Origin: Defluviitaleaceae bacterium
Lineage (GTDB): Bacteria > Bacillota > Clostridia > Lachnospirales > WQUN01
Direction: 5' to 3'
Assembly (NCBI GenBank): GCA_009780585.1
Contig: WQZS01000002.1
Coordinates: forward strand, 124,001 to 188,000
Length of the DNA: 64,000 nucleotides
Part shown: in pieces, positions 1 through 64,000 of the stretch
How positions within the stretch are numbered: the first letter of the stretch is position 1
How the letters are laid out: each line of letters begins with the position of its first letter
Notes under the pieces: model-generated
Databases searched by the model: none
What the model was told of the DNA's origin: nothing
Seen by the model: only the letters and a program-made list of their open reading frames with translations
Position numbers and translations under genes: made by a program

Positions 1-1235
1 CCGGTAACGACAATAGGATTGCTGGGGACAACACGGGTCGCCACACCGCTCCCGTCCCTTTCAACCTCGCGCCATTGCGGCGGGGAAGCGGGATCCGTCG
101 AAAGGTTCATATTCACGACTTCTACCACGCGGTTGTTATTATTGGTGTCCACAAAGGTCATAACATTGCGGATGAGGGGAGGGTTGGAATAGGGGTTGAC
201 GGCAAAAGTAGCCGGTTCCGGTCTTGTACTGAAGCTGTGGTACCGCCAGCCGCCCGCATCGGTATAATCAGTCCAAAGCTGCATCGGGAAAGGTAATACG
301 CGGTCAAAGGTTATAGGTGCAAACCCCGGATTTGGTGCGCTAAATTCGGACAATGCGCTTACCAGGTTCCGGTTAAGTTGAAAAGTATTATTATCACCGC
401 TTGCAAAGCCCAACATTGATAGTGCGCAAGACCGGATTAAACTTCCCGCTTCTGTCCTCGTTGTGGTGCCGGCGGTGAGCGTTATTACGTCTCTTATATT
501 ATTACTTGTATCTTTGTCATAATTACTGCTAAAAACAAATTGATTTGTAATGGTGTTAAATTTAACCACCACGCGCTGGTTATCAAGTACATCCGGGGGA
601 AGCGGATTTGTATTTAACTGGGGAGAAAAACGTTCCCTTAGTTGGCGGTTGATTTCATCCTCGACAGTAGCACCGATTGTAGACGCATTCCTTAGATCAA
701 CACCATTAACCCCATCCCTCAGGGTAATCGTTACGTTATTGCCATTTAGGTTTAAATTGAAGTTAAAATCGACACCCGTCCAACTCCAATCGGCCGGAGT
801 CGTAAGCATCGCGCCCGTAAGCGTACCGTCACTTACTGTTGTGCCGCGGATGGTGACCGGCGTTGCGGGGTTGTCTACTTTAACTTCAAAACGCCCCGGC
901 GTTGCAGTCATACCCGCACGCACCGTAAGCGCGCTTGAATTGACACCGCTTGGCCCCGTTACCGTTGAGCGCATGGTGTTAAACGACGAATTGATTAAAT
1001 CCGAGCTGGAAAGGTTACCAAGCCGTGAAGCGTTTGCAATACTCAATTGCTGTACTTGAAAATCCCTTAACCAATCCGAAGCGGTGCGGAAATGATCCTG
1101 CCGCCATTCCACCAATTGCCTGCGTTGAGTAAACCGATTAAGGCGCATGCTTTCGGCACGCATCATCTGTTGTACCATGCTGTTCGTATCCATACCCGAA
1201 AACAAACCACCGAAACGTATCTGACTGGTAAACAT
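1..1235 (-). CDS. fliD: Flagellar hook-associated protein 2 (filament cap FliD), C-terminus cut by window edge
   Basis: The N-terminus starts with a GGLFSGMDTNSMVQQMM segment followed by a hydrophilic helix. This is the FliD signature (short N-terminal coiled coil after a G-L-x-S-G-M-D turn). FliD caps the growing flagellar filament and helps flagellin fold at the tip. About 411 codons are visible, rich in Asn and Thr, with beta-strand-like segments as in the D2/D3 domains; the C-terminal coiled coil lies outside the window. The start is the ATG ending at 1235, with only a weak GGGTGA upstream. A sigma-D-like promoter lies just upstream. It is co-oriented with the flagellin gene 33 kb away, so the intervening glycan genes look like an insertion between two filament genes. 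Confidence 0.9.
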   Translation of the reverse strand, partial: MFTSQIRFGGLFSGMDTNSMVQQMMRAESMRLNRFTQRRQLVEWRQDHFRTASDWLRDFQVQQLSIANASRLGNLSSSDLINSSFNTMRSTVTGPSGVNSSALTVRAGMTATPGRFEVKVDNPATPVTIRGTTVSDGTLTGAMLTTPADWSWTGVDFNFNLNLNGNNVTITLRDGVNGVDLRNASTIGATVEDEINRQLRERFSPQLNTNPLPPDVLDNQRVVVKFNTITNQFVFSSNYDKDTSNNIRDVITLTAGTTTRTEAGSLIRSCALSMLGFASGDNNTFQLNRNLVSALSEFSAPNPGFAPITFDRVLPFPMQLWTDYTDAGGWRYHSFSTRPEPATFAVNPYSNPPLIRNVMTFVDTNNNNRVVEVVNMNLSTDPASPPQWREVERDGSGVATRVVPSNPIVVT

Positions 1236-1271
1236 TAAATCACCCGATTTTTATATATTTCTTCATTTTTA

Positions 1272-1298
1272 TTATCGTCATTAATTGGGTTGGGATTA
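1272..1298 (-). promoter_or_regulatory. Candidate sigma-D (sigma-28) promoter of fliD
   Basis: On the minus strand TAAT, a 15-nt spacer and GACGATAA differ from the consensus TAAA-N15-GCCGATAA at two positions. The spacing equals that of the flagellin promoter in this window, and it lies about 40 nt upstream of the fliD start. Confidence 0.55.
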
Positions 1299-1429
1299 AG
1301 TTTTAAATTCCGCATGATATTAAAATTGTGTTATTTTTACTTTTATGCTTATTTTTATAATTATGCGTAATTTTTTGCAACATTTTAATTTGACAAAATC
1401 TTAGAAAATGTCTGAACAAATGCAGAAAT

Positions 1430-1679
1430 TTTTCCTGTATTCTCCGCTCAAGTCAAAGGGCATCTCCCTGACGGACAGCACTATTCGGCGTGCAAACGGT
1501 AGCCCCGTCCCTGCCCCGCTCTTGTGCCAAGCTCCCGATGCGGACTTCTCCCGGGCTTATCGACTCGCGAACGGTTGGCCAACCAGAGTCACCCCACAGG
1601 TATGCATTTAGGGTACCCCCCTGTACTTTTCTACGACGCAGCCAAAAACAACCGAATAAACGAAGAAAGGAGGAGAAGT
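1430..1679 (+). other. GC-rich, hairpin-rich leader before the DUF1659/DUF2922 pair
   Basis: Within the gene-free stretch 1236-1679, the part up to about 1430 is very AT-rich and then turns abruptly GC-rich. The GC-rich part contains several self-complementary pieces: GACGG (1470-1474) with CCGTC (1505-1509) enclosing GCAC/GTGC (1478-1481/1490-1493), a perfect 12-bp palindrome GGTTGGCCAACC (1573-1584), and ACAGG/CCTGT (about 1596-1600 and 1620-1624). Short open frames on both strands lack ribosome binding sites and family signatures. It may be a structured 5' leader or small RNA. It was not recognised as any known riboswitch. Confidence 0.35.
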
Positions 1680-1874
1680 ATGGCAGAATTAAAAGCCATC
1701 TCCGCAGCTTTGCGTATCTCAAATAATGAGAAGACGCGGGTTTGCTCTGTGCCTAACGTGGCACACGACGTTGCGGCGTTGACCGTAGCTAATTTTGTGG
1801 ATGCAGTGGAAACGATTTATAACAACAACCCCTGCACCGCAAGGCTTAACATCGCCTTGGAAGTTGTAAGATAA
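1680..1874 (+). CDS. DUF1659-like small protein
   Basis: A 64-residue protein starts MAELKAISAALRIS and ends in a short beta-strand. Length, N-terminal strand pattern and the gene after it fit the DUF1659 family, small Bacillota proteins of unknown function commonly encoded next to a DUF2922 gene. The start is fixed by a strong GAAAGGAGG six bases before the ATG at 1680; an upstream extension to 1524 would run through the structured leader. It is probably cotranscribed with the next gene, 37 nt away. The family call rests on resemblance and neighbourhood. Confidence 0.7.
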   Translation: MAELKAISAALRISNNEKTRVCSVPNVAHDVAALTVANFVDAVETIYNNNPCTARLNIALEVVR

Positions 1875-1911
1875 CAACACCCCATTAAAAATGAAAGGAG
1901 GTGAAACGAAC

Positions 1912-2121
1912 ATGACACATTATTCAATGGTGTTTAACACCCTGTCGGGGTCGCGCCGTTCGCTGCGCATCATCAACCCCAACCCCAACTTGCCCGTGGA
2001 AACGATATCCGCCGCTGTCGATAAAATGATAGCCAACGATATATTCGATCCGGCTAAGAGCGGCTTGGACAGCTTGAACAGAATGGAACTCACAACCATT
2101 TCAACGACTGCGATATTGTAA
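1912..2121 (+). CDS. DUF2922 family small protein
   Basis: A 69-residue protein: strand (YSMVFNTLSG), strand (SLRIINPNPN), then a helix with the pattern V-x-x-A-V-D-K-M-I-x-N-D-I-F, and a final strand. This is the usual DUF2922 layout (T-I-x-x-x-M-x-x-I-I-x-x-N-I-F). Function is unknown. The start at 1912 is set by AAAGGAGGTG ending about 8 bases upstream; an in-frame ATG at 1891 lies in front of that site and is unlikely. It is second of two genes and ends in front of a strong terminator. Confidence 0.75.
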   Translation: MTHYSMVFNTLSGSRRSLRIINPNPNLPVETISAAVDKMIANDIFDPAKSGLDSLNRMELTTISTTAIL

Positions 2122-2128
2122 CAACACT

Positions 2129-2170
2129 ACGCGCCCCGGGTGAAATAAAATCCACCCGGGGCGCGTTTTC
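2129..2170 (+). terminator. Rho-independent terminator after the DUF2922 gene
   Basis: GCGCCCCGGGTG (2131-2142) pairs perfectly with CACCCGGGGCGC (2153-2164) around a 10-nt loop. The stem extends by two more pairs at its base and is followed by a short T run. It insulates the small gene pair from the glycan operon. Confidence 0.9.
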
Positions 2171-2179
2171 TATGGCTTG

Positions 2180-2207
2180 TTGATAAAACAGGCCAAAGTG
2201 GTATAAT
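2180..2207 (+). promoter_or_regulatory. Sigma-A-type promoter of the rightward glycan operon
   Basis: TTGATA (2180-2185), a 16-nt spacer and a perfect TATAAT (2202-2207), directly after the terminator and about 40 nt before the first gene. No other promoter of this quality was seen within the next 20 kb of tightly packed genes. Confidence 0.7.
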
Positions 2208-2247
2208 AAAAAATGAACTGTAAAACAAAATCGGGAGTTGCGTCCAA

Positions 2248-4740
2248 ATGAGGAAGCACCACCAACGCCAGCTCTTAACATTGTTGCAAACCGTCCGCGA
2301 GGCACAAAATAAAAATAAATACGACATCGCCCAGGAAGGTGCGTTAGCCGCTTGTGATTTCATCGACCAAGAAAAAGGCGAGGGAACCCAAACCGTAGCC
2401 CGATTGGAAGAACATTGCGAATTGTTATTCAAAGTACATAACGGGGAAGCAAACCCCAAACTGTTAAATAAATCCCTTAATGATATAGAACGGCTTGTCA
2501 GGTTGGAATTGACCCCCACCCGTATAGAGGTTGCTTTCATTAGTTACAAAGCCGCCATGTCCGACGCGCTGGAAACCATTTATTTGGCCGCCAAGGACGA
2601 CCCCGATTGTGATGCCTATTGGATACCCGTCCCCTACTACGGCAAAAATACCGACGGCACGCACGGGGAGATGCACTACGAAGGCGCGGATTGCTACGGC
2701 CCCCAATTTGAAATTACCGATTGGCAAATGTATGATATGGAAGCCCGCCGGCCTGATGTCGTCTTTACCTTTTACCCCTATGATAACCACAATGTGGCCA
2801 CAAGCATCCATCCGGATTATTATTGCGAACGTATGCACAGCCTTACGGATACGCTGGTATATGTTCCTTACTTTGTGGTGGAAAACGCCGCAGATATATC
2901 CCTAAAGAACAGCCCTGTATTCATCAATGTCGCTTTGCGCTACGCTTCATATATTATCGTACAGTCGGAAAAGGAAAAACAAGAGGTCATCCGGCTATAC
3001 CGTAAGTTTAAAGAAGCAAACCCCAATACGGTAAATGTCGGCAATCTCGATAAAAAGTTGTTACCGCTGGGCTCGCCAAAACTTGATAAAAATTTTCCCT
3101 CTTTCCCCGTTCCCGATGAATGGACGCGTATAATAAATAACAGGAAGGTTATATTTTACAACACCGGACACAGAAACGAAAATGTTTCAGAATATCTAAA
3201 AAAGCTCCGTTCGGTACTTGCCTTCTTCCGCACACGGACAGATATCGCCCTACTTTGGCGGCCCCATCCCTTGACTGGTATTTTATACAAATCAAGGCTG
3301 CCCGAACGGTATGCCGAATACATGCAAATTGTAAACGAATATAAAAGCCAAAGTTGGGGTATATATGACGACACACCTGATTTGCATCGGGCCATTGCCC
3401 TAAGTGACACCTATTACGGGTGTGATTCTTCTGTTGTATCCCTGTATAAACAAACGGGAAAGCTTATAATGTTAGAAAATATACATATAAAAAATGGTTT
3501 CGGAGATAAACGAATAAATAATATTTTAAGATTTTCCGGCATATATGACGATGGCAACCATTATTGGGTAAGCGCGTCGGGATTTAACGCTTTGTTCAAA
3601 ATAGATAGAACTACCCTAGCCGCTAAGTATATGGGTAGCTTCCCCGGTGCGCCTGTGTATGATTCATCGTTAAATGTTTTATATAACGCAGTGAACGAAT
3701 ACAAAGGCAAACTTTATTTCGCGCCCGTTACCGCTTCACAAATAGGTGTTTACGATTTAAACGACGGTTCGTTTTCAACCCTTCCCTTAAAAATTGCATA
3801 CAATAGAATTAACAATCCATTGTTTACCTGTATACTTACCGTAGATAATGGGTTATTCTTTATACCCAATTCCTACCCTGCCATCGTTTTTTACGATGTA
3901 TATATTAATGAATTAAAGTATTATGATGATTGGCTTGAAGCATTAAACAAGCTATGCCGGCCAAATGTAAAAAACAAAATTACATCCATGAGGTACTTTA
4001 CCCCAACTGCCGCCTTGTCCCCCGATAATGAAACAATAATCCTTCCCTGTGGGAATACCGGTGCCGTGGCTGTATTTGATATTAAAAGCGGCACATCAAG
4101 GATATACAGCAAGCATCAACAGAATGGATATTGTGGTGTGGTTAGGGCTGTTAATGATTATTGGTTGATTAAGGTAAATGGTGACATAGAGATAACAAAC
4201 GACCCCGAAGGTAAAATCCGGGAAACCATACATCTTCCGGCGGATGACGAAGTAAAAAATGGGCAATACCGGTTTACATCGATTTTTTACTTTAATGGTA
4301 ATGTTTGGCTACTTCCCAACGGCGGGCGTGACACATACAAAATAAATTGCATTACAAAGGAGATCACACGGCTTGATAGTTTAATATGCGGTACCCATAT
4401 CGAGCCGTTCAATAATTTTTCATATTCTCGTGCGGTTCAGCGTGACGGCATGGTATCCACTTTATCTCAAAAGGATGGTGTTTTTAAGCAAATATCAACA
4501 ACCGGTGATATAATCCATAGCGCAGCTATTCATATATCCGATGAAGATATGTGTTGTTTAAAAAATAAGATAACAAAAGCAATTAATCCTCCGATGTATA
4601 ACGAGTGTCCGATTTTTACCCTTGATGATTTTATATATGCCTTAACCCTTCTTCCCAAAGAAAGACTTGAGGTGGGAAATAAAAACACAATTGGTTTTTC
4701 CATATACGATCATATAAAAACAACGTCAATGAAGGGATAA
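2248..4740 (+). CDS. TagF-like glycerophosphotransferase fused to a C-terminal propeller-like domain
   Basis: An 830-residue protein. Residues about 1-420 are closely related to the second TagF-like protein at 30730-32148 (both start MRKHHQ). They carry signatures of the CDP-glycerol:poly(glycerophosphate) transferase family: the LWRPHPL loop and the downstream DTPDLHRAI and YYGCDSSVV segments that form the GT-B donor site. From about residue 430 on, the chain is all-beta with repeated hydrophobic strands and Asn/Gly turns, resembling a WD40- or NHL-like propeller. TagD follows 6 nt downstream and would supply CDP-glycerol. It likely transfers glycerol-phosphate, or another CDP-activated group, to the flagellar glycan. 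No signal peptide or membrane span was seen, so it acts in the cytoplasm. Confidence 0.75.
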   Translation: MRKHHQRQLLTLLQTVREAQNKNKYDIAQEGALAACDFIDQEKGEGTQTVARLEEHCELLFKVHNGEANPKLLNKSLNDIERLVRLELTPTRIEVAFISYKAAMSDALETIYLAAKDDPDCDAYWIPVPYYGKNTDGTHGEMHYEGADCYGPQFEITDWQMYDMEARRPDVVFTFYPYDNHNVATSIHPDYYCERMHSLTDTLVYVPYFVVENAADISLKNSPVFINVALRYASYIIVQSEKEKQEVIRLYRKFKEANPNTVNVGNLDKKLLPLGSPKLDKNFPSFPVPDEWTRIINNRKVIFYNTGHRNENVSEYLKKLRSVLAFFRTRTDIALLWRPHPLTGILYKSRLPERYAEYMQIVNEYKSQSWGIYDDTPDLHRAIALSDTYYGCDSSVVSLYKQTGKLIMLENIHIKNGFGDKRINNILRFSGIYDDGNHYWVSASGFNALFKIDRTTLAAKYMGSFPGAPVYDSSLNVLYNAVNEYKGKLYFAPVTASQIGVYDLNDGSFSTLPLKIAYNRINNPLFTCILTVDNGLFFIPNSYPAIVFYDVYINELKYYDDWLEALNKLCRPNVKNKITSMRYFTPTAALSPDNETIILPCGNTGAVAVFDIKSGTSRIYSKHQQNGYCGVVRAVNDYWLIKVNGDIEITNDPEGKIRETIHLPADDEVKNGQYRFTSIFYFNGNVWLLPNGGRDTYKINCITKEITRLDSLICGTHIEPFNNFSYSRAVQRDGMVSTLSQKDGVFKQISTTGDIIHSAAIHISDEDMCCLKNKITKAINPPMYNECPIFTLDDFIYALTLLPKERLEVGNKNTIGFSIYDHIKTTSMKG

Positions 4741-4746
4741 AACCGT

Positions 4747-5169
4747 ATGAAACGAATCATAACCTACGGTACCTTCGATTTACTGCATTACGGCCATATT
4801 TATTTACTCAGCCGTGCCAAGGCTTTGGGGGATTATCTTATTGTGGTCTTGTCGGAGGATGAATTTAACGAAAAAGAAAAGTATAAAAGAACCTATTTCA
4901 ATTATAACGAGCGTAAAAAACTATTGGAAGCCGTACGCCATGTAGATTTAATTATCCCCGAAAAATGCTGGGAACAAAAAATAACCGACATACAGCTCTA
5001 TCAAGCGGACGTGTTTGTTATGGGTGATGATTGGGAAGGTAAGTTTGACTACTTAAAGCCATACTGCGAGGTTGTATACTTGCCCCGAACGGAAACGATA
5101 TCGACCACGCAAATTATTTCGGACATTTCAAACGGCGGTTATGGACGGTGCATACAATTCCCTTCATAG
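4747..5169 (+). CDS. tagD: Glycerol-3-phosphate cytidylyltransferase
   Basis: A 140-residue protein of the usual TagD length. GTFDLLHYGH (residues 8-17) holds the HxGH nucleotide-binding motif, and RTETISTT (114-121) is the second cytidylyltransferase signature. It makes CDP-glycerol from CTP and sn-glycerol 3-phosphate in the cytoplasm. It sits right after the TagF-like transferase, which suggests that the pair adds glycerophosphate to the glycan rather than building wall teichoic acid. No other wall teichoic acid genes are present here. Confidence 0.93.
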   Translation: MKRIITYGTFDLLHYGHIYLLSRAKALGDYLIVVLSEDEFNEKEKYKRTYFNYNERKKLLEAVRHVDLIIPEKCWEQKITDIQLYQADVFVMGDDWEGKFDYLKPYCEVVYLPRTETISTTQIISDISNGGYGRCIQFPS

Positions 5170-5183
5170 GAGATTTGGAAAAT

Positions 5184-6125
5184 ATGTTATATCAAGCTTT
5201 TTTAACACACAACCAAAAACCCATAACAAAATGGCTTCATTATTTTCCTGTATACGAAAGGCATTTTAACCGGTTTATAAATCAATCCATTGTTTTTTGG
5301 GAAATTGGGGTTGCAAAGGGCGGTTCGCTGCAAATGTGGAAGCGATATTTTGGCCCTCTGGCGAAGATAATAGGGATTGATATACGCCCTGAATGCAAGA
5401 ATCATGAAGAAGACCAAATAACAGTGTGCGTAGGCGATTCCAAGGATACGGCTTTTTTACAAAAAATCATTGATGCCTACGGTTATCCGGATATAATATT
5501 GGACGATGGAAGCCATTTGATGAGTGATGTATGTGCGGCATTTAACTTCCTCTATGATAAAGTTACCAAAAACGGGGTGTATATGGTTGAAGACATGCAC
5601 ACTTCATATTGGGAAAAATTTGAGGGCGGGTTAAAAAAAGAAGGTACTTTTATAGAATTATGCAAATCCTTGGCAGACCACATGAATGCCCGTTATAACG
5701 GCTTACCCCGCTTGTTTGCTGAAACAACTTTCTCCATGTCATTTTATGATTCGATGGTAGTTTTTGAAAAATCCCGAATGCTTGATGAAAATATAAAAGC
5801 GATTAAAATGCCGGGGAATGAACCCGGGTTCGCACAGGGCCTGTATGATAAGGTAGTATTTTACGGATGTGGGCAATACTTGAGAGAATTGTTAAAAATT
5901 AAAGATTTGTATGTTACCCCCGACGAAATATGGGACGTAAACGCTGAAAATATAAATAAAAATAATATTTCGTTTTTATGTGATATTCCGCTTGTCAAAC
6001 CCGATTTTTGTGCCGCTAATAAAGAAAAAATAGCCGTTTTTATCACTGTGGCGGATGAGGCGGCAAGGCGTACAATTAAAAAAACTTTAAATGATTGCGG
6101 TTTTTTTAATATTTTTAACATTTGA
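5184..6125 (+). CDS. MycE-like sugar O-methyltransferase with C-terminal Rossmann-like extension
   Basis: A 313-residue protein. It has the SAM site FWEIGVAKGGSLQMW near residue 40, the acidic strand GIDIRPEC, and ILDDGSH (metal- and substrate-binding in MycE/TylE-type sugar O-methyltransferases), followed by VEDMHTSYW and TFIE. The C-terminal third starts with VVFYGCGQYLRELL, the same YGxG module found in the radical SAM proteins nearby. The start at 5184 follows TAGGAGA and matches the start of the paralogue at 17226. It presumably O-methylates a sugar of the flagellar glycan while nucleotide- or lipid-linked. The overall fold is clear; the position methylated is not predictable. Confidence 0.8.
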   Translation: MLYQAFLTHNQKPITKWLHYFPVYERHFNRFINQSIVFWEIGVAKGGSLQMWKRYFGPLAKIIGIDIRPECKNHEEDQITVCVGDSKDTAFLQKIIDAYGYPDIILDDGSHLMSDVCAAFNFLYDKVTKNGVYMVEDMHTSYWEKFEGGLKKEGTFIELCKSLADHMNARYNGLPRLFAETTFSMSFYDSMVVFEKSRMLDENIKAIKMPGNEPGFAQGLYDKVVFYGCGQYLRELLKIKDLYVTPDEIWDVNAENINKNNISFLCDIPLVKPDFCAANKEKIAVFITVADEAARRTIKKTLNDCGFFNIFNI

Positions 6126-6137
6126 GGTGTTTATATA

Positions 6138-7430
6138 ATGGATAGGCTGCATAAAATTTTTTACGGAGCGGGGCGTGAAGCTGCGTATAAATTGCCGGTG
6201 TGGGAGGCGAAAGGTATTTCACCCACATGCTTTACCGATGCAGACCAAAGCAAGCACTATACTAAGTTTATGGATATATATGGCGATTACACTCCGTATA
6301 ATATTTTACCCTTACAAGAAGCAATAAATAAATATCCGGATTATTTATTATATATATCGCTGACAAAATCAAGCTGGCGTGACATAACCGACTATTTGAT
6401 TGGTGCGGGCATCCCACAGGATAAAATCCGGTATACCGAACCTGTGGAATGGAGGAAGGGTTGCGCCCATTTGGGCACGTTTATGAATAATGACGCTAAT
6501 CTTCGCATATGTTTGTCTCCGTTATTGTTGGAAGGCTTGCATTGCGGTATTTCAGATAATATAGAAGATAATTTTACCAACTACTTTGATAACGTTACCA
6601 AGCGCATAAATGAGCTTAAAAGTGAACAGCTTACTTCTTGCGAAGGCTGTATTCATCTAAAATATGATTTTTGGAACACGCAAACCCCTAAAATCAATAC
6701 ATTGTTTTTTGGTTCCGTCCATGACGATTTTTGTAATTTCAAATGTCTTTATTGCGGAAAACATTTAAAAAACAATCATGAAGCACTTAGGCAAAGAGCG
6801 AAAAAAATAATTGAGACAATTAAGCATTATTGCAAAACAACTATAAACGGTACGGTAATGTTTGCAAATGGGGAACCGCTCCTTTCGTTTACAAACGGTG
6901 AATTTGATGAAATTATAAATTTGATAAAGTCTAATGGCTTGCGTATGCACATTGCCACAAACGCGTCTATATACAGCGAAGCCATGGCAGGTTCATTAAA
7001 GGAGGGCTTTGGCAGTATTGTCGTATCCATTGATGCGGGTACACAGAAAACATTCGCAAAGGTTAAAGGAAATGATTGTTTCGAAAAAGTCGTTGATAAC
7101 ATAGCGCAATATGCCGGTATCGCTCCGGGCGCAGTTTTTATTAAGTATATCCTTGTTGAAGGGGAAAACGACAACGAATATGATATTGATAATTTTATTT
7201 TAATACACGATAAATTAAATCTATCAACACCCGCAGCCTTATCATTTGCAATGGATTTTGAAAACTGTACCGCACCGCTTCCCCTTCCCGAACACAGCTT
7301 AACTATAGCTACATATTTTATACGGCTATGTAAGGAAAAGCAAAAAACCTATTCTATAGTATACGATTATTTGCATCTTAAAGACGTTGCATACCTACAA
7401 CAAGCATGTGAGACCGAATATGATGAATAA
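6138..7430 (+). CDS. Radical SAM protein with N-terminal YGAG Rossmann-like domain (copy 1)
   Basis: A 430-residue protein. Residues 7-120 form a Rossmann-like module (IFYGAGREAA, then CFTDAD), like the PglD_N-type domains of sugar enzymes. A CEGC pair at 168-171 precedes the radical SAM cluster C199-x3-C203-x2-C206. Motifs FANGEP and ATNAS and a VSIDAGT strand complete the partial TIM barrel. The reaction is unknown; radical SAM enzymes in glycan loci can deoxygenate, epimerise or rearrange sugars. It is strongly similar to the genes at 7420 and 19063. GAGGTG precedes the ATG, and it lies 12 nt after the methyltransferase gene. Confidence 0.85.
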   Translation: MDRLHKIFYGAGREAAYKLPVWEAKGISPTCFTDADQSKHYTKFMDIYGDYTPYNILPLQEAINKYPDYLLYISLTKSSWRDITDYLIGAGIPQDKIRYTEPVEWRKGCAHLGTFMNNDANLRICLSPLLLEGLHCGISDNIEDNFTNYFDNVTKRINELKSEQLTSCEGCIHLKYDFWNTQTPKINTLFFGSVHDDFCNFKCLYCGKHLKNNHEALRQRAKKIIETIKHYCKTTINGTVMFANGEPLLSFTNGEFDEIINLIKSNGLRMHIATNASIYSEAMAGSLKEGFGSIVVSIDAGTQKTFAKVKGNDCFEKVVDNIAQYAGIAPGAVFIKYILVEGENDNEYDIDNFILIHDKLNLSTPAALSFAMDFENCTAPLPLPEHSLTIATYFIRLCKEKQKTYSIVYDYLHLKDVAYLQQACETEYDE

Positions 7431-8715
7431 TGACATGCTTATTTTTTATGGTGCGGGGATATATGCCGCAATCAATTTGCCGATGTGGGAAGCTAAAGGC
7501 TTAACCCCTTTGTGTTTTGCTGATGCAGATACAAGAAAGCATTATACAAAATTGATGGATATATTCGGCGGGTATACCCCCTATGACATACTGCCGTTAC
7601 AAGAAGCAATAAATCGTTATCCCAATTACCACATATATGTAACCGTAGCCCGGGATAAGTTAACAGAGGTTACAAATTATTTAATGGATAAGCAAATACC
7701 ACAGGAAAGAATTAAATACATGGATTCGCTTGAATTAAGATATGGGTGCCATTCATTGGGGCGCGTTTTTCAATGTTGGGGAAGTGCTTTTAAGGTTTGT
7801 GCCAATGCGTACCGCCCCGAAGGTCTTTTTAGTGAAGGAACAATGAAAGCCGGCGACAATTTTAATATGCATAAAATTTTGGTTGAAAATAGAATAAATA
7901 CTTTAAGAGCAAACAAGAGCGCCTCATGTGAAGGTTGCCGTTATTTGGAAAAGAATTTTTGGGAAAGCACTGTACCCCAAATTGATTTAATTACCATAAG
8001 CTCGATACAAGGTAGCGATTGGTGTAATTTTAAATGCATTTATTGCGAAACATATCCAAAGCCCGAAAATAAAGCACACCGGCAAAGGTTTTCAGCGGTT
8101 ATGGATACATTAACGAACTTTATCGGGGTGTCAAAAAAAGGAAAGATAAATATTGCCAGTGGCGAACCGGTCATTAACTTCACCCCATTACAACTAAAAA
8201 AAATAATAGAATTGGTACGAAGTAACGACAGACAAATTAATTTTGCTACAAACGCTTCTTTATACAGCACCGCTATAGCCGAAGCGTTAACAGAGGGGTT
8301 TGCAACCATTACCATCAGCATTGACGCGGGAATGAGGGAAACATTTTACAAAGTAAGGGGTGTGGACTGCTTCGAAAAAGTGATAAAAAACATTAAACGT
8401 TATGCCCAAAGCAATAAAAACGCAGTGATTATTAAATACATTGTACTAACGGGTTTGAACGATAACGAAACGGATATAAATGGTTTTTTGGATATTGCAA
8501 CGGAGCTTAACCTGCCAACACCCATAACAATTACGGGGATGTATAATGCTATCAGCTTGGAACCGGCAACGCCCCTTCCTGAAAAGACCTTGCTGGCTGT
8601 TGAATACCTGTTGAAACAATGCAAGAAAAGGGGGTTGGAATACAACTTAATCAAAAATGAATATTTTACAACGGATGATATAGAAATAATAAAAAATTTT
8701 GAAGAGAGGTATTAA
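7420..8715 (+). CDS. Radical SAM protein with N-terminal YGAG Rossmann-like domain (copy 2)
   Basis: About 431 residues and a close paralogue of the previous gene along its whole length: IFYGAGIYAA, MWEAKGLTP, DADTRKHYTK and ILPLQEAIN align in the first 70 residues. It has the CEGC pair and a cluster C202-x3-C206-x2-C209 (CNFKCIYC), then ASGEP and ATNAS. The start is uncertain: ATGATG at 7420-7425 overlaps the upstream stop codon, suggesting translational coupling; an upstream ATG at 7387 would overlap far into the previous gene. The tandem duplication suggests two related steps, or two substrates, in one pathway. Confidence 0.85.
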   Translation: MMNNDMLIFYGAGIYAAINLPMWEAKGLTPLCFADADTRKHYTKLMDIFGGYTPYDILPLQEAINRYPNYHIYVTVARDKLTEVTNYLMDKQIPQERIKYMDSLELRYGCHSLGRVFQCWGSAFKVCANAYRPEGLFSEGTMKAGDNFNMHKILVENRINTLRANKSASCEGCRYLEKNFWESTVPQIDLITISSIQGSDWCNFKCIYCETYPKPENKAHRQRFSAVMDTLTNFIGVSKKGKINIASGEPVINFTPLQLKKIIELVRSNDRQINFATNASLYSTAIAEALTEGFATITISIDAGMRETFYKVRGVDCFEKVIKNIKRYAQSNKNAVIIKYIVLTGLNDNETDINGFLDIATELNLPTPITITGMYNAISLEPATPLPEKTLLAVEYLLKQCKKRGLEYNLIKNEYFTTDDIEIIKNFEERY

Positions 8716-8717
8716 TC

Positions 8718-9416
8718 ATGAACATCACGCAAGAATTATCAAACATCTTAAAGGAAGCCGGTTGTGAAATCTTTGGCTTTGCCGATTTGAAATGCATACC
8801 AAAAGAAATGCGACAGCTATTTAGTTGTGGGATTTTAATTGCCTTACCTTTTCCAAAAGAAGCCTTGCAAGAAAATATTAACGGAAACCCCCAACAGTAT
8901 TACGAAGCGCGGATAAGTTTAGAAAAACGCCTTCGTGGATTTTCAACCATGACTGCCAATTTCCTTTTATCAAAAGGATTTAACTCGATGGCAAACGTGC
9001 CAACATCGGTTGTGACAGACACAGAAGAATTACGAACCATTTTACCTTATAAAACAGTGGCGACTTTGGCAGGGGTCGGTTGGATTGGCAAATGTGCTGC
9101 GTTGGTGACGGAAAAAGCCGGTTCTGCTATGGTTTTAACTACCGTGTATACCACCGCCCCTTTGGAATGCGGCACACCCATTACCAAATCCCGTTGCCCC
9201 GAGGAATGTACTGTATGTAAGGATATTTGCCCCGGAAATGCGCCTCTTGGCGGTTCTTGGGAAGTTGGGGTTGACCGCGATGCGTTTTTTAATCCCCACA
9301 AATGCAAGGAATTTGGTTCTGCGCGAGGCAAGGAGCTTATTAATGTGGAATCGCAATGGGGATGCGGATTATGTTTGGCACATTGCCCGTTTACAAGAAA
9401 GGCGGTGGGGTATTAA
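8718..9416 (+). CDS. QueG-like iron-sulfur protein (epoxyqueuosine reductase family fragment-length homologue)
   Basis: A 232-residue protein. Its second half carries two ferredoxin-type cysteine sets, CPEECTVCKDICP and CGLCLAHCPFT, and the stretch LAGVGWIGKCAALVTEKAG, as in QueG and related DUF1730 proteins. True QueG is longer (roughly 300-380 residues) and reduces epoxyqueuosine in tRNA with cobalamin and two 4Fe-4S clusters. Here the N-terminal part is shortened and no queuosine genes are nearby. It is probably a dedicated electron-transfer or reductase component for a glycan-building step, perhaps serving the radical SAM enzymes beside it. GAGAGG precedes the start. Confidence 0.7.
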   Translation: MNITQELSNILKEAGCEIFGFADLKCIPKEMRQLFSCGILIALPFPKEALQENINGNPQQYYEARISLEKRLRGFSTMTANFLLSKGFNSMANVPTSVVTDTEELRTILPYKTVATLAGVGWIGKCAALVTEKAGSAMVLTTVYTTAPLECGTPITKSRCPEECTVCKDICPGNAPLGGSWEVGVDRDAFFNPHKCKEFGSARGKELINVESQWGCGLCLAHCPFTRKAVGY

Positions 9417-9417
9417 T

Positions 9418-10422
9418 ATGAACATCAGCAGATTTCCACGTCGCCGGTATACCCTTGGTTATACCCCCATCGAAAAATTAAACCGCCTCAGCGACATTGC
9501 GGGGGGTGGGGTCAATATTTATGTTAAACGGGATGATATGTTGGGCTTGACGGGTGGCGGCAACAAAACACGGGTGTTGGAATTCCTGATGGCTGATGCA
9601 TTGGAAAAAGGTGCGGACACCATTATTACCTGCGGGGCGGTTCAATCCAACCATTGCAGGCTTACACTGGCGGCGGCTGTTAAAGAAGGGCTTAAATGCC
9701 ACTTGGTTATTGAGCAGCGCGTTCCGAAAAGTTATGATGCAACCGCCAACGGAAATAATTTTTTATTTAATTTGTTAGGGGTTGAAGGCACACATGTCGT
9801 TGACGGCGGAAGCGATATGCTTGCGGAAATGGAAAAAGTGGCTAACCTGTTAAAAAGCCAAAACAGAAATCCTTACATTATACCCGGCGGGGGTTCCAAT
9901 GCCATTGGTTCACTGGGTTATGTGGCTTGTATGCAGGAACTGTTATGCCAATTTACCGAAATGAATTTATCTATGGATTATATAGTCCTTACCAGCGGAA
10001 GCGGCGGAACCCATACCGGAATGCTTTGCGGTGCGATTGGGTTTAATGCCAATATTCCCATCATCGGCATTGGCATAAACCGCCCAAAGGATGTTCAACG
10101 CAAATCCGTATTTACCCTTTGCGATAAAACATCCGATTTATTAAATCTAAAAAACCGCCCATGTTATGAAGATGTCATCGTTTTTGATGATTATATTGGC
10201 AAGGGGTATTCTTATGTTACCGATGGTATGTTGGAAGCGGTTAAACTGACGGCACGTACGGAAGGGATTTTGCTTGATCCTATTTATACCGGTAAATGTA
10301 TGGCGGGATTATTGGATTTAATTAAAAAGGGATACTTTCCCAAAGGTAAAAATGTGCTGTTCCTTCATACCGGGGGTTCTGCGTCCCTTTATGCATACAC
10401 GAATGAGTTCACAGGGAGTTAG
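9418..10422 (+). CDS. PLP-dependent lyase/deaminase of the D-cysteine desulfhydrase / ACC deaminase family
   Basis: A 334-residue protein of typical family length. The PLP lysine is in LTGGGNKTRVLEF (Lys50), followed by CGAVQSNHCR; SGSGGTHTGM is the phosphate-binding loop and LDPIYTGKCMAGL lies near the end. Relatives include D-cysteine desulfhydrase, 1-aminocyclopropane-1-carboxylate deaminase and L-cysteate sulfo-lyase, so the substrate cannot be fixed by sight. It starts one base after the QueG-like gene stops and is embedded in the glycan operon. It may release sulfide or process an amino-acid-derived substituent for the glycan, or be a simple D-amino-acid detoxifier. Confidence 0.8.
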   Translation: MNISRFPRRRYTLGYTPIEKLNRLSDIAGGGVNIYVKRDDMLGLTGGGNKTRVLEFLMADALEKGADTIITCGAVQSNHCRLTLAAAVKEGLKCHLVIEQRVPKSYDATANGNNFLFNLLGVEGTHVVDGGSDMLAEMEKVANLLKSQNRNPYIIPGGGSNAIGSLGYVACMQELLCQFTEMNLSMDYIVLTSGSGGTHTGMLCGAIGFNANIPIIGIGINRPKDVQRKSVFTLCDKTSDLLNLKNRPCYEDVIVFDDYIGKGYSYVTDGMLEAVKLTARTEGILLDPIYTGKCMAGLLDLIKKGYFPKGKNVLFLHTGGSASLYAYTNEFTGS

Positions 10423-12061
10423 ACGTTTAGTTATATTCGTATTTTATGACAAAGAGGGTATTGTGGATGACTATGTACCCTATTATTTGAATGAGCTGGT
10501 TCAAAATGCCTCCCATTTGGTAATCGTTTGCAATGGCTTCCTTTCTGATGAAGGAAGGCAAAAAATGTCTGCCTTTACAGAGGATTTATTTGTCCGCCCC
10601 AATATCGGCTTTGATGCGGGAGCGGTAAAAGATGTGCTTTTTAATTTTATCGGTTGGGACAAGCTGAATGAATTTGACGAATTGTTAATCGCTAACGATA
10701 CAGTTTTGGGTCCTTTTCGCCCGTTAAAGGAAATTTTTTCAAAAATGCACGATAAACCCGTAGATTTTTGGGGTATATCATGGTGTGCCAGGTTTTATGA
10801 TGATATTGATAAAGGTTATGTTCAATCGTATTTTATCAATATTAAAGAAAGATTGCTGCACAGCCCGGTTTTTAAATCCTTTTGGCATTATTTGCACCCT
10901 AATGCAATGTCGTATGGGGAAATTGTATCTGCCTATGAAATGTCGTTTACGCAAAATTTTGTTTCACAGGGTTTTATGTGCGCCGTGTATACCGATGGTA
11001 TGATAAATGACCAAAATATTATTTTTTCCTCGCCCTATGATGCGATAAAACGATACAATTTCCCCTTTATTAAACGAAAAAGCCTGATATGCCATACCGA
11101 TGCAGGCTTTGGGCTGTATACGCATATGCCGGCAAACGCAATCATTGATTATATAAAAAATAATACCCTATATGACGAGGGATTAATTTGGCAGCATTTA
11201 CTTAGGACACATACGGCATATGAATTATCCGAATATTTAAAAATAAAATTTGCCTTGCCCGATGATTGTTGCAAACCCGGCACCGTTAATAAGCGCTTGG
11301 GGGTGGTTGCTAACGAAACAGCCGGAAATTATATCAAAAAATTAAATTTGGAAATAATATCCCACGATTCGGTAAAACTGTATGATTATATTTGCATCCT
11401 GAATGATAAATTACCCTTTGATAATGAAATTATGTGGGAAAATGCCTTATCTACGCCGGAATATATAAATAATATTGTAACTGTATTTGAAGCAAACCCT
11501 TATTTAGGGTTTTTAACGGTTCCCAATCATTATTATTCAATATATTTACATGATTTTTTAACCAACAGCCCAACATACAATGCTGCATGGATACGGGTTG
11601 CCGCCATAGGGGAATATATATATATCCATGATATAAACGAATTGGTTGAAAAAGCAAGGGAACAAGGATTTTATAGCGGCGAACTTATGACGGCTAAATA
11701 TGCCGCAATGCAAAGCAGCGATTTAAAATATATGGCTGTTTTGTTTTACAACCTTATGTTGTTTGTTCGCGGGCTTAATAAAATATACCTTTATGGCACA
11801 GGTGCATCCGCATCTATTTGGTCCGGTATTATGGATAGGTTGGGGATTCCTTTTGAAGGCTATATCGTTTCGGATCATTTACTTGACCGGCGGCTTTTTT
11901 TAGGAAAACCGGTTTATTGCCTTCATGAAATTGCAGGTACCGGCTGTGGCATTGTTTTATCTGTGATGCGGCAAAATGCACGGGATGTGTTGCCAATGAT
12001 AAACAAAAAGGGTTTTAAGGTGTTTTCCCCTTTTAATGACGGAGGAAAAAGTGAACGATAA
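10403..12061 (+). CDS. RgpF-type rhamnan synthesis domain protein with C-terminal YGxG module
   Basis: About 552 residues. The first 300 show the RgpF/rhamnan synthesis F pattern: VIFVFYDKEGIVDDYVPYY, PNIGFDAGAVKDVL, LLIANDTVLGPF and FWGIS. RgpF-type proteins act in the assembly of rhamnose-containing polysaccharides. Near residue 455 a Rossmann-like module begins (KIYLYGTGASASIW) and continues with GYIVSD, so this protein also carries the island's recurrent module, at its C-terminus. The start is taken at ATG 10403, overlapping the previous gene by 20 nt; ATG 10391 is an alternative and neither has a good ribosome binding site. It fits with the rfbCABD genes downstream. Confidence 0.72.
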   Translation: MSSQGVRRLVIFVFYDKEGIVDDYVPYYLNELVQNASHLVIVCNGFLSDEGRQKMSAFTEDLFVRPNIGFDAGAVKDVLFNFIGWDKLNEFDELLIANDTVLGPFRPLKEIFSKMHDKPVDFWGISWCARFYDDIDKGYVQSYFINIKERLLHSPVFKSFWHYLHPNAMSYGEIVSAYEMSFTQNFVSQGFMCAVYTDGMINDQNIIFSSPYDAIKRYNFPFIKRKSLICHTDAGFGLYTHMPANAIIDYIKNNTLYDEGLIWQHLLRTHTAYELSEYLKIKFALPDDCCKPGTVNKRLGVVANETAGNYIKKLNLEIISHDSVKLYDYICILNDKLPFDNEIMWENALSTPEYINNIVTVFEANPYLGFLTVPNHYYSIYLHDFLTNSPTYNAAWIRVAAIGEYIYIHDINELVEKAREQGFYSGELMTAKYAAMQSSDLKYMAVLFYNLMLFVRGLNKIYLYGTGASASIWSGIMDRLGIPFEGYIVSDHLLDRRLFLGKPVYCLHEIAGTGCGIVLSVMRQNARDVLPMINKKGFKVFSPFNDGGKSER

Positions 12062-14198
12062 ATTGATTAATCAACAAGTATTTATAATGCCTTTTACGCC
12101 AAAATCAATTTTGCTCTACTATCTGTTAGTTGATAATGGGGTTGAAGTAGTTGGTTTTTGTGATAATGCCAATGCGTTAGCGGCAAAAAAGTTTAAAAAT
12201 ACGCCGATATTCCCCCCTCAAGAGGCTTATAACATTAACCCTAATGCTTTTGTCCTATTAAGCGAGGACCGTTTTTTTGACATTAATGGAAAGCAACTTG
12301 CAGAAATTGGATTTAAAAAAACGCTTACTATCACGAAACTTGATTTTAACGATAAATTGAAATCTTACATTCCAAAAATGGATGTGTCGTATTATTCCAA
12401 ACTTATACCCAATCAAGTTGAATACGGAAAGGCTATAATAAAAATTTTAAATGATGTTAATAATTGGAAAGATTTTTTAGCATCCTTAGATATTGAATAC
12501 CCCACCCCATACCACTATAAAATACCTGATGCCCCCTTTGTTGTCGGAACACAACAGAACATAAATTTTTTGCTTTGCGTGAATGCAACGGGTTATTTTA
12601 ATATGGAATTTTTGCTTCAATGCTTAGACAGTATAGAAAATCAAAATTACCCCTTGTTTTCATATTTATTTTTAATTTCAGCCGACAACCAAAAAGAATT
12701 ACAAAAAACTTTACACTTACGCAACTTAAACAATACGATATTGATAACATCCCCATGCCATGTCAATAATATAAATGCGGTTGATGTTCTTCGCAACCAA
12801 TTCTCCGGCTGTATCCATTACGATTTTATTATAACCGTGGGTGCCAATGACAAATTGGCCAATAATGCATTGTTTATTTTAGCAAATGAAATTGTTAACA
12901 ATAAAAATTCATTATTGTTTACTGCCAATGAAGACCGTGAATATAACGGGGATTTTATTGCCCCTTATTATAAACGTGATTACAAACAACTCCATTATAT
13001 GACTGCTGCGGGGCTATGCAAAAACTTTGTTTGCATCCGTGCAAACATAAAAAGCAGCATAAATGAAATGAATACAGATGATATCCATATTGTGGATGAA
13101 GTGCTCTATCATTACAAAGTGATAAGTTCTTCTCAAAATAATAATGAAATAAAAATCATCGCTTTTTATCTGCCGCAGTTTTATCCCTTTCCCGAAAATG
13201 ACCGCTGGTGGGGAACGGGCTTTACGGAATGGACAAACACCAAACGGGCGATACCGATGTATGAAGGACATTACCAACCCCATGAACCGGGTGCATTGGG
13301 ATATTATGATTTAATTAAAGATAAGGATGTGCAAAGAAAACAAGCGGAGTTGGCAAAAAAGCATGGCATTTATGGCTTTTGTTATTATTACATGTGGTTT
13401 GGCGGTAAGAGGCTGTTAGAAAAACCGCTTTTTAAAATGTTAAACGACCCGAAAATTGATATACCTTTTTGTATCATGTGGTGCAACGAATCATGGAGCC
13501 GGCGATGGGATTCGCGTGAAAATGAGGTTTTAATTGCCAACATCCATGACGATGAATCGGACCGGCAATTTATATTGGATGCGTTACCGATATTGCGTGA
13601 CGAAAGGTATATCACTATTAGTGGTGCGCCATTATTAATTATTTATAGGATTGACCAATTTCCCGATTTCAAAAAAACCGTTGCGCTGTGGAGGCAAATC
13701 GCTGCCGAAAACGGAATAAAAAAGCTACACATTTCAGTTGCATTACATGCTTGGGCTATATTCGATGACGTAACATCGTATGGATGTGATTCGACTACCG
13801 AATTCCCACCCCACAGAAACCCAACCACTGATATAACAAAAAAAATGAATTTGAATCATGGGTTTAATGGTAAAATATTTGATTATGTGGAATATGTTCG
13901 CCGTGCAATGAACCGTCATAGGTTTAAACACCGCAGGTTTAGAGGCGCTATGCAAAGCTTTGATAATACGGCACGCAGAATGGAAAACGCATTTATATTT
14001 CACGGTTCTACCCCCGAGGAATATAAAAAGCTCATAATTTCCCTTGTGGACTATACATCGAGGCAACCTAAGGAAGACAAAATTATTTTTATTAATGCGT
14101 GGAACGAATGGGCGGAGGGTAACCACTTAGAGCCCGATATGAAATATGGCGAAGCCTATCTGCAAGCTACGCTTGATGCATTGCATATCAATTGTTAA
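12051..14198 (+). CDS. Three-part glycan enzyme: Rossmann-like module, GT2-like domain, WbsX domain
   Basis: About 715 residues. Residues 1-110 resemble the degenerate Rossmann module of the neighbours (VEVVGFCDNANALAAKKF). Residues about 165-330 look like an eroded GT-A/GT2 fold (LLQCLDSIENQNYPLF). The last 340 residues are a WbsX (GH99-like) domain: IIAFYLPQFYPFPENDRWWG, GFTEWTN, YGFCYYYMWF, CNESWSRRW and a closing INAWNEWAEGNHLEPD. WbsX domains occur in O-antigen, flagellar and S-layer glycan loci. Start: GGAGG at 12041-12045 points to GTG 12051, five bases downstream, rather than ATG 12036. It overlaps the RgpF-type gene by 11 nt. Confidence 0.78.
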   Translation: MNDKLINQQVFIMPFTPKSILLYYLLVDNGVEVVGFCDNANALAAKKFKNTPIFPPQEAYNINPNAFVLLSEDRFFDINGKQLAEIGFKKTLTITKLDFNDKLKSYIPKMDVSYYSKLIPNQVEYGKAIIKILNDVNNWKDFLASLDIEYPTPYHYKIPDAPFVVGTQQNINFLLCVNATGYFNMEFLLQCLDSIENQNYPLFSYLFLISADNQKELQKTLHLRNLNNTILITSPCHVNNINAVDVLRNQFSGCIHYDFIITVGANDKLANNALFILANEIVNNKNSLLFTANEDREYNGDFIAPYYKRDYKQLHYMTAAGLCKNFVCIRANIKSSINEMNTDDIHIVDEVLYHYKVISSSQNNNEIKIIAFYLPQFYPFPENDRWWGTGFTEWTNTKRAIPMYEGHYQPHEPGALGYYDLIKDKDVQRKQAELAKKHGIYGFCYYYMWFGGKRLLEKPLFKMLNDPKIDIPFCIMWCNESWSRRWDSRENEVLIANIHDDESDRQFILDALPILRDERYITISGAPLLIIYRIDQFPDFKKTVALWRQIAAENGIKKLHISVALHAWAIFDDVTSYGCDSTTEFPPHRNPTTDITKKMNLNHGFNGKIFDYVEYVRRAMNRHRFKHRRFRGAMQSFDNTARRMENAFIFHGSTPEEYKKLIISLVDYTSRQPKEDKIIFINAWNEWAEGNHLEPDMKYGEAYLQATLDALHINC

Positions 14199-14210
14199 AG
14201 GGGAATTTTT

Positions 14211-15428
14211 ATGAAGTGGACAAACCCGGGGCATCAGTTCGATGAATGGGGGCGTACTTTATGCGAGATAAATACCATTTATATTTGGGGCGCAGGTGTA
14301 GGCGGCGCTAATATTTATCATTGCATCCATTGGTTGGGTATAGAAAAAGACCTTACTATTTGTTTTGTGGACGCTGATAAAGAAAAACAAGGGAACCTAT
14401 TTTGTGATAAGTGCATAATATCACCACAGCAATTTTTTGAAATATTTAAAAATGACGGAACCATGGTACTTATCATTGCCCTAAGAGCAGAAAAATCATT
14501 GGCATATATATACAAAGAATGGGATCTGGAAAACAAAGCAGAAATTATACCGGGGAAAAATTGTTTCACATATACGCAAAAAAATAAAACCAAAAAAATT
14601 TTTTCTTTATTGATGATGTATAGATATGGAAAGCTCCTTTCGATGGAGCAAACCTTAATTACCACAACGGAGTGTACCCTTAATTGCAATTGCTGTTTGA
14701 ACTTTACACCCTATAATAAAAACCGCAGGCATTTCCCATTGGATGAACTTATTGCAGATATCGACCTTTTATTTTCAAGGGTTGATTATGTATATTCGTT
14801 TTATATTTCCGGGGGCGAAAGCCTTTTGTATGATGAGTTACCGAACCTGATTGATTATATCGGAAAAAAATACCGTAACCATATATACGAGCTGACCCTT
14901 CCCACTAATGGGACCCTTGTCCCCGGCAAAGCTGTGCTGGAAAAATTGTCGGAGCATCGTTTGAAAGTGAGAATTGATGATTATAGGGACACAGTACCTA
15001 TTTGCAATGAACATATACCCGTTATCATTGATTTATTTCATCGGTATAATATAGCATTTTATTTGTTCAAGCCCGAAGAATGGATTAACTTAGAACATGA
15101 AAATACTGCAAACCATTTCATGGGGAATGAAGATCTTATTAGGCATTTTGATGCATGTGGTTTACGATATAAGTATTTAAAGAACGGGAAGCTTTATGCT
15201 TGTGACTTTCATGCCTTTGCCGCAGAAGCGGATGTAGGCAGGGTAGATGACGGTGACTTCCTCGATTTTAAAAATGCCACTAAGGGTGAAATCCTTGAAT
15301 TTTTGTTAGGATATAATCAGAAGGGATATATAAGCTTTTGTAAAAATTGCCTTGGCTCTTATGCCATAAACAAAAACAGGATACAACCGGCTGTACAATT
15401 AGAGCAGAGGGTGATTTGTGATGAATAA
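14211..15428 (+). CDS. Radical SAM protein with N-terminal WGAG module and SPASM-like C-terminal cysteines
   Basis: A 405-residue protein. It opens with a Rossmann-like unit (IYIWGAGVGGANIYHCI, then ICFVDAD). The radical SAM cluster is C155-x3-C159-x2-C162 (CTLNCNCC), followed by YISGGESLL and TNGTL. The C-terminal region has scattered cysteines (DACGLRY, YACDFH, FCKNCLGS), as in SPASM-type auxiliary cluster domains. It differs from the other three radical SAM proteins, which have a CEGC/CQGC pair before the cluster instead. It belongs to the rightward operon; substrate unknown. Confidence 0.82.
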   Translation: MKWTNPGHQFDEWGRTLCEINTIYIWGAGVGGANIYHCIHWLGIEKDLTICFVDADKEKQGNLFCDKCIISPQQFFEIFKNDGTMVLIIALRAEKSLAYIYKEWDLENKAEIIPGKNCFTYTQKNKTKKIFSLLMMYRYGKLLSMEQTLITTTECTLNCNCCLNFTPYNKNRRHFPLDELIADIDLLFSRVDYVYSFYISGGESLLYDELPNLIDYIGKKYRNHIYELTLPTNGTLVPGKAVLEKLSEHRLKVRIDDYRDTVPICNEHIPVIIDLFHRYNIAFYLFKPEEWINLEHENTANHFMGNEDLIRHFDACGLRYKYLKNGKLYACDFHAFAAEADVGRVDDGDFLDFKNATKGEILEFLLGYNQKGYISFCKNCLGSYAINKNRIQPAVQLEQRVICDE

Positions 15429-16668
15429 TATAATGAAATGTGGATTTTGTGAAAGTAATAACCTTCATATCTTTGTAGATTTGGGTATTATGCCCCCTGC
15501 CAATGCCTATGTAAAAGCAAACGAAGCGGAAACCTACTTCCCGCTTAGGGTTTATGTTTGTGATGCTTGTAAATTGGTACAAGTTCAAAAATTTGAAACC
15601 CCGGAAAATATTTTTTTGGATTATGCGTATTTTTCAAGTATATCCCGCGGATGGCAGAAGCATTGCCGGGAATATAGTGAAATGATAATAAGCAATTGTA
15701 ATATTGATAAAAACAGTTTTGTGGTGGAAATAGCTTCAAACGACGGATGTTTATTAAAAAATTTTATAGCAAAAGGGATTCCTGTCGTCGGTGTTGAACC
15801 TGCAAAAAATGTTGCTGCCTCGGCAATAAAAAATGGGGTGCCCACTTTTTGTGATTTTTTTAATACAGAAAACGCAAAAAAAATTATCAATGAACATAGG
15901 CAACCGGATTTAATAATCGCAAACAATGTTTTTGCCCACACGCCCGATATTAATGACTTTGCCGAAGGGATTAGGGAATTGTTAATACCCGGTGGCATCG
16001 TAACCTTTGAATTTCCCGGTTTACGCAATTTAATAAACGAAGGGCAGTTTGATACGATTTACCACGAGCATTTTTATTATTATTCCCTGACCATTGTACA
16101 AAAAATATTAATCAAGCATGGGTTGCGGGTTTTTCATGTGGAAAACCTTCCGACTCATGGCGGGTCGTTGCGTGTGTATGCCTGTCATGAGCATGACCAA
16201 ACTCATACCATTAATAGCAGTGTCGAAAACGAATTGGAAAAGGAAAAAAACGCCGGTTTGAATGATTTAAACGTTTACTTAGGGTTTGACAAGAGGGTAC
16301 AGCAAATCAAAAAAAATACATTAAACTACCTTTTAAAATGCAAGGAGGAAGGCAACAGGATTGTAGCCTTTGGCGCAGCAGCCAAGGGAAGTACATTCTT
16401 GAATTATTGCGGTATCAAAACCGATATTGTTGACTATGTAATCGACGAAACCCCTTATAAACAGGGTCTTAATATGCCGGGTGTACAAATCCCTATCTAC
16501 CCCTTGGAAAAGCTCGCCCAAGACAAGCCGGATATCATAATCATCCTTCCTTGGAATTGGAAAGATGAAATAGCAAAAAAAATAAATTTTATTGGTAAAA
16601 ATGGCGGCAAAGCGGTTACTTTTATTCCTGATTTACAAGAACATGTTTTTGATGGGACAATGTTATGA
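15421..16668 (+). CDS. NDP-hexose C-methyltransferase family protein
   Basis: About 415 residues with the three-part layout of sugar C-methyltransferases such as TylCIII, EvaC and NovU: an N-terminal zinc site (CGFC near residue 8 and CDAC near 42), a central SAM domain (VVEIASNDGCLLKNF, VGVEPAKN), and a C-terminal Rossmann-like domain (IVAFGAAAKGSTFLNY). HEHFYYY in the middle holds the catalytic His-Glu-His region. It methylates a carbon of a dTDP-4-keto-sugar, which fits the rfb genes that follow. ATG 15421 is preferred over GTG 15418 and overlaps the previous stop. It implies that the locus makes a branched deoxysugar besides, or instead of, plain rhamnose. Confidence 0.85.
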   Translation: MNNIMKCGFCESNNLHIFVDLGIMPPANAYVKANEAETYFPLRVYVCDACKLVQVQKFETPENIFLDYAYFSSISRGWQKHCREYSEMIISNCNIDKNSFVVEIASNDGCLLKNFIAKGIPVVGVEPAKNVAASAIKNGVPTFCDFFNTENAKKIINEHRQPDLIIANNVFAHTPDINDFAEGIRELLIPGGIVTFEFPGLRNLINEGQFDTIYHEHFYYYSLTIVQKILIKHGLRVFHVENLPTHGGSLRVYACHEHDQTHTINSSVENELEKEKNAGLNDLNVYLGFDKRVQQIKKNTLNYLLKCKEEGNRIVAFGAAAKGSTFLNYCGIKTDIVDYVIDETPYKQGLNMPGVQIPIYPLEKLAQDKPDIIIILPWNWKDEIAKKINFIGKNGGKAVTFIPDLQEHVFDGTML

Positions 16669-17225
16669 AAATAGTTGAAATGGATCTTGCCGGTGCCAAA
16701 ATAATCGAACCTGATGTTTACGAAGATAACAGGGGGTTTTTTTATGAAAATTATTCAATGGCGAAATTATCCGTTTATGGGATAACCGATCATTTCGTTC
16801 AAGACAACCATACGTTTTCCCGAAAAGCAGGGACGCTTAGGGGGTTGCATTTTCAACTTGAACCTTATGCACAGGCTAAAATAATCCGTTGCACACGCGG
16901 AAAAGTATTGGATGTGGTTGTAGACATCCGGGTGGGTTCACCAACCTATGGCAAGTGGGTATCGGTAGAATTGTCGGCTGATAATTTTAAACAGGTATAC
17001 ATCCCTAAAGGCTTTGCCCACGGTTTCCTTACCCTAACCGATGACGTAGAGTTGCAATATAAAGCAAGCAATTATTATTCACCCGATTGTGACAGAGGTA
17101 TACGCTGGAATGATTTTACTATAGGCATTGAGTGGGGAATAACAAACCCCATTTTATCGGACAAAGATAAAATCGCACCGTTTTTAACAGAATCAGAAAA
17201 TAATTTTACATGGAGTGATGTTTAA
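16665..17225 (+). CDS. rfbC: dTDP-4-dehydrorhamnose 3,5-epimerase
   Basis: A 186-residue cupin-fold enzyme of standard length. DNRGFFYENY near residue 21, the catalytic histidine in LRGLHFQ (His62) and GKVLDVVVDIR are diagnostic. It performs the third step of dTDP-L-rhamnose synthesis, epimerising dTDP-4-keto-6-deoxyglucose at C3 and C5. ATGA overlaps the stop of the C-methyltransferase gene. With a C-methyltransferase directly upstream, a related epimerase for a branched sugar is also possible. Confidence 0.93.
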   Translation: MKIVEMDLAGAKIIEPDVYEDNRGFFYENYSMAKLSVYGITDHFVQDNHTFSRKAGTLRGLHFQLEPYAQAKIIRCTRGKVLDVVVDIRVGSPTYGKWVSVELSADNFKQVYIPKGFAHGFLTLTDDVELQYKASNYYSPDCDRGIRWNDFTIGIEWGITNPILSDKDKIAPFLTESENNFTWSDV

Positions 17226-18170
17226 ATGCTATATCATGATTTTTTGGACAATACCCAAAAACCCATTACCAAAGCTGCGCATTACTTCCCCATTTATGAA
17301 AGGCATCTGAAAAAATTCCGTAACCAATCTATTATATTTTGGGAAATAGGTGTTTTTGAAGGTGGTTCTTTACAAATGTGGCAACGTTTTTTAGGCCCTT
17401 ATGCTAAAATTATTGGTATCGATATAAACCCAATTTGTAAAAAACATGAAGACTGGCAAATCAGTGTTCGTATTGGTGACCAAGCGGATACAAAATTTTT
17501 ACAAGAGGTGATTGACGAATTTGGTTATCCGGACGTAGTTATCGATGACGGCAGCCATCATATGGAGCAAACATATGCTTCATTTGATTTTTTATATGAC
17601 AAATTACGAAATAATGGTGTTTATCTGGTGGAAGATATGGGTACATCCTATATGCCTTCTTTTGGCGGGGGTTTGGGAAAGGACGAAACTTTTATAGAAC
17701 GAAGCAAAAAAATGATTGATTTATTAAACGCCAGGCAAAATGAATTATCTCAAGAGTTTGCAAAATCTACCTTTTCTGTTTGTTTTTACGAATCGGTTGT
17801 TGTTTTTGAAAAATTGCGATGGTTTAACCCCATAACAAATATAAGAACCCCCATGCGTTTTAAAGAAATTGATATAAGCCGTTATAATAAAATTATTTTT
17901 TACGGTTGTGGTATGCATTTAAAAAATATATTTAATTATATGTATATAAATATTATGCCTGATGAAATATGGGATATTAACGCAAACGAAATAATGACAA
18001 ATAATAATATACCCGATAATTTAAAACATGTTCCCCTTTGCTTGCCTGATTTTACAATTACCGATAAAGAAAAAGTAGCAATTATAATCACTATGGCTGA
18101 AGGGAATGCGAAAGAAGAAGTCAAACGTTTATTAAAGGATAAAGGATTTACTTCTGTTTATTATGTGTAA
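17226..18170 (+). CDS. MycE-like sugar O-methyltransferase with C-terminal Rossmann-like extension (second copy)
   Basis: A 314-residue protein, paralogous to the one at 5184: [44 protein letters not shown] and VEDMGTSYM align in order. IDDGSH is the conserved metal/substrate loop of the MycE group. The tail begins [14 protein letters not shown], the island's YGxG module. It starts right after the rfbC stop. The duplicate probably methylates a different hydroxyl or a different sugar. It is noticeably AT-rich compared with the flanking rfb genes. Confidence 0.8.
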
Positions 18171-19062
18171 AGGTGAGGGCAATAAAATAAAGGGCATAAT
18201 TTTGGCAGGGGGAGCAGGAACGCGCCTTTTTCCCCTTACATGTGTAACCAGTAAACAATTATTGCCGGTGTATGATAAACCCATGATATATTATCCTTTA
18301 TCCACTTTAATGCTGGCGGGTATCAGGGATATCCTTATCATATCCACACCGGACGATTTACCTAATTTTGAGCGGTTATTGGGAACCGGTGAAAGCTTGG
18401 GGCTGAACCTAGCGTACAAGGTGCAACCAAGCCCGGACGGTTTGGCGCAGGCTTTTATTATAGGGGAAGATTTTATAAATGGCAGTAGCTGCGCAATGGT
18501 GTTGGGCGATAATATATTTTATGGAAACGGATTTTCCGCTCTGTTGCAAAACGCAGTAAAGAAAAACGATGGCGCAACCATTTTTGGTTATTATGTTGAT
18601 GACCCGGAGCGCTTTGGCGTGGTCGAATTTGATACAACCGGAAAAGTGGTGAGCATAGAAGAAAAACCCAAAACCCCAAAATCCAACTATGCTGTGACAG
18701 GACTTTATTTTTATGACAAAAATTGTGTGGAGTACGCCAAAAGCCTAAACCCAAGTACCCGGGGGGAATTGGAAATAACCGACCTTAACCGGATTTATTT
18801 GCAACAAGAAAAATTGGATGTAAAAATATTGGGGCGCGGTTATGCGTGGATGGACATGGGTACGGTAGATAGTCTTATTGATTCTTCCAATTTTATTATG
18901 GCGGTGGAAAAGCGGCAGGGCATAAAGATATCCGCCATTGAGGAAATTGCGTATCGTATGGGTTTTATTGATTTGACACAATTAAGATTTTTAACAAATA
19001 GCTACGGGAAATCACCTTATGGCGTGTATTTACAAAAAATTATCGAAGGGAAGGTAAGGTAA
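18163..19062 (+). CDS. rfbA: Glucose-1-phosphate thymidylyltransferase
   Basis: Nearly 300 residues, standard for RfbA/RmlA. It has [43 protein letters not shown] and YAWMDMGT. It makes dTDP-glucose from dTTP and glucose 1-phosphate. The start is odd: homologues begin MKGIILAGG, but here the codon at that place is ATA (18187-18189), 7 nt after a good AGGTGAGGG. The first in-frame ATG (18163) lies before that site, overlaps the previous gene by 8 nt and has no ribosome binding site at normal distance. Confidence 0.93.
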
Positions 19063-20397
19063 ATGGAAAAACAAATTATTTTTTATGGTGCAGGGAATTT
19101 TACACAATCATTTTTAAAACAGTGGCTGGCTAAGGGTTTACGGCCTGTGTGTTTTACCGATGGTGATAAAAATAAACACTATACATCCATAAAGGAAGGG
19201 AATGATACATTTTGTGTATTACCTTTGCACGAAGCATTAATAAAGTATCCAAATGCAGATATCGGCATAACAATTGCTGCAATAGATCAAAAAGATAAAA
19301 TTTATAATTATTTACGTGTTGAAGGTGTTTTTGCGGAACGAATTTTTAATGTTAGCGCAGATGGTTATTTAAAACCAATTCTAACACCCTTAAAAAATAT
19401 GTATTGTTCAAAAATTGGCCGTGATGTAATTATTAGTGGTGATAATGACGGTTTTTTGACATTAAATATTTGTTGTTATCCCACAAACATGTTTATCGTC
19501 CATATAGAAAAAAACAATATTGAAGAAGCAATTGACCAATACTTTAAATTTTGCAATTCACTTAAAGAGGATTTAAGGGAAGGACGGACCAGTTATTGCC
19601 AAGGTTGTCCTTTTTTATATGAAATTACTCCCGATTTACAACCAATTATATCTACACAAAACAACCTTGAATACATGAGCATAGGAAGCGGTATATACGG
19701 CGGTAGGCAATGTAATTTTAATTGCATATATTGCACTTACAAGCAACACCGATTTATTGAAAATAAAATTGATGAAGAAATTAAAGAAAAATTTAATATA
19801 CTAGAAATATTAAAATATATAGCTAATAATTTACCTACTGTCAGACGAATTTTTTTAGCAGCCGCAGAAATATCTATTTCACCAATGAGAAGGGAAATAT
19901 TTACTCTTTGGAAAGAAAATCAGTGGGATGGATATATCGCTACCAATGCATCTGTATATTGCGAAGATTTATTTAATTTAGTAAATACATCACCTGCTAA
20001 ATTATTTGTTTCACTTGACGCAGGTACGCGTGAAACGTTTAAACACATAAAAGGAATAGATTGTTTTGAAAAAGTGGTACACAATTTGGAGCAGTATACT
20101 GCTATAAATGATTCCGTTGTTTTAAAGTATATACTTGTTGATGGCATTAATTGTAATATCTCAGATGTTGATGGTTTTATCGCTATTGCAAAAAAAATAC
20201 ATGCTCCTATTGTAATTGCCCAGGATCATTCGCAGGGAATCATTCCAATGTCTGACAGCGAATATAGAACGGCAGTATACCTAGCTCAATCGTGTATATC
20301 ACATAATTTAAAATATTCATTTGAATGTATTGATTATTTGACAACTGATGTAAAAAGATTGAAAAATGATGGATTATTTGTACCAAGTTTAAACTGA
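19063..20397 (+). CDS. Radical SAM protein with N-terminal YGAG Rossmann-like domain (copy 3)
   Basis: A 444-residue protein of the same family as the genes at 6138 and 7420: IIFYGAGNFTQSF at residues 5-17, CFTDGDKNKHYTS, a CQGC pair at 179-182, the cluster C217-x3-C221-x2-C224 (CNFNCIYC), then ATNAS and VSLDAGT. The usual GEP motif of the barrel reads AAEIS here, so its SAM-binding loop has diverged. It is more AT-rich than the flanking rfbA and rfbB, suggesting insertion into the rhamnose gene set. It begins at the base after the rfbA stop. Confidence 0.83.
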   Translation: MEKQIIFYGAGNFTQSFLKQWLAKGLRPVCFTDGDKNKHYTSIKEGNDTFCVLPLHEALIKYPNADIGITIAAIDQKDKIYNYLRVEGVFAERIFNVSADGYLKPILTPLKNMYCSKIGRDVIISGDNDGFLTLNICCYPTNMFIVHIEKNNIEEAIDQYFKFCNSLKEDLREGRTSYCQGCPFLYEITPDLQPIISTQNNLEYMSIGSGIYGGRQCNFNCIYCTYKQHRFIENKIDEEIKEKFNILEILKYIANNLPTVRRIFLAAAEISISPMRREIFTLWKENQWDGYIATNASVYCEDLFNLVNTSPAKLFVSLDAGTRETFKHIKGIDCFEKVVHNLEQYTAINDSVVLKYILVDGINCNISDVDGFIAIAKKIHAPIVIAQDHSQGIIPMSDSEYRTAVYLAQSCISHNLKYSFECIDYLTTDVKRLKNDGLFVPSLN

Positions 20398-20406
20398 GGT
20401 GGAAAC

Positions 20407-21378
20407 ATGACCATTCTCATAACCGGCGGGGCGGGGTTTATCGGCAGTAATTTCATTTATTATATGCTGGGGAAGTATCCGTTATATAAAATAATTTGCC
20501 TTGACGCGCTCACCTATGCCGGAAATTTGGAAACATTGAATGGAGCAATGAAAAATAACCAATTTACATTTATAAAGGGTGACATAGCCGGCAGGGACGT
20601 TGTAAACGACGTTTTTAATCAATACCACCCAAGCCATGTGGTAAATTTTGCGGCGGAAAGCCATGTGGATCGTTCGATAACAGACCCCGGTGTCTTTTTA
20701 CGTACCAATGTAATCGGAACGGGTGTGCTTATGGATGCTTGCCGCAAATATGAAACACGTCGTTTTCACCAGGTTTCCACGGATGAGGTTTACGGGGATT
20801 TACCGCTGGACAGACCGGATTTGCTGTTTACGGAAGAAACACCCATCCACGCGTCCAGCCCTTATGCCGCTTCCAAAGCATCCGCCGACCTTTTGGTTTT
20901 GGCTTATTACAGAACGTATAAACTACCCGTGACCATTTCCCGTTGTTCAAATAATTATGGGCCATACCAATTTCCTGAAAAATTAATACCCTTGATGATT
21001 GCCAATGCGTTGCAAGATAAACCGCTTCCGGTTTACGGTAAAGGTGAAAATGTACGTGATTGGTTGTATGTAAAAGACCATTGCCACGCTATTGATTTAA
21101 TTTTGCACAATGGGAAGTTGGGTGAAGTTTACAATGTGGGTGGTCATAATGAATATACAAATTTAAATGTTGTAAAAACCATTCTCAAAGAATTAAAAAA
21201 GCCGGAAAGTCTAATCACCTACGTAACAGACCGCCCGGGGCATGATTTGCGTTATGCCATCGACCCAAGCAAAATCAACAATGAATTGGGCTGGCTGCCC
21301 GAAACCTCATTTGATAAAGGAATCAAATTAACTATCGATTGGTATACAAATAATCGGTCATGGTGGAAAACGTTATGA
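20407..21378 (+). CDS. rfbB: dTDP-glucose 4,6-dehydratase
   Basis: A 323-residue extended SDR enzyme. NAD-binding GGAGFIGSNF starts at residue 7, followed by ESHVDRSI, STDEVYGD (catalytic Asp-Glu pair), SSPYAASKASAD (Tyr and Lys) and NNYGPYQFPEKLIP. It converts dTDP-glucose to dTDP-4-keto-6-deoxyglucose, the shared intermediate for rhamnose and for the C-methylated sugar suggested by the neighbouring methyltransferase. Its stop overlaps the rfbD start by four bases. Confidence 0.95.
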   Translation: MTILITGGAGFIGSNFIYYMLGKYPLYKIICLDALTYAGNLETLNGAMKNNQFTFIKGDIAGRDVVNDVFNQYHPSHVVNFAAESHVDRSITDPGVFLRTNVIGTGVLMDACRKYETRRFHQVSTDEVYGDLPLDRPDLLFTEETPIHASSPYAASKASADLLVLAYYRTYKLPVTISRCSNNYGPYQFPEKLIPLMIANALQDKPLPVYGKGENVRDWLYVKDHCHAIDLILHNGKLGEVYNVGGHNEYTNLNVVKTILKELKKPESLITYVTDRPGHDLRYAIDPSKINNELGWLPETSFDKGIKLTIDWYTNNRSWWKTL

Positions 21379-22220
21379 AGGTTTTGGTGACCGGAGCAAA
21401 CGGGCAATTGGGATATGATGTGATAAAAGAACTAACCTCACGCAACACCCCTTGTAAGGGGGTTGATATAAACGATTTTGACATTACGGATAAAAATGCC
21501 GTATACAAAGCCTTAGAATCGTATAAACCTGCCGCCGTTATTCATTGCGCCGCATATACGGCGGTGGAAAAAGCGGAGGACGAACCGGAACGTTGCCGTT
21601 TAATAAACGAAAACGGAACCCGAAACATTGCCGAGGTATGCGCGGAATATAACGCGAAAATGATGTACATAAGCACCGATTATGTATTTCCCGGTTACGG
21701 GGATGACTTTTATTTACCGGATGATACAACCGAGCCTTTAAATGTTTACGGTAAAACCAAACGCGCCGGAGAGCTTGCGGTTATGGAGGTCTTGGAAAAA
21801 TATTTTATCGTTCGCATTTCATGGGTGTTTGGTAAAAACGGCAATAATTTTGTAAAAACAATGCTTCGCCTTGGAAAAGAACGAAGCAACATAAATGTAG
21901 TAAAAGATCAAATCGGTTCTCCGACGTACACCAAGGATATCGCACCTTTAATCCGCCAAATAATAAAAACCGACAAATACGGCATTTATCATGCCACCAA
22001 CGAAGACGTGTGTTCCTGGGCTGAATTTGCACAGGAAATTTTTACTGTCGCAAAGTTTAACCATGTGGTTATTAATCCCATTCCCACAAGCCAATACCCG
22101 TCAAAAACCCAACGGCCGCTTAATTCCCGACTTGATAAATCATGTCTGGATGATGCCGGATTTCCCCGCTTGCCCCATTGGAAGGACGCGGTAAGGCGAT
22201 ATCTGCATGCGTATATTTAA
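21375..22220 (+). CDS. rfbD: dTDP-4-dehydrorhamnose reductase
   Basis: A 281-residue SDR. The start at 21375 (MKVLVTGANGQLGYD) forms an ATGA overlap with rfbB; an earlier in-frame start at 21360 lies inside rfbB. Diagnostic parts are TAVEKAEDEPERC, YISTDYVFPG, NVYGKTKRAGE and RISWVFGK. It reduces dTDP-4-keto-L-rhamnose to dTDP-L-rhamnose. Its last 101 bases are overlapped by the convergent nucleotidyltransferase gene, and no terminator lies between them. Confidence 0.95.
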   Translation: MKVLVTGANGQLGYDVIKELTSRNTPCKGVDINDFDITDKNAVYKALESYKPAAVIHCAAYTAVEKAEDEPERCRLINENGTRNIAEVCAEYNAKMMYISTDYVFPGYGDDFYLPDDTTEPLNVYGKTKRAGELAVMEVLEKYFIVRISWVFGKNGNNFVKTMLRLGKERSNINVVKDQIGSPTYTKDIAPLIRQIIKTDKYGIYHATNEDVCSWAEFAQEIFTVAKFNHVVINPIPTSQYPSKTQRPLNSRLDKSCLDDAGFPRLPHWKDAVRRYLHAYI

Positions 22221-22947
22221 TCCCAAAATAACCGGCCTTTGCTTCTTCATAACTTTGTATATCACCGATATCATGCCGCTTGCCCGGCATTATCATGGCA
22301 TGAACGGGGGATTGCCTGCACAACCATGCGATAAAGCTGCCCGGTGCATCCGTTGGGCAACCGTCTTTTATTGCCCGGGGGATTAGGGCGGCGTCGGATT
22401 CGGTTAAAAAATAAAAGGGTGGGGTCAACCAATGGGATGCCGGGTTTTCCGGCTTTTCCTGCATGGATATAATGCGGTCATTGTCATCTGTTTGGATAAC
22501 ACCGCTTTTTTTTAGCTTTGTTGGGTCGCTTTCGAAGTAGCGCATTACGCAGGAAGTCTTTTTACTTCTTGCGTAGCGGATAAACCCGGCGAGTGAGAAG
22601 TCGAGCAGATTGTCGCCGGCTATTACTAATAGATCACCGCTTAGGCGGAGCGAACTAATGGCGAACCACAAATCCTTTACCGCGCCCAAGCGGGTTTCGT
22701 TGGTAAGGGTTCCGTTGTTTACGATGGTAGTTTTATGGATTGATTTATTTGCCCATTCGGTAAAGTGTAGCGCGTATTTTCCGTTGGTAGCGATTACGTA
22801 GCTATCTATCTCCCCGGTCGCGTCAATATTATCAAGTAGCCAATCCAAAATCGTTTTGCTCTTTACCTCCAGCAACGGCTTCGGGAAGTTTTCCGTCAAC
22901 GGATGAAGGCGCGTAGCGTATCCGGCCGCCAGTACGACACAGGTCAT
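22120..22947 (-). CDS. Sugar-phosphate nucleotidyltransferase
   Basis: A 275-residue protein with MTCVVLAAGYATRLHPLTEN, FPKPLLEV, VIAGDNLLDFSL and KPENPASHW, the layout of small NDP-sugar pyrophosphorylases. It ends with HDIGDIQSYEEAKAGYF, where most relatives stop; about 30 more residues follow, encoded antisense to the end of rfbD. ATGA overlap with the upstream kinase gene shows the two are translated together: the kinase makes a sugar 1-phosphate and this enzyme adds a nucleotide. Which nucleotide and sugar are used cannot be read from the sequence. Confidence 0.85.
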   Translation of the reverse strand: MTCVVLAAGYATRLHPLTENFPKPLLEVKSKTILDWLLDNIDATGEIDSYVIATNGKYALHFTEWANKSIHKTTIVNNGTLTNETRLGAVKDLWFAISSLRLSGDLLVIAGDNLLDFSLAGFIRYARSKKTSCVMRYFESDPTKLKKSGVIQTDDNDRIISMQEKPENPASHWLTPPFYFLTESDAALIPRAIKDGCPTDAPGSFIAWLCRQSPVHAMIMPGKRHDIGDIQSYEEAKAGYFGIKYTHADIALPRPSNGASGEIRHHPDMIYQVGN

Positions 22948-24185
22948 ATCCTGCCTACCCCGTCCCCGCTGAAGCAGTAATGTATTGAAAATTTATCCGC
23001 TAATTCGGGGAATGCTTTTGTATATTGCTCGGTAACGGTTTTTTGGATATGCTCTTTATACAACGGATCAACCAACGCCATACAACAGCCCCGAAACCCC
23101 GCTCCGGAGAAACGTCCCCCGTATATACCGTCGGTTGCGCGTAAAATCTCATACAACCTCGTCAGCTCCGGGGATCCGGTTTCGTAATTTATTATCGACG
23201 ATTCACCGCTTTCAAGGGAAAGTCGCCCAAAGGTTACGATATCCCCCTTACGCCAGGCGTCCACACCCTTTTCCACCCGTTCATATTCTGTATACCAGTG
23301 TTCGGCACGTTTGCGCCAGGGTTCGGGGAGCTTGACTTTGTGCCTGTCATATACCCCACGGGGTACCGACCTTAAGCGCGCATCCTCAAACTTGCCGTAT
23401 TCCATCCCCTCCAGTGCCATAAGTGCGTATGCGGCGGATTTGCATTCATCCACACGTTTATTATACTTTGACCCGATTAGAACACGTTCAACCCCGCCGA
23501 AAAATATGGCGATTTCATAGGGTTTCATATCCCTGTGCGGCGGTATCAATTCATAAGAATCATCTGCGGTATCCAAATACAGCAGGTGGTCTTTTTTTGC
23601 ATATATTTCGCAGGATTGGTCCAGCTTTCCGCAGGAAACGCCCACATAGCTGTTTTCCGCTTCCATGGCGATGGCGATAACTTCATTTTCAGCCAGCGGG
23701 ATACGGTTGACGCGGCACAAAGCGGTAAGGTACGCGATAATCACCGCCGCAGATGATGACAACCCACCGATGGGTAAACTTCCCTCGATTATACCGCATA
23801 ACCCGATGTGTAGCGGATACCGCTTGCCCAACGCGAGGGTTGCACCCCGCAAATAATCAGCCCAATCATTTTGTTTAACTTCCGGTATTCTTGCGACATG
23901 GAATTGTGCCCTCTTTGAAAATTGCAAAGAGAGCAACTCGATAACCCCGTTTTGCTTTTCACCATACGCGATGTGTATACCCTTTTCGATGGCAAAACCC
24001 GTCACTTTGCCGTATTGATGGTCGCTGTGCGCGCCGATGGGGCAAATACGGTAGGGACAAAAAGCCACATCCTGCGGAGAGTAGCCGTAAATTGATTGGA
24101 ACTTATCTGTACAAGTCATGGGTTTTAAACCGGTTTCATAACTTTTATTTAGGTTTTTAAGCTCATTATTACGCCCGACAAACAT
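22944..24185 (-). CDS. GHMP sugar kinase, galactokinase/galacturonokinase-like
   Basis: A 413-residue protein. CPYRICPIGAHSDHQYG is the galactokinase-family sugar-binding signature in the form seen in galacturonokinases (YRICPLGAHIDHQ), rather than the NLIGEHTDY of true galactokinase. PIGGLSSSAAV is the GHMP ATP-binding motif, and GGRFSGAGFRGCCMAL is the third motif. It phosphorylates the anomeric hydroxyl of a free sugar or uronic acid, feeding the nucleotidyltransferase encoded next. GGAGGG precedes the ATG. The family call is firm; the uronic acid preference is inference. Confidence 0.83.
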   Translation of the reverse strand: MFVGRNNELKNLNKSYETGLKPMTCTDKFQSIYGYSPQDVAFCPYRICPIGAHSDHQYGKVTGFAIEKGIHIAYGEKQNGVIELLSLQFSKRAQFHVARIPEVKQNDWADYLRGATLALGKRYPLHIGLCGIIEGSLPIGGLSSSAAVIIAYLTALCRVNRIPLAENEVIAIAMEAENSYVGVSCGKLDQSCEIYAKKDHLLYLDTADDSYELIPPHRDMKPYEIAIFFGGVERVLIGSKYNKRVDECKSAAYALMALEGMEYGKFEDARLRSVPRGVYDRHKVKLPEPWRKRAEHWYTEYERVEKGVDAWRKGDIVTFGRLSLESGESSIINYETGSPELTRLYEILRATDGIYGGRFSGAGFRGCCMALVDPLYKEHIQKTVTEQYTKAFPELADKFSIHYCFSGDGVGRI

Positions 24186-24247
24186 ATACTATCCCTCCAA
24201 TTACTAATTTCGCAATTAGTATATTGTTTACGGTTTATTTGTCAACA

Positions 24248-24276
24248 TTGACGCAATCGTTCGTACGAATTATAAT
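24248..24276 (+). promoter_or_regulatory. Promoter with embedded operator for the toxin-antitoxin pair
   Basis: TTGACG (24248-24253), a 17-nt spacer and TATAAT (24271-24276). The spacer contains the perfect palindrome TTCGTACGAA (24260-24269). A related half site TCGTTCGTATG recurs at about 24289-24299, as expected for autoregulation by the Phd-type antitoxin. Confidence 0.75.
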
Positions 24277-24307
24277 AATATTATATATCGTTCGTATGGA
24301 GGCTTTT

Positions 24308-24541
24308 ATGCTTAACGCAAGCGCGACCGAGTTCAAAACCAATATGGGTAAATACCTTACCCTAGTCAACCGGCAAGACATTTATATCACAAAAAACGGC
24401 CGGGCTGTCGCGGTATTAACCGCGCCCAAACCGCAACAAAATTGGGCGGATGATCTTGTAGGGGTGATACCCGATATCAATTTTGATGAAAAAAAATACA
24501 AAGGGGAAAGGTTGGCCAATAAATATGAAAGCCTTGATTGA
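24308..24541 (+). CDS. Phd/YefM-type antitoxin
   Basis: A 77-residue protein. MLNASATEFKTNMGKYL, then DIYITKNGRAVAVL, is the Phd/YefM DNA-binding fold; the C-terminal segment would wrap around the toxin. It neutralises the PIN toxin encoded next and probably represses the promoter upstream. GGAGG lies 7 nt before the ATG at 24308. The reading frame extends upstream to 24224, but that part covers the promoter. It overlaps the toxin gene by 17 nt. Confidence 0.88.
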   Translation: MLNASATEFKTNMGKYLTLVNRQDIYITKNGRAVAVLTAPKPQQNWADDLVGVIPDINFDEKKYKGERLANKYESLD

Positions 24542-24941
24542 TACCAATGTAATTATTGATGTACTAACCCGCCGACATCCTCATTTCGACGATTCTTTTG
24601 CCGTACTTTCATTGTGCGGAAATAAATTGACCGGATATGTATCCGCCGGCCAAACAACGGATATCTTTTATTTGTTAAGGCGCGGCGGTTTGGATGCCTA
24701 CGCAGCAAAAAATGTAATGAAAAAATTATCTCAAACCCTTAAAATCCTTGATGTAAAATCCGTGGATGTTACCCATGCCCTTTTATCCCCCATTACCGAT
24801 TACGAGGACGCACTTTTGGCTTGCATAGCCGAAAGGCAAAAATTAAATTATATTATCACGCGAAATGATAAGGATTTTAAACAGTCTGCCGTACAAGCCG
24901 TATCGCCGTCGTTGTTTCTTTCGATGAAAAGTCAAACATAA
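24525..24941 (+). CDS. PIN-domain toxin (VapC-like ribonuclease)
   Basis: A 138-residue protein. MKALIDTNVIIDVL carries the first acidic residue of the PIN site, DYEDALLAC the central one, and ITRNDKDFKQS the last. PIN toxins cleave RNA, often tRNA, when freed from their antitoxin. The start at 24525 lies inside the antitoxin gene, as usual for coupled pairs. Its end overlaps the convergent glycosyltransferase gene by 10 bp. Function within the glycan island is probably only stabilisation. Confidence 0.88.
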   Translation: MKALIDTNVIIDVLTRRHPHFDDSFAVLSLCGNKLTGYVSAGQTTDIFYLLRRGGLDAYAAKNVMKKLSQTLKILDVKSVDVTHALLSPITDYEDALLACIAERQKLNYIITRNDKDFKQSAVQAVSPSLFLSMKSQT

Positions 24942-27049
24942 ATTATATCATTTACTTGCTTCCCGGTTATAGGCTTCATACCCATAACCGCAAGGTTATG
25001 ATTAAGAATACGAAGATAATCGGGGTGTACAATATCCAGCGGTTGATTGGATGAGGTATGGATTTGTGCGAAATTTGAATCCGTTTTTGCAAACATTAAT
25101 ATATTTTGCCTATACCAAAGGGAAACACTTTTATTCCTCCATATCTTTTTACGTATAACATCAAAGGGTACATAACCATTGTTTGCAAACAACGCCGCCC
25201 AATAAGAAGGCCAATTTTCATTAACATGGTTGGTTCCGCCCTGTCCGGGTGGGGCGGCGGAAAATAAAATAACATCACCATGATTACATAGGGAATTAAT
25301 AAATGTTTGCGCCTTGTCTTGCGGAATATGCTCCGCGACTTCCAAAGACATAACCAAAGAAAATTTTTTATTTAATTTTAACGGTTGATCAAGGTCATAC
25401 GGCACAAATTCATCTATTTTTATATACAACTTATTTATATCAACATACGCCCCATCCACTCCCATTACTTTGCTTACGCTTGTTTCTTTAAAAGCGGAAA
25501 GCCAAACACCCAATCCGCAACCCAAATCCAAAACAGAATCCAGCGGACCTGTTAAATCCACCACCAAAGGAATTATGCATTTCGCGGAATTGTAGGATGA
25601 TATAGCCGTACGGTCATAAAATGCTTTATCGTATTTTTTGTTAGCCTCAACTTTTTGGACAGGGGGTTTTAATTGTTTATGCTTCGGCCCGTACAGCATA
25701 TAAGCTAATTTCCTGCCGTTTCGTTCCCAGTCATAGTATCGTTTGGCATGTGCCAAGGCTTTTGGTATATGTTCCTTCATCCCCCGTGTATCCGCTTTGC
25801 CGCATAATGTCACAATGGCATTGGTTAGGTCTTTCATATCCCTAAGTTTATACTCAATACCCAGCTCACCGAAATTGGTTATGTCACAAGCGGCGTCGAT
25901 ATTGGATGTAATAAACATGCATCCATGATGCAAAGCTTCGGGGTATACGTTGGGGAAGCCTTCCGCAACTGATGTCAAAATGAAAATTTTTGCTTTGGCG
26001 TATTCTTTGTACAATTCATTTTTATCCGTTATCGGGCCTGTAAAGGTCACTCTGTTTTTAAGATCGGGGCACTCTTTATAAAATTGTTGAATAATGGCTT
26101 GAAATTCCGGTTCGATGGGTCCTACAAGACGTAATGTCCAATTTTTTATAATATGGGATACCTGCGCGAAAGCCGCCAGCATTTCCCAATTATTTTTTTG
26201 TTTGCTACCGATTCTGCTGACCGTAAGTATTACATTTTCCTTTATGTGCTCGTTTACTTCAATAGGGGATTCGGCAGGGAAATATAAACCGGTAGGAAAC
26301 CATCGGCAATTAAATTTAATGTCTTTATTACGGTTCATCGTATCACATAAAAATGAACCCGCATTGGCAAGCAAATTACATTGTCCGGTAAAGCGAACCA
26401 CTCTTTTATTATCCCAAGGGATATTGTTCATCCAATAGCTATTCATATCCAATCTGCAATATACTTTACCATCGGGGCGTAACTTGCGGTAAGCATCCAA
26501 GAAATCCATTGTTTGCTCATACATCCCGTGCAAAACAAGAAGATCCATTTTTTTATAATTGTTATTTAGGTGTTTATAGTATTCATCGCCGCATCCATCG
26601 GCAAAATTGTGTAATATTATTTCTTGGTCAGGCAAAACATTTTGGTAGGGGTAGTCGGAGGATTCATCCTCAAAATACATGGTATGGTGTGAATTGAGCG
26701 TTTTTGCCAATACATAACCGGTAAGACCTTTATCCTTCATCAACTCTGTGTTCGACCATTTTCTGTAACCCTGTACCGCCGGTGTAAATACCCCCGCCGG
26801 TTTATATATACCTAAATCAAAGGGTTCGAAATCAACGATATAATCCAATAATATATCCAACCTTCGGCAAATCTCCACACGCAATTCGGGGTTTATCATT
26901 AAAATATTTGTTGTCGCGGCGTTTGCCGCTTCTTCATACATGTCATATAGCTCAACAATTGTTTCTTTGTTGAGTTCATTTGCCCTTTGGACAAGGTGTA
27001 CGGTTTCTTGTAAAAAATTATCAATTATCTGTTCCTGCGAATTTGACAT
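24932..27049 (-). CDS. GT4 glycosyltransferase fused to a class I methyltransferase
   Basis: A 705-residue protein. Residues about 1-480 form a GT-B glycosyltransferase: ILTVSRIGSKQKNNWEMLAAF, LRLVGPIEPEF and SVAEGFPNVYPEALHHGC are the GT4 donor-site elements. After a linker, residues about 510-650 form a SAM methyltransferase (VLDLGCGLGVWLSAF, MSLEVAEHIP). The fusion suggests transfer of a sugar and methylation of the product or a substituent in one polypeptide. It is the last gene of the leftward operon that contains the phosphoramidate cassette, so the methyltransferase half is a candidate for O-methylating the phosphoramidate. GGAGG precedes the ATG. Confidence 0.82.
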   Translation of the reverse strand: MSNSQEQIIDNFLQETVHLVQRANELNKETIVELYDMYEEAANAATTNILMINPELRVEICRRLDILLDYIVDFEPFDLGIYKPAGVFTPAVQGYRKWSNTELMKDKGLTGYVLAKTLNSHHTMYFEDESSDYPYQNVLPDQEIILHNFADGCGDEYYKHLNNNYKKMDLLVLHGMYEQTMDFLDAYRKLRPDGKVYCRLDMNSYWMNNIPWDNKRVVRFTGQCNLLANAGSFLCDTMNRNKDIKFNCRWFPTGLYFPAESPIEVNEHIKENVILTVSRIGSKQKNNWEMLAAFAQVSHIIKNWTLRLVGPIEPEFQAIIQQFYKECPDLKNRVTFTGPITDKNELYKEYAKAKIFILTSVAEGFPNVYPEALHHGCMFITSNIDAACDITNFGELGIEYKLRDMKDLTNAIVTLCGKADTRGMKEHIPKALAHAKRYYDWERNGRKLAYMLYGPKHKQLKPPVQKVEANKKYDKAFYDRTAISSYNSAKCIIPLVVDLTGPLDSVLDLGCGLGVWLSAFKETSVSKVMGVDGAYVDINKLYIKIDEFVPYDLDQPLKLNKKFSLVMSLEVAEHIPQDKAQTFINSLCNHGDVILFSAAPPGQGGTNHVNENWPSYWAALFANNGYVPFDVIRKKIWRNKSVSLWYRQNILMFAKTDSNFAQIHTSSNQPLDIVHPDYLRILNHNLAVMGMKPITGKQVNDIIYV

Positions 27050-27064
27050 GATTGCCTCCGTAAA

Positions 27065-27781
27065 TCACGATTCGTAATACTTTAAGTCATCCATATTATC
27101 ACATTCCAACCATGGTTCATCGCAAGCTATCGTTCCCACAAAAATCCCAAGCTCCAGCAGGTGCTGCAACAAAGCAGTCATGTCCAATTTACAAACAGGT
27201 TTTTTCATAGGCAATTTAATAACATCCTCCACCTGTTCCCACCCCATAGGTGAAAAACGTAACAAACCCATGTATTGCCCGCATATTTCATCCCTGGATA
27301 CAGGCTTGTTTCCAATTTCTATCAATTTACCTTCACATAATTTAAAAGTCTCTAAATCATCCAAGGGGTTTTTAAATCGGTTTTGCCACAATTCCCAAAA
27401 ACCGGTATAATACGTTATACCTATGTCATATTTTGATGCCACTAATCGTTTAATTGCTTCCGCGCTATATACAATGTCAGAATAACAAACAATGCAAGGT
27501 TCGTTAATAAGCCATTCCCGTGCTCGGGTTAAAGAAACGAACATATTCGTATTTTCCCAATCATCATTATGAAAATAACGCACACCTTTAATATTAATTT
27601 TTTCTTTTTTATAACCGGTAACAATACCAATGTCACAATGTTTGAATCCGGCTTCCTTCAAACTATTAAGACCCCAGTCCAATAAAGTTCGTCCTTTAAG
27701 GGTTATCAAGCATTTAGGAATATCCGCCGTGCCTTCACCCATGCGGCTACCCCGTCCCGCGGCAAGGATAATTGCTTTCAT
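27065..27781 (-). CDS. Cytidylyltransferase, Cj1416-like (predicted CTP:phosphoglutamine cytidylyltransferase)
   Basis: A 238-residue protein. KAIILAAGRGSRMGEGTADIPKCL is split here by position: the NTP loop is at residues 2-13 and the PKC lysine near 23. FHNDDWENTNMFVSL, CYSDIVY and LDMTALLQHLLE follow, as in the LicC/phosphocholine cytidylyltransferase family. Alone it would be called LicC. Next to a glutamine amidotransferase-like hydrolase and a PEP-synthase-like kinase in the same order as Campylobacter Cj1418-Cj1417-Cj1416, it is better read as the enzyme that couples CTP to phosphoglutamine. Its ATG overlaps the previous stop as ATGA. Confidence 0.78.
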   Translation of the reverse strand: MKAIILAAGRGSRMGEGTADIPKCLITLKGRTLLDWGLNSLKEAGFKHCDIGIVTGYKKEKINIKGVRYFHNDDWENTNMFVSLTRAREWLINEPCIVCYSDIVYSAEAIKRLVASKYDIGITYYTGFWELWQNRFKNPLDDLETFKLCEGKLIEIGNKPVSRDEICGQYMGLLRFSPMGWEQVEDVIKLPMKKPVCKLDMTALLQHLLELGIFVGTIACDEPWLECDNMDDLKYYES

Positions 27782-28380
27782 TTATTAATACCCCATAATT
27801 TATTAAATATTTTTACATCATCATTAACGATTTCTTCTTCTCTTTCCGGGTGCCACATAATACCCATGATGGGTAATGATGAATGTTTAACCCCTTCAAC
27901 AACCCCGTCATCGGTACGAGCAAATACATCAAGACATGGTGGGACTGTATTCGCTGCATAGTTATGAAAACTTTTAACAAAACGATTTATGTTTCCGTTT
28001 ATTTTGTGCTTCACTCTTACATGCGCATCAACTTTTTTTAAATTTCCGCCAAAGTATAATAAGATTGACTGCATTCCGCGACATACGCCGATTAAAGGAA
28101 TTTTATGATTAACGGCATAATCCAATAAAAAATTATCAATTTTATCTCGTTCAACAGAAATACCATGGTATTCATCCGAGCTGTATCCCCCTGTTAATAA
28201 AATCCCCTGGGGAGATATTGCGTTTAATATTTCGGGCAATGCCTTGGAAAAATTGGGAACGGGAAAAGTAACCGCTCCGGTTTCCCATAAAAAGGGTACC
28301 CAATTCTGATCAAGGGAATCCCTCACTTCATTATAATCGGTTACCATATCAACCCGCTGACTTACAAGCACCCGCTTCAT
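27778..28380 (-). CDS. Class I amidotransferase-like hydrolase, Cj1417-like (predicted gamma-glutamyl-CDP-amidate hydrolase)
   Basis: A 200-residue peptidase C26 fold. The nucleophile is in PLIGVCRGMQS, and the His-Glu pair is in GIMWHPEREE; GILLTGGYSSDEYHG is the substrate loop. In Campylobacter jejuni the homologue Cj1417, of similar size, cleaves gamma-glutamyl-CDP-amidate to release CDP-phosphoramidate and glutamate. Start: ATG at 28380 after GAAGGTGATG; a longer form from 28407 overlaps the kinase gene. The gene is bracketed tightly by the kinase (10 nt upstream) and the cytidylyltransferase (4-nt overlap). An ordinary gamma-glutamyl-GABA hydrolase is the alternative. Confidence 0.8.
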   Translation of the reverse strand: MKRVLVSQRVDMVTDYNEVRDSLDQNWVPFLWETGAVTFPVPNFSKALPEILNAISPQGILLTGGYSSDEYHGISVERDKIDNFLLDYAVNHKIPLIGVCRGMQSILLYFGGNLKKVDAHVRVKHKINGNINRFVKSFHNYAANTVPPCLDVFARTDDGVVEGVKHSSLPIMGIMWHPEREEEIVNDDVKIFNKLWGINK

Positions 28381-28390
28381 TTCATCACCT

Positions 28391-30712
28391 TCACCGTATA
28401 ACCTCAATTATTTTATTCGCACAATTTATATGCAGGATGTTTGTTTGGGACAGTTTGTTATATTCTTTTTCCCCTACCCCGATAACCGCAGGAATCCCCA
28501 GTTCTCCCGCACGTATCGCCATGTGGGAGTTAGCTCCGCCATATGCCGTAATGAACCCAAGTACATCGCATGAAAAAATCCAATCATATCCCGGATCGGC
28601 GGCAGAAACCAACAAAATCTTGCCTGCAAGGGCCTCCCTGCTCAAATCACCCGTACATATCTCACCGGTGACTTTTTTTAATGTAATAAAGTTGGGAATG
28701 CCCGACGGCATGTGGAAGGCATAAATATCATCGGGCTTAAGGATTACCGGCGGCATGGTTATGGATAATGTTTCCGCATACCGTGCACGCCCTTTTTCAA
28801 TTGAATTCGCCAGTATGCTTTGTATATCCCGGGTCGAAGAATATAAGTGCTCCATCACGAAGCAATCGAGGAAATTCATATCCTCCCGGGTAAAACCGTA
28901 ATTTTCACCCAATTCGGCGAATAATTCCAACGCGTAGGAAAGGCTTTTCGTAAATACAAACTTGGCATACTCTCGCCCTTCTATACCCGCCTTCAAAAAT
29001 TCAAACAAAGCCAATACATCGCCGTCCATGCCTTGGTTCTTCATTTCCCGTTGAATGGCGGTGTATTGGTCTATCGTCAAACTAAAGGGCTTTTTTTCAC
29101 GTTCGGGCGGTGTGGTGTTCATACCGCTTAAATATATTTCAGGTGCCCGATCATACCGTTTGGAAGAAATATCATAGGTTCCCGGGCGGAGGTGCCCATA
29201 TTTACGTATAAAAGCCGTTAAGGAAAGATTTCGTTGATCTGACGAAATTTGTGAACCAATCGTATTAAGGCTGCCCATATAATTTTCGTATTCATTTTCC
29301 GATAAAATCCCAACAGCCACAAGTGATTTAAGCAGTTGCACCGCTATAAATCCTGCTCTTGCAAGCCCCGCAAAAGGTAACGTTCCGTATCGGGTGCAAT
29401 CCGCAAGCAGCCAATATATCTTTGATATAATATCCATGTCGCTGGCAATAATAATTTCTCTGCGTTTATCAAGGATATCAATTTTTTTTGTGTCGGTAAT
29501 CCATAAACCATCGTTTACATTAACAATTGTATTCGTCAGTTTTCGTAGTGAAACATGCAATGCATCTTGTTCTTCCTTTGTAAAACCATAGTGTGTTAAA
29601 ACATTGATGCGTTCGGGCAAATCAAATGTATTGCACGAAAACACAACGTCAAATTCTACCTTGTCATGCTTGTCCGGATCGTCGGCCAATCTGTCCAAAT
29701 AATAATTTGTTAATTTATCACTCAAATTATCATCGATACTTTGGGGGATGAATGAATTAAAACTAACCCGTATATCGATGTACGGCAAACCGTTAAATTC
29801 CACCATAAGGGGGAAACTCCGCAGGTTTTTATAACCATATTCATCGCGTTGGTATGCCCATGTACCGTCTGTTATTAACCTGCGATATAAAGATGAAGCC
29901 AGGGGTTTTGGCCGGATACCGATCATTTCCGCCGGATTCCAATCAGACATAACGCCGTAGATAGTTCGGGAACCTTTTACATAGGGACGCGGACGCATAT
30001 TATTATTTATATATTTATAAACACGTTCCAAAGCTACCGATTGGCAAGCGAAATCAACGGGTTCTTTTTTCATTACCAACGGTCGCACTTGCAATAAATA
30101 TAATGTATCATTTTCATCAAATGCGAATTCGATATCAATATTAATTTTATCGAATAAAACCATTAACTCTTCGGCAGCCTCAACGAGGTTATCCAAACGG
30201 GTATTTCCGCTTTTTTTACCACGGAATATATAGCAAGTGGATGTATTTTTCCCAACCCCCGATGTTACGGAATCGGTTGTCCCTGTGTTGTCGTCATAAT
30301 TAATTACAAAATAATTACCCCCGGTATTTGGGTCTATCGTAAAAAGAACACCGCTCATGGTTATATTGTCAAGCATAGGTTGCACCAAGATTTGGTTTTG
30401 GGGATTATTATCAATAAAACTCTGCATAACCTGTTGGATTGCATGAGAAACATCATCGGGATGTACATCCAAAACAGAAACAAATTTACCGGCCAGCGAT
30501 TCATTAGCGGTGTCTTCGGTTACAGCACTTGAACGGACAATCAATTTTTGATTATCGAATTCATTATATATTAATTGTTTTATACGTTGGGTGTCAGCAT
30601 GAAAGTTTGCCGCTGTGAAAGATACTTGAGGTAATACATTGAATTTGATTTGCTTACCCAGCAATGTTTTTAATGTATTTGCTTTTGTTGAAAATATAAG
30701 TTTCGGGTCCAT
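28391..30712 (-). CDS. PEP-synthase-like kinase, Cj1418-like (predicted L-glutamine kinase)
   Basis: A 773-residue protein. An N-terminal ATP-grasp domain of the pyruvate-phosphate dikinase type (IVRSSAVTEDTANESLAGKF, SGVLFTIDP, LYLLQVRPLV) is followed by a large unique middle and a C-terminal phosphohistidine domain with GGANSHMAIRAGELGIPAV. There is no PEP/pyruvate TIM barrel of the kind that ends PEP synthase, so it is not a central-metabolism enzyme. Campylobacter Cj1418, of matching design, phosphorylates the amide nitrogen of L-glutamine, the first step of the phosphoramidate capsule modification. GGAGCGTGG precedes the ATG. Substrate assignment is by domain layout and synteny. Confidence 0.8.
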   Translation of the reverse strand: MDPKLIFSTKANTLKTLLGKQIKFNVLPQVSFTAANFHADTQRIKQLIYNEFDNQKLIVRSSAVTEDTANESLAGKFVSVLDVHPDDVSHAIQQVMQSFIDNNPQNQILVQPMLDNITMSGVLFTIDPNTGGNYFVINYDDNTGTTDSVTSGVGKNTSTCYIFRGKKSGNTRLDNLVEAAEELMVLFDKINIDIEFAFDENDTLYLLQVRPLVMKKEPVDFACQSVALERVYKYINNNMRPRPYVKGSRTIYGVMSDWNPAEMIGIRPKPLASSLYRRLITDGTWAYQRDEYGYKNLRSFPLMVEFNGLPYIDIRVSFNSFIPQSIDDNLSDKLTNYYLDRLADDPDKHDKVEFDVVFSCNTFDLPERINVLTHYGFTKEEQDALHVSLRKLTNTIVNVNDGLWITDTKKIDILDKRREIIIASDMDIISKIYWLLADCTRYGTLPFAGLARAGFIAVQLLKSLVAVGILSENEYENYMGSLNTIGSQISSDQRNLSLTAFIRKYGHLRPGTYDISSKRYDRAPEIYLSGMNTTPPEREKKPFSLTIDQYTAIQREMKNQGMDGDVLALFEFLKAGIEGREYAKFVFTKSLSYALELFAELGENYGFTREDMNFLDCFVMEHLYSSTRDIQSILANSIEKGRARYAETLSITMPPVILKPDDIYAFHMPSGIPNFITLKKVTGEICTGDLSREALAGKILLVSAADPGYDWIFSCDVLGFITAYGGANSHMAIRAGELGIPAVIGVGEKEYNKLSQTNILHINCANKIIEVIR

Positions 30713-30729
30713 TATACCACGCTCCGTAT

Positions 30730-32148
30730 CTACCCCGTAAAACCAAGATTTTTTTTAATATATTTATATATTTTTTGCCCGACCAACTCATTTTTATTAA
30801 AGGACTTTAATTGAATATCATCGTTACTACCGTTTACAATTCCATCGACGAAATCATTTAACACATTACCTTTATCCTCCCGCAGGCAATTACCCAAATC
30901 CACGTTTTTCATTGATTCATCAATGATAGTGTCTGCCATCATCGCGGGTTTGCCGGTTGCTTGATATAAAAACATAAGCGAACCCCAATCGCCGTAATAT
31001 CCGTCCCCCATGGTTATGGCTCGGTGCAAATCAGGGGTATCATCGTAAATCCCCCGTTTTTGGCGGCAAAAGTCCTCAACAATCTGTTTATAATAAGATG
31101 CTATTGTAGGCATCACGGAAACGAAGGTATTTTCAAGCAAGGGATGAGGCCGCCACCATAATACAACGTCATTCCTATTGTTAAAATATTCTATCATTAA
31201 TTTTAACTTGTGAATATATCTTACGTTTGTTTGCAAAGCGGGAGAAATTGACGACGCATATAATATAACCTTTTTATTATTAATACGCGTTTCCCAATCG
31301 AACGGAAGGTTACAATTTTCCTTTTTTGTCGAAAATACCTTATCCAATTTTGGGCTTCCCAAGGCGATAAATCTATCTTCGTGTTTGCCGAACCGGGTTC
31401 CGTAAACACTATTAAAAACGCGCATATAATAGTTACGTGTTTTTTCCGAAGGCAATATCACCTTGTGGGCATACATGCAAGCAGGAGTCTTGCAAAAATG
31501 CTCCAAAGGTTCATCATTCCATAAAAAATATTGCACATAACACAGCATATCCGTAAACTCACGTAATCGTTGACAATAAAAATCGGGATGGATGCTGGAC
31601 ACCTTATTGTTTGCATCGTACGCGCTAAAGGTGAAAATAACATCCGGACAGCGGGTTGTTATATCATATTGCTCCCAATCAACACATTCGATATTCGGGT
31701 AACAATCGGCTCCCTCAAAGCGGAGGGTTTCGGGCTTGCCTTCCGTATTGTGTTCGTAGTAAGGGACAGGTATCCAATAAGCATCGCAATCGGGGTCTTC
31801 CTTTGCCGCGAGGTAGATAGATTCGATGCTGTCGCTCATACTTGCTTTGTGGCTGATAAAAACAACTTCCAGCCGGGTGGGTTTTAGTTCTCGTATTACG
31901 TTGTTCTTTATTTTAATAAGATGGTCCCTGAGTATCTTTATTTTAATTTCACCTTGATTGGCTTTAAAAAGTAATTGAAAATACTGCTCAAGCAATGTTA
32001 TGGTTTGCAAGCCTTCGATGTCGAGAGATTCAATAAAATCGATAATCGCTTCCGCGCCTTCCTGGCAAACGGCGTATAAGCCGTTTATCTGCGCGTCCTC
32101 TATGGTTTGGATGAGTGAAAGGATTTCTTTTTGGTGATGTTTTCTCAT
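30730..32148 (-). CDS. TagF-like CDP-alcohol phosphotransferase (second copy, no propeller)
   Basis: A 472-residue protein. It aligns with the first half of the protein at 2248 (MRKHHQ, VVFISHKASMSDSIESIYLAAK, DPDCDAYWIPVPYY, LWWRPHPL, GIYDDTPDLHRAI, YYGDWGSLMFLY). These are GT-B phosphotransferase features of the CDP-glycerol glycerophosphotransferase family. It starts in an ATGA overlap with the GT2-TPR gene and stops 17 nt before the glutamine-kinase-like gene. That position makes it a candidate for transferring the CDP-activated phosphoramidate, or glycerophosphate, to the glycan; the donor is not provable from sequence. Confidence 0.75.
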   Translation of the reverse strand: MRKHHQKEILSLIQTIEDAQINGLYAVCQEGAEAIIDFIESLDIEGLQTITLLEQYFQLLFKANQGEIKIKILRDHLIKIKNNVIRELKPTRLEVVFISHKASMSDSIESIYLAAKEDPDCDAYWIPVPYYEHNTEGKPETLRFEGADCYPNIECVDWEQYDITTRCPDVIFTFSAYDANNKVSSIHPDFYCQRLREFTDMLCYVQYFLWNDEPLEHFCKTPACMYAHKVILPSEKTRNYYMRVFNSVYGTRFGKHEDRFIALGSPKLDKVFSTKKENCNLPFDWETRINNKKVILYASSISPALQTNVRYIHKLKLMIEYFNNRNDVVLWWRPHPLLENTFVSVMPTIASYYKQIVEDFCRQKRGIYDDTPDLHRAITMGDGYYGDWGSLMFLYQATGKPAMMADTIIDESMKNVDLGNCLREDKGNVLNDFVDGIVNGSNDDIQLKSFNKNELVGQKIYKYIKKNLGFTG

Positions 32149-34271
32149 AATCTACCCATAATTTTTTCTTGTATGGTTTTTATCTCCGGGTCGGTGGGGT
32201 TGATTTGAGCGTAGGATTTTAATATTTGCGCAGCTTTTAATCGATCCCCCTTGTCGATTAGGGTGTAAATGGCTTCCTTCAGGCTTGCTATTTCGTCAGT
32301 TGCTTCCTGGTTTACGGCGGAAGCGGGGGTAGGTTCTTGTACCATCATATTTGCGGCTACCAGTTTAACAATGGGTTTTAAATCGGGTTCGATGGTTATT
32401 ACGCGATCCATGTTTTTTATAAAGCCCTCGATGATATCGCCTTTGTCCCTGCATATATAAGCGGTGCCGGCGTAAAAGGTAACCCTGTCCCTGTCCGGTA
32501 ACGCTTCAATGGCATCGGCGTTGTATATATCCTCCCGGTATACACTTCCCAAATATTTGTGCCGTATGCGCACAGCCGATTCGAAGGTATTTATCCGCAA
32601 CACGGCAGCCAAGCTATTATTTTTTACCGAAGAAAGAAAAGCGGCGTGGGCTACCTCCGACAGTATCCGCATAGTTTTTATACCGGGGGTACTTGCCTGG
32701 CGGTTGATGGTTTGTATATAGGACGATATCACTTCATATAGACCCTTGTTTGAAGCATGTAGTTGATTGATAAACGCAAGTGTATCGTTTATTTCCATAT
32801 TTGATAAAAACCGCGTTATGTCTGCGCCCCGCTTCATTGCGGCAACCAGCACATCGCCATAATGCCTGCTGAAGGGCTTGTCCGACTCCAAGAAGTAGTC
32901 AAGCGCTTCACTTTGTCCCATACGCAGTTTTTGCAACCAAATATAGTCGATATCTAAATCACCGATGGTTGCATCATTTAAAATAGCGGAAGCAATGTTT
33001 TCCTTTGTTTGCTCATTTTTTAACGATTTTTCAATTTCATCGATTGCCCCGTTATATTTATCCGAATTTTGTCCCTGCCTTAGCCCATATGCAATCAGGT
33101 TTGCAAAGGCATCCCAATTCTTGGTTTGAATATTTATAGATACATATTTTTTGATAATATTTACATTGGGGTCGATACCGGGTCCTTCTTTATACTGTTC
33201 ATACAAATCAAAGCCTTTATCCAACTCACCCGCATAAATGTAATTAGATACGATTCCTGATATATAAATCGCTTCGCTTTCCAATAAACTTGTACTTATT
33301 GGTAATATTGTGGTGATATCGTTATTTATTTTTCCTTCTTTATATTTTTTATAGCAATCAAATGACTGCTCATAGGCTTGCGCCGCTTCCTTATATTTTT
33401 GCACCGAATGTAATGCCAAGGCTTCCGTCGCCCGCAATTGGATGATATTGAGGTGTTCTTCTTCCAAATTATTGAAATAATTTTGAACAGTTTTGATAAC
33501 CGATTCCCATTCATTATTTATGGAATAATGGTTTGCTAATTGGGTTGTAAATACATGATAATATATATGCTTTTGGTTGTCCTTAACCACATCCAACCCT
33601 TCGTTTATATACCGCAGGGTGTTTTCTTTATCGGAATTATAGTATTCATTTGATAAATGGAGCAGCGTACGGGTATCCTTGGGGTTTTGCTCATATAATT
33701 CCAGAAGGCTTGCAAGATTGCGTTCACGCTTTATCTTTCTTTCTTCCGCCGCGTTAGGTCCGGTAAAGTAATAACCGTAATGTATCGCCGTGCTTTTTAA
33801 GCCCTTGATCGGTGCCTTGGGTGCTATATACTCATGAATTTTACCTGCAAACCTTGTCCCTTTTTCCTTCTTAAACATCCTGCGTGGATTAAAATCAGCG
33901 GAAATCGTATCACTTAGCTTGTTTACCAAACGGTAAGTGGCACTTTTATATTTTTTATATTCACCGCTGTTAAAAAAGGATATGATGTCTTCCACATCGT
34001 TAAATATTTCATCCGCATCTAAAAACATGTACCATTTGCCGTTGGCTTTATCTATCGTATGGTTGCGTGCCCAAGCAAAGTCGCCCCGCCATTCGATTGA
34101 ATATACCTTATCGGTAAATTCCCTTGCGATTTCCACAGATGCGTCGGTGGAGCCCGTGTCGTATATAATCAACTCGCTGTGTACTTGATCCAATATGGGT
34201 TTTATCCCGTTGAGGCAATCGCGGAGGTATTTTTCTTCGTTTTTCATTATCATGCCGATGGATAAATCCAT
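32145..34271 (-). CDS. GT2 glycosyltransferase with TPR region (candidate flagellin glycosyltransferase)
   Basis: A 708-residue protein. It opens as a GT-A family 2 enzyme: LSIGMIMKNEEKYLRDCL, LIIYDTGSTDAS, DFAWARNHTID and MFLDADE (the DxD-type metal site). From about residue 210 it becomes a long helical repeat region with TPR-like pairs (LLELYEQNPKDTRTLLHLSN, AAQAYEQSFDCY), ending with another such pair near the C-terminus. GT2-TPR proteins next to flagellin genes are typical flagellin O-glycosyltransferases. It follows flagellin directly, behind a terminator hairpin, and leads the leftward modification operon. AAGGAG precedes the ATG. Confidence 0.83.
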   Translation of the reverse strand: MDLSIGMIMKNEEKYLRDCLNGIKPILDQVHSELIIYDTGSTDASVEIAREFTDKVYSIEWRGDFAWARNHTIDKANGKWYMFLDADEIFNDVEDIISFFNSGEYKKYKSATYRLVNKLSDTISADFNPRRMFKKEKGTRFAGKIHEYIAPKAPIKGLKSTAIHYGYYFTGPNAAEERKIKRERNLASLLELYEQNPKDTRTLLHLSNEYYNSDKENTLRYINEGLDVVKDNQKHIYYHVFTTQLANHYSINNEWESVIKTVQNYFNNLEEEHLNIIQLRATEALALHSVQKYKEAAQAYEQSFDCYKKYKEGKINNDITTILPISTSLLESEAIYISGIVSNYIYAGELDKGFDLYEQYKEGPGIDPNVNIIKKYVSINIQTKNWDAFANLIAYGLRQGQNSDKYNGAIDEIEKSLKNEQTKENIASAILNDATIGDLDIDYIWLQKLRMGQSEALDYFLESDKPFSRHYGDVLVAAMKRGADITRFLSNMEINDTLAFINQLHASNKGLYEVISSYIQTINRQASTPGIKTMRILSEVAHAAFLSSVKNNSLAAVLRINTFESAVRIRHKYLGSVYREDIYNADAIEALPDRDRVTFYAGTAYICRDKGDIIEGFIKNMDRVITIEPDLKPIVKLVAANMMVQEPTPASAVNQEATDEIASLKEAIYTLIDKGDRLKAAQILKSYAQINPTDPEIKTIQEKIMGRL

Positions 34272-34292
34272 GTATATTCACTCCTTTTATGT

Positions 34293-34320
34293 AAAAGAGC
34301 GGCTCTTGCGAGCCGCCCTT
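34293..34320 (-). terminator. Rho-independent terminator after flagellin
   Basis: On the minus strand a perfect GCGGCTC/GAGCCGC stem with a four-base loop (34299-34316) is followed by TTTT. It ends the abundant flagellin transcript. Partial readthrough could feed the glycosyltransferase operon, whose first gene starts at 34271. Confidence 0.85.
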
Positions 34321-34345
34321 TGGACGTATCTTTGTACCAAATAAA

Positions 34346-36682
34346 TTACCTGAGCAAGCTCAAAATCATGTTGGGAGCTTGGTTGGCTTGCGCCAGCATG
34401 GAAATGGCTGCTTGTTGCAAAATGTTGGATTGCGTAAAGCGCATCATTTCCATGGCCATGTCGGCATCGCGGATTCTGGATTCTGCCGCGCTTAGGTTTT
34501 CGCTGGAGATATTGAGGTTTTCGATGGTGAATTCCAAGCGATTTTGCATGGCACCCAGGCTGGAGCGTTGTGCGGTGGCGTGGGAGAGAGCGAAGTCGAT
34601 AGCGGTGATGAATTTGCTGATTTCTTCACCGTCTGCCTTCAACACGCCTTGGCCCCTGGAGGCGAAGGAAGCGTCGGGGGTACGCAAGTCGGCAAAGGTG
34701 AAGCCCGATTCCACTGCGGATGCGCCTACTGCGCTGAGGGCTTCTACGTCTACTGCTTCGATGTTGAGTATGACGCCCTGACCGGCATTGGCACCGACTT
34801 GGAACCAAAGCCCGCCTCCTCCCTCTACGGCTCCCGGGCCGCCATCTTGTACAAAGGGCCGGATGGCATCGTTTACAGCCGCAATCATTCCATCCCTAAA
34901 GGCCATACCCGCTTCGGATAGACCTGCAGAGCCGGAAATCGTTGCGATTTCATCACGACCAGCGTTAATAGTACCGAGCGCGTTGTCGTGTTTGAAACGC
35001 CATTCGAGTACTGCATTGGTTCCGTCTTCATCATCACCGGCAACACTGACGAACAACTCCAAGGTGATTTCCCTGGTGCCTCCCGCAGAGCTGGAGTGTT
35101 CAATCATAAATGTGCGTGTTTGAACAACAACGCCTTCCTTCTCGATTAGGTGCGGGCTCAAGCCTGCGGCTCTTACCATATCGGCTGCATCTTGACCTTC
35201 AGCTGTAACAAGCTGGACAGTTTGCCCGCCACCGACGATTTGTGCGTTTTCCCCTACATCAAGGATTCCGGTATCATTGTCAATACTTACCGTTTGCCAA
35301 CCGGCAAAGAATCTTTCCGCTTTCATGAAGTCGTCCAAACTGTTAATCCAATCCGCTTCGGTAAGGACACCCCGTCCGCCGACGGTTTGATTAGTGGTAT
35401 AGAACAATCCGAGCAAGGCTACGCCTGCAGCCGCATTAAAACCGGCGGTACCATTTGCTACAAGCCATTGCACGAAGTCTTCCGTAAGGGCACCTATACC
35501 GGTGTTGTCAATTTCCGTACCCATCTTGTCCGTGATGAATTGTGATAATGCAGCCCTTGCCGCATTGGTGGCTCCCACGATGTCCGTAATATTGCCGGGG
35601 TTGGACAGCATGATGTTGTTGCCATTGAGGTTAAATTCAAACAACGGCTTAAGGGATTCGTCTGCATCGGGTTTACGCGTCACCAGTTGGGTCAGGTCGA
35701 TTTTTGCCAATGCTTCGAATACGGCGTTGTGCGCAGCGTACATAGCTCTGTTGTCGGGGTGGGCGGGGGTGGAGAACAAGTGGGCAAAGGTTTGCACTTC
35801 ACTACCGGGCTCCGCGTTGTACACGCCCTGGTCGGCCAGCCAACGGGTTACATCGGCGTTAAGGGTATTGGGGTTGGTGTTTCCTACCAAAGCAGCCAAG
35901 GCATTGTTCACCTTCGCGCTGAGTGCGTTGGCGAATGTGTCGTCGTCAACCTTAAAGTTGCGTTCGAATTGATCGCCCAATACAACCCTCAGTACGTCTT
36001 TTACGTCATCGGATTCCAACTTGAAGGTGTTGCCGTCGCGGCTGGAACTGGCAGATTCCCCTGCCGAAATATCGGGGTTGATAAACCGGAACAGGTTTTG
36101 CGACAATTGAATGGAACTAAGCATGGGATCATTCGACATGGCAAGCAATGCCTTGAAATCAACCGCGTCGCCTGCGTTCCACGTTACCGCGCCAGCGCCT
36201 GCGCCGGGGCCTGCACCTGCGCCCAGCGAGCCGTCGAGCAGCGTACGGGTGTTAAACTCTGTACGCAGTACGGTGCCGTCGATTTCCGCCATCAGCTGGT
36301 TAATTTCTTCTTGGATACGGGTTCGGTCGGATTGTGACCAGGTGGCTTCGTTGGTCATGTCGTGGGCGTTGGTGTCGTTGGCGGCTTGTACGACCAGGTC
36401 ACGAATACGCTTTACCATGTCGTTGATTGTGCCCATCGCGCCTTCGGCGGTTTGGATCAAACTGATGCCGTCTTGGGCATTCCGTGCGGCTTGGTCAAGC
36501 CCGCGGATTTGGGCGCGCATCTTTTCGGAGATGCCCAGCCCTGCTGCGTCGTCCGCCGCTGAGTTGATGCGGAAGCCGGAGCTGAGCCTTGAAGACGCCC
36601 TGGATTGCTGGAGCCCGGTCATGCCCAAGTTGCGGTGGGCGTTGAGGGCCAGCACGTTGGTACGTACTACCATGTTACTCAT
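34346..36682 (-). CDS. hag: Flagellin with large central insertion
   Basis: A 778-residue protein, against roughly 270-500 in most Bacillota. The N-terminal D0/D1 part is canonical (RTNVLALNAHRNLG, SSRLSSGFRINSAADDAAG, AQDGISLIQTAEGAMG), as is the C-terminal part (SLGAMQNRLEFTIENL, SAAESRIRDADMA, NILQQAAISMLAQANQ). Between about residue 160 and 690 lies a long Asn-, Asp- and Gly-rich surface region without recognised domains; it is the likely display area for glycans. There is no signal peptide, as expected for type III export. GGAAGGAG precedes the ATG and a sigma-D promoter lies upstream. It is the presumed target of the glycan genes on its left. Confidence 0.95.
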   Translation of the reverse strand: MSNMVVRTNVLALNAHRNLGMTGLQQSRASSRLSSGFRINSAADDAAGLGISEKMRAQIRGLDQAARNAQDGISLIQTAEGAMGTINDMVKRIRDLVVQAANDTNAHDMTNEATWSQSDRTRIQEEINQLMAEIDGTVLRTEFNTRTLLDGSLGAGAGPGAGAGAVTWNAGDAVDFKALLAMSNDPMLSSIQLSQNLFRFINPDISAGESASSSRDGNTFKLESDDVKDVLRVVLGDQFERNFKVDDDTFANALSAKVNNALAALVGNTNPNTLNADVTRWLADQGVYNAEPGSEVQTFAHLFSTPAHPDNRAMYAAHNAVFEALAKIDLTQLVTRKPDADESLKPLFEFNLNGNNIMLSNPGNITDIVGATNAARAALSQFITDKMGTEIDNTGIGALTEDFVQWLVANGTAGFNAAAGVALLGLFYTTNQTVGGRGVLTEADWINSLDDFMKAERFFAGWQTVSIDNDTGILDVGENAQIVGGGQTVQLVTAEGQDAADMVRAAGLSPHLIEKEGVVVQTRTFMIEHSSSAGGTREITLELFVSVAGDDEDGTNAVLEWRFKHDNALGTINAGRDEIATISGSAGLSEAGMAFRDGMIAAVNDAIRPFVQDGGPGAVEGGGGLWFQVGANAGQGVILNIEAVDVEALSAVGASAVESGFTFADLRTPDASFASRGQGVLKADGEEISKFITAIDFALSHATAQRSSLGAMQNRLEFTIENLNISSENLSAAESRIRDADMAMEMMRFTQSNILQQAAISMLAQANQAPNMILSLLR

Positions 36683-36813
36683 TGTTATTCTCCTTCCGTG
36701 GTGCGAGGGGTTACCCCGCTAAGATCACCCGTCCTTGGGTGTCTGCATTACTGTGACCCGTCGGCGTTACGGCCGTTTCCCGCCGCCGGGGTGTTGATGG
36801 TGGTTATGAGTCT

Positions 36814-36840
36814 ATATCGGCATCGGTGGAATTAACTTTA
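36814..36840 (-). promoter_or_regulatory. Sigma-D (sigma-28) promoter of flagellin
   Basis: On the minus strand TAAA, exactly 15 nt, then GCCGATAT: almost perfect agreement with the flagellar consensus TAAA-N15-GCCGATAA. It gives an untranslated leader of roughly 120 nt that contains a small CACCC/GGGTG hairpin. Confidence 0.93.
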
Positions 36841-36844
36841 GGGA

Positions 36845-37231
36845 TTAAGCGGATTTTTCGGTACGCGCATTTATTATTTTTATCCGGGTGTCGTGTTCGT
36901 CCTGGGTTGCCAATAATAATTTTATGTTATCACGCATTTCTACCGTGATTTCGCGCTGCATCGCATAACCGTCGAATAGTGCGCTGAGTTTTTGACCGTG
37001 TTCGATTTCGATTTTGGCGACGATATGGCGGAGGGTAGTGAACTCGGTTTCCATTTTATCAAACCGGGTGTTTACGTCGGTTTTGAATTCGGTAAGATCG
37101 GTTTTGACACCGGTTAGGTCGGTCTTGACTTCGGTAAGATCGGTTTTGACTTCGGTTAAGCCGATTTCCATACCTTCTACTTTGGTTGTTAAGTACGTTA
37201 GCATGGACAGGATTTTTTCTTCGTTGGACAT
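36845..37231 (-). CDS. Short coiled-coil protein with heptad repeats
   Basis: A 128-residue protein of unknown function. Residues about 25-50 consist of near-identical heptads (EVKTDLT, EVKTDLT, GVKTDLT, EFKTDVN), then a long charged helix (KMETEFTTLRHIVAKIEIEH). It is probably a homo-oligomeric coiled coil in the cytoplasm. Start: ATG at 37231 behind GGGGGA; extending the frame to 37651 would place it antisense inside mutS2. It lies between flagellin and mutS2 and is divergent from the latter. Similar heptad proteins are common in Bacillota genomes but have no assigned role. Confidence 0.65.
   Translation of the reverse strand: MSNEEKILSMLTYLTTKVEGMEIGLTEVKTDLTEVKTDLTGVKTDLTEFKTDVNTRFDKMETEFTTLRHIVAKIEIEHGQKLSALFDGYAMQREITVEMRDNIKLLLATQDEHDTRIKIINARTEKSA
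37075..37158. repeat. Four tandem 21-bp repeats coding for heptads
   Basis: Units at 37075-37095, 37096-37116, 37117-37137 and 37138-37158 differ at only a few bases each. Each encodes one coiled-coil heptad of the gene above, so the unit number may change by slippage without a frame change. Confidence 0.85.
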
Positions 37232-37313
37232 AGCGGGTCCCCCTTCGTTTGTGTGATGGATGCGAGGTATAATGTTATAATAGATTTTACAAACAAGCAA
37301 TAGGAGAATGAAT

Positions 37314-39734
37314 ATGAACGCGAAGGCATTGCAAACATTGGAATTCCATAAAATAACGGAAATGCTGGCTTCTCGGGCGGTTTCGCCGATGGGTAAAGCG
37401 TTGGCGGCGGAATTGAAGCCGATGAACGATTTGGCGGACATTTCGGCTGCGCAAGGGGAGACGAGCGCGGCGGCGGGATTTATCCTGCGCAAGGGGAGCT
37501 TACCGCTGGGCGGGATCGCGGATATACGCAAGTCCGTTTCGCGGGCGGTCGTCGGCGGCATGTTGTTTATCGAGGACTTGCTGCAGGTGTGCGATTTTTT
37601 GTACGTGTGCGGAAAGGTGATTACGTATGGGAAGGAAAAGGGGGAGGCCACATGCCTGGCCCCTTATTTCGATGCCGTCGGGACCGCCGACGAGGTGGAG
37701 CGTGAAATCGGCCGCTGCATTAAGAGCGCGACAGAGATCAGCGACAATGCCAGCGCGAAGCTGGCGGACATACGCCGTCACATCAAGCAATCGCACGATA
37801 AGATACGCGACCAGTTGCAAGGCGTAATCCGCTCCGAGGCGTATAAGAATATGTTACAAGACCCGATCGTGACCCTAAGGGGCGACCGTTTTTGCGTACC
37901 GGTGAAGGCGGAGCATCGGGGGAATTTTCCCGGGATGGTGCATGACCAATCGGCTTCGGGGGCGACGCTTTTTATGGAGCCGCTTTCGGTGGTGCAGCAG
38001 AATAATAAGATCAAGGAACTCCACTTCGACGAAAAGCGCGAAGAGGAGCGCATATTAATGAAGCTCTCCGGTTTGGTAGCGAATGAGGCGGAATTGCTCA
38101 ACGCCAATTTGCGGCAGTTGACGCACCTGGATTTCGTTTTCGTCAAGGGGGAGCTTGCGCTGGCTATGAAGGCTACCGAGCCCATTTTTAACAACGACGG
38201 CTACGTACACATCCGCAAGGGGCGGCATCCCCTGCTTAACCCCGACAAGGTTGTGCCGACGGATATTTACCTTGGCAAGGACTTTACGATGCTGTTGATT
38301 ACCGGCCCCAATACCGGCGGTAAGACCGTGACGCTTAAGACGATCGGCTTGTTTACGTGTATGGGGCAGGCCGGATTGCACATCCCCGCGTTTGACAACT
38401 CGGAGTTGGCGGTGTTCGACGAGGTGTTTGCCGACATCGGCGACGAGCAAAGTATCGAGCAGAGCTTGAGCACGTTTTCGTCGCATATGTCGAACATCGT
38501 GGGGATACTGGACAGGGTTCGGCGTTCGGAATTCGGAGTTCGGAATAATAAGAACGCATTGGTTTTATTGGACGAATTGGGAGCGGGTACGGACCCCACC
38601 GAAGGCGCGGCCTTGGCGATCGCCATCTTGCAATATTTGCAAAGCTACGGCATCCGTACGGTCATCACCACACATTACAGCGAGCTTAAATTATATGCCT
38701 TGTCCACGCCGGGGGTGGAGAACGCGAGCTGCGAATTCGACGTGGAGACCCTGCGCCCCACGTACCGCTTGCTGATCGGCATACCGGGCAAGTCGAACGC
38801 GTTTGCCATCGCCGCGCGGCTGGGCTTACAGGAGGATATCATAGACGGCGCAAAGGGTGTGCTTTCGCAGAAGGAGCTGCGCTTCGAGGACTTGATCACC
38901 GATTTGGAAGCGGGGAAAAAACTTGCCATCGTGGAGCAGGAACGCGCCGAGGGATACCGCCGCGAAGCGGAGAAGCTGCGTGCCGACACCGAACGGCAGC
39001 AGGAGAAGTTGAATACCCAACGCGAGAAAATTATTTCTGCCGCCCGCGCGGAAGCCTTGGAAACCGTACGCAAAGCGAAGCTGGATGCCGAAAAGCTGAT
39101 GTCCGAAATGCGCCGTACCATCACCAGCGCCAAGGACTTGGAAGCCGCGCGGCAAAACGTCCGCGATACCCTCGGCGGCATGGAATCGGATATTGCCGCA
39201 ACGCTGGGCGAAACGGAAAAACCACGCCGCACCCCACCCGCCAACCTGCGCAAGGGGGACAAGGTACACATCCATTCCCTCAATCAGGAAGGGACGGTCA
39301 TTGTCCCGCCGAACACAAGCGGCGAAGTAATGGTACAAGCGGGTATCATGCAGATGAAAGTGCCCTTGGATGACCTCTCCTTGGCGGAAAGCTCCGGCGG
39401 GCGGCATAGCACCCAAGGAAAAAGGTTTGACAATATCATCAAACCAAATTCTTCCAATGCGTCCGGTGCGCAATTGAACAAATCCCGCAGCATCACCACG
39501 GAAGTGGACCTGCGCGGCATGACCCCCGAGGAAGCCGTGGAAAAGGCCGATAAATACCTGGACGACGCGTTCCTCTCCAGCCTCTCCAGCGTGTATATCA
39601 TCCACGGCAAGGGTACGGGTGCGCTCCGCAACGCCATCCATACGCGCTTAAAAAAACACCCCCACGTCAAGGATTTCCGCTTAGGGAAATACGGTGAGGG
39701 TGAAACGGGTGTAACGGTGGTTACGCTTAAATAG
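37314..39734 (+). CDS. mutS2: MutS2 ATPase/endonuclease with Smr domain
   Basis: An 806-residue protein of normal MutS2 length. Walker A GPNTGGKTVTLKTIGL is at residues 331-346, with LVLLDELGAGTDPTEGAALA as Walker B and signature at about 416, a coiled-coil stalk at about 520-640, and a C-terminal Smr nuclease domain (VDLRGMTPEEAVEKAD, IIHGKGTGALR). MutS2 suppresses recombination and acts in rescue of collided ribosomes. AGGAG at 37302-37306 fits ATG 37314, not 37308. About 11 extra residues before Walker B (RRSEFGVRNNK) stem from a short repeat. It ends in an 8-bp convergent overlap with the next gene. Confidence 0.95.
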   Translation: MNAKALQTLEFHKITEMLASRAVSPMGKALAAELKPMNDLADISAAQGETSAAAGFILRKGSLPLGGIADIRKSVSRAVVGGMLFIEDLLQVCDFLYVCGKVITYGKEKGEATCLAPYFDAVGTADEVEREIGRCIKSATEISDNASAKLADIRRHIKQSHDKIRDQLQGVIRSEAYKNMLQDPIVTLRGDRFCVPVKAEHRGNFPGMVHDQSASGATLFMEPLSVVQQNNKIKELHFDEKREEERILMKLSGLVANEAELLNANLRQLTHLDFVFVKGELALAMKATEPIFNNDGYVHIRKGRHPLLNPDKVVPTDIYLGKDFTMLLITGPNTGGKTVTLKTIGLFTCMGQAGLHIPAFDNSELAVFDEVFADIGDEQSIEQSLSTFSSHMSNIVGILDRVRRSEFGVRNNKNALVLLDELGAGTDPTEGAALAIAILQYLQSYGIRTVITTHYSELKLYALSTPGVENASCEFDVETLRPTYRLLIGIPGKSNAFAIAARLGLQEDIIDGAKGVLSQKELRFEDLITDLEAGKKLAIVEQERAEGYRREAEKLRADTERQQEKLNTQREKIISAARAEALETVRKAKLDAEKLMSEMRRTITSAKDLEAARQNVRDTLGGMESDIAATLGETEKPRRTPPANLRKGDKVHIHSLNQEGTVIVPPNTSGEVMVQAGIMQMKVPLDDLSLAESSGGRHSTQGKRFDNIIKPNSSNASGAQLNKSRSITTEVDLRGMTPEEAVEKADKYLDDAFLSSLSSVYIIHGKGTGALRNAIHTRLKKHPHVKDFRLGKYGEGETGVTVVTLK
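38517..38550. repeat. Short GGAATTCGGAGTTCGG-type repeat inserted in mutS2
   Basis: The stretch is a run of imperfect GTTCGGAATTCGGA units in frame between the helix ending ILDRV and the Walker B strand, where other MutS2 proteins have a short acidic turn. Degenerate relatives occur at 44491-44529 (in potA) and 45569-45598 (upstream of potA). Confidence 0.5.
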
Positions 39735-40926
39735 CTTTAATTTTTATCGAACCCACCGAACTGCTTGCCCGCAGTACGTACGGTGAATTCGGGTTGCCCG
39801 TCAGTTCGTTGGTAATCGAACCCATGACGGGCTTTTTTGCGTCGATGCGGATGTCCGCGTCTGCGGGGAGGTAAATCTTCGCGCTGCCCGCGGCGGTCGA
39901 AACGTCGATGTTGCCCGCTACTTCATGGACGGTGACCTTTACGGAGCCGGCCGCTGTTGAAATGTGTGTGTCTCCGCCAAGGCGCTCGATTTCCGCTTCC
40001 ACGTTACCCGCGGCGGAAGTGAGGGACAAGCGACCCGTTTCCCGAGCGGTTATCCTCGCGTTTCCCGCGGCGGTGGAGATTTCCACGTTGTCGGCGCGGC
40101 CGCCTACCGAATGGTACAAAGCATTACCCGCGGCGGTGTTGATGCGCACCCTATTGCCGCGGTGGTTTTCCACGGTAACGTTGCCCGCGGCGGTTTTGAA
40201 GTTGATTTGGCCGCTTACGTCCCCTGCGGTTATATTGCCCGCGGTCGAACGCGCTTTGATTTCCCCAGAAAACTGCGAGGGTACGTATACCGTCGTAACC
40301 AGCGAAGACTTAAAACGGAACCAATTAAAGCGGAAGCCCGTCGTATTGTCGCAAACGACCAGCGTGCCGTCCTCGTTTTCGACGGTAAAGCCCATATTGC
40401 GCATATGCCCGCGGATGGTTACGCGGAAGTTGCCGTCTTCGGACGGGACGAAGCGGATCTTGGAATCGGTCATCTTTACCTTAATATTGCGGATGCCTGT
40501 GAAGGTTTCGTCGATGTCGATTTCGTCTTCGTATCCCCTGTCCGTAAATTGCCGGGTAAAACCGTCAATCGTTTGCCCGATATTGTCAATCGCTTGCCCG
40601 ATGCCGTCCATCACTTGCTCAAAACCGCCGGCGTTGTCGTTCCGGTCGATGTTACGGTTAATGTTTTTGTTGATGTTGCGGTTAATGTTCCTGTTCGCGT
40701 TTTGTTCGCCGTGCGAACCGCGCTTTTCCTCGCCGTATTCCTCTAATACCTGCGCCGCTATCGTGCCGGGCTGCCCGAGGTTCTTGCATACCTCCTCCTC
40801 GGTCATGCCCTGCGCGATGCCTTCCGTGAAGTGTTCGCTGATGTCGGCGAGGATTTCTTCACGGATATGCGCGGGTGCCTGCGCCAGTCCGCGCTTCAGT
40901 TCGCTGATAAATTCCTGTTTTTTCAT
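39727..40926 (-). CDS. HAAS (DUF1700-like) plus DUF4097 beta-helix protein
   Basis: A 399-residue protein. Residues 1-65 (KQEFISELKRGLAQAPAHIREEILADISEHF, positions 3-33) are a HAAS signalling helix bundle of the type found after PadR regulators. A low-complexity Asn/Arg linker (about 73-96) follows. The rest is a DUF4097-type right-handed beta helix in which a TAAGN/TAAGS turn recurs about seven times with a period near 21 residues. No signal peptide or membrane span was seen. It is translationally coupled to the PadR gene, so it is presumably a regulated envelope-stress or sensing partner. Function unknown. Confidence 0.8.
   Translation of the reverse strand: MKKQEFISELKRGLAQAPAHIREEILADISEHFTEGIAQGMTEEEVCKNLGQPGTIAAQVLEEYGEEKRGSHGEQNANRNINRNINKNINRNIDRNDNAGGFEQVMDGIGQAIDNIGQTIDGFTRQFTDRGYEDEIDIDETFTGIRNIKVKMTDSKIRFVPSEDGNFRVTIRGHMRNMGFTVENEDGTLVVCDNTTGFRFNWFRFKSSLVTTVYVPSQFSGEIKARSTAGNITAGDVSGQINFKTAAGNVTVENHRGNRVRINTAAGNALYHSVGGRADNVEISTAAGNARITARETGRLSLTSAAGNVEAEIERLGGDTHISTAAGSVKVTVHEVAGNIDVSTAAGSAKIYLPADADIRIDAKKPVMGSITNELTGNPNSPYVLRASSSVGSIKIKAI
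40639..40710. repeat. Six 12-bp repeats coding for the (I/A)N(R/K)N linker
   Basis: Six consecutive 12-bp units related to GTTGCGGTTAAT encode a run of I-N-R-N type tetrapeptides between the HAAS and DUF4097 parts. The length is likely to vary between strains. Confidence 0.8.
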
Positions 40927-41243
40927 TGTTGCCTCCCCATTTTTAGAATGTTTTCGATACCGTTAACGATGCCGCGCCATTCGGTTATCAGCGTTTGCAA
41001 GGTTTCGCGCCCGTAATCGGTGATCTTGTAATACTTGCGCGGCGGCCCTTCGGAGGATTCCTGCAGATACGTGCTGACATAACCTTCGTCTTTGATGCGT
41101 TTGAGTAAGGGATAAATCGTACCCTCGGAAATTTCGATCTCCGCGGATATCTTCCCCACCAATTCGAAGCCGTAGCGGTCGGCATCCGAAAGCAGGCTCA
41201 AAACGCATAACTCCAGCGTGCCTTTTTTGAGTTGGATGCTCAA
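40923..41243 (-). CDS. PadR family transcriptional regulator
   Basis: A 106-residue winged helix protein: LKKGTLELCVLSLLSDADRYGFELV, ISEGTIYPLLKRIKDEGYV and PPRKYYKITDYGRETL are the PadR hallmarks (read as separate segments). The start codon is TTG at 41243, placed eight bases after GGGAGGTG; no ATG fits. It overlaps the HAAS-DUF4097 gene by four bases, the usual PadR-HAAS arrangement, and probably represses its own operon in response to an unknown signal. Confidence 0.92.
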   Translation of the reverse strand: MSIQLKKGTLELCVLSLLSDADRYGFELVGKISAEIEISEGTIYPLLKRIKDEGYVSTYLQESSEGPPRKYYKITDYGRETLQTLITEWRGIVNGIENILKMGRQQ

Positions 41244-41510
41244 GGTTCAGCACCTCCCTTCATATTGATAGGTATATATTATCACATGGTATGATTTATT
41301 GCAAGGTATTAAATAAATTATTTTTTTACACATGTAACCTCCCCGCGGGGTGCGATATGGTAGCGGAAAAAGGGATTATTTTTTTATTATTTACAACATG
41401 GAAAAACCTTCACCTTCCAAGCGGCGGTGGTTCAATTGCAAAAATATTTTGTATAAGTTCTTTGGAAAATAGGATGAAAAAAAAACAACTTCTTTTACGG
41501 CTTCTGCATA

Positions 41511-41689
41511 CCCCGGCGGGTGAAGGAACTCCCACGGAGCGATTGGCGGAATCGGGTACATGGCGGCGAAGAGCGGGGGTTAGTGGTTGGCGTCGGGCAT
41601 TTATGACCGACGCAACCACTTCCCCGATCGAGCCGACAGGTGCCCGATTCCGTCACAAGCGACGGGGGACGTTCCTTCGCCCGCCGGGG
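41511..41689. ncRNA. About 180-nt nested hairpin, candidate structured RNA
   Basis: In the gene-free stretch 41244-41727, three helices nest inside one another: 41511-41529 with 41671-41689 (19 bp, one G-T pair), 41547-41559 with 41640-41652 (13 bp, one G-T pair) and 41583-41596 with 41607-41619 (13 bp plus a bulge). Further GC pairs lie between them. The result is one long rod with internal loops. Both strands can fold. The rest of the stretch is AT-rich apart from the palindrome CCCCGCGGGG near 41341. It could be a 6S-like rod RNA, another small RNA, or a mobile hairpin; no known family was recognised. Confidence 0.55.
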
Positions 41690-41727
41690 AGTGGGGAAAA
41701 TAGTATTTAGAAGCGTTGTTTAATTTT

Positions 41728-42774
41728 TTAACCCCCCGCCCCTACCAGCACCATCATCCACGCGTCGTAGTATTCCTGGCGGAAATCGCCCAGGTCCCTG
41801 AACATTTCGCCGCGGGCCAATATTTCGTTGGTCGGCCAATAGATTTGCGATTCGCGCCAATCATCGGGCAGCATTTCGAGGGCGGCGGCGTTGGTGGTGG
41901 AATAGCCGATCCATTCGGCGTTCATGAAGGCGATATCGGGGCGCATCATAAAGTTGATGAATTGCTCGGCCTCGGCTTGGCGGCGGGATGTTGCGGGGAT
42001 GACCATCGCGTCCACGAAGAACTGCGTCCCCTCGATGGGTACGACGAAGTTTAAGTCTTCGTTTTCGCCCATGGTGTACCACGCGCAGCCGGAGAAGATC
42101 GGCGCGAGCGCGGCACCGTTTGCGATCATGGAGTCGCGTATCAAGTCGCCCTGGTAGGCGCGTACCAGCGGGCGTTGGGCGATGAGCAGGTCACGCGCGG
42201 CGTGGAGTTGGGTGATGTCGCGCGTGTTGAGCGAGTGGCCCAGCAATTTTAACGCCACGCCCAGCGTATCGCGGGCGGCGGCGTACATATAGATTTGGCG
42301 GGCGTATTGCTCGTTCCACAGGATTTCCCACGAATATACGGGTTCATCCACCATTGTGGTGTTGTACAAAATCCCGAACATCCCCCACATGTACGGCATG
42401 GAGTAGCGTCCTTCGGGGTCGTAGGGTAAATCGAAGAAGTAGTGGTGCAGGTACCGCGCGTTGGGGATATTATCGAAGTTAAGGGGCGCGAGCCGCCCTT
42501 CAAGGATGAGCCGCTCGATCATATAATCGGAAGGGAACAGCACGTCGAATTCCGCGCCTTGGTCCACGATGCGGGAGTACATGGCTTGGTTGGTGACGAA
42601 GGTGTCCAAAAAGACGGCGATACCCGTTTCTTCTTCGAACAGGCGCGGGATATCGGGGTGGTTGTATTCGCCCCAATTGAATACGCGCAGGGTGACTTGG
42701 TTGCGGTTCCCGCATGAGGCGAACGCCGTTAGGGCGATTGCCGCAAGCACCGCGAGGAGTACGATTTTTTTCAT
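41728..42774 (-). CDS. potD: Spermidine/putrescine-binding lipoprotein
   Basis: A 348-residue periplasmic-type binding protein. KKIVLLAVLAAIALTAFASC is a lipoprotein signal with the lipid-bearing Cys at residue 21. VFNWGEYNHPDIPRLFEEET and FDVLFPSDYMIERLI are PotD signatures. It captures polyamines outside the membrane for the PotABC transporter. The ATG at 42774 follows AGGACGGG; an upstream in-frame ATG would overlap potC. Last gene of the operon. Confidence 0.93.
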   Translation of the reverse strand: MKKIVLLAVLAAIALTAFASCGNRNQVTLRVFNWGEYNHPDIPRLFEEETGIAVFLDTFVTNQAMYSRIVDQGAEFDVLFPSDYMIERLILEGRLAPLNFDNIPNARYLHHYFFDLPYDPEGRYSMPYMWGMFGILYNTTMVDEPVYSWEILWNEQYARQIYMYAAARDTLGVALKLLGHSLNTRDITQLHAARDLLIAQRPLVRAYQGDLIRDSMIANGAALAPIFSGCAWYTMGENEDLNFVVPIEGTQFFVDAMVIPATSRRQAEAEQFINFMMRPDIAFMNAEWIGYSTTNAAALEMLPDDWRESQIYWPTNEILARGEMFRDLGDFRQEYYDAWMMVLVGAGG

Positions 42775-42793
42775 GTTTTTCCCGTCCTTTCTT

Positions 42794-43603
42794 TTATCCA
42801 TGCAATTTCGCTTTCCTTGCCTGCCGTTGGTCACGTTTATGGATAAGGAAGAGCATTGCCAAGATCACCAGGAACATAAGCGTAGAGAGCGCGTTGATTT
42901 GCGGCTGTACGCCGCGCCGCGCCATCGAGAAGATGAGGATCGACAAATTCTGCACGCCCGCGCCCGTCGTAAAGAAGCTGACCATAAAATCATCTATCGA
43001 AAGCGTAAACGCCAGCATCGCACCCGTGACCACCCCCGGCCATATCTCCGGCAATATAACCTGCACGAACGCGCGCAGGGGTGTCGCGCCGAGGTCGAGG
43101 GCGGCTTCGTAGAGGTTGGCATCGATTTGGCGCAGCTTGGGTATAACCGAAAGGATCACATACGGCACGTTAAACATTACGTGCGAAAGCAACAGCGTGG
43201 TAAAGCCCATGCGCCCGATACCCAGCGTACGGATTACGAAGAGGTATAAAACCATCAGGCTCAAGCCCGTTACGATGTCCGGCATCATGACGGGGATGCG
43301 GCTAATGCCCATTACCACGGCCTTTGGGCGGCGTTTCATTTTATCGATGCCCACGGCGGCAAGGGTACCGATCGCCGTGGCGATTACCGTGGAGAATACA
43401 CCGATTAACAGCGTATTGCGCAGCGCAAGCGCGATTTGCGGGTCGTTAAAAAGTACGCGGTACCAATCCAGCGTAAAGCCTTCCCAATTGGCGCGCGAAC
43501 GGGAGGCGTTAAACGAAAAGACCATCAAAACCAATATAGGCGCGTACAGGAAGAAGAGGATAAGCCCGAGGTAGAGCTTCTTTACGGCTTTGTGCAGGCT
43601 CAT
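42794..43603 (-). CDS. potC: Spermidine/putrescine ABC transporter permease
   Basis: A 269-residue membrane protein with about six hydrophobic segments, first LYLGLILFFLYAPILVLMVF. The permease EAA loop reads EAALDLGATPLRAFVQVILP. It forms the channel with PotB in the cytoplasmic membrane. ATGA overlap with potB, and potD follows after 19 nt. Confidence 0.93.
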   Translation of the reverse strand: MSLHKAVKKLYLGLILFFLYAPILVLMVFSFNASRSRANWEGFTLDWYRVLFNDPQIALALRNTLLIGVFSTVIATAIGTLAAVGIDKMKRRPKAVVMGISRIPVMMPDIVTGLSLMVLYLFVIRTLGIGRMGFTTLLLSHVMFNVPYVILSVIPKLRQIDANLYEAALDLGATPLRAFVQVILPEIWPGVVTGAMLAFTLSIDDFMVSFFTTGAGVQNLSILIFSMARRGVQPQINALSTLMFLVILAMLFLIHKRDQRQARKAKLHG

Positions 43604-44466
43604 ATGATCGTACTCCTTCCTTGGTTTTCGCCTTTATCGAATAAAGAAAGGATGACCATGCTCGCCACCATCAACAGCATCATGATTACGGCAATGGCCG
43701 AGCCGAAATGCCAATCCCCCACATTGAGGAATTGCATTTCCACCAGGTTGCCCAACAGAAAGTATTGCTGTCCGCCCAACAAATTGGAGATAATGAAGGT
43801 CGCCGCCCCCGGCATAAAGACCATCGTAATGCCGGAGATAACCCCCGGCAGGCTCAATGGGAACACCACGCGCGCGAACACCGACACCCCGCCCGCGCCC
43901 AAGTCCTGCGCGGCTTCGATCAAGCGGGGGTCCATCTTTTTGAGCGACGTATAAATAGGAAGGATCATAAACGGCAGGAAGTTATACACCATGCCCAGCA
44001 GTACGGCGGCATCGGTGTACAGGATATCGATCATGGGCAAGCCCATACGAGAAAGGAGCTGGTTAACCAAGCCGTTGCGTTCCAATATCGTAAGCCACGC
44101 GTAGGTGCGCAGCAAAAAGTTCATCCACATGGGTACGAGCAGCATAAAAAGCAGAACGGACTTTTCGCTGTATTCCTTGCGGGTCATGATGTACGCGACG
44201 GGATAACCCAGCAAAAGGCAAATCCCCGTGCTTTGCAACGCCAGCCGAATACTGCGCAACGCCACGCTTACGAATATCCGCTCACGCAGGGGTTGGTCCA
44301 TCCCCGGGGTAATGGGCGCGAAGAAACGGCGGAAATGGTCAAACGTAAATATAGTATTGCCGTCCGGCCCCGTGGCCGTAACGCTGTAATACACCACCAG
44401 CAAAAGCGGCACGACAATGAATATCCCCATCCATAAAATATAGGGATAGGCGAACAGCCGCTTCAA
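43600..44466 (-). CDS. potB: Spermidine/putrescine ABC transporter permease
   Basis: A 288-residue membrane protein. Start: TTG at 44466 overlaps the potA stop (TTGA), nine bases behind GGAGGG, and gives the normal PotB beginning ([18 protein letters not shown]). A frame extension to 44610 would lie inside potA. The EAA loop is [20 protein letters not shown]. It pairs with PotC. Confidence 0.92.
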
Positions 44467-45551
44467 CTCGCCGAACCCTCCGCGCCTTTTATACCGGATT
44501 CCGTATTTCGTTTTCCGTTTTCCTTTTTCATGACATGGATTAGATCCGGTGCTATATCGAGCCCCACTTCTTCGCCCGCGGGGGCTTGTACGGTGGAGTG
44601 TATCTTCCACAGGAAGCCTTGCGCTTCAACGTGCATTTCGTAGTGTACGCCTTTGAAGATAACCTGCGTGACACGGCCTTTTACGCGTCCTTCGTTTTGT
44701 GCGCAGATGCGTACATCCTCGGGGCGTACGACGATATCAACGGCTTCGTTCTGCGCGAAGCCTTTGTCGATACACGCGAACTCCGCGTTCGCAAAGGACA
44801 CGCGGAAGTCCTCCCGCATGATGCCTTCGAGTATGTTGCTTTCGCCGATAAACCGCGCGACGAAGGCGTTCTTCGGTTCGTTATAGATATCTTCGGGTTT
44901 GCCGATTTGTAGGATGCGTCCTTCGTTCATGACGGCGATCGTGTCCGACATGGTGAGGGCTTCCTCTTGGTCGTGAGTGACGAAAACGAAGGTTATGCCC
45001 AATTCGCGCTGCATGTTTTTAAGCTCGACTTGCATTTCCTTACGCAGTTGCAAATCCAGCGCGCCCAACGGCTCGTCCAACAAAAGCACCTGCGGTTCGT
45101 TTGCCAAGGCGCGGGCGATGGCTACACGCTGCTGCTGGCCACCCGAAAGGGAAAGGGTACTGCGGCTTTCATACCCCTCGAGGTTGACGAGCCGCAGCAT
45201 GTCGGCAATTTTTTTATTGATAACCTCACGGGGCTTTTTTTTGATTTTTAAACCGAACGCGACGTTGCCCGCCACGTCCAAATGCGGGAACAGCGCGTAC
45301 CGCTGAAAGATCGTATTGAGGGGCCTTTTGTGCGGCGGCGTATGCAAAATAGACGTGCCGTTAAACAGCACGTCGCCCGTGGTCGGCTGCTCGAAGCCGC
45401 CGATGATGCGCAGGGTTGTGGTCTTTCCGCAGCCGCTGGGGCCCAGCAACGTAAGGAATTCGTTTTGGTTTATGTACAAATCCACATGGTTAAGCACGGT
45501 TTGCTTACCGTAGGTCATGGAAACATCGACAAGGTCAATGATGCGGTTCAT
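44463..45551 (-). CDS. potA: Spermidine/putrescine ABC transporter ATPase
   Basis: A 362-residue protein. Walker A is [14 protein letters not shown], the signature [15 protein letters not shown], Walker [13 protein letters not shown] and the H-loop VTHDQEEAL. The C-terminal TOBE region reads [10 protein letters not shown]. It energises polyamine uptake. Start: ATG 45551 behind AAAGAGGTGG. The last 25 residues ([15 protein letters not shown]) are unusual and lie over a degenerate copy of the short repeat seen in mutS2. Confidence 0.95.
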
Positions 45552-45601
45552 ACTAACCACCTCTTTGTCAGTTCAGAATACGGAATTCAGAATCCCGCAT
45601 T

Positions 45602-46144
45602 TTAAAAACTTGGCGGGCTGCTTACCCATATTATTGAAGTTTCGTGCGTGGTGTGGTTTTCGAGGTAATAGGGCTGTGTGGCGTGGTAGTAGATGCTGTC
45701 GCCCTTTTTGATTTTCCAATTTAACTTGCCTCTGTGAAGGGTTGCGCCGCCGGAAAGCACATAGCCGAACACTTCACCCGCGTGGGGGGCATATTCCTGT
45801 GTACGCCCGCCGGGAAAGAGGGTGAGCAGAATCGGCTCCATGTCGTTCTTTTGCGCGTCGGGGATGATCCACGTAATGCGGTGCTTCAATTCCTCGTCGT
45901 CCACGGTGTAGGCGTCCTCTTGCTTGTAGCGTACGGTGGGTTCGGCGGTCGTTTCGCGGAAGAATTCCGCGGGAGTGGTGCCCATACATTCTAGGATATC
46001 CACCAGCGTAGCAATCGAGGGGGAGGATTGGTCGCGTTCTATCTGCGAAATAAAACCCTTCGAAAGGTCGCACCTGATGGCCAGTTCCTCCTGCGTGAGG
46101 TGGGTACGTAAGCGCAGACGCTTGAGCTTGTCGCCGATTTGCAT
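45602..46144 (-). CDS. XRE-family regulator with C-terminal cupin, likely polyamine-responsive
   Basis: A 180-residue protein. Residues 1-60 form the helix-turn-helix (LTQEELAIRCDLSKGFISQI, SPSIATLVDIL). Residues about 105-175 form a small cupin (GEVFGYVLSGGATLHRGKL). This is the PuuR/PotR type found at the head of potABCD operons, where it controls polyamine uptake. Start: ATG 46144 behind GGAGGG. A pair of direct repeats upstream may be its operator. Confidence 0.88.
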   Translation of the reverse strand: MQIGDKLKRLRLRTHLTQEELAIRCDLSKGFISQIERDQSSPSIATLVDILECMGTTPAEFFRETTAEPTVRYKQEDAYTVDDEELKHRITWIIPDAQKNDMEPILLTLFPGGRTQEYAPHAGEVFGYVLSGGATLHRGKLNWKIKKGDSIYYHATQPYYLENHTTHETSIIWVSSPPSF

Positions 46145-46178
46145 GGAACCCTCCTTCACCCGCGCGCGGTTTTGCCTT

Positions 46179-46208
46179 ACTAAACATAAAGTCAAGAACC
46201 ACTAAACA
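46179..46208 (-). promoter_or_regulatory. Candidate operator upstream of the pot operon
   Basis: ACTAAACA occurs at 46179-46186 and again at 46201-46208, 22 bp apart, two helical turns. On the minus strand a TTGACT lies between them. The spacing suits binding of an XRE dimer on one DNA face. No clear -10 box was identified. Confidence 0.4.
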
Positions 46209-46262
46209 GCGTGCATTAAAGCATATATTTTTTTGGATGTCAAATAAAATTAAAATTCAACT

Positions 46263-46289
46263 AAAAAAGCCTCCCCACGATGGGAAGGC
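46263..46289 (-). terminator. Rho-independent terminator of the lipoprotein gene
   Basis: On the minus strand GCCTTCCC pairs with GGGGAGGC (one G-T pair) around a five-base loop, followed by six T. It lies 20 nt after the stop codon at 46308. Confidence 0.9.
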
Positions 46290-46307
46290 GTTTACGTTGC
46301 CGGATTT

Positions 46308-46856
46308 TTATGGTTCCCGTACTTCAAACTCCGCCCATATCGTACCGGCCCATACGGTTTCACGGTCGCGCTCGGGGAATTCGGGGCATGACTTTACGAT
46401 TGCCGCGTTTTTAACGAGGCGATATGTTCCGGGCAGGAAACCGTTTATTATCGCAAGCCCATCCGTATCCAACGTATGTTGAAACGGATGATGGGGAGGC
46501 TCCACCAAAGGAAATAGCATCGCTCCATCCGTAATGGGATAATAATGCCATCCGTTTGTTCCCTTCTTAACAAGGGAAAACGTATAACCGTGACTTATCC
46601 AATGATCAGGTTCATCCGTCACCAGCACCATTGTTGCGGTTATCTCCTCAACGCCGAATTCATATATTTTGTAATCGGTGGTATATGAAATCGTTTCGGG
46701 GAATGAATCATTTGAAAACATAAATAAGACCGCATTGTCTATGTCAATCATTGCGCACAGGTGACATTCGTCTTGCGCGTTGCGATGGCAACTTGAAAAT
46801 AGGGTTATCAACGTGATGCAAAAAATGATAGCAACAGTTTTATACATACATTTCAT
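46308..46856 (-). CDS. Small lipoprotein of unknown function
   Basis: A 182-residue protein. KTVAIIFCITLITLFSSC is a lipoprotein signal ending in the modified Cys near residue 22. The mature part is mainly beta and ends with GFLPGTYRLVKNAAIVKS, like an immunoglobulin-type or carboxypeptidase-regulatory-like strand arrangement. Start taken at ATG 46856 after GGGGTGATG. It is flanked by terminators and transcribed alone. No function was recognised. Confidence 0.7.
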   Translation of the reverse strand: MKCMYKTVAIIFCITLITLFSSCHRNAQDECHLCAMIDIDNAVLFMFSNDSFPETISYTTDYKIYEFGVEEITATMVLVTDEPDHWISHGYTFSLVKKGTNGWHYYPITDGAMLFPLVEPPHHPFQHTLDTDGLAIINGFLPGTYRLVKNAAIVKSCPEFPERDRETVWAGTIWAEFEVREP

Positions 46857-46955
46857 AACAACATCACCCCAATTGTTGATTGAAAGCACCACGCACTTTA
46901 TTTTATCACGAACTTATTATAATACAAAATGCCCCATCCATGTTATTCTTGTTGA

Positions 46956-46990
46956 AATAAAAACGGCAGCCGTAAAAACCCGACCGCCGT
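46956..46990 (-). terminator. Rho-independent terminator of the PLDc_N membrane gene
   Basis: On the minus strand ACGGCGG and CTGCCGT form a short stem with a larger loop, followed by TTTTTATTT. It lies about 33 nt after the stop codon at 47023. Confidence 0.7.
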
Positions 46991-47022
46991 CCATTATATT
47001 TTTTAATTCTCCGCGTATATTT

Positions 47023-47661
47023 TTACCGCCATCGTACGATGATATCCACATCGTGGGCGTTATCGAATTCCAGCGTCACCCTTATCCTGCCCGGTTCGAA
47101 GGCGCTCATATCGATGGATGAATGGAAGCTGCCGGTTATATCGATTGCTTCCATCCGCTCCCCTTGTTCGAGCCTTAGGCTTACATTGCCGTTACTGTAA
47201 CCGGATACGTGGAAGGCGTTCAATTGCCGCGCGTTAAGGTCAAGGGTTCGGTACACCCACCCGTTAACGCTCCTTGCCCGAAAGTTCCATTCGCGGTTGT
47301 TAATGGAGTTGCTGCTGCTTATAAATGTACCGTTCCGTCCGGAGGAAAGGCCGGAAAAATCACTTTGGACAAAATGGATGATCCCCATGACGAACAACAC
47401 AGCCGATAAAAAGAAAATGACGGACATAACGACAGCCGGTATTTTGAAGCGGTTACCGTTCGTTATGCCTTTCTTTGTCCGGCCTATCAGCAGGTAGAGG
47501 ATGATCCCGACGGGGAACACGAGCATAACCAATAAAACCCACAATACGGGGGGTTGGCAGCTTCTTACCTTCGCATCATTGAACGTCCATAACGCCAGGA
47601 TAATGACCAAACCGATAACCGCCAAGGAAAACACGCTTGTTCCTACGATAAATAAAGCCAT
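47023..47661 (-). CDS. Membrane protein with PLDc_N domain and extracellular beta domain
   Basis: A 212-residue protein. Three hydrophobic segments: about 5-27, LWVLLVMLVFPVGIILYLLI at 40-60 with the PLDc_N pattern, and VVMSVIFFLSAVLFVMGII at 76-96. The remaining 115 residues look like a soluble beta domain, probably outside the cell. PLDc_N domains occur at the N-terminus of cardiolipin synthases and of many small membrane proteins; no catalytic HKD motif is present. AGGAGG precedes the ATG. Function unknown. Confidence 0.75.
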   Translation of the reverse strand: MALFIVGTSVFSLAVIGLVIILALWTFNDAKVRSCQPPVLWVLLVMLVFPVGIILYLLIGRTKKGITNGNRFKIPAVVMSVIFFLSAVLFVMGIIHFVQSDFSGLSSGRNGTFISSSNSINNREWNFRARSVNGWVYRTLDLNARQLNAFHVSGYSNGNVSLRLEQGERMEAIDITGSFHSSIDMSAFEPGRIRVTLEFDNAHDVDIIVRWR

Positions 47662-47865
47662 GTAAAGCCTCCTGTAAATATGTTTTTTGTCTTAGCGGGA
47701 CGTCCCCGCCGAAGCGGTAGTATATAACATAAACGGTGTAGAGTCCATGACGTTTCCGGGCACAATGGATGCCCCATAACTTGCCAAACCCGTTATCCTT
47801 GATGTAGCATGAAACGGATGAATTCGTACGCAAAATGTGTACATGATACGAGAGGAGTTACCCCC

Positions 47866-49377
47866 ATGGTACTTTCCGCGTTGGAACCTAAGGCATTTTT
47901 CAAGCATTTTGAGGCTATCAGCCAAATCCCGCGGGGCTCGGGCAATGAAAAAACCGTTAGCGATTACGTAACGGCCTTCGCCCGCGGTTTGGGTTATGAA
48001 GTGGTGCAGGACGGATTAATGAACGTTATCATTTATAAACCCGCATCCGCCGGTTATGAGGACAAACCTTCGATTATCCTCCAAGGCCACCTCGACATGG
48101 TGTGTGAAAAAAACGCGGGCACGGAACACGATTTTATGAAAGACCCGCTTCAATTATATATTAACGGTGACTTCGTGAAGGCAAAAGGCACGACCCTCGG
48201 CGCGGACAACGGCACGGCGGTAGCTATTTGCATGGCTTTGCTGGAAGATAAAAGCCTCCCCCACCCCGCGCTTGAAATGATCCTTACCGTGGAAGAAGAA
48301 GTCGGCATGGCGGGCGCGGAGGGATTGGATGCTTCGCTGCTTACCGCCACGCGCATGATCAATTTGGATTCAAGCGAGGAAAATATCATCACCATCGGGT
48401 GCGCGGCAGGGGTTACGGTGGAATATAACCTTCCGCTAACGCGGCAAATAATCGATGGGGAGGGTTCCTCAAAGCAACCCTTAAACGAGACGAATGAAGG
48501 CACAGAGGGGATGCCCCCCCTTCAATCGCCCTCCGCGTTTACTTTAACGGTCAAAGGATTACACGGCGGTCATTCCGGCGCGGACATTAACAAGGGCCGC
48601 GGGAACGCCAACGTTATATTAGGTTGCGTGCTGACGGCGTTGGAAAAGGATTGTGGTATACGCTTGGCGGAAATAAAAGGGGGGATGAAGCTCAACGCCA
48701 TCCCCCGGGAAGCGGCAGCGGATTTTGTTGTCAGCGCCGGACACGCGGGTAAAATCGCGGCTTGTGTTGAAGAATACGCGCGTTCCTTCGGCGGAATGTA
48801 CAAGGACGCCGACCCCGGGCTTGCGATAACCTGTGTGCCTACGGACCCGCCGGAGTGCGTTTTCTCCCAAGACTGCTCGGACAAGGTCATCACGTCGCTG
48901 TTGCTTTTGCCCAACGGTGTGCAAGTCATGAGCGACGAAATACCCAACCTCGTAGCCGCGTCGTGTAACGTTGGGGTAGTGGAAACCGCGGAAAACCATG
49001 TGCGGATTTCGTGCTTCCCGCGCGGGGCGTCCAAGGAATATTTGGCCGGTATGGAACGGCAAATCCGTGAGCTGGCGGCCCGCACGGGCGCGGAAACGCG
49101 CTTTATCGAACGCAGCCCCGCGTGGGCGTATAACCCCGAGTCGCGGTTGCTTAAGACCGTAGTGGAAACCTACGAACGTCTTAACAACACGGAACCCGTC
49201 GTCACCGCGCTCCACGCGGGCCTTGAATGCGGTATTTTGGCTGAAAAGCTGCCGGGCTTGGACATCGTTTCCCTGGGGCCGGATACCTTCGACTTGCATA
49301 CGCCCGACGAACGGCTGTCGATTTCTTCGGCGCAGCGGGTGTGGAAGTTTATATTGGCGTTGCTTGAGGCGTTGTAA
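47866..49377 (+). CDS. pepD: Aminoacyl-histidine dipeptidase (peptidase D)
   Basis: A 503-residue M20-family metallopeptidase. IILQGHLDMVCEK and TTLGADNGTAVA supply zinc ligands, ILTVEEEVGMAGA the catalytic glutamate, and GLHGGHSGADI the dimerisation region; a late HAGLECG provides the last ligand. It cleaves dipeptides such as Xaa-His in the cytoplasm. Start: ATG 47866 after GAGAGGAG. A roughly 20-residue polar insert (GEGSSKQPLNETNEGTEG) precedes the lid domain. Confidence 0.93.
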   Translation: MVLSALEPKAFFKHFEAISQIPRGSGNEKTVSDYVTAFARGLGYEVVQDGLMNVIIYKPASAGYEDKPSIILQGHLDMVCEKNAGTEHDFMKDPLQLYINGDFVKAKGTTLGADNGTAVAICMALLEDKSLPHPALEMILTVEEEVGMAGAEGLDASLLTATRMINLDSSEENIITIGCAAGVTVEYNLPLTRQIIDGEGSSKQPLNETNEGTEGMPPLQSPSAFTLTVKGLHGGHSGADINKGRGNANVILGCVLTALEKDCGIRLAEIKGGMKLNAIPREAAADFVVSAGHAGKIAACVEEYARSFGGMYKDADPGLAITCVPTDPPECVFSQDCSDKVITSLLLLPNGVQVMSDEIPNLVAASCNVGVVETAENHVRISCFPRGASKEYLAGMERQIRELAARTGAETRFIERSPAWAYNPESRLLKTVVETYERLNNTEPVVTALHAGLECGILAEKLPGLDIVSLGPDTFDLHTPDERLSISSAQRVWKFILALLEAL

Positions 49378-49389
49378 TCGGCGGAAGGG

Positions 49390-50217
49390 TTATAACACCG
49401 CCACCAAATCACCGCCGCAGCGCGTTTTCTCCACCGATTCGGCAAGGATGTTCAACGCCTTTTGGTAGCTTAAGCCGCCCGTGGGGATTTGGCAGATGCC
49501 GATACGCAGCGAAAGGGGGATTTCGTGCGCTTCGAACGGTACGCATGTGCCGTTCATCCCCGTGATCTTGCGCGCGAGGGCTTCCGCGTCCGCAAGGGCT
49601 TCGAAGCGCGTAACCGCGGCGAATTCGTCCCCGCCGATACGGAACAGGAGCATATCCTCGCCCAGTTCCCGTTCCACCCGCGCGAAGGTTTCCGCAATTA
49701 CCGCGTCCCCCGCGGCATAACCGTAATTTTTATTTACCTTTTCAAAACCCGCGATATCGACGCTTAGTACATACGTACCGCCCAGTTTTTTTAATTCGTC
49801 GTAAAGCTCGCTTACGTCCAATGGTTTCCTTTTTAACATATCAAATCCTCCTTGATCCCTTTCGATGATAAATTTGGGTTGAAGCTCCGTAAACCGCCGC
49901 GTCCTGCGGAATTTATCCGGCGATATGCCCCAAAACCGCTTAAAGGCGCGCGAGAAGGCTTCCGGTGAACCATATTGGTAATCGTACGCGATGTTCGTAA
50001 CGCTTGCGCCGCTTTCCAATAACGCCCGCGAGGCAAGGCTCAGCCTGCGCTTGGTGATGTATACGCTCACCGAGCAGCCGAAGGCATAGCCGAACAGCTT
50101 TTGCAAACCCGAATACGATAAATAACAGGCCGCGGCTAAGTCGGCGGCGTTCATCGGCTCGCGCAAACGTTGTTCCACGATTTCCAGCGCGGCGGTCAAG
50201 ACGGAGATATCCCGCAT
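49390..50217 (-). CDS. AraC-type DNA-binding domain fused to a GGDEF diguanylate cyclase domain
   Basis: A 275-residue protein. Residues 1-105 are two AraC helix-turn-helix motifs (MNAADLAAACYLSYSGLQKL, SVTNIAYDYQYGSPEAFSRA). Residues about 145-275 form a GGDEF domain with the intact RIGGDEFAAVT, VDIAGFEKVNKNYGYAAGD and a normal C-terminal half. No RxxD product-inhibition site was seen before the motif. The order, DNA-binding first and cyclase last, is uncommon. It may make cyclic di-GMP when bound to DNA, or use the GGDEF fold as a sensor. GGGAGGAG precedes the ATG. Confidence 0.88.
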   Translation of the reverse strand: MRDISVLTAALEIVEQRLREPMNAADLAAACYLSYSGLQKLFGYAFGCSVSVYITKRRLSLASRALLESGASVTNIAYDYQYGSPEAFSRAFKRFWGISPDKFRRTRRFTELQPKFIIERDQGGFDMLKRKPLDVSELYDELKKLGGTYVLSVDIAGFEKVNKNYGYAAGDAVIAETFARVERELGEDMLLFRIGGDEFAAVTRFEALADAEALARKITGMNGTCVPFEAHEIPLSLRIGICQIPTGGLSYQKALNILAESVEKTRCGGDLVAVL

Positions 50218-50305
50218 GGTTCACTCCTCCCGGGTGAGTGTACGCACAGTATACCCGCGGCGAATCCCCTTTACATGATTATTTCGCTACAACTTAATAA
50301 TTTAA

Positions 50306-50881
50306 TTAATCCTTTACCCCTTTGCCCGCCAACACACCGAAGACTGTATAAAACAATATTTTTATATCTAATAGGAAGCCCATATCCTTCGCGTATTCCC
50401 CGTCCAATGCGGCCTTTTGGGGGATGGGCAGCTCGTCGCGGCCGCTGACTTGGGCGAGGCCGGTCAATCCCACTTGGATGGCGTTGGCACCGTATTTTTC
50501 CCGTTCGGCGATGAGGTCGTCCTGGTTCCATAGTGCGGGACGGGGACCAATTAAGGTAAGGTCACCCTTGATTATGTTAAGGATTTGGGGAAGCTCGTCC
50601 AGGCTCGACTTGCGCAGGAAACGCCCCACGGGGGTAATCAACGCGCGGGGGTTTTGTAACAAGTGGGTGGGTACGTCTTTAGGGGCGTTTGTGTACATAC
50701 TGCGGAATTTGTAGATTTGGAAGAAACGGAGGTTTTTACCGTACCGTTTTTGCTTGAAGAGGATGGGACCGGGGGAGGACAACTTTACACACAATGCGAT
50801 GACCGCCATGAGGGGTATCCACAACGGCGCGAACAGCAGGATGAATAAAAGATCTATCATGCGTTTTATGTGGATGTACAT
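50306..50881 (-). CDS. Monotopic phosphoglycosyltransferase (PglC/WcaJ-type)
   Basis: A 191-residue protein. One membrane-associated helix (DLLFILLFAPLWIPLMAVIA) is followed by GPILFKQKRYGKNLRFF, YKFRSMY, the catalytic pair in KSSLDELPQ and LIGPRPAL. It moves a sugar 1-phosphate from UDP-sugar to undecaprenyl phosphate, the first membrane step of a glycan. The small size is that of PglC. It overlaps the SDR gene by 16 nt; the 4,6-dehydratase two genes upstream would make its substrate. Confidence 0.9.
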   Translation of the reverse strand: MYIHIKRMIDLLFILLFAPLWIPLMAVIALCVKLSSPGPILFKQKRYGKNLRFFQIYKFRSMYTNAPKDVPTHLLQNPRALITPVGRFLRKSSLDELPQILNIIKGDLTLIGPRPALWNQDDLIAEREKYGANAIQVGLTGLAQVSGRDELPIPQKAALDGEYAKDMGFLLDIKILFYTVFGVLAGKGVKD

Positions 50882-51687
50882 ACGGATGCCCTAACGCTTT
50901 CTTCGTAGTCGGTTACATTATATTCCGCTTCGTCCCCGGTATGCCCGTACGTTAGGGAGCCGAATAGCTTATGCAATGAAGGAACGCGTTTTATCAATAA
51001 ATGTATGAATGGATTAAAGAAGCGGGTTGTGCGTATTTTTTTGTTAAAACACGCGGCAATGAATTGTACAAGGTGCGTGGTATTTATATATTCTGTGTTT
51101 TGCGGTTGGAATATACCGCAGACGGTTTTATCGATTGCTTGGCACAGAAATTCGCATAGGTTATCGATGTAGATCATGCTGCGGCGGTTGGGGACGTTTG
51201 GGAAGATAGGGACGCGCTTGGCTAACCGCACCAGCCGCGGGAAGTTGCCCCTGCACCCCGGGCCGTATACCATGGGCGGCCTGACGATACAGATATGAAA
51301 GTCGGGGGAGGATAATTTTTGCAATTCCTGTTCGGCTTTGCGTTTGCTTCCGCCGTAGAAGTCGCGGGGGTCGTCGTTGAGTACGGACATACTGCTTAGG
51401 AAGATGAATTGCTTGACACCGCTTGCTTTCGCTTTCTTTGCCGCTTCGACGGTTAAATCGCAGTTGATTTGGTAATAGAGGGCTTTCATGTCTTTTTTTT
51501 GTTTTTCGTGGGCGATGCCCGCGACGTGAAGGACTGTATCGAACGCGGACATATCCGCCGCTTGCCAGCGGTTTTCGCGGGCATCAACGGTTACGGTGTT
51601 AAAACGGTCGGCGGCATAAGACGCGAAGCGCGTACCGATATAACTGCCTTGGCCGATGATTAGGACAGTTTTTACAATGGATTGCAT
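50866..51687 (-). CDS. NAD-dependent SDR epimerase/dehydratase for a nucleotide sugar
   Basis: A 273-residue protein. It begins VLIIGQGSYIGTRFASY (nucleotide loop, atypical GQGSYIG). HVAGIAHE, SSMSVL, the YGGSK pair (Tyr and Lys of the SDR site), VRPPMVYGPG and a C-terminal variable region follow. It is likely to reduce or epimerise the 4-keto-sugar made by the neighbouring 4,6-dehydratase. The product is not predictable. Confidence 0.8.
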   Translation of the reverse strand: MQSIVKTVLIIGQGSYIGTRFASYAADRFNTVTVDARENRWQAADMSAFDTVLHVAGIAHEKQKKDMKALYYQINCDLTVEAAKKAKASGVKQFIFLSSMSVLNDDPRDFYGGSKRKAEQELQKLSSPDFHICIVRPPMVYGPGCRGNFPRLVRLAKRVPIFPNVPNRRSMIYIDNLCEFLCQAIDKTVCGIFQPQNTEYINTTHLVQFIAACFNKKIRTTRFFNPFIHLLIKRVPSLHKLFGSLTYGHTGDEAEYNVTDYEESVRASVCTST

Positions 51688-51696
51688 TTGTATAAG

Positions 51697-53601
51697 TCAT
51701 CCGGCTTCATTTTCTCTATCCTCTTCATCCATCGGCTTGTACTCCGGCACATACTGCATCAACAGCCCCTGCGCATCCCCTTTGTCGGGCAATCCGGCTT
51801 CCAATAATTGGAGCAATTGATTTAACTGCGGCATCGTTTCGGGCTTGGCTACGTGGATCCGGTTGTTGAGTGTGGCGGTCAATCCTTCTTCGGAAAGGAG
51901 CAGTTCCTCATATAATTTTTCCCCCGGGCGCAAGCCGGTATATTCGATTTGGATATCCACGCCCGGGGTAAGGCCGGACATACGGATCATGTTTTCGGCG
52001 AGGTCGGCGATCTTAATTTGTTCACCCATATCGAGGATGAAGATTTCGCCGCCTTTGGCCATGGAGCCGGCTTCCAGCACGAGTTTGGCGGCTTCGGGGA
52101 TGGTCATGAAGTAACGGATGATGTTGGGGTGCATGACGGTGACGGGGCCGCCCGCTTCGATTTGGCGGCGGAAAATGGGGATGACAGAGCCGTTGGATTC
52201 GAGCACGTTGCCGAAGCGGACGCACACGAATTCGGTCACCTGCGCGGTGTTGAGCCCAAGGGTGATAAGCTCGGCCAGGCGTTTGGACGCGCCCATCACG
52301 TTGGTGGGGTTAACGGCTTTGTCCGTCGATATCATGACGAACCGCTCGACTTTGTGGCGGATGGCGGCTTGCGCCGTGCGGAAGGTACCGAGTATGTTGT
52401 TATCGAGCGCGAGGCGGGGACATTCTTCCATAAGGGGGACGTGCTTGTACGCGGCGGCATGGAATACGATGGCGGGCCGGAATTCGGAGAAAACGGCATC
52501 GAGCCGTTGGGTATCCTGTACGGAGCCGATGCGGATGGCTACGCGGTAACGTCCCATCGCACCGAACAGGACCTTTAGTTCTTCCTTTAAATTGTGGGCG
52601 TTGTTTTCGGAAATATCAAAGACGACGATTTTCTTTACGTTAAGGTTTAGAAGCTGGCGGCAAATTTCCGACCCGATGGAACCGCCGCCGCCGGTCACCA
52701 TTACGGTCTTGTCGGCAAGCCACGCGTTGAGCGGGGTTTCGTTCAGCAAGACCTCCGAACGACCCAGGAGGTCGGTGATATTAAGCTCGCGCAGGGCGGA
52801 AGCCGATTGATTGTCGGAAATACCCGCCAAGAGCCGTACCTTGCAGCGTTTGATGGGCGTCAGGCGTACGATACGACGCAAGTCGTCGTTCGCCATGGAA
52901 GGCACGGCGACGATGATTTCGGATACGTCGCGTTCCTTCACGAGTTGGGGAATTTTGTCGTCGCCGCCCAAAATCGGTACGCCGTGCAGGGTATAGCCGT
53001 GCTTGCGCGGGTCCTTGTCCAGCACGCCTATGATGCGGCGGGGGCGCGAACCTTGGCGGCTGGGGTTAAGCAACAGGTTGGCAGCGGTTTCGCCCGCGCC
53101 GATGATTAAGGTTTGTACGGGTTCTTCCGTTAAATTGGGCGGCAGCTTCGCAAAGCGTCCCAAATACATTCGTATGATTTCCCACACCTTGGGGGTTATG
53201 CGGGGGACAAGGCTGAGTGTCAGTAAAAAATAAAACGCCATGACACCGAGCCCCGGATTGGGCCACACGCCATAGCGAATGAATATGGTAAAATAAAACG
53301 CGAGGGAAACGAAGAAGACCGCGGTAACGATACGGATCATCGTGCCGACGCCGGGGTGCTGCCACAATGTCTTATATACGCCGCACAAGGTATAGAAGAT
53401 AATGACGGCCAATGCCATCACCCAGGCGTTGACGTTTACGATATCGATCAGGGAAAGTTCCACCGTGGGATGCACATAAAAAAGGGGATCCCGCGTGAAG
53501 AGGTAGGTCGTGGCGAACACGGCCGCCATCCAGCTGACCCAGCAAAAGAGGCAATCGAGCAGAACCAAAAAGGACTTTATGACATAGGCGCGGATACGCA
53601 T
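51697..53601 (-). CDS. Membrane nucleotide-sugar 4,6-dehydratase (PglF/CapD/EpsC family)
   Basis: About 634 residues. Four N-terminal membrane helices are followed by a CoA-binding-like Rossmann fold (TLIIGAGETAANLL) and the SDR catalytic domain (VMVTGGGGSIGSEICRQLL, AAAYKHVPLMEE, STDKAVNPTNVMGASKR, RFGNVLESNGSVIP). It uses UDP-GlcNAc-type sugars to make 4-keto-6-deoxy products. Start: ATG 53601 is preferred; TTG 53625 would add eight residues without a better ribosome binding site. It heads the three-gene initiation set. Confidence 0.92.
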   Translation of the reverse strand: MRIRAYVIKSFLVLLDCLFCWVSWMAAVFATTYLFTRDPLFYVHPTVELSLIDIVNVNAWVMALAVIIFYTLCGVYKTLWQHPGVGTMIRIVTAVFFVSLAFYFTIFIRYGVWPNPGLGVMAFYFLLTLSLVPRITPKVWEIIRMYLGRFAKLPPNLTEEPVQTLIIGAGETAANLLLNPSRQGSRPRRIIGVLDKDPRKHGYTLHGVPILGGDDKIPQLVKERDVSEIIVAVPSMANDDLRRIVRLTPIKRCKVRLLAGISDNQSASALRELNITDLLGRSEVLLNETPLNAWLADKTVMVTGGGGSIGSEICRQLLNLNVKKIVVFDISENNAHNLKEELKVLFGAMGRYRVAIRIGSVQDTQRLDAVFSEFRPAIVFHAAAYKHVPLMEECPRLALDNNILGTFRTAQAAIRHKVERFVMISTDKAVNPTNVMGASKRLAELITLGLNTAQVTEFVCVRFGNVLESNGSVIPIFRRQIEAGGPVTVMHPNIIRYFMTIPEAAKLVLEAGSMAKGGEIFILDMGEQIKIADLAENMIRMSGLTPGVDIQIEYTGLRPGEKLYEELLLSEEGLTATLNNRIHVAKPETMPQLNQLLQLLEAGLPDKGDAQGLLMQYVPEYKPMDEEDRENEAG

Positions 53602-53642
53602 AACATACCACCAGCTCTTTTTCAAAGCAGCGATCTTCGACC

Positions 53643-53713
53643 AGCGGGTGAAGGGAATCGAACCCTCGTATCGAGCTTGGGAAGCTCGTGTTCTGCCATT
53701 GAACTACACCCGC
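53643..53713 (-). tRNA. tRNA-Gly (anticodon CCC)
   Basis: 71 nt, full cloverleaf: acceptor GCGGGTG/CACCCGC, D arm GTTCAATGGCAGAAC, anticodon arm CGAGC-TTCCCAA-GCTCG with anticodon CCC, T arm with TTCGATT loop, discriminator T. No CCA is encoded. It lies between the 4,6-dehydratase gene and the unknown gene at 53817. Confidence 0.97.
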
Positions 53714-53816
53714 GAAGAACTTTCATCCTACATTTAACTATATCACAAGCCAAGTTTAATGTACATGTTCGGGGACAAATCGGGGGCAAATTTTTTGCGA
53801 AATTTTTTACGTTCAT

Positions 53817-54377
53817 TTATTTTATAAAATCCAATACAATCCGTCCAATCAACCCACGCGTTGCGCTTAGGTCGGATAAATCCCTTACATACCCTTTTAC
53901 CGTGCTGAAGCGCGTACCTTCCTCGCGTTTGAGGTACGGTTTTATACAGGGCGGGAAGATGTCAATCGTGTGGCGGTTGATATACGCTTTGCCGTTCATC
54001 AGCACTTCCACTTTGTCGCCGGGTTTGAACAACGCCGCATACCCGTTTTTACTTTGCATCCCGCGGATGAGCGGAATCCATACCTCCCCCACGGGTTCCG
54101 CCATGAACCATACATCGCGGCTGCTCTTTAACCCGTTGCTGCGTGCGAGGTATGTCCATACATCCATGCGGGTCATACCGTAATATTCCAACACGTCGTT
54201 CGCCGCCGGAAACTGTGTGGGTTCGGGTGCGATGCCGCATAAAATGGGTGGCAGGATGCGGTGTTCCGTCACTTCGCCGTTTAGGTTTTGTATAAACACA
54301 TCTTTCGTGCGTTGCACATTACCTACACATTCGTTATTAAAATTCATTATCATCAATTTGTCTTGCACGGTATTCAC
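53817..54377 (-). CDS. Hypothetical protein paired with HipA-like kinase
   Basis: Up to 186 residues. No family was recognised. A mixed alpha/beta pattern has MTRMDVWTYLARSNGL and a strand-rich middle (KPGDKVEVLMNGKAYINRH). The start is unclear: GTG 54377, GTG 54368 and ATG 54353 are all in frame, none with a clean ribosome binding site, and all overlap the kinase gene end. The overlap suggests translational coupling and a shared function with the kinase, perhaps as partner or substrate. Confidence 0.6.
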   Translation of the reverse strand: MNTVQDKLMIMNFNNECVGNVQRTKDVFIQNLNGEVTEHRILPPILCGIAPEPTQFPAANDVLEYYGMTRMDVWTYLARSNGLKSSRDVWFMAEPVGEVWIPLIRGMQSKNGYAALFKPGDKVEVLMNGKAYINRHTIDIFPPCIKPYLKREEGTRFSTVKGYVRDLSDLSATRGLIGRIVLDFIK

Positions 54378-55110
54378 CCGCCTTTCCGGTCATATACGCG
54401 ATACGTGATTTTAAAAGAACGTTCAACCGTGCGCAATCCTGCGGGAAGTGTTCTTCCCATAACGGATTTCGGATTTGTGTTACGGAGGATAATCGCTGTA
54501 TAAAATCGTTGACTTCATCGTTGTGATACTTCACGAAATATTTTAACAAGGTATCATGACGTTGTTTATTTTCATCCGTAACATAAAAAGGCGTGGTAAC
54601 CCTACGCATGAAATAATCGATGTCGTTAATAACCTCATCTCCGCCGAAAGCATAATTGTGGTCGAACAACGACGCAACGCATCCATCCGTTATCCCCCAA
54701 TTTCCCGCGTGGCGGTCCTCATTCATAATCAAGTAGTCGAACAGGCACATTTGAACAAACCCATTCAACGATATAAAATCTTTGACCGAATAACTCACCT
54801 TATCCTGCGGTTCCGTATAAACCCCCACATCATAACTGGCGACACCCATCAACATATCCGAACGCGCCAACTTCGTTTCCGCCACCGGGATATCCAACTG
54901 TATAGCCAATGCGTACGCGAACAACTCCGCGCATATTTCATTATTAGTTAAATCAAATTTAAAATAAACCTCCCCACGAGGGGATGTGTATACGCGCTTT
55001 GGGCGGCTTGCCCCCGCACCCCGGTTGAGCGATTTACGGTAATGGGAAAGGTCGAGGAGGGTTTCGTCCGGTATGGAAAGGTTGCAATATGCCCTATGTC
55101 CCGCTGTCAA
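54337..55110 (-). CDS. HipA-like protein kinase
   Basis: About 257 residues, much shorter than HipA (about 440). The catalytic loop is DYLIMNEDRHAGNWG, and the metal-binding segment SLFDHNYAFG follows, both as in HipA and CtkA-type kinases. FKFDLTNNEICAELFAYALA near residue 55 carries the lysine and helix of the N-lobe. TTG 55110 is the likely start, behind GAGGTGA; GTG 55119 lies within that signal. No HipB-like HTH gene is adjacent, so it is not a classical HipBA module. Confidence 0.75.
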   Translation of the reverse strand: MTAGHRAYCNLSIPDETLLDLSHYRKSLNRGAGASRPKRVYTSPRGEVYFKFDLTNNEICAELFAYALAIQLDIPVAETKLARSDMLMGVASYDVGVYTEPQDKVSYSVKDFISLNGFVQMCLFDYLIMNEDRHAGNWGITDGCVASLFDHNYAFGGDEVINDIDYFMRRVTTPFYVTDENKQRHDTLLKYFVKYHNDEVNDFIQRLSSVTQIRNPLWEEHFPQDCARLNVLLKSRIAYMTGKAGEYRARQIDDNEF

Positions 55111-55229
55111 ATAAATCACCTCGCTTATTCAACAAATATTATCTAAGTTATTATACAGGATTTGCGCTATGCTTGCGTATTTAAACATATATTTTAACGA
55201 AGAGATGGGGTAAGGAATGAATTCGGGAT

Positions 55230-55265
55230 AAAAAAAACGGTGACGGGGGTTAATCCGGTCACCGT
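55230..55265 (-). terminator. Rho-independent terminator after ahcY
   Basis: On the minus strand ACGGTGAC and GTCACCGT pair perfectly over eight bases around a 13-nt loop, followed by eight T. It lies 62 nt after the stop codon. Confidence 0.93.
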
Positions 55266-55326
55266 ATATACTTTTGTAACATACACATTCCGCTTGAGGA
55301 GTTCGTGTTTGCTATAGTTCCGACTT

Positions 55327-56574
55327 TTAATAGTACCCGTTAAAGTATTTATCCTGCTCGGGGGTCAGCACGTCAAGCCCCAAGCCCATGGCTTTCGATT
55401 TCATGAGGGCGATTTCGCGGTCAACTTCGACCGGAATCCGGTACAAGTCGGGTTTGAGGCCCTTGCCGTTTTTGGCGAGGTACTCCGCACCCATGGCTTG
55501 CAAGGCGAAGGACATATCCATGATATCGGCGGGGTGGCCGTTTCCGGCTACAATGTTGACGAGCTTACCTTCAGCCAGGACGTTGAGGATGCGCCCGTCG
55601 GGCAGGTAGTAGCCTTCGATGAAGGGGCGGCGCTCTTCTTTTTTGGTCGCCATTTTGCCGAGTTCGACGAGGTTTACCTCTACGTCGAAGTGGCCCGCAT
55701 TCGCAAGGAAAGCATTGTGCTTCATCACTTCAAAGTGGCGGCGGGTGATTACGTCGTTGCAACCGGTGACCGTTACGAAGAATTCGCCGATGCGGGCAGC
55801 ATCGTCCATTTTCATGACGGTGAAGCCGTCCATGACGGCTTCCATGGCACGCCAGGGGTTGATTTCGGTCACGATCACGCGTGCGCCCAGGCCCTTGGCC
55901 CGCATAGCCACGCCTTTACCGCAGAAGCCGTAACCGGCGACCACCACGTCGCGGCCCGTAAGCATCACGTTGGTCGTGTACATAATGGAATCCCATACGG
56001 ATTGGCCCGTGCCGTGTACGTTGTCGAAGAGGTGTTTTGAATCGGCATCGTTGACGGCCATCATGGGGATTTTAAGCGTGCCTTCGCGGACGCGTGCCTT
56101 GAGGCGGTTGATGCCTGTGGTCGTTTCCTCGCAACCGCCGATCAGGTTTTCGGCGTATTCGGCATAATCGCCGTGGAGGAGCTGCATGAAGTCGCCGCCG
56201 TCATCGATGACGATGTGGGGTTTAAACTCGAGGGTTTTGCGCAGATGCTCCCAGTATTCCTCCTCGGTTGCGCCGTGCCAGGCGTATACCTTGTAGCCTT
56301 GGGAAGCCAAACCCGCACACACGTCGTCCTTGGTGCTGAGCGAATTGGAACCCGTTACGGCCACGTCCGCACCGCCCGAGGCCAGCACCTTGCCTAAGTA
56401 CGCCGTTTTCGCCTCAAGGTGGACGCATACGGAAATGCGCATCCCCTTGAAGGGCTGCTCCCTTTTGAAACGCTCCTCGATTTGGGACAGTACGGGCATG
56501 TACTCCTTCACCCATTCGATCTTCCTGTTGCCCGCCGCCGCCAAGGACGGGTCGCGTATGATGCTTGCGCTCAT
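55327..56574 (-). CDS. ahcY: Adenosylhomocysteinase
   Basis: A 415-residue protein, the short bacterial form. VCVHLEAKTAYLGKVL, DDGGDFMQLLHGD, NDADSKHLFDNVHGTGQS and the NAD loop VAGYGFCGKGVAMRA are diagnostic. It splits S-adenosylhomocysteine into adenosine and homocysteine, relieving product inhibition of methyltransferases, which are numerous in the glycan island. GGAGGG precedes the ATG. No SAH riboswitch was recognised in the short upstream region. Confidence 0.95.
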   Translation of the reverse strand: MSASIIRDPSLAAAGNRKIEWVKEYMPVLSQIEERFKREQPFKGMRISVCVHLEAKTAYLGKVLASGGADVAVTGSNSLSTKDDVCAGLASQGYKVYAWHGATEEEYWEHLRKTLEFKPHIVIDDGGDFMQLLHGDYAEYAENLIGGCEETTTGINRLKARVREGTLKIPMMAVNDADSKHLFDNVHGTGQSVWDSIMYTTNVMLTGRDVVVAGYGFCGKGVAMRAKGLGARVIVTEINPWRAMEAVMDGFTVMKMDDAARIGEFFVTVTGCNDVITRRHFEVMKHNAFLANAGHFDVEVNLVELGKMATKKEERRPFIEGYYLPDGRILNVLAEGKLVNIVAGNGHPADIMDMSFALQAMGAEYLAKNGKGLKPDLYRIPVEVDREIALMKSKAMGLGLDVLTPEQDKYFNGYY

Positions 56575-56665
56575 GAAAATCCCTCCGATTTGTTTTTGAT
56601 GATAATGGTAAATGCGATTTTACGCTGAGTCTATCACGGTTTGGCTTGCCACAATAGGACATATG

Positions 56666-59038
56666 TCACACCCTTTCCCATACCCGCGCGGCAAGTACGG
56701 TCATGTCATCCTTGTTTTTTCCGGCGGATTTTTCCGCTTCGGCCAGGATATGATCCGCGATATCTTGGGGGTTGCGGTAGCGGCATTTGCCCAAGGTTTC
56801 GGCGAGCCATCGTTCCCTTTCGGTATCGGGGGTGACGCCGTCGGTCACCATCAGCACAACGTCGTCATGCGATAGGGTATGCCGCGTGACCTCGAGGTCC
56901 ACGTCGTTGAGCATACCGATGGGGAGGGAGGACGAGCGTATGACGCGGACCTTTCCGCTTCGCAGGATGAACGTCGAAGCCGCGCCGATCTTAATGAATT
57001 CCGCGTCGCCGGTGTAAAGGTCCACGGAGCAGATATCCAGCGTGGCGAAGGATTCCTCGTTCGATTTTAAAACAAGCACGGAATTGATCATCCGCACGGC
57101 CAACTCTTTGTCGAAGCCGCTTTCGATGAAGTCCTCGAGCAAGCCCACGGTGGCTTCGGATTCGCGCTTGGCGCGTTCGCCGGAGCCCATGCCGTCGGAA
57201 AGGGCCATCAGGCAGGAGCCGTTCTTTAATTCCATGAAGGAATAGCTGTCACCGGAGCCGCGGCTGGATTTGGCGCGGTGTGCCGTACCCGCGGTCATGC
57301 GGAGGCTTTGGTCCTCGATAAAACGCGCGGTACAGGTGTCGCCGCGTTTTTTACATGCGCAGGCGCGATTTCCGGTGTTCGTGCTTTCCATGCGCATCCT
57401 TCTTTTTAAAACGTTGTTTAAAACGGGCAAGATTTCCTCCCCGCACGTATTCTTGTTGAAACAGGAACGGTGGTTGACCGATACGCGGTAACGGCCTTGC
57501 TTATTTTCCAGCACGATTACGCTGTTTACGTCGATTTTATTTTTAAGCAGGGCGAGGATCATTTCCTCTTCCAAGCCCTCGTGGAATTTGAGCGAAATAT
57601 CGATTTCGTCGGACAGGCATTTGACGATCCCCGCTACGCCGTGCAATTGCTGGCTCACAAGCTCGCGGCTCTCGGCGATGCGATTATGCCAGCGCAGGTT
57701 GTTTCGGTACAGGCCGAAGATGGCGTTAAGCTCTTGCAGCCATTTTTCGGGGGCGTGGCATTGCTTGCGGAAGGATTTGTCCATGTCCTCCGTCGTTGCC
57801 GCGCCCTTCTCCGCGCAGACGCTCAATAGGGAGAAGATATGCTGGTGGGTCGCGTAGAGGTTTTCCTCCCAGCAGCGGCTTTGCTTGGCGCAGGTGCCGC
57901 ACGCCTTGGCTGCCAGCTCGTCCACCATGAGGGATATATCGTGCTTGTTAAGCGTGTGCTTGGGCTTCGAAAGACCGCTGAAGGTGTCGGCCAGCTTTTC
58001 GAACGCCCCCGCAAAAGCGTCGAGCCGGCGTGTGGTTTCCTCTTTAATCTTGTCCATATAATCGTCGGCGTTGTCGAGTACCGGGCTGATCGCGGACGCG
58101 ACGTTGAAATAAAAATCCTGCGGCGTGAGCATAAACGCCAGCCCACCCGCGATGACGGAATACAACAGCGAATAAGCGAGCAGGGACTGCGCGAGCATCA
58201 GCAATGCGACTGCCCCGCCGAGCGTGATCCCGCCGATAACCGCCAAGCGTCCCCACCGTTTAGCGAAGCCGCCTGTCATCCCCGCCAGCGATAACGCCGC
58301 CGCCGTACTGATTTCCCAATGGCCCGCTAAATACAAAAAAACGCCCAGCAGCATACCCGCCGCGGCGGCGAAGCCCGCACCCCCCTTGTACGCCACCAAG
58401 CATAATATATAAATGCAAAAGAAAAACCGCAGGGGCATCGCGCCTACGTAGACCTCCGACGCGCCCGCGACCACCCCCGCCAGCAATACCGTTATGGCGA
58501 TGATATCCTCACCCGAAAGCATCCGCCGCCGCTTGCCCGTCAAAATATAATGCCCGCGCTTGACGACCAGCGTCAGCCCCCCGGCGAGTACGGCTTCCAA
58601 GAAAGTGACCAAAACCAAAAACGTTGTTATCCCGTAAAGCGCGGCGAATACCAAGCCGGAAACCAATACCGTCCCGCTTGCCGCCGCCGCCACGTACGGT
58701 AATTTTAACCATCCCTTGTTATGCCCCCCCGCCGCACGCAACGTTATAAAATAATACCCGCACATCAGCCCGACCGCGAGCAGGTAGCGCAGGGTGAACA
58801 AATCCCCCAACCGCGTCGCCATCCCCAAGCTAAGGAACAACGCCGTCATGTAAAAAGCCTTGCCCGCCCCCATAAACGCCGCGAGGAACGGCAACGCCAG
58901 CGGATTCACAAACCCGAAGACGCTGATGCGCCCGATGAAGAACCCGAGTGCGCCCACCACCATCGTACCGATATCGCGTTTATTTACGCTTCGGGGGACT
59001 CCCCCGAGATTTCGCTCCGCGATTTTTATGTGCCCCAT
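56666..59038 (-). CDS. spoIIE: Stage II sporulation protein E
   Basis: A 790-residue protein. About ten hydrophobic segments occupy residues 25-310, a soluble linker with Cys-rich CGTCAKQSRCWEENLY follows at about 390, and a PP2C phosphatase domain ends the protein (SGDSYSFMEL, ALSDGMGSGERAKRES, VVLMVTDGVTPD). SpoIIE dephosphorylates SpoIIAA and so activates sigma-F in the forespore. It shows that the organism sporulates or descends from spore-formers. GGGGGGATGG precedes the ATG; a TATAAT lies about 45 nt upstream. It is divergent from the surface protein gene. Confidence 0.95.
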   Translation of the reverse strand: MGHIKIAERNLGGVPRSVNKRDIGTMVVGALGFFIGRISVFGFVNPLALPFLAAFMGAGKAFYMTALFLSLGMATRLGDLFTLRYLLAVGLMCGYYFITLRAAGGHNKGWLKLPYVAAAASGTVLVSGLVFAALYGITTFLVLVTFLEAVLAGGLTLVVKRGHYILTGKRRRMLSGEDIIAITVLLAGVVAGASEVYVGAMPLRFFFCIYILCLVAYKGGAGFAAAAGMLLGVFLYLAGHWEISTAAALSLAGMTGGFAKRWGRLAVIGGITLGGAVALLMLAQSLLAYSLLYSVIAGGLAFMLTPQDFYFNVASAISPVLDNADDYMDKIKEETTRRLDAFAGAFEKLADTFSGLSKPKHTLNKHDISLMVDELAAKACGTCAKQSRCWEENLYATHQHIFSLLSVCAEKGAATTEDMDKSFRKQCHAPEKWLQELNAIFGLYRNNLRWHNRIAESRELVSQQLHGVAGIVKCLSDEIDISLKFHEGLEEEMILALLKNKIDVNSVIVLENKQGRYRVSVNHRSCFNKNTCGEEILPVLNNVLKRRMRMESTNTGNRACACKKRGDTCTARFIEDQSLRMTAGTAHRAKSSRGSGDSYSFMELKNGSCLMALSDGMGSGERAKRESEATVGLLEDFIESGFDKELAVRMINSVLVLKSNEESFATLDICSVDLYTGDAEFIKIGAASTFILRSGKVRVIRSSSLPIGMLNDVDLEVTRHTLSHDDVVLMVTDGVTPDTERERWLAETLGKCRYRNPQDIADHILAEAEKSAGKNKDDMTVLAARVWERV

Positions 59039-59144
59039 ATACCATCCCCCCGTTTGCGCCGCGCGCGGCTTGTCCCATTATAATATTGTTTACACGGCGG
59101 GGTTTCTGTCATATTGTGAAGGTAAGGGATTACATTATTTATCA

Positions 59145-59172
59145 TTGCCCGATCGCATAATGCCGATATAAT
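59145..59172 (+). promoter_or_regulatory. Candidate promoter of the large surface protein gene
   Basis: TTGCCC (59145-59150), 16 nt, TATAAT (59167-59172). The -10 region also reads GCCGATAT, like the flagellin promoter, but no sigma-D -35 is at the right distance. Confidence 0.5.
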
Positions 59173-59211
59173 GATAGGCAATACATATGACCGTATCGGG
59201 GGGCTATATAT

Positions 59212-62200
59212 ATGAAGCAACACGGCCTTAAAAGGAAAGTCGCCTTGTGGCTGGCGATGGTGATGGTGTTTGGAATCATTATGCCGACTGCCGTACCGAT
59301 AACGGTAACCGCATCGACACCCCCGCCCGCGGTCATCCGGTTGTTGGAAGCATGGCCCTCGTACGCAAGGCCGCAATCGGCCCGCTTGATCGGCGGCTTC
59401 GGCAATAACCCCGTGGAATTCGAGTTCGAGGCGACCAACCCGCAGGATATACTGCTCACTTTCCCGACGGAGTTCGAGTTCGTCGGGGAGATGTCCGTCC
59501 TCCGTTACTTTATGATCAACAACTACGGCTTGGGTAATAAAATCGAATTATGGGTCGAGCGCGTTTCCGACGTAGACAATGTGCCTACCCTAAACGTTAC
59601 GTACAACGTTTTCGAGCGGACGACCCAAGCGGGTATTAACGTATATACCAACCGTACCACCATGGGGCCCTTTGCGGTTTCGGCGTTGCAAGGCGGGGCC
59701 TTCCAATGCCCCGTGCACCCCAACGTTACCTTGCGTTTCATGTGGGATACGCCCGCTTCCCTGGGGATACCGTCACCCTTCCTGTTCTTCATCGAAGGCG
59801 GCCTCGCGCTCGGGCAAGTATATGATTTTGTGTTGGAACGGTATGATTCCGCGGGGGGTACCGCTTACCGCAACAATGCCGGCGGCTTTCACCAACGCCT
59901 TGCGAACGACCGCGGCCCTTCCGCCCCTTCATATGAAGACGACCAAAGCGATAAGTTGATGGTGTTCCCCGGTTTTAGGACGACGGATGTCAACGTATTC
60001 CCCTACGCGGAAGCGGCGGAACGCGCGCCCAACGTGCAAAGCGGGACACCGACCACCACGCCGCCCACTTATTTGCCACACTCCTTACCTGATTTTAACC
60101 CGAACGCCTTGATTACCCCTTCGGCTTTCCTCACCCATCCCCTTAATATGACGAGCCCCGCACCGCCCTCCCATGTGGATTCACCAGCAAGGGGCGATAA
60201 CGGCCTGGACATACGCGTACGCCTCCCCCGATTCTTCGACGAAGCTACGGGACGGTTCGATATGCCGATTACCGCGGCGGCCGCTTCGCATGACCTTGAC
60301 GGCGAATTTATTTCATGGATATCCCTGGGGCCCGATTCACCGGAATCCTTCCGTATTGAAGCCACTTTCTCCGATATGGTGACGGATAATACGACTATTG
60401 GCCACACCGCGGGAGCCGTATTATCCCTTTCCACCGGCACCCCGCTCCCGCGTGTTTCCGATGTGACTTCGGATGCCGCCATCCAATTGCGGAACGCGAC
60501 ATTATTAACCGCCGCCAACGGCGACCCCGTCGCCCGGTTTATGGTCGGCGGCCTTTTGCCCAGCATCGTATACGAAACGGTTACGGTCACATTGGATATG
60601 GACGGCGAATCCCGCCGCGCACTTGCCGCAACGCGTAACTTTGCGGGGCATTATACGGACAACGGATTAAACCTGTTCACTTTTTTGGATTACCGCTTCT
60701 CCGAACCCATCGGAGGCATCATCAACGCCATTATCATGCCTTACCGATACCATTGGTTTTCCGTCCCGGGAAGGGCGGCGATTTCCAACCCGCGTATTAT
60801 TGGGAGCTATCGGTTTTATGACACCACGGTGGGAGCGGGCCTCGGCACCACGCCCATCGTCGTGAACTACGACGGGGGATCGACCGAAATCCGCATCCCC
60901 GTATTCGGCAGCGGCAACCGATCGTACCGTATCGACTTCAACCCGGGGTCAGGCGGGCATATCAGTTCCCAAACGGTAATCATCAACCCGGAACGGCGGC
61001 CCACCGTCGGCGCGCCGAATATATTAACGATTACCCAAAACGAATTCATCCCGCGGCGCATGGCAAACCCGCTCCACACCGGCATGGCGGCTGATGTCAA
61101 TTATACCGTGCGTTGGCAGGTAGGCCGCCAGCAAGACCTGCTCGCTATGTTCCAGCGTCAAGCCCCGGATACAGGGCATTATGAACAAGTCACCCTCGTA
61201 TACAGGCTCTTCCGCGGGTTGGTTCCCGCTTCCGACGCGATGGTTCCGTTCATCGATATCCATATGCATATCACCCAAACGACTCCGGGCAACCCCGCCA
61301 GTACATTGGAAGTCTCATATGAAGTGCACATAATCAATTCCGAACCCGGTACGCCCCCGACCAACCGAGTCATTCCGTTAACATCCCCCGCCGCCCTGCA
61401 TCCGGTCACCGGCGGTATCATCATGGCCGAAATCGAAGTCGATATGCCTGTTTTGCACAATACCCTGCAAAATGCCGGCATCGTCCCCCCCAACTTCGAA
61501 ACCTGGCAAAATCTCCTCGGCTTTCCCGCCGTCCACCACATGAATATCAAGCCCATGCGGCAATATCGGAACGTTGTCGCAGGCGACGGTACGCCGATCA
61601 CCTACCCGCCCTTTGATGAATGGCCCTCTTCCCCCTTCGCCTCACTTACGTTAAGCGACTTTGACCGAATCAACCCGCCGCCGCCCGGCAACCTTACCGC
61701 GGTAACCCAAAACAACCCCACTTCGCCGCCTGCGCTGAACGTTTCCTTTACCGTCCCTTCCCAGGGCTTACAAGCGTATATGGCCAACCATTACCGATTC
61801 GACCCGATCGTGACTTTTAACCTGTTTGTAGGTGCCTTCGAGGACGCGATAAACGCCGTGAAGGATACCCGTAACACGGGAGACACCGCTTTCCCCGCCG
61901 CTAATACGATCGACTTCATTTCCCAAGCCGCGCCGGGTACGCCGCTGGGTACGTTCACGTTTGACGAGGATCAATTAAAGGCATTGCGTGCGGGTACGGT
62001 TCTCCGTATCGAAGGTATTCCCTTGGTAAATCCTTTTAACATCGCCGCGGTACAGCAAGGCGGGTGGAGCGCGAGCGCGGCGTCCTTGGCGGTGATCGCA
62101 TCCACGCCGCCGCAATCGGTCGATATCGCCTTTACCATCCTTGGGTTAGATGAAAATCAACGGTATTTCCTGTTTGCCGAAACGGACGTCGAACGCTTGG

Positions 62201-64000
62201 CGGTAGCCGAAGCCTTATTACCCGGTGCGTCGCCGCCGGAAGAACCCGGCGACCATATCGAAACCAACACCTCCGTACCCACCGCGCTTGCGGGTGACGT
62301 CACCATCGGTACGCCGCAGATACCGGGCCCCGGCGAAGTGGTGCCCCCCTCTCCCGATTGGGTACGGCACGAACCCCCCGGGCAAACCGACGTGCTTTTG
62401 TATTGGCAAAATATACCGTCGGAAGACCCCGCCGAAGTTACCATCGAATATGAAATCATCCGCGTATCGAATACCGTGTTTAATATAAATGACATAACCG
62501 ACCGTTCCATGGAGGAAATCATCGCCTCCCGTCCGGATGCCGTGGGTTGGCGTACCAATCAATCAAACCTCAATCCTTTTTTGCAAATCTTCCTTCCCGG
62601 GCAACCGATCGGAGAGCAAGCCCTAACCTCGGCTTCCGCCGATTATTCCTTTAATCCCCTCCATCGGGAGGAACCGCCGCCTGTTTGGGTATCATTCGCG
62701 GACAGGACGCTGCGCCCCAACAGCCTATATTTTTACTATGTAAGAACCGTACGGCGCGCACGGTTTACCGACCCCGCCGACCAATCCGTCATTATCCTGG
62801 AAAACCGTTCCCCTTGGGTAGAGGAAAGCGTCACGACCTCCGTGGTGCAACCCCCGCAAAATCTGCGTGAAGAAGACGGTAGCGACCGCCCCGGCTTCGT
62901 ACCCGAAACGCAAATGCTCGTAAGTTGGGCGCACCCCGCGATGGATCTCCTTACGATCCATCGCGACCCGAATGAAACGCTGGTGTTCGAATACCAAATC
63001 CGCGAGGACGGCGAAGCATGGGGCGATATCATACAGGTCCCGATCGCGTCGCTGACCAACCCGAACAACTTAATCGGCGGCCGGTTCCATTTGATGCTGC
63101 GCAACCTTTCGCCGGGTACCAATTACCAAATGCGCGTACGGCTTACCGACCGCGAAACGGGCGATACATCCGTATGGTCGAACATCCTCTCCTTCATTAC
63201 CGGATGGGACGACGAACGCTTCCGGTTGGAACGCGAAACCGATAACTGGCTGGAACATCTGCGCCGTTTATTAATGGAACAGGTACGGCAGCCGTTTTGG
63301 GTCGCGTCCGACACCCCCGAACTGTTACGCGCGGTATACCGCCCCGACGCGTTCCGCGCGTTGATCGACGCGCCCGGCGCGGCCATCCCCCTGTACAATA
63401 CGAACGCGCGGACGAGCGTGTATTACCTGCCTGTGTCGGGTATTTTGGAAGCCAACGATAACCGCAAGGGTTTATCATCCGCGTACGGCGACATGGAAAT
63501 CCTCTTCGCGCCGCGATTCCTAAACCAAGAGCATAACCGCGCGATTATGGACATGGCACGCAACGTCTCCTCTCGCAACGTTAATGTAAACGATTATTTC
63601 GTACGGGTCACCTTGGAGCGTCAAAGCGTCACCGGCCAATTGCACGGCAATCCGCCCTTGGGCGACGCGGTTGACGTGAGGATCGACTTGGTGGGCGTGA
63701 ATACGAATGTCCGTAATATCCGTACCTGGGACACCAACCTAACCAACCGCGCTACGCAAATCATCGATACCCGCGCGGCCGACCCGGTCATACGGCAAAA
63801 TATCTTTAACCTTGTCGAACGCGGCGACCATGATGCCGAACGCGGGGAATACTTGATGCTCGATTATTTGGCTACGGTGGAAGCCGCCGTGGCGGCGGAA
63901 ATCAGCCGCTTGGTTCTGCGGGATATCCCCGTTGTTCCGAACAACATCGGCATAATCGCAACACAGCAAATCTCTGTAACAGCGTTCGACGCACCCATTC
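59212..64000 (+). CDS. Very large secreted surface protein with Fn3-type domains, C-terminus beyond window
   Basis: At least 1,596 codons remain open to the window edge. A signal peptide (KRKVALWLAMVMVFGIIMPT, then cleavage near VTAS) is followed by an extracellular Pro-, Asn- and Thr-rich beta protein. Two fibronectin type III-like units are visible around residues 1050-1200 and 1220-1330 (PPQNLREEDG, MLVSWAHPAMD, NLSPGTNYQMRVRL). The region after about 1335 (YYLPVSGILEANDNRKG) was not recognised. GGGGGG lies eight bases before the ATG. It may be an S-layer or adhesin protein; a wall anchor would lie outside the window. Confidence 0.88.
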   Translation, partial: MKQHGLKRKVALWLAMVMVFGIIMPTAVPITVTASTPPPAVIRLLEAWPSYARPQSARLIGGFGNNPVEFEFEATNPQDILLTFPTEFEFVGEMSVLRYFMINNYGLGNKIELWVERVSDVDNVPTLNVTYNVFERTTQAGINVYTNRTTMGPFAVSALQGGAFQCPVHPNVTLRFMWDTPASLGIPSPFLFFIEGGLALGQVYDFVLERYDSAGGTAYRNNAGGFHQRLANDRGPSAPSYEDDQSDKLMVFPGFRTTDVNVFPYAEAAERAPNVQSGTPTTTPPTYLPHSLPDFNPNALITPSAFLTHPLNMTSPAPPSHVDSPARGDNGLDIRVRLPRFFDEATGRFDMPITAAAASHDLDGEFISWISLGPDSPESFRIEATFSDMVTDNTTIGHTAGAVLSLSTGTPLPRVSDVTSDAAIQLRNATLLTAANGDPVARFMVGGLLPSIVYETVTVTLDMDGESRRALAATRNFAGHYTDNGLNLFTFLDYRFSEPIGGIINAIIMPYRYHWFSVPGRAAISNPRIIGSYRFYDTTVGAGLGTTPIVVNYDGGSTEIRIPVFGSGNRSYRIDFNPGSGGHISSQTVIINPERRPTVGAPNILTITQNEFIPRRMANPLHTGMAADVNYTVRWQVGRQQDLLAMFQRQAPDTGHYEQVTLVYRLFRGLVPASDAMVPFIDIHMHITQTTPGNPASTLEVSYEVHIINSEPGTPPTNRVIPLTSPAALHPVTGGIIMAEIEVDMPVLHNTLQNAGIVPPNFETWQNLLGFPAVHHMNIKPMRQYRNVVAGDGTPITYPPFDEWPSSPFASLTLSDFDRINPPPPGNLTAVTQNNPTSPPALNVSFTVPSQGLQAYMANHYRFDPIVTFNLFVGAFEDAINAVKDTRNTGDTAFPAANTIDFISQAAPGTPLGTFTFDEDQLKALRAGTVLRIEGIPLVNPFNIAAVQQGGWSASAASLAVIASTPPQSVDIAFTILGLDENQRYFLFAETDVERLAVAEALLPGASPPEEPGDHIETNTSVPTALAGDVTIGTPQIPGPGEVVPPSPDWVRHEPPGQTDVLLYWQNIPSEDPAEVTIEYEIIRVSNTVFNINDITDRSMEEIIASRPDAVGWRTNQSNLNPFLQIFLPGQPIGEQALTSASADYSFNPLHREEPPPVWVSFADRTLRPNSLYFYYVRTVRRARFTDPADQSVIILENRSPWVEESVTTSVVQPPQNLREEDGSDRPGFVPETQMLVSWAHPAMDLLTIHRDPNETLVFEYQIREDGEAWGDIIQVPIASLTNPNNLIGGRFHLMLRNLSPGTNYQMRVRLTDRETGDTSVWSNILSFITGWDDERFRLERETDNWLEHLRRLLMEQVRQPFWVASDTPELLRAVYRPDAFRALIDAPGAAIPLYNTNARTSVYYLPVSGILEANDNRKGLSSAYGDMEILFAPRFLNQEHNRAIMDMARNVSSRNVNVNDYFVRVTLERQSVTGQLHGNPPLGDAVDVRIDLVGVNTNVRNIRTWDTNLTNRATQIIDTRAADPVIRQNIFNLVERGDHDAERGEYLMLDYLATVEAAVAAEISRLVLRDIPVVPNNIGIIATQQISVTAFDAPI

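Follow-up and report, generated by a model that had tools for sequence, protein, structure and literature searches.

Most radical SAM enzymes with known sugar substrates belong to antibiotic pathways. Among enzymes with auxiliary clusters, BtrN holds its cluster by four cysteine ligands and carries out the two-electron oxidation of an aminocyclitol alcohol, whereas MoaA combines three ligands and an open site with a redox-neutral reaction (PMC9012708). Twitch enzymes carry the auxiliary site in an extension that follows the core at the C-terminus (PMC9012708), and many characterised enzymes with comparable clusters have peptide substrates (PMC9012708, PMC10470005). Here we describe three paralogues in a window of 64,000 nucleotides (the whole stretch of DNA that was analysed) from a flagellated, anaerobic-type Defluviitaleaceae bacterium; they are genuine radical SAM enzymes and form part of one undescribed family. 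Their genes belong to a + strand operon of 17 genes (2248-22220), so tightly packed, its intergenic gaps being 12 bp at most, that a gene for a precursor peptide would not fit. The features are these:

2248-4740, + strand: first operon gene, with a CDP-glycerol-phosphotransferase-like N-terminal half and a C-terminal extension (44 % identity to 30730-32148)
4747-5169, + strand: glycerol-3-phosphate cytidylyltransferase of TagD type (TIGR01518, 180 bits, cutoff 165)
5148-6125, + strand: methyltransferase with a C-terminal YGCG Rossmann-like module (52 % identity to 17226-18170)
6138-7430, + strand: radical SAM paralogue 1 (430 aa)
6462-6650, + strand: four-cysteine module of paralogue 1 (C109, C125, C168, C171), a predicted auxiliary [4Fe-4S] site
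7420-8715, + strand: radical SAM paralogue 2 (ATG at 7420 or 7423; 430-431 aa)
7747-7938, + strand: four-cysteine module of paralogue 2 (C109, C126, C169, C172, in window:7423 numbering)
8718-9416, + strand: QueG/RDH-like [4Fe-4S] protein (profile match)
9418-10422, + strand: PLP enzyme of the D-cysteate sulfo-lyase (CuyA) family (NF052482, 480 bits, cutoff 450; start codon inferred)
10352-12061, + strand: RgpF-like glycosyltransferase with a C-terminal YGTG module (Pfam match; start uncertain, about 10418)
12036-14198, + strand: WbsX-type glycosyltransferase (PF14307, 419 bits)
14211-15428, + strand: fourth radical SAM protein (405 aa)
15418-16668, + strand: NDP-sugar C-methyltransferase-like protein (Methyltransf_13 and Methyltransf_14)
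16665-17225, + strand: dTDP-4-dehydrorhamnose 3,5-epimerase of rfbC type (direct reading)
17226-18170, + strand: second methyltransferase, presumably MycE/CmcI-like (profile match)
18163-19062, + strand: rfbA, glucose-1-phosphate thymidylyltransferase (TIGR01207, 469 bits, cutoff 361)
19063-20397, + strand: radical SAM paralogue 3 (444 aa; GC 0.31)
19405-19608, + strand: four-cysteine module of paralogue 3 (C115, C137, C179, C182)
20407-21378, + strand: dTDP-glucose 4,6-dehydratase of rfbB type (direct reading)
21360-22220, + strand: dTDP-4-dehydrorhamnose reductase of rfbD type, the final operon gene (direct reading)
34346-36682, - strand: flagellin (profile match), with a GT2/TPR glycosyltransferase gene after it (32145-34271)

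The first gene product has no Pfam match of its own in a Pfam search, and the methyltransferases at 5148-6125 and 17226-18170 are both taken to be MycE/CmcI-like, the name MycE-like being our own attribution. Rossmann-like modules of the YGCG, YGTG or FGAA kind stand at the C-terminus of methyltransferases and of the glycosyltransferase (5148-6125, 10418-12061, 15418-16668, 17226-18170), and such a module is common to several proteins of the locus. One gene pair looks like a single later insertion into the operon: The iron-sulfur protein and the CuyA-family enzyme (8718-10422) have a GC content of 0.446, against 0.37-0.38 in the surrounding genes. Since the pair is absent from those loci of relatives that were compared, and its GC content deviates, a part for these two proteins alongside the radical SAM enzymes was rejected.

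The Pfam model Radical_SAM (PF04055) is matched above its gathering score by all four radical SAM proteins (E 6e-14, 7e-15, 1e-8 and 3e-9). The initial annotation had given the genes at 6138, 7420 and 19063 one layout, and the alignment bears this out: YGAG, CEGC or CQGC, and CNFxCxYC lie in register in proteins that share 42 and 31 % identity (42 % for 6138 versus 7420), so that each has a Rossmann-like YGAG domain at its N-terminus, then the four conserved cysteines and a CX3CX2C core (C199/C203/C206 in paralogue 1). The C-x-G-C pair that it had pointed out is present too, and can now be described more precisely as the second half of the four-cysteine module. Its placing of a third copy within the rfb genes is exact, for 19063-20397 fills the interval between rfbA and rfbB. 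In the tree, 6138 and 7420 are sisters (support 100/98) and 19063 is the most diverged copy; a search of the organism's own genome (3.1 Mb in 53 contigs) found no copies besides these three.

The family was defined from full-length relatives in related genomes, 18 members of which were aligned. Exactly seven cysteines are invariant among them: the core contributes its three, and the other four precede it as C, C, CxxC. E248, N277, S299, D301, T307, K338, Y339 and N346 are likewise invariant. Every member except the tandem sister (42 %) is 19-30 % identical to window:7423, and the conservation of seven cysteines at such distances is, as judged from these sequences, a strong constraint far beyond chance. 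The four-cysteine module precedes the core in every member; after the core, none of the 18 has an invariant cysteine, and Pfam searches gave no match to a SPASM or a B12-binding domain. Searches of Pfam, NCBIfam and PHROGs gave no named family, generic superfamily matches alone being found, far under the NCBIfam cutoffs, and a literature search conducted mostly outside subscription papers found no paper on it.

Long members, of about 410-450 aa, have a YGAG or FGAG Rossmann-like domain at the front; minimal members, of about 340-365 aa, start with the four-cysteine module. Several fusions occur in addition: a GT2 glycosyltransferase (L057:2856-5018) or a SPASM radical SAM protein (L054:10425-12689) ahead of the member, a CPT-type kinase behind it (L052:2639-4717), and a Rossmann-like module behind it in L059:4368-5900 and L140:8633-9979. 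The same YGAG module, 43 % identical, is found on an FkbM methyltransferase (L061:9214-10656). AlphaFold models built from the three window sequences were poor (pLDDT 60 and 56), and served only to assess the YGAG domain and the fold of the core. By profile, this domain matches UDP-D-quinovosamine 4-dehydrogenase (3nkl, E 0.0034) and, by fold, 2g6t of Clostridium acetobutylicum (residues 3-104, Z 9.7, rmsd 2.6); both share its Rossmann-like fold, and neither has a radical SAM core attached, unlike the family members.

The core has the usual partial TIM barrel of radical SAM enzymes, resembling by profile BtrN, anSME, MoaA and BlsE, with other radical SAM enzymes as its fold matches. Is the module in front of it, then, a displaced twitch domain? 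Its order of cysteines, C...C...CxxC, invariant in the 18 members, is twitch-like. In one set-up of HHalign the module scored 17.0 against twitch, beating 100 of 100 column shuffles (maximum 14.9), whereas with the larger set the scores were 15.4 against a shuffle value of 15.4, and 12.1 against 16.1. The AlphaFold model shows strands at 115-117 and 122-127 and a helix at 142-162, but is weak here, its pLDDT being about 23-40 over most of the module's length. The module stands before the core, where twitch enzymes have their site after it, and since shuffled scores were beaten in one set-up and not in the larger, we do not class it as a twitch domain.

The distribution of the family is narrow and patchy, as follows from the counts: Members occur in 11 of the 38 genomes of the window's GTDB family and in 16 of 344 across the order, these being the same 11 and five from other families, while a class sample of 391 genomes added two. 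Outside the window genome, a profile search of 398 phylum genomes gave core matches only, as did a viral scan with its four matches; a scan of a genome collection with the three window proteins returned generic radical SAM cores alone, at about 25 % identity over the core, its peptide patterns being too narrow to prove absence. Neighbouring copies group together in the tree in L056, L049/L050 and L055, just as 6138 and 7420 do, from which it follows that tandem duplication occurred on more than one occasion.

The fourth radical SAM protein is only a distant relation of the three paralogues, and pairwise comparison with them gave nothing significant. It has the WGAG Rossmann-like domain that was reported for it, a CTLNCNCC core and the C-terminal cysteines C316, C331 and C377xxC380 (about 15156-15350); these were called SPASM-like, and would more aptly be described as a twitch-type set for one cluster than as the full SPASM set. 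Its relatives are rare (two of 149 phylum genomes at E 1e-12, the window genome counted), and at least one of them lies within about 10 kb of a family member in the window, L053, L059, L138 and L140, which span three families. One glycan locus of another family (L138:6747-13944) holds three copies of the 14211 type and one family member. All four radical SAM proteins claimed for the operon are there, and their number, held to be unusual, is not unique, since two loci in another family contain four and three such genes. The chemistry beyond known deoxysugar pathways that had been read from this number is a conjecture, as is a sugar substrate.

A survey of gene neighbourhoods, which the initial annotation had recommended, found the Rossmann-bearing members mostly in surface-glycan loci, their neighbours (n=66) including 10 GT2 and five GT1 glycosyltransferases, four FkbM methyltransferases, Polysacc_synt_2, DegT and pyruvyl transferase proteins. 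These neighbours, the GT2 fusion and the YGAG module on an FkbM methyltransferase make a glycan role of the family well supported. Relatives of the transferase family of 2248 and 30730 accompany members in six loci (window, L053, L054, L055, L059, L140), and none was found in 19 loci of generic radical SAM matches. Some minimal members have housekeeping surroundings and no adjoining glycan genes, namely L062:14342-15403 (topA/dprA), L106:10074-11093 (tRNA synthetase) and L108:9580-10608 (ssb).

The term flagellar glycan operon, used at first, combines a glycan role that stands with an attribution to flagella that is our interpretation, for the flagellin gene lies about 12 kb from the operon, on the opposite strand and in a separate transcription unit. 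The link to flagellin is positional, and direct in two sister species of the window's genus: Minimal members (three copies in L055, one in L058) directly follow flagellin there and precede a glycosyltransferase gene homologous to window 32145. It does not extend to every member: flagellin is present in 33 of the 38 genomes in the GTDB family, carriers and non-carriers alike, a genome-wide association was rejected as not significant (11/11 carriers versus 22/27 non-carriers), and genome G793 has a family member and no flagellin. Most Rossmann-bearing members are in loci that have no flagellin and are rich in glycan enzymes.

Downstream of the window's flagellin, the - strand at 27065-30712 encodes a cytidylyltransferase, a GATase resembling gamma-glutamyl-CDP-amidate hydrolase (best NCBIfam match NF045546, 113 bits, below the cutoff of 250) and a PEP-synthase-like kinase of PRK05849 type (928 bits). 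We take this set to be the phosphoramidate (MeOPN) pathway of Campylobacter, presumably Cj1416-Cj1418, which suggests that the window organism carries phosphoramidate on a flagellar glycan. In a sister species, the flagellin-linked locus contains a PEP mutase fused to a cytidylyltransferase (L055:1432-2715), and a separate glycan locus on the same contig contains a TPP decarboxylase, possibly a phosphonopyruvate decarboxylase (L054:18700-19815); this species may have phosphonate on the glycan instead of phosphoramidate.

What reaction could such enzymes catalyse on a glycan? Our preferred explanation, to which we give a probability of about 0.45, is that the three proteins are tailoring enzymes of surface glycans, in part those of flagellin, performing a two-electron sugar oxidation like that of BtrN. 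The four cysteines are predicted to bind one auxiliary [4Fe-4S] cluster and to supply its full set of four ligands. Reductive cleavage of SAM would generate the 5'-deoxyadenosyl radical, which would abstract hydrogen from a carbinol carbon of the sugar, whether this is carried on a nucleotide or has already entered the glycan; the auxiliary cluster would then take a second electron from the substrate radical, leaving a keto-sugar, as in BtrN. Such a product could undergo C-methylation by the protein of 15418-16668, or a reduction that gives a new epimer, and the tandem copies may target different positions or different residues, with the Rossmann-like module probably serving in binding of nucleotide sugars or in docking to partner proteins. 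Oxidation of a sugar carbinol is ranked first because a four-ligand cluster is of the BtrN kind, as opposed to the three ligands and redox-neutral reaction of MoaA; deducing the reaction type from the cysteine count is itself interpretative, and four ligands alone would be no proof of oxidation. Against glycan tailoring speak the minimal members among housekeeping genes and, for its flagellar part, G793.

Second in our ranking, and on balance unlikely, is redox-neutral chemistry on the sugar, that is a radical epimerisation, dehydration or deamination in the manner of NeoN/AviX12 or DesII. The gene surroundings fit it as well as they fit oxidation, and rfbA and rfbB would supply dTDP-4-keto-6-deoxyhexose by the established pathway, a precursor of DesII-type substrates; DesII is besides among the fold matches (Z 10.4), tied with many others. 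However, Cys-dependent radical epimerases employ a cysteine as hydrogen donor, and the 18 members have no eighth invariant one, while the four extra cysteines invariant in the family set it apart from DesII, which is not known to have an auxiliary cluster.

Modification of a protein instead of a sugar, with flagellin as substrate where the gene follows flagellin and other surface proteins elsewhere, appears less probable again. The peptide substrates common among such auxiliary-cluster enzymes (PMC9012708, PMC10470005) and the position of the L055 and L058 copies would agree with it; the flagellin-free, glycan-rich loci of most Rossmann-bearing members, the GT2 fusion, the packed operon and G793 would not. 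Ranked slightly below it, and improbable in our judgement, is an action on a phospho-substituent (glycerol, phosphonate or a phosphoramidate moiety on a CDP carrier) and not on the sugar ring, which draws on the repeated co-location with CDP-glycerol-transferase-like proteins, on TagD in the operon of the paralogues and on the PEP mutase and TPP decarboxylase genes of the sister islands, yet L049, L050, L051 and L056 have members without those genes. Sulfur insertion of LipA or MiaB type was rejected on motif, for LipA has an N-terminal CX4CX5C and MiaB/RimO a three-cysteine motif, whereas the family has C-x(about 16)-C and a distant CxxC.

With its repeated presence in surface-glycan loci of anaerobes and its fusions to glycan enzymes, the family would extend radical chemistry to bacterial surface and flagellin glycans, and would provide a testable enzyme set for unusual sugars beyond the reach of standard deoxysugar pathways. 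Most reusable of all is the family definition, which rests on seven cysteines, fusions, loci and a co-located second radical SAM family. As a more doubtful proposal, it may constitute a separate radical SAM class, with an N-terminal auxiliary cluster domain and fused Rossmann-like docking modules or glycosyltransferase, which in anaerobic bacteria would use radical chemistry at a late stage to tailor surface and flagellar glycans, assembled or carrier-linked, and is often paired with the 14211 type.

Compared with known systems, anSME and the SPASM and twitch peptide maturases (SuiB, CteB, ChlB, SkfB) are alike in core fold and in having one or more auxiliary clusters, and differ in the C-terminal SPASM or twitch region and the precursor peptide gene, which are missing from the family and from the operon respectively. 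DesII and BlsE share core fold and sugar context, but give no full-length sequence match and have a different auxiliary site or none. NF033640 (N_Twi_rSAM), which judging by its short name has an N-terminal twitch, is matched weakly and over the core part of the model only (E 4e-6, 26 bits or less against a cutoff of 170 bits), and has no members above cutoff in 149 phylum genomes. The nearest parallel is BtrN, the 2-deoxy-scyllo-inosamine dehydrogenase, whose profile match (E 1.4e-4) covers only the core: It likewise has one four-cysteine cluster site, predicted in our family, and a carbohydrate-like substrate, proposed for the family, whereas its auxiliary site follows the core that the family's precedes, and the family adds a Rossmann-like domain.
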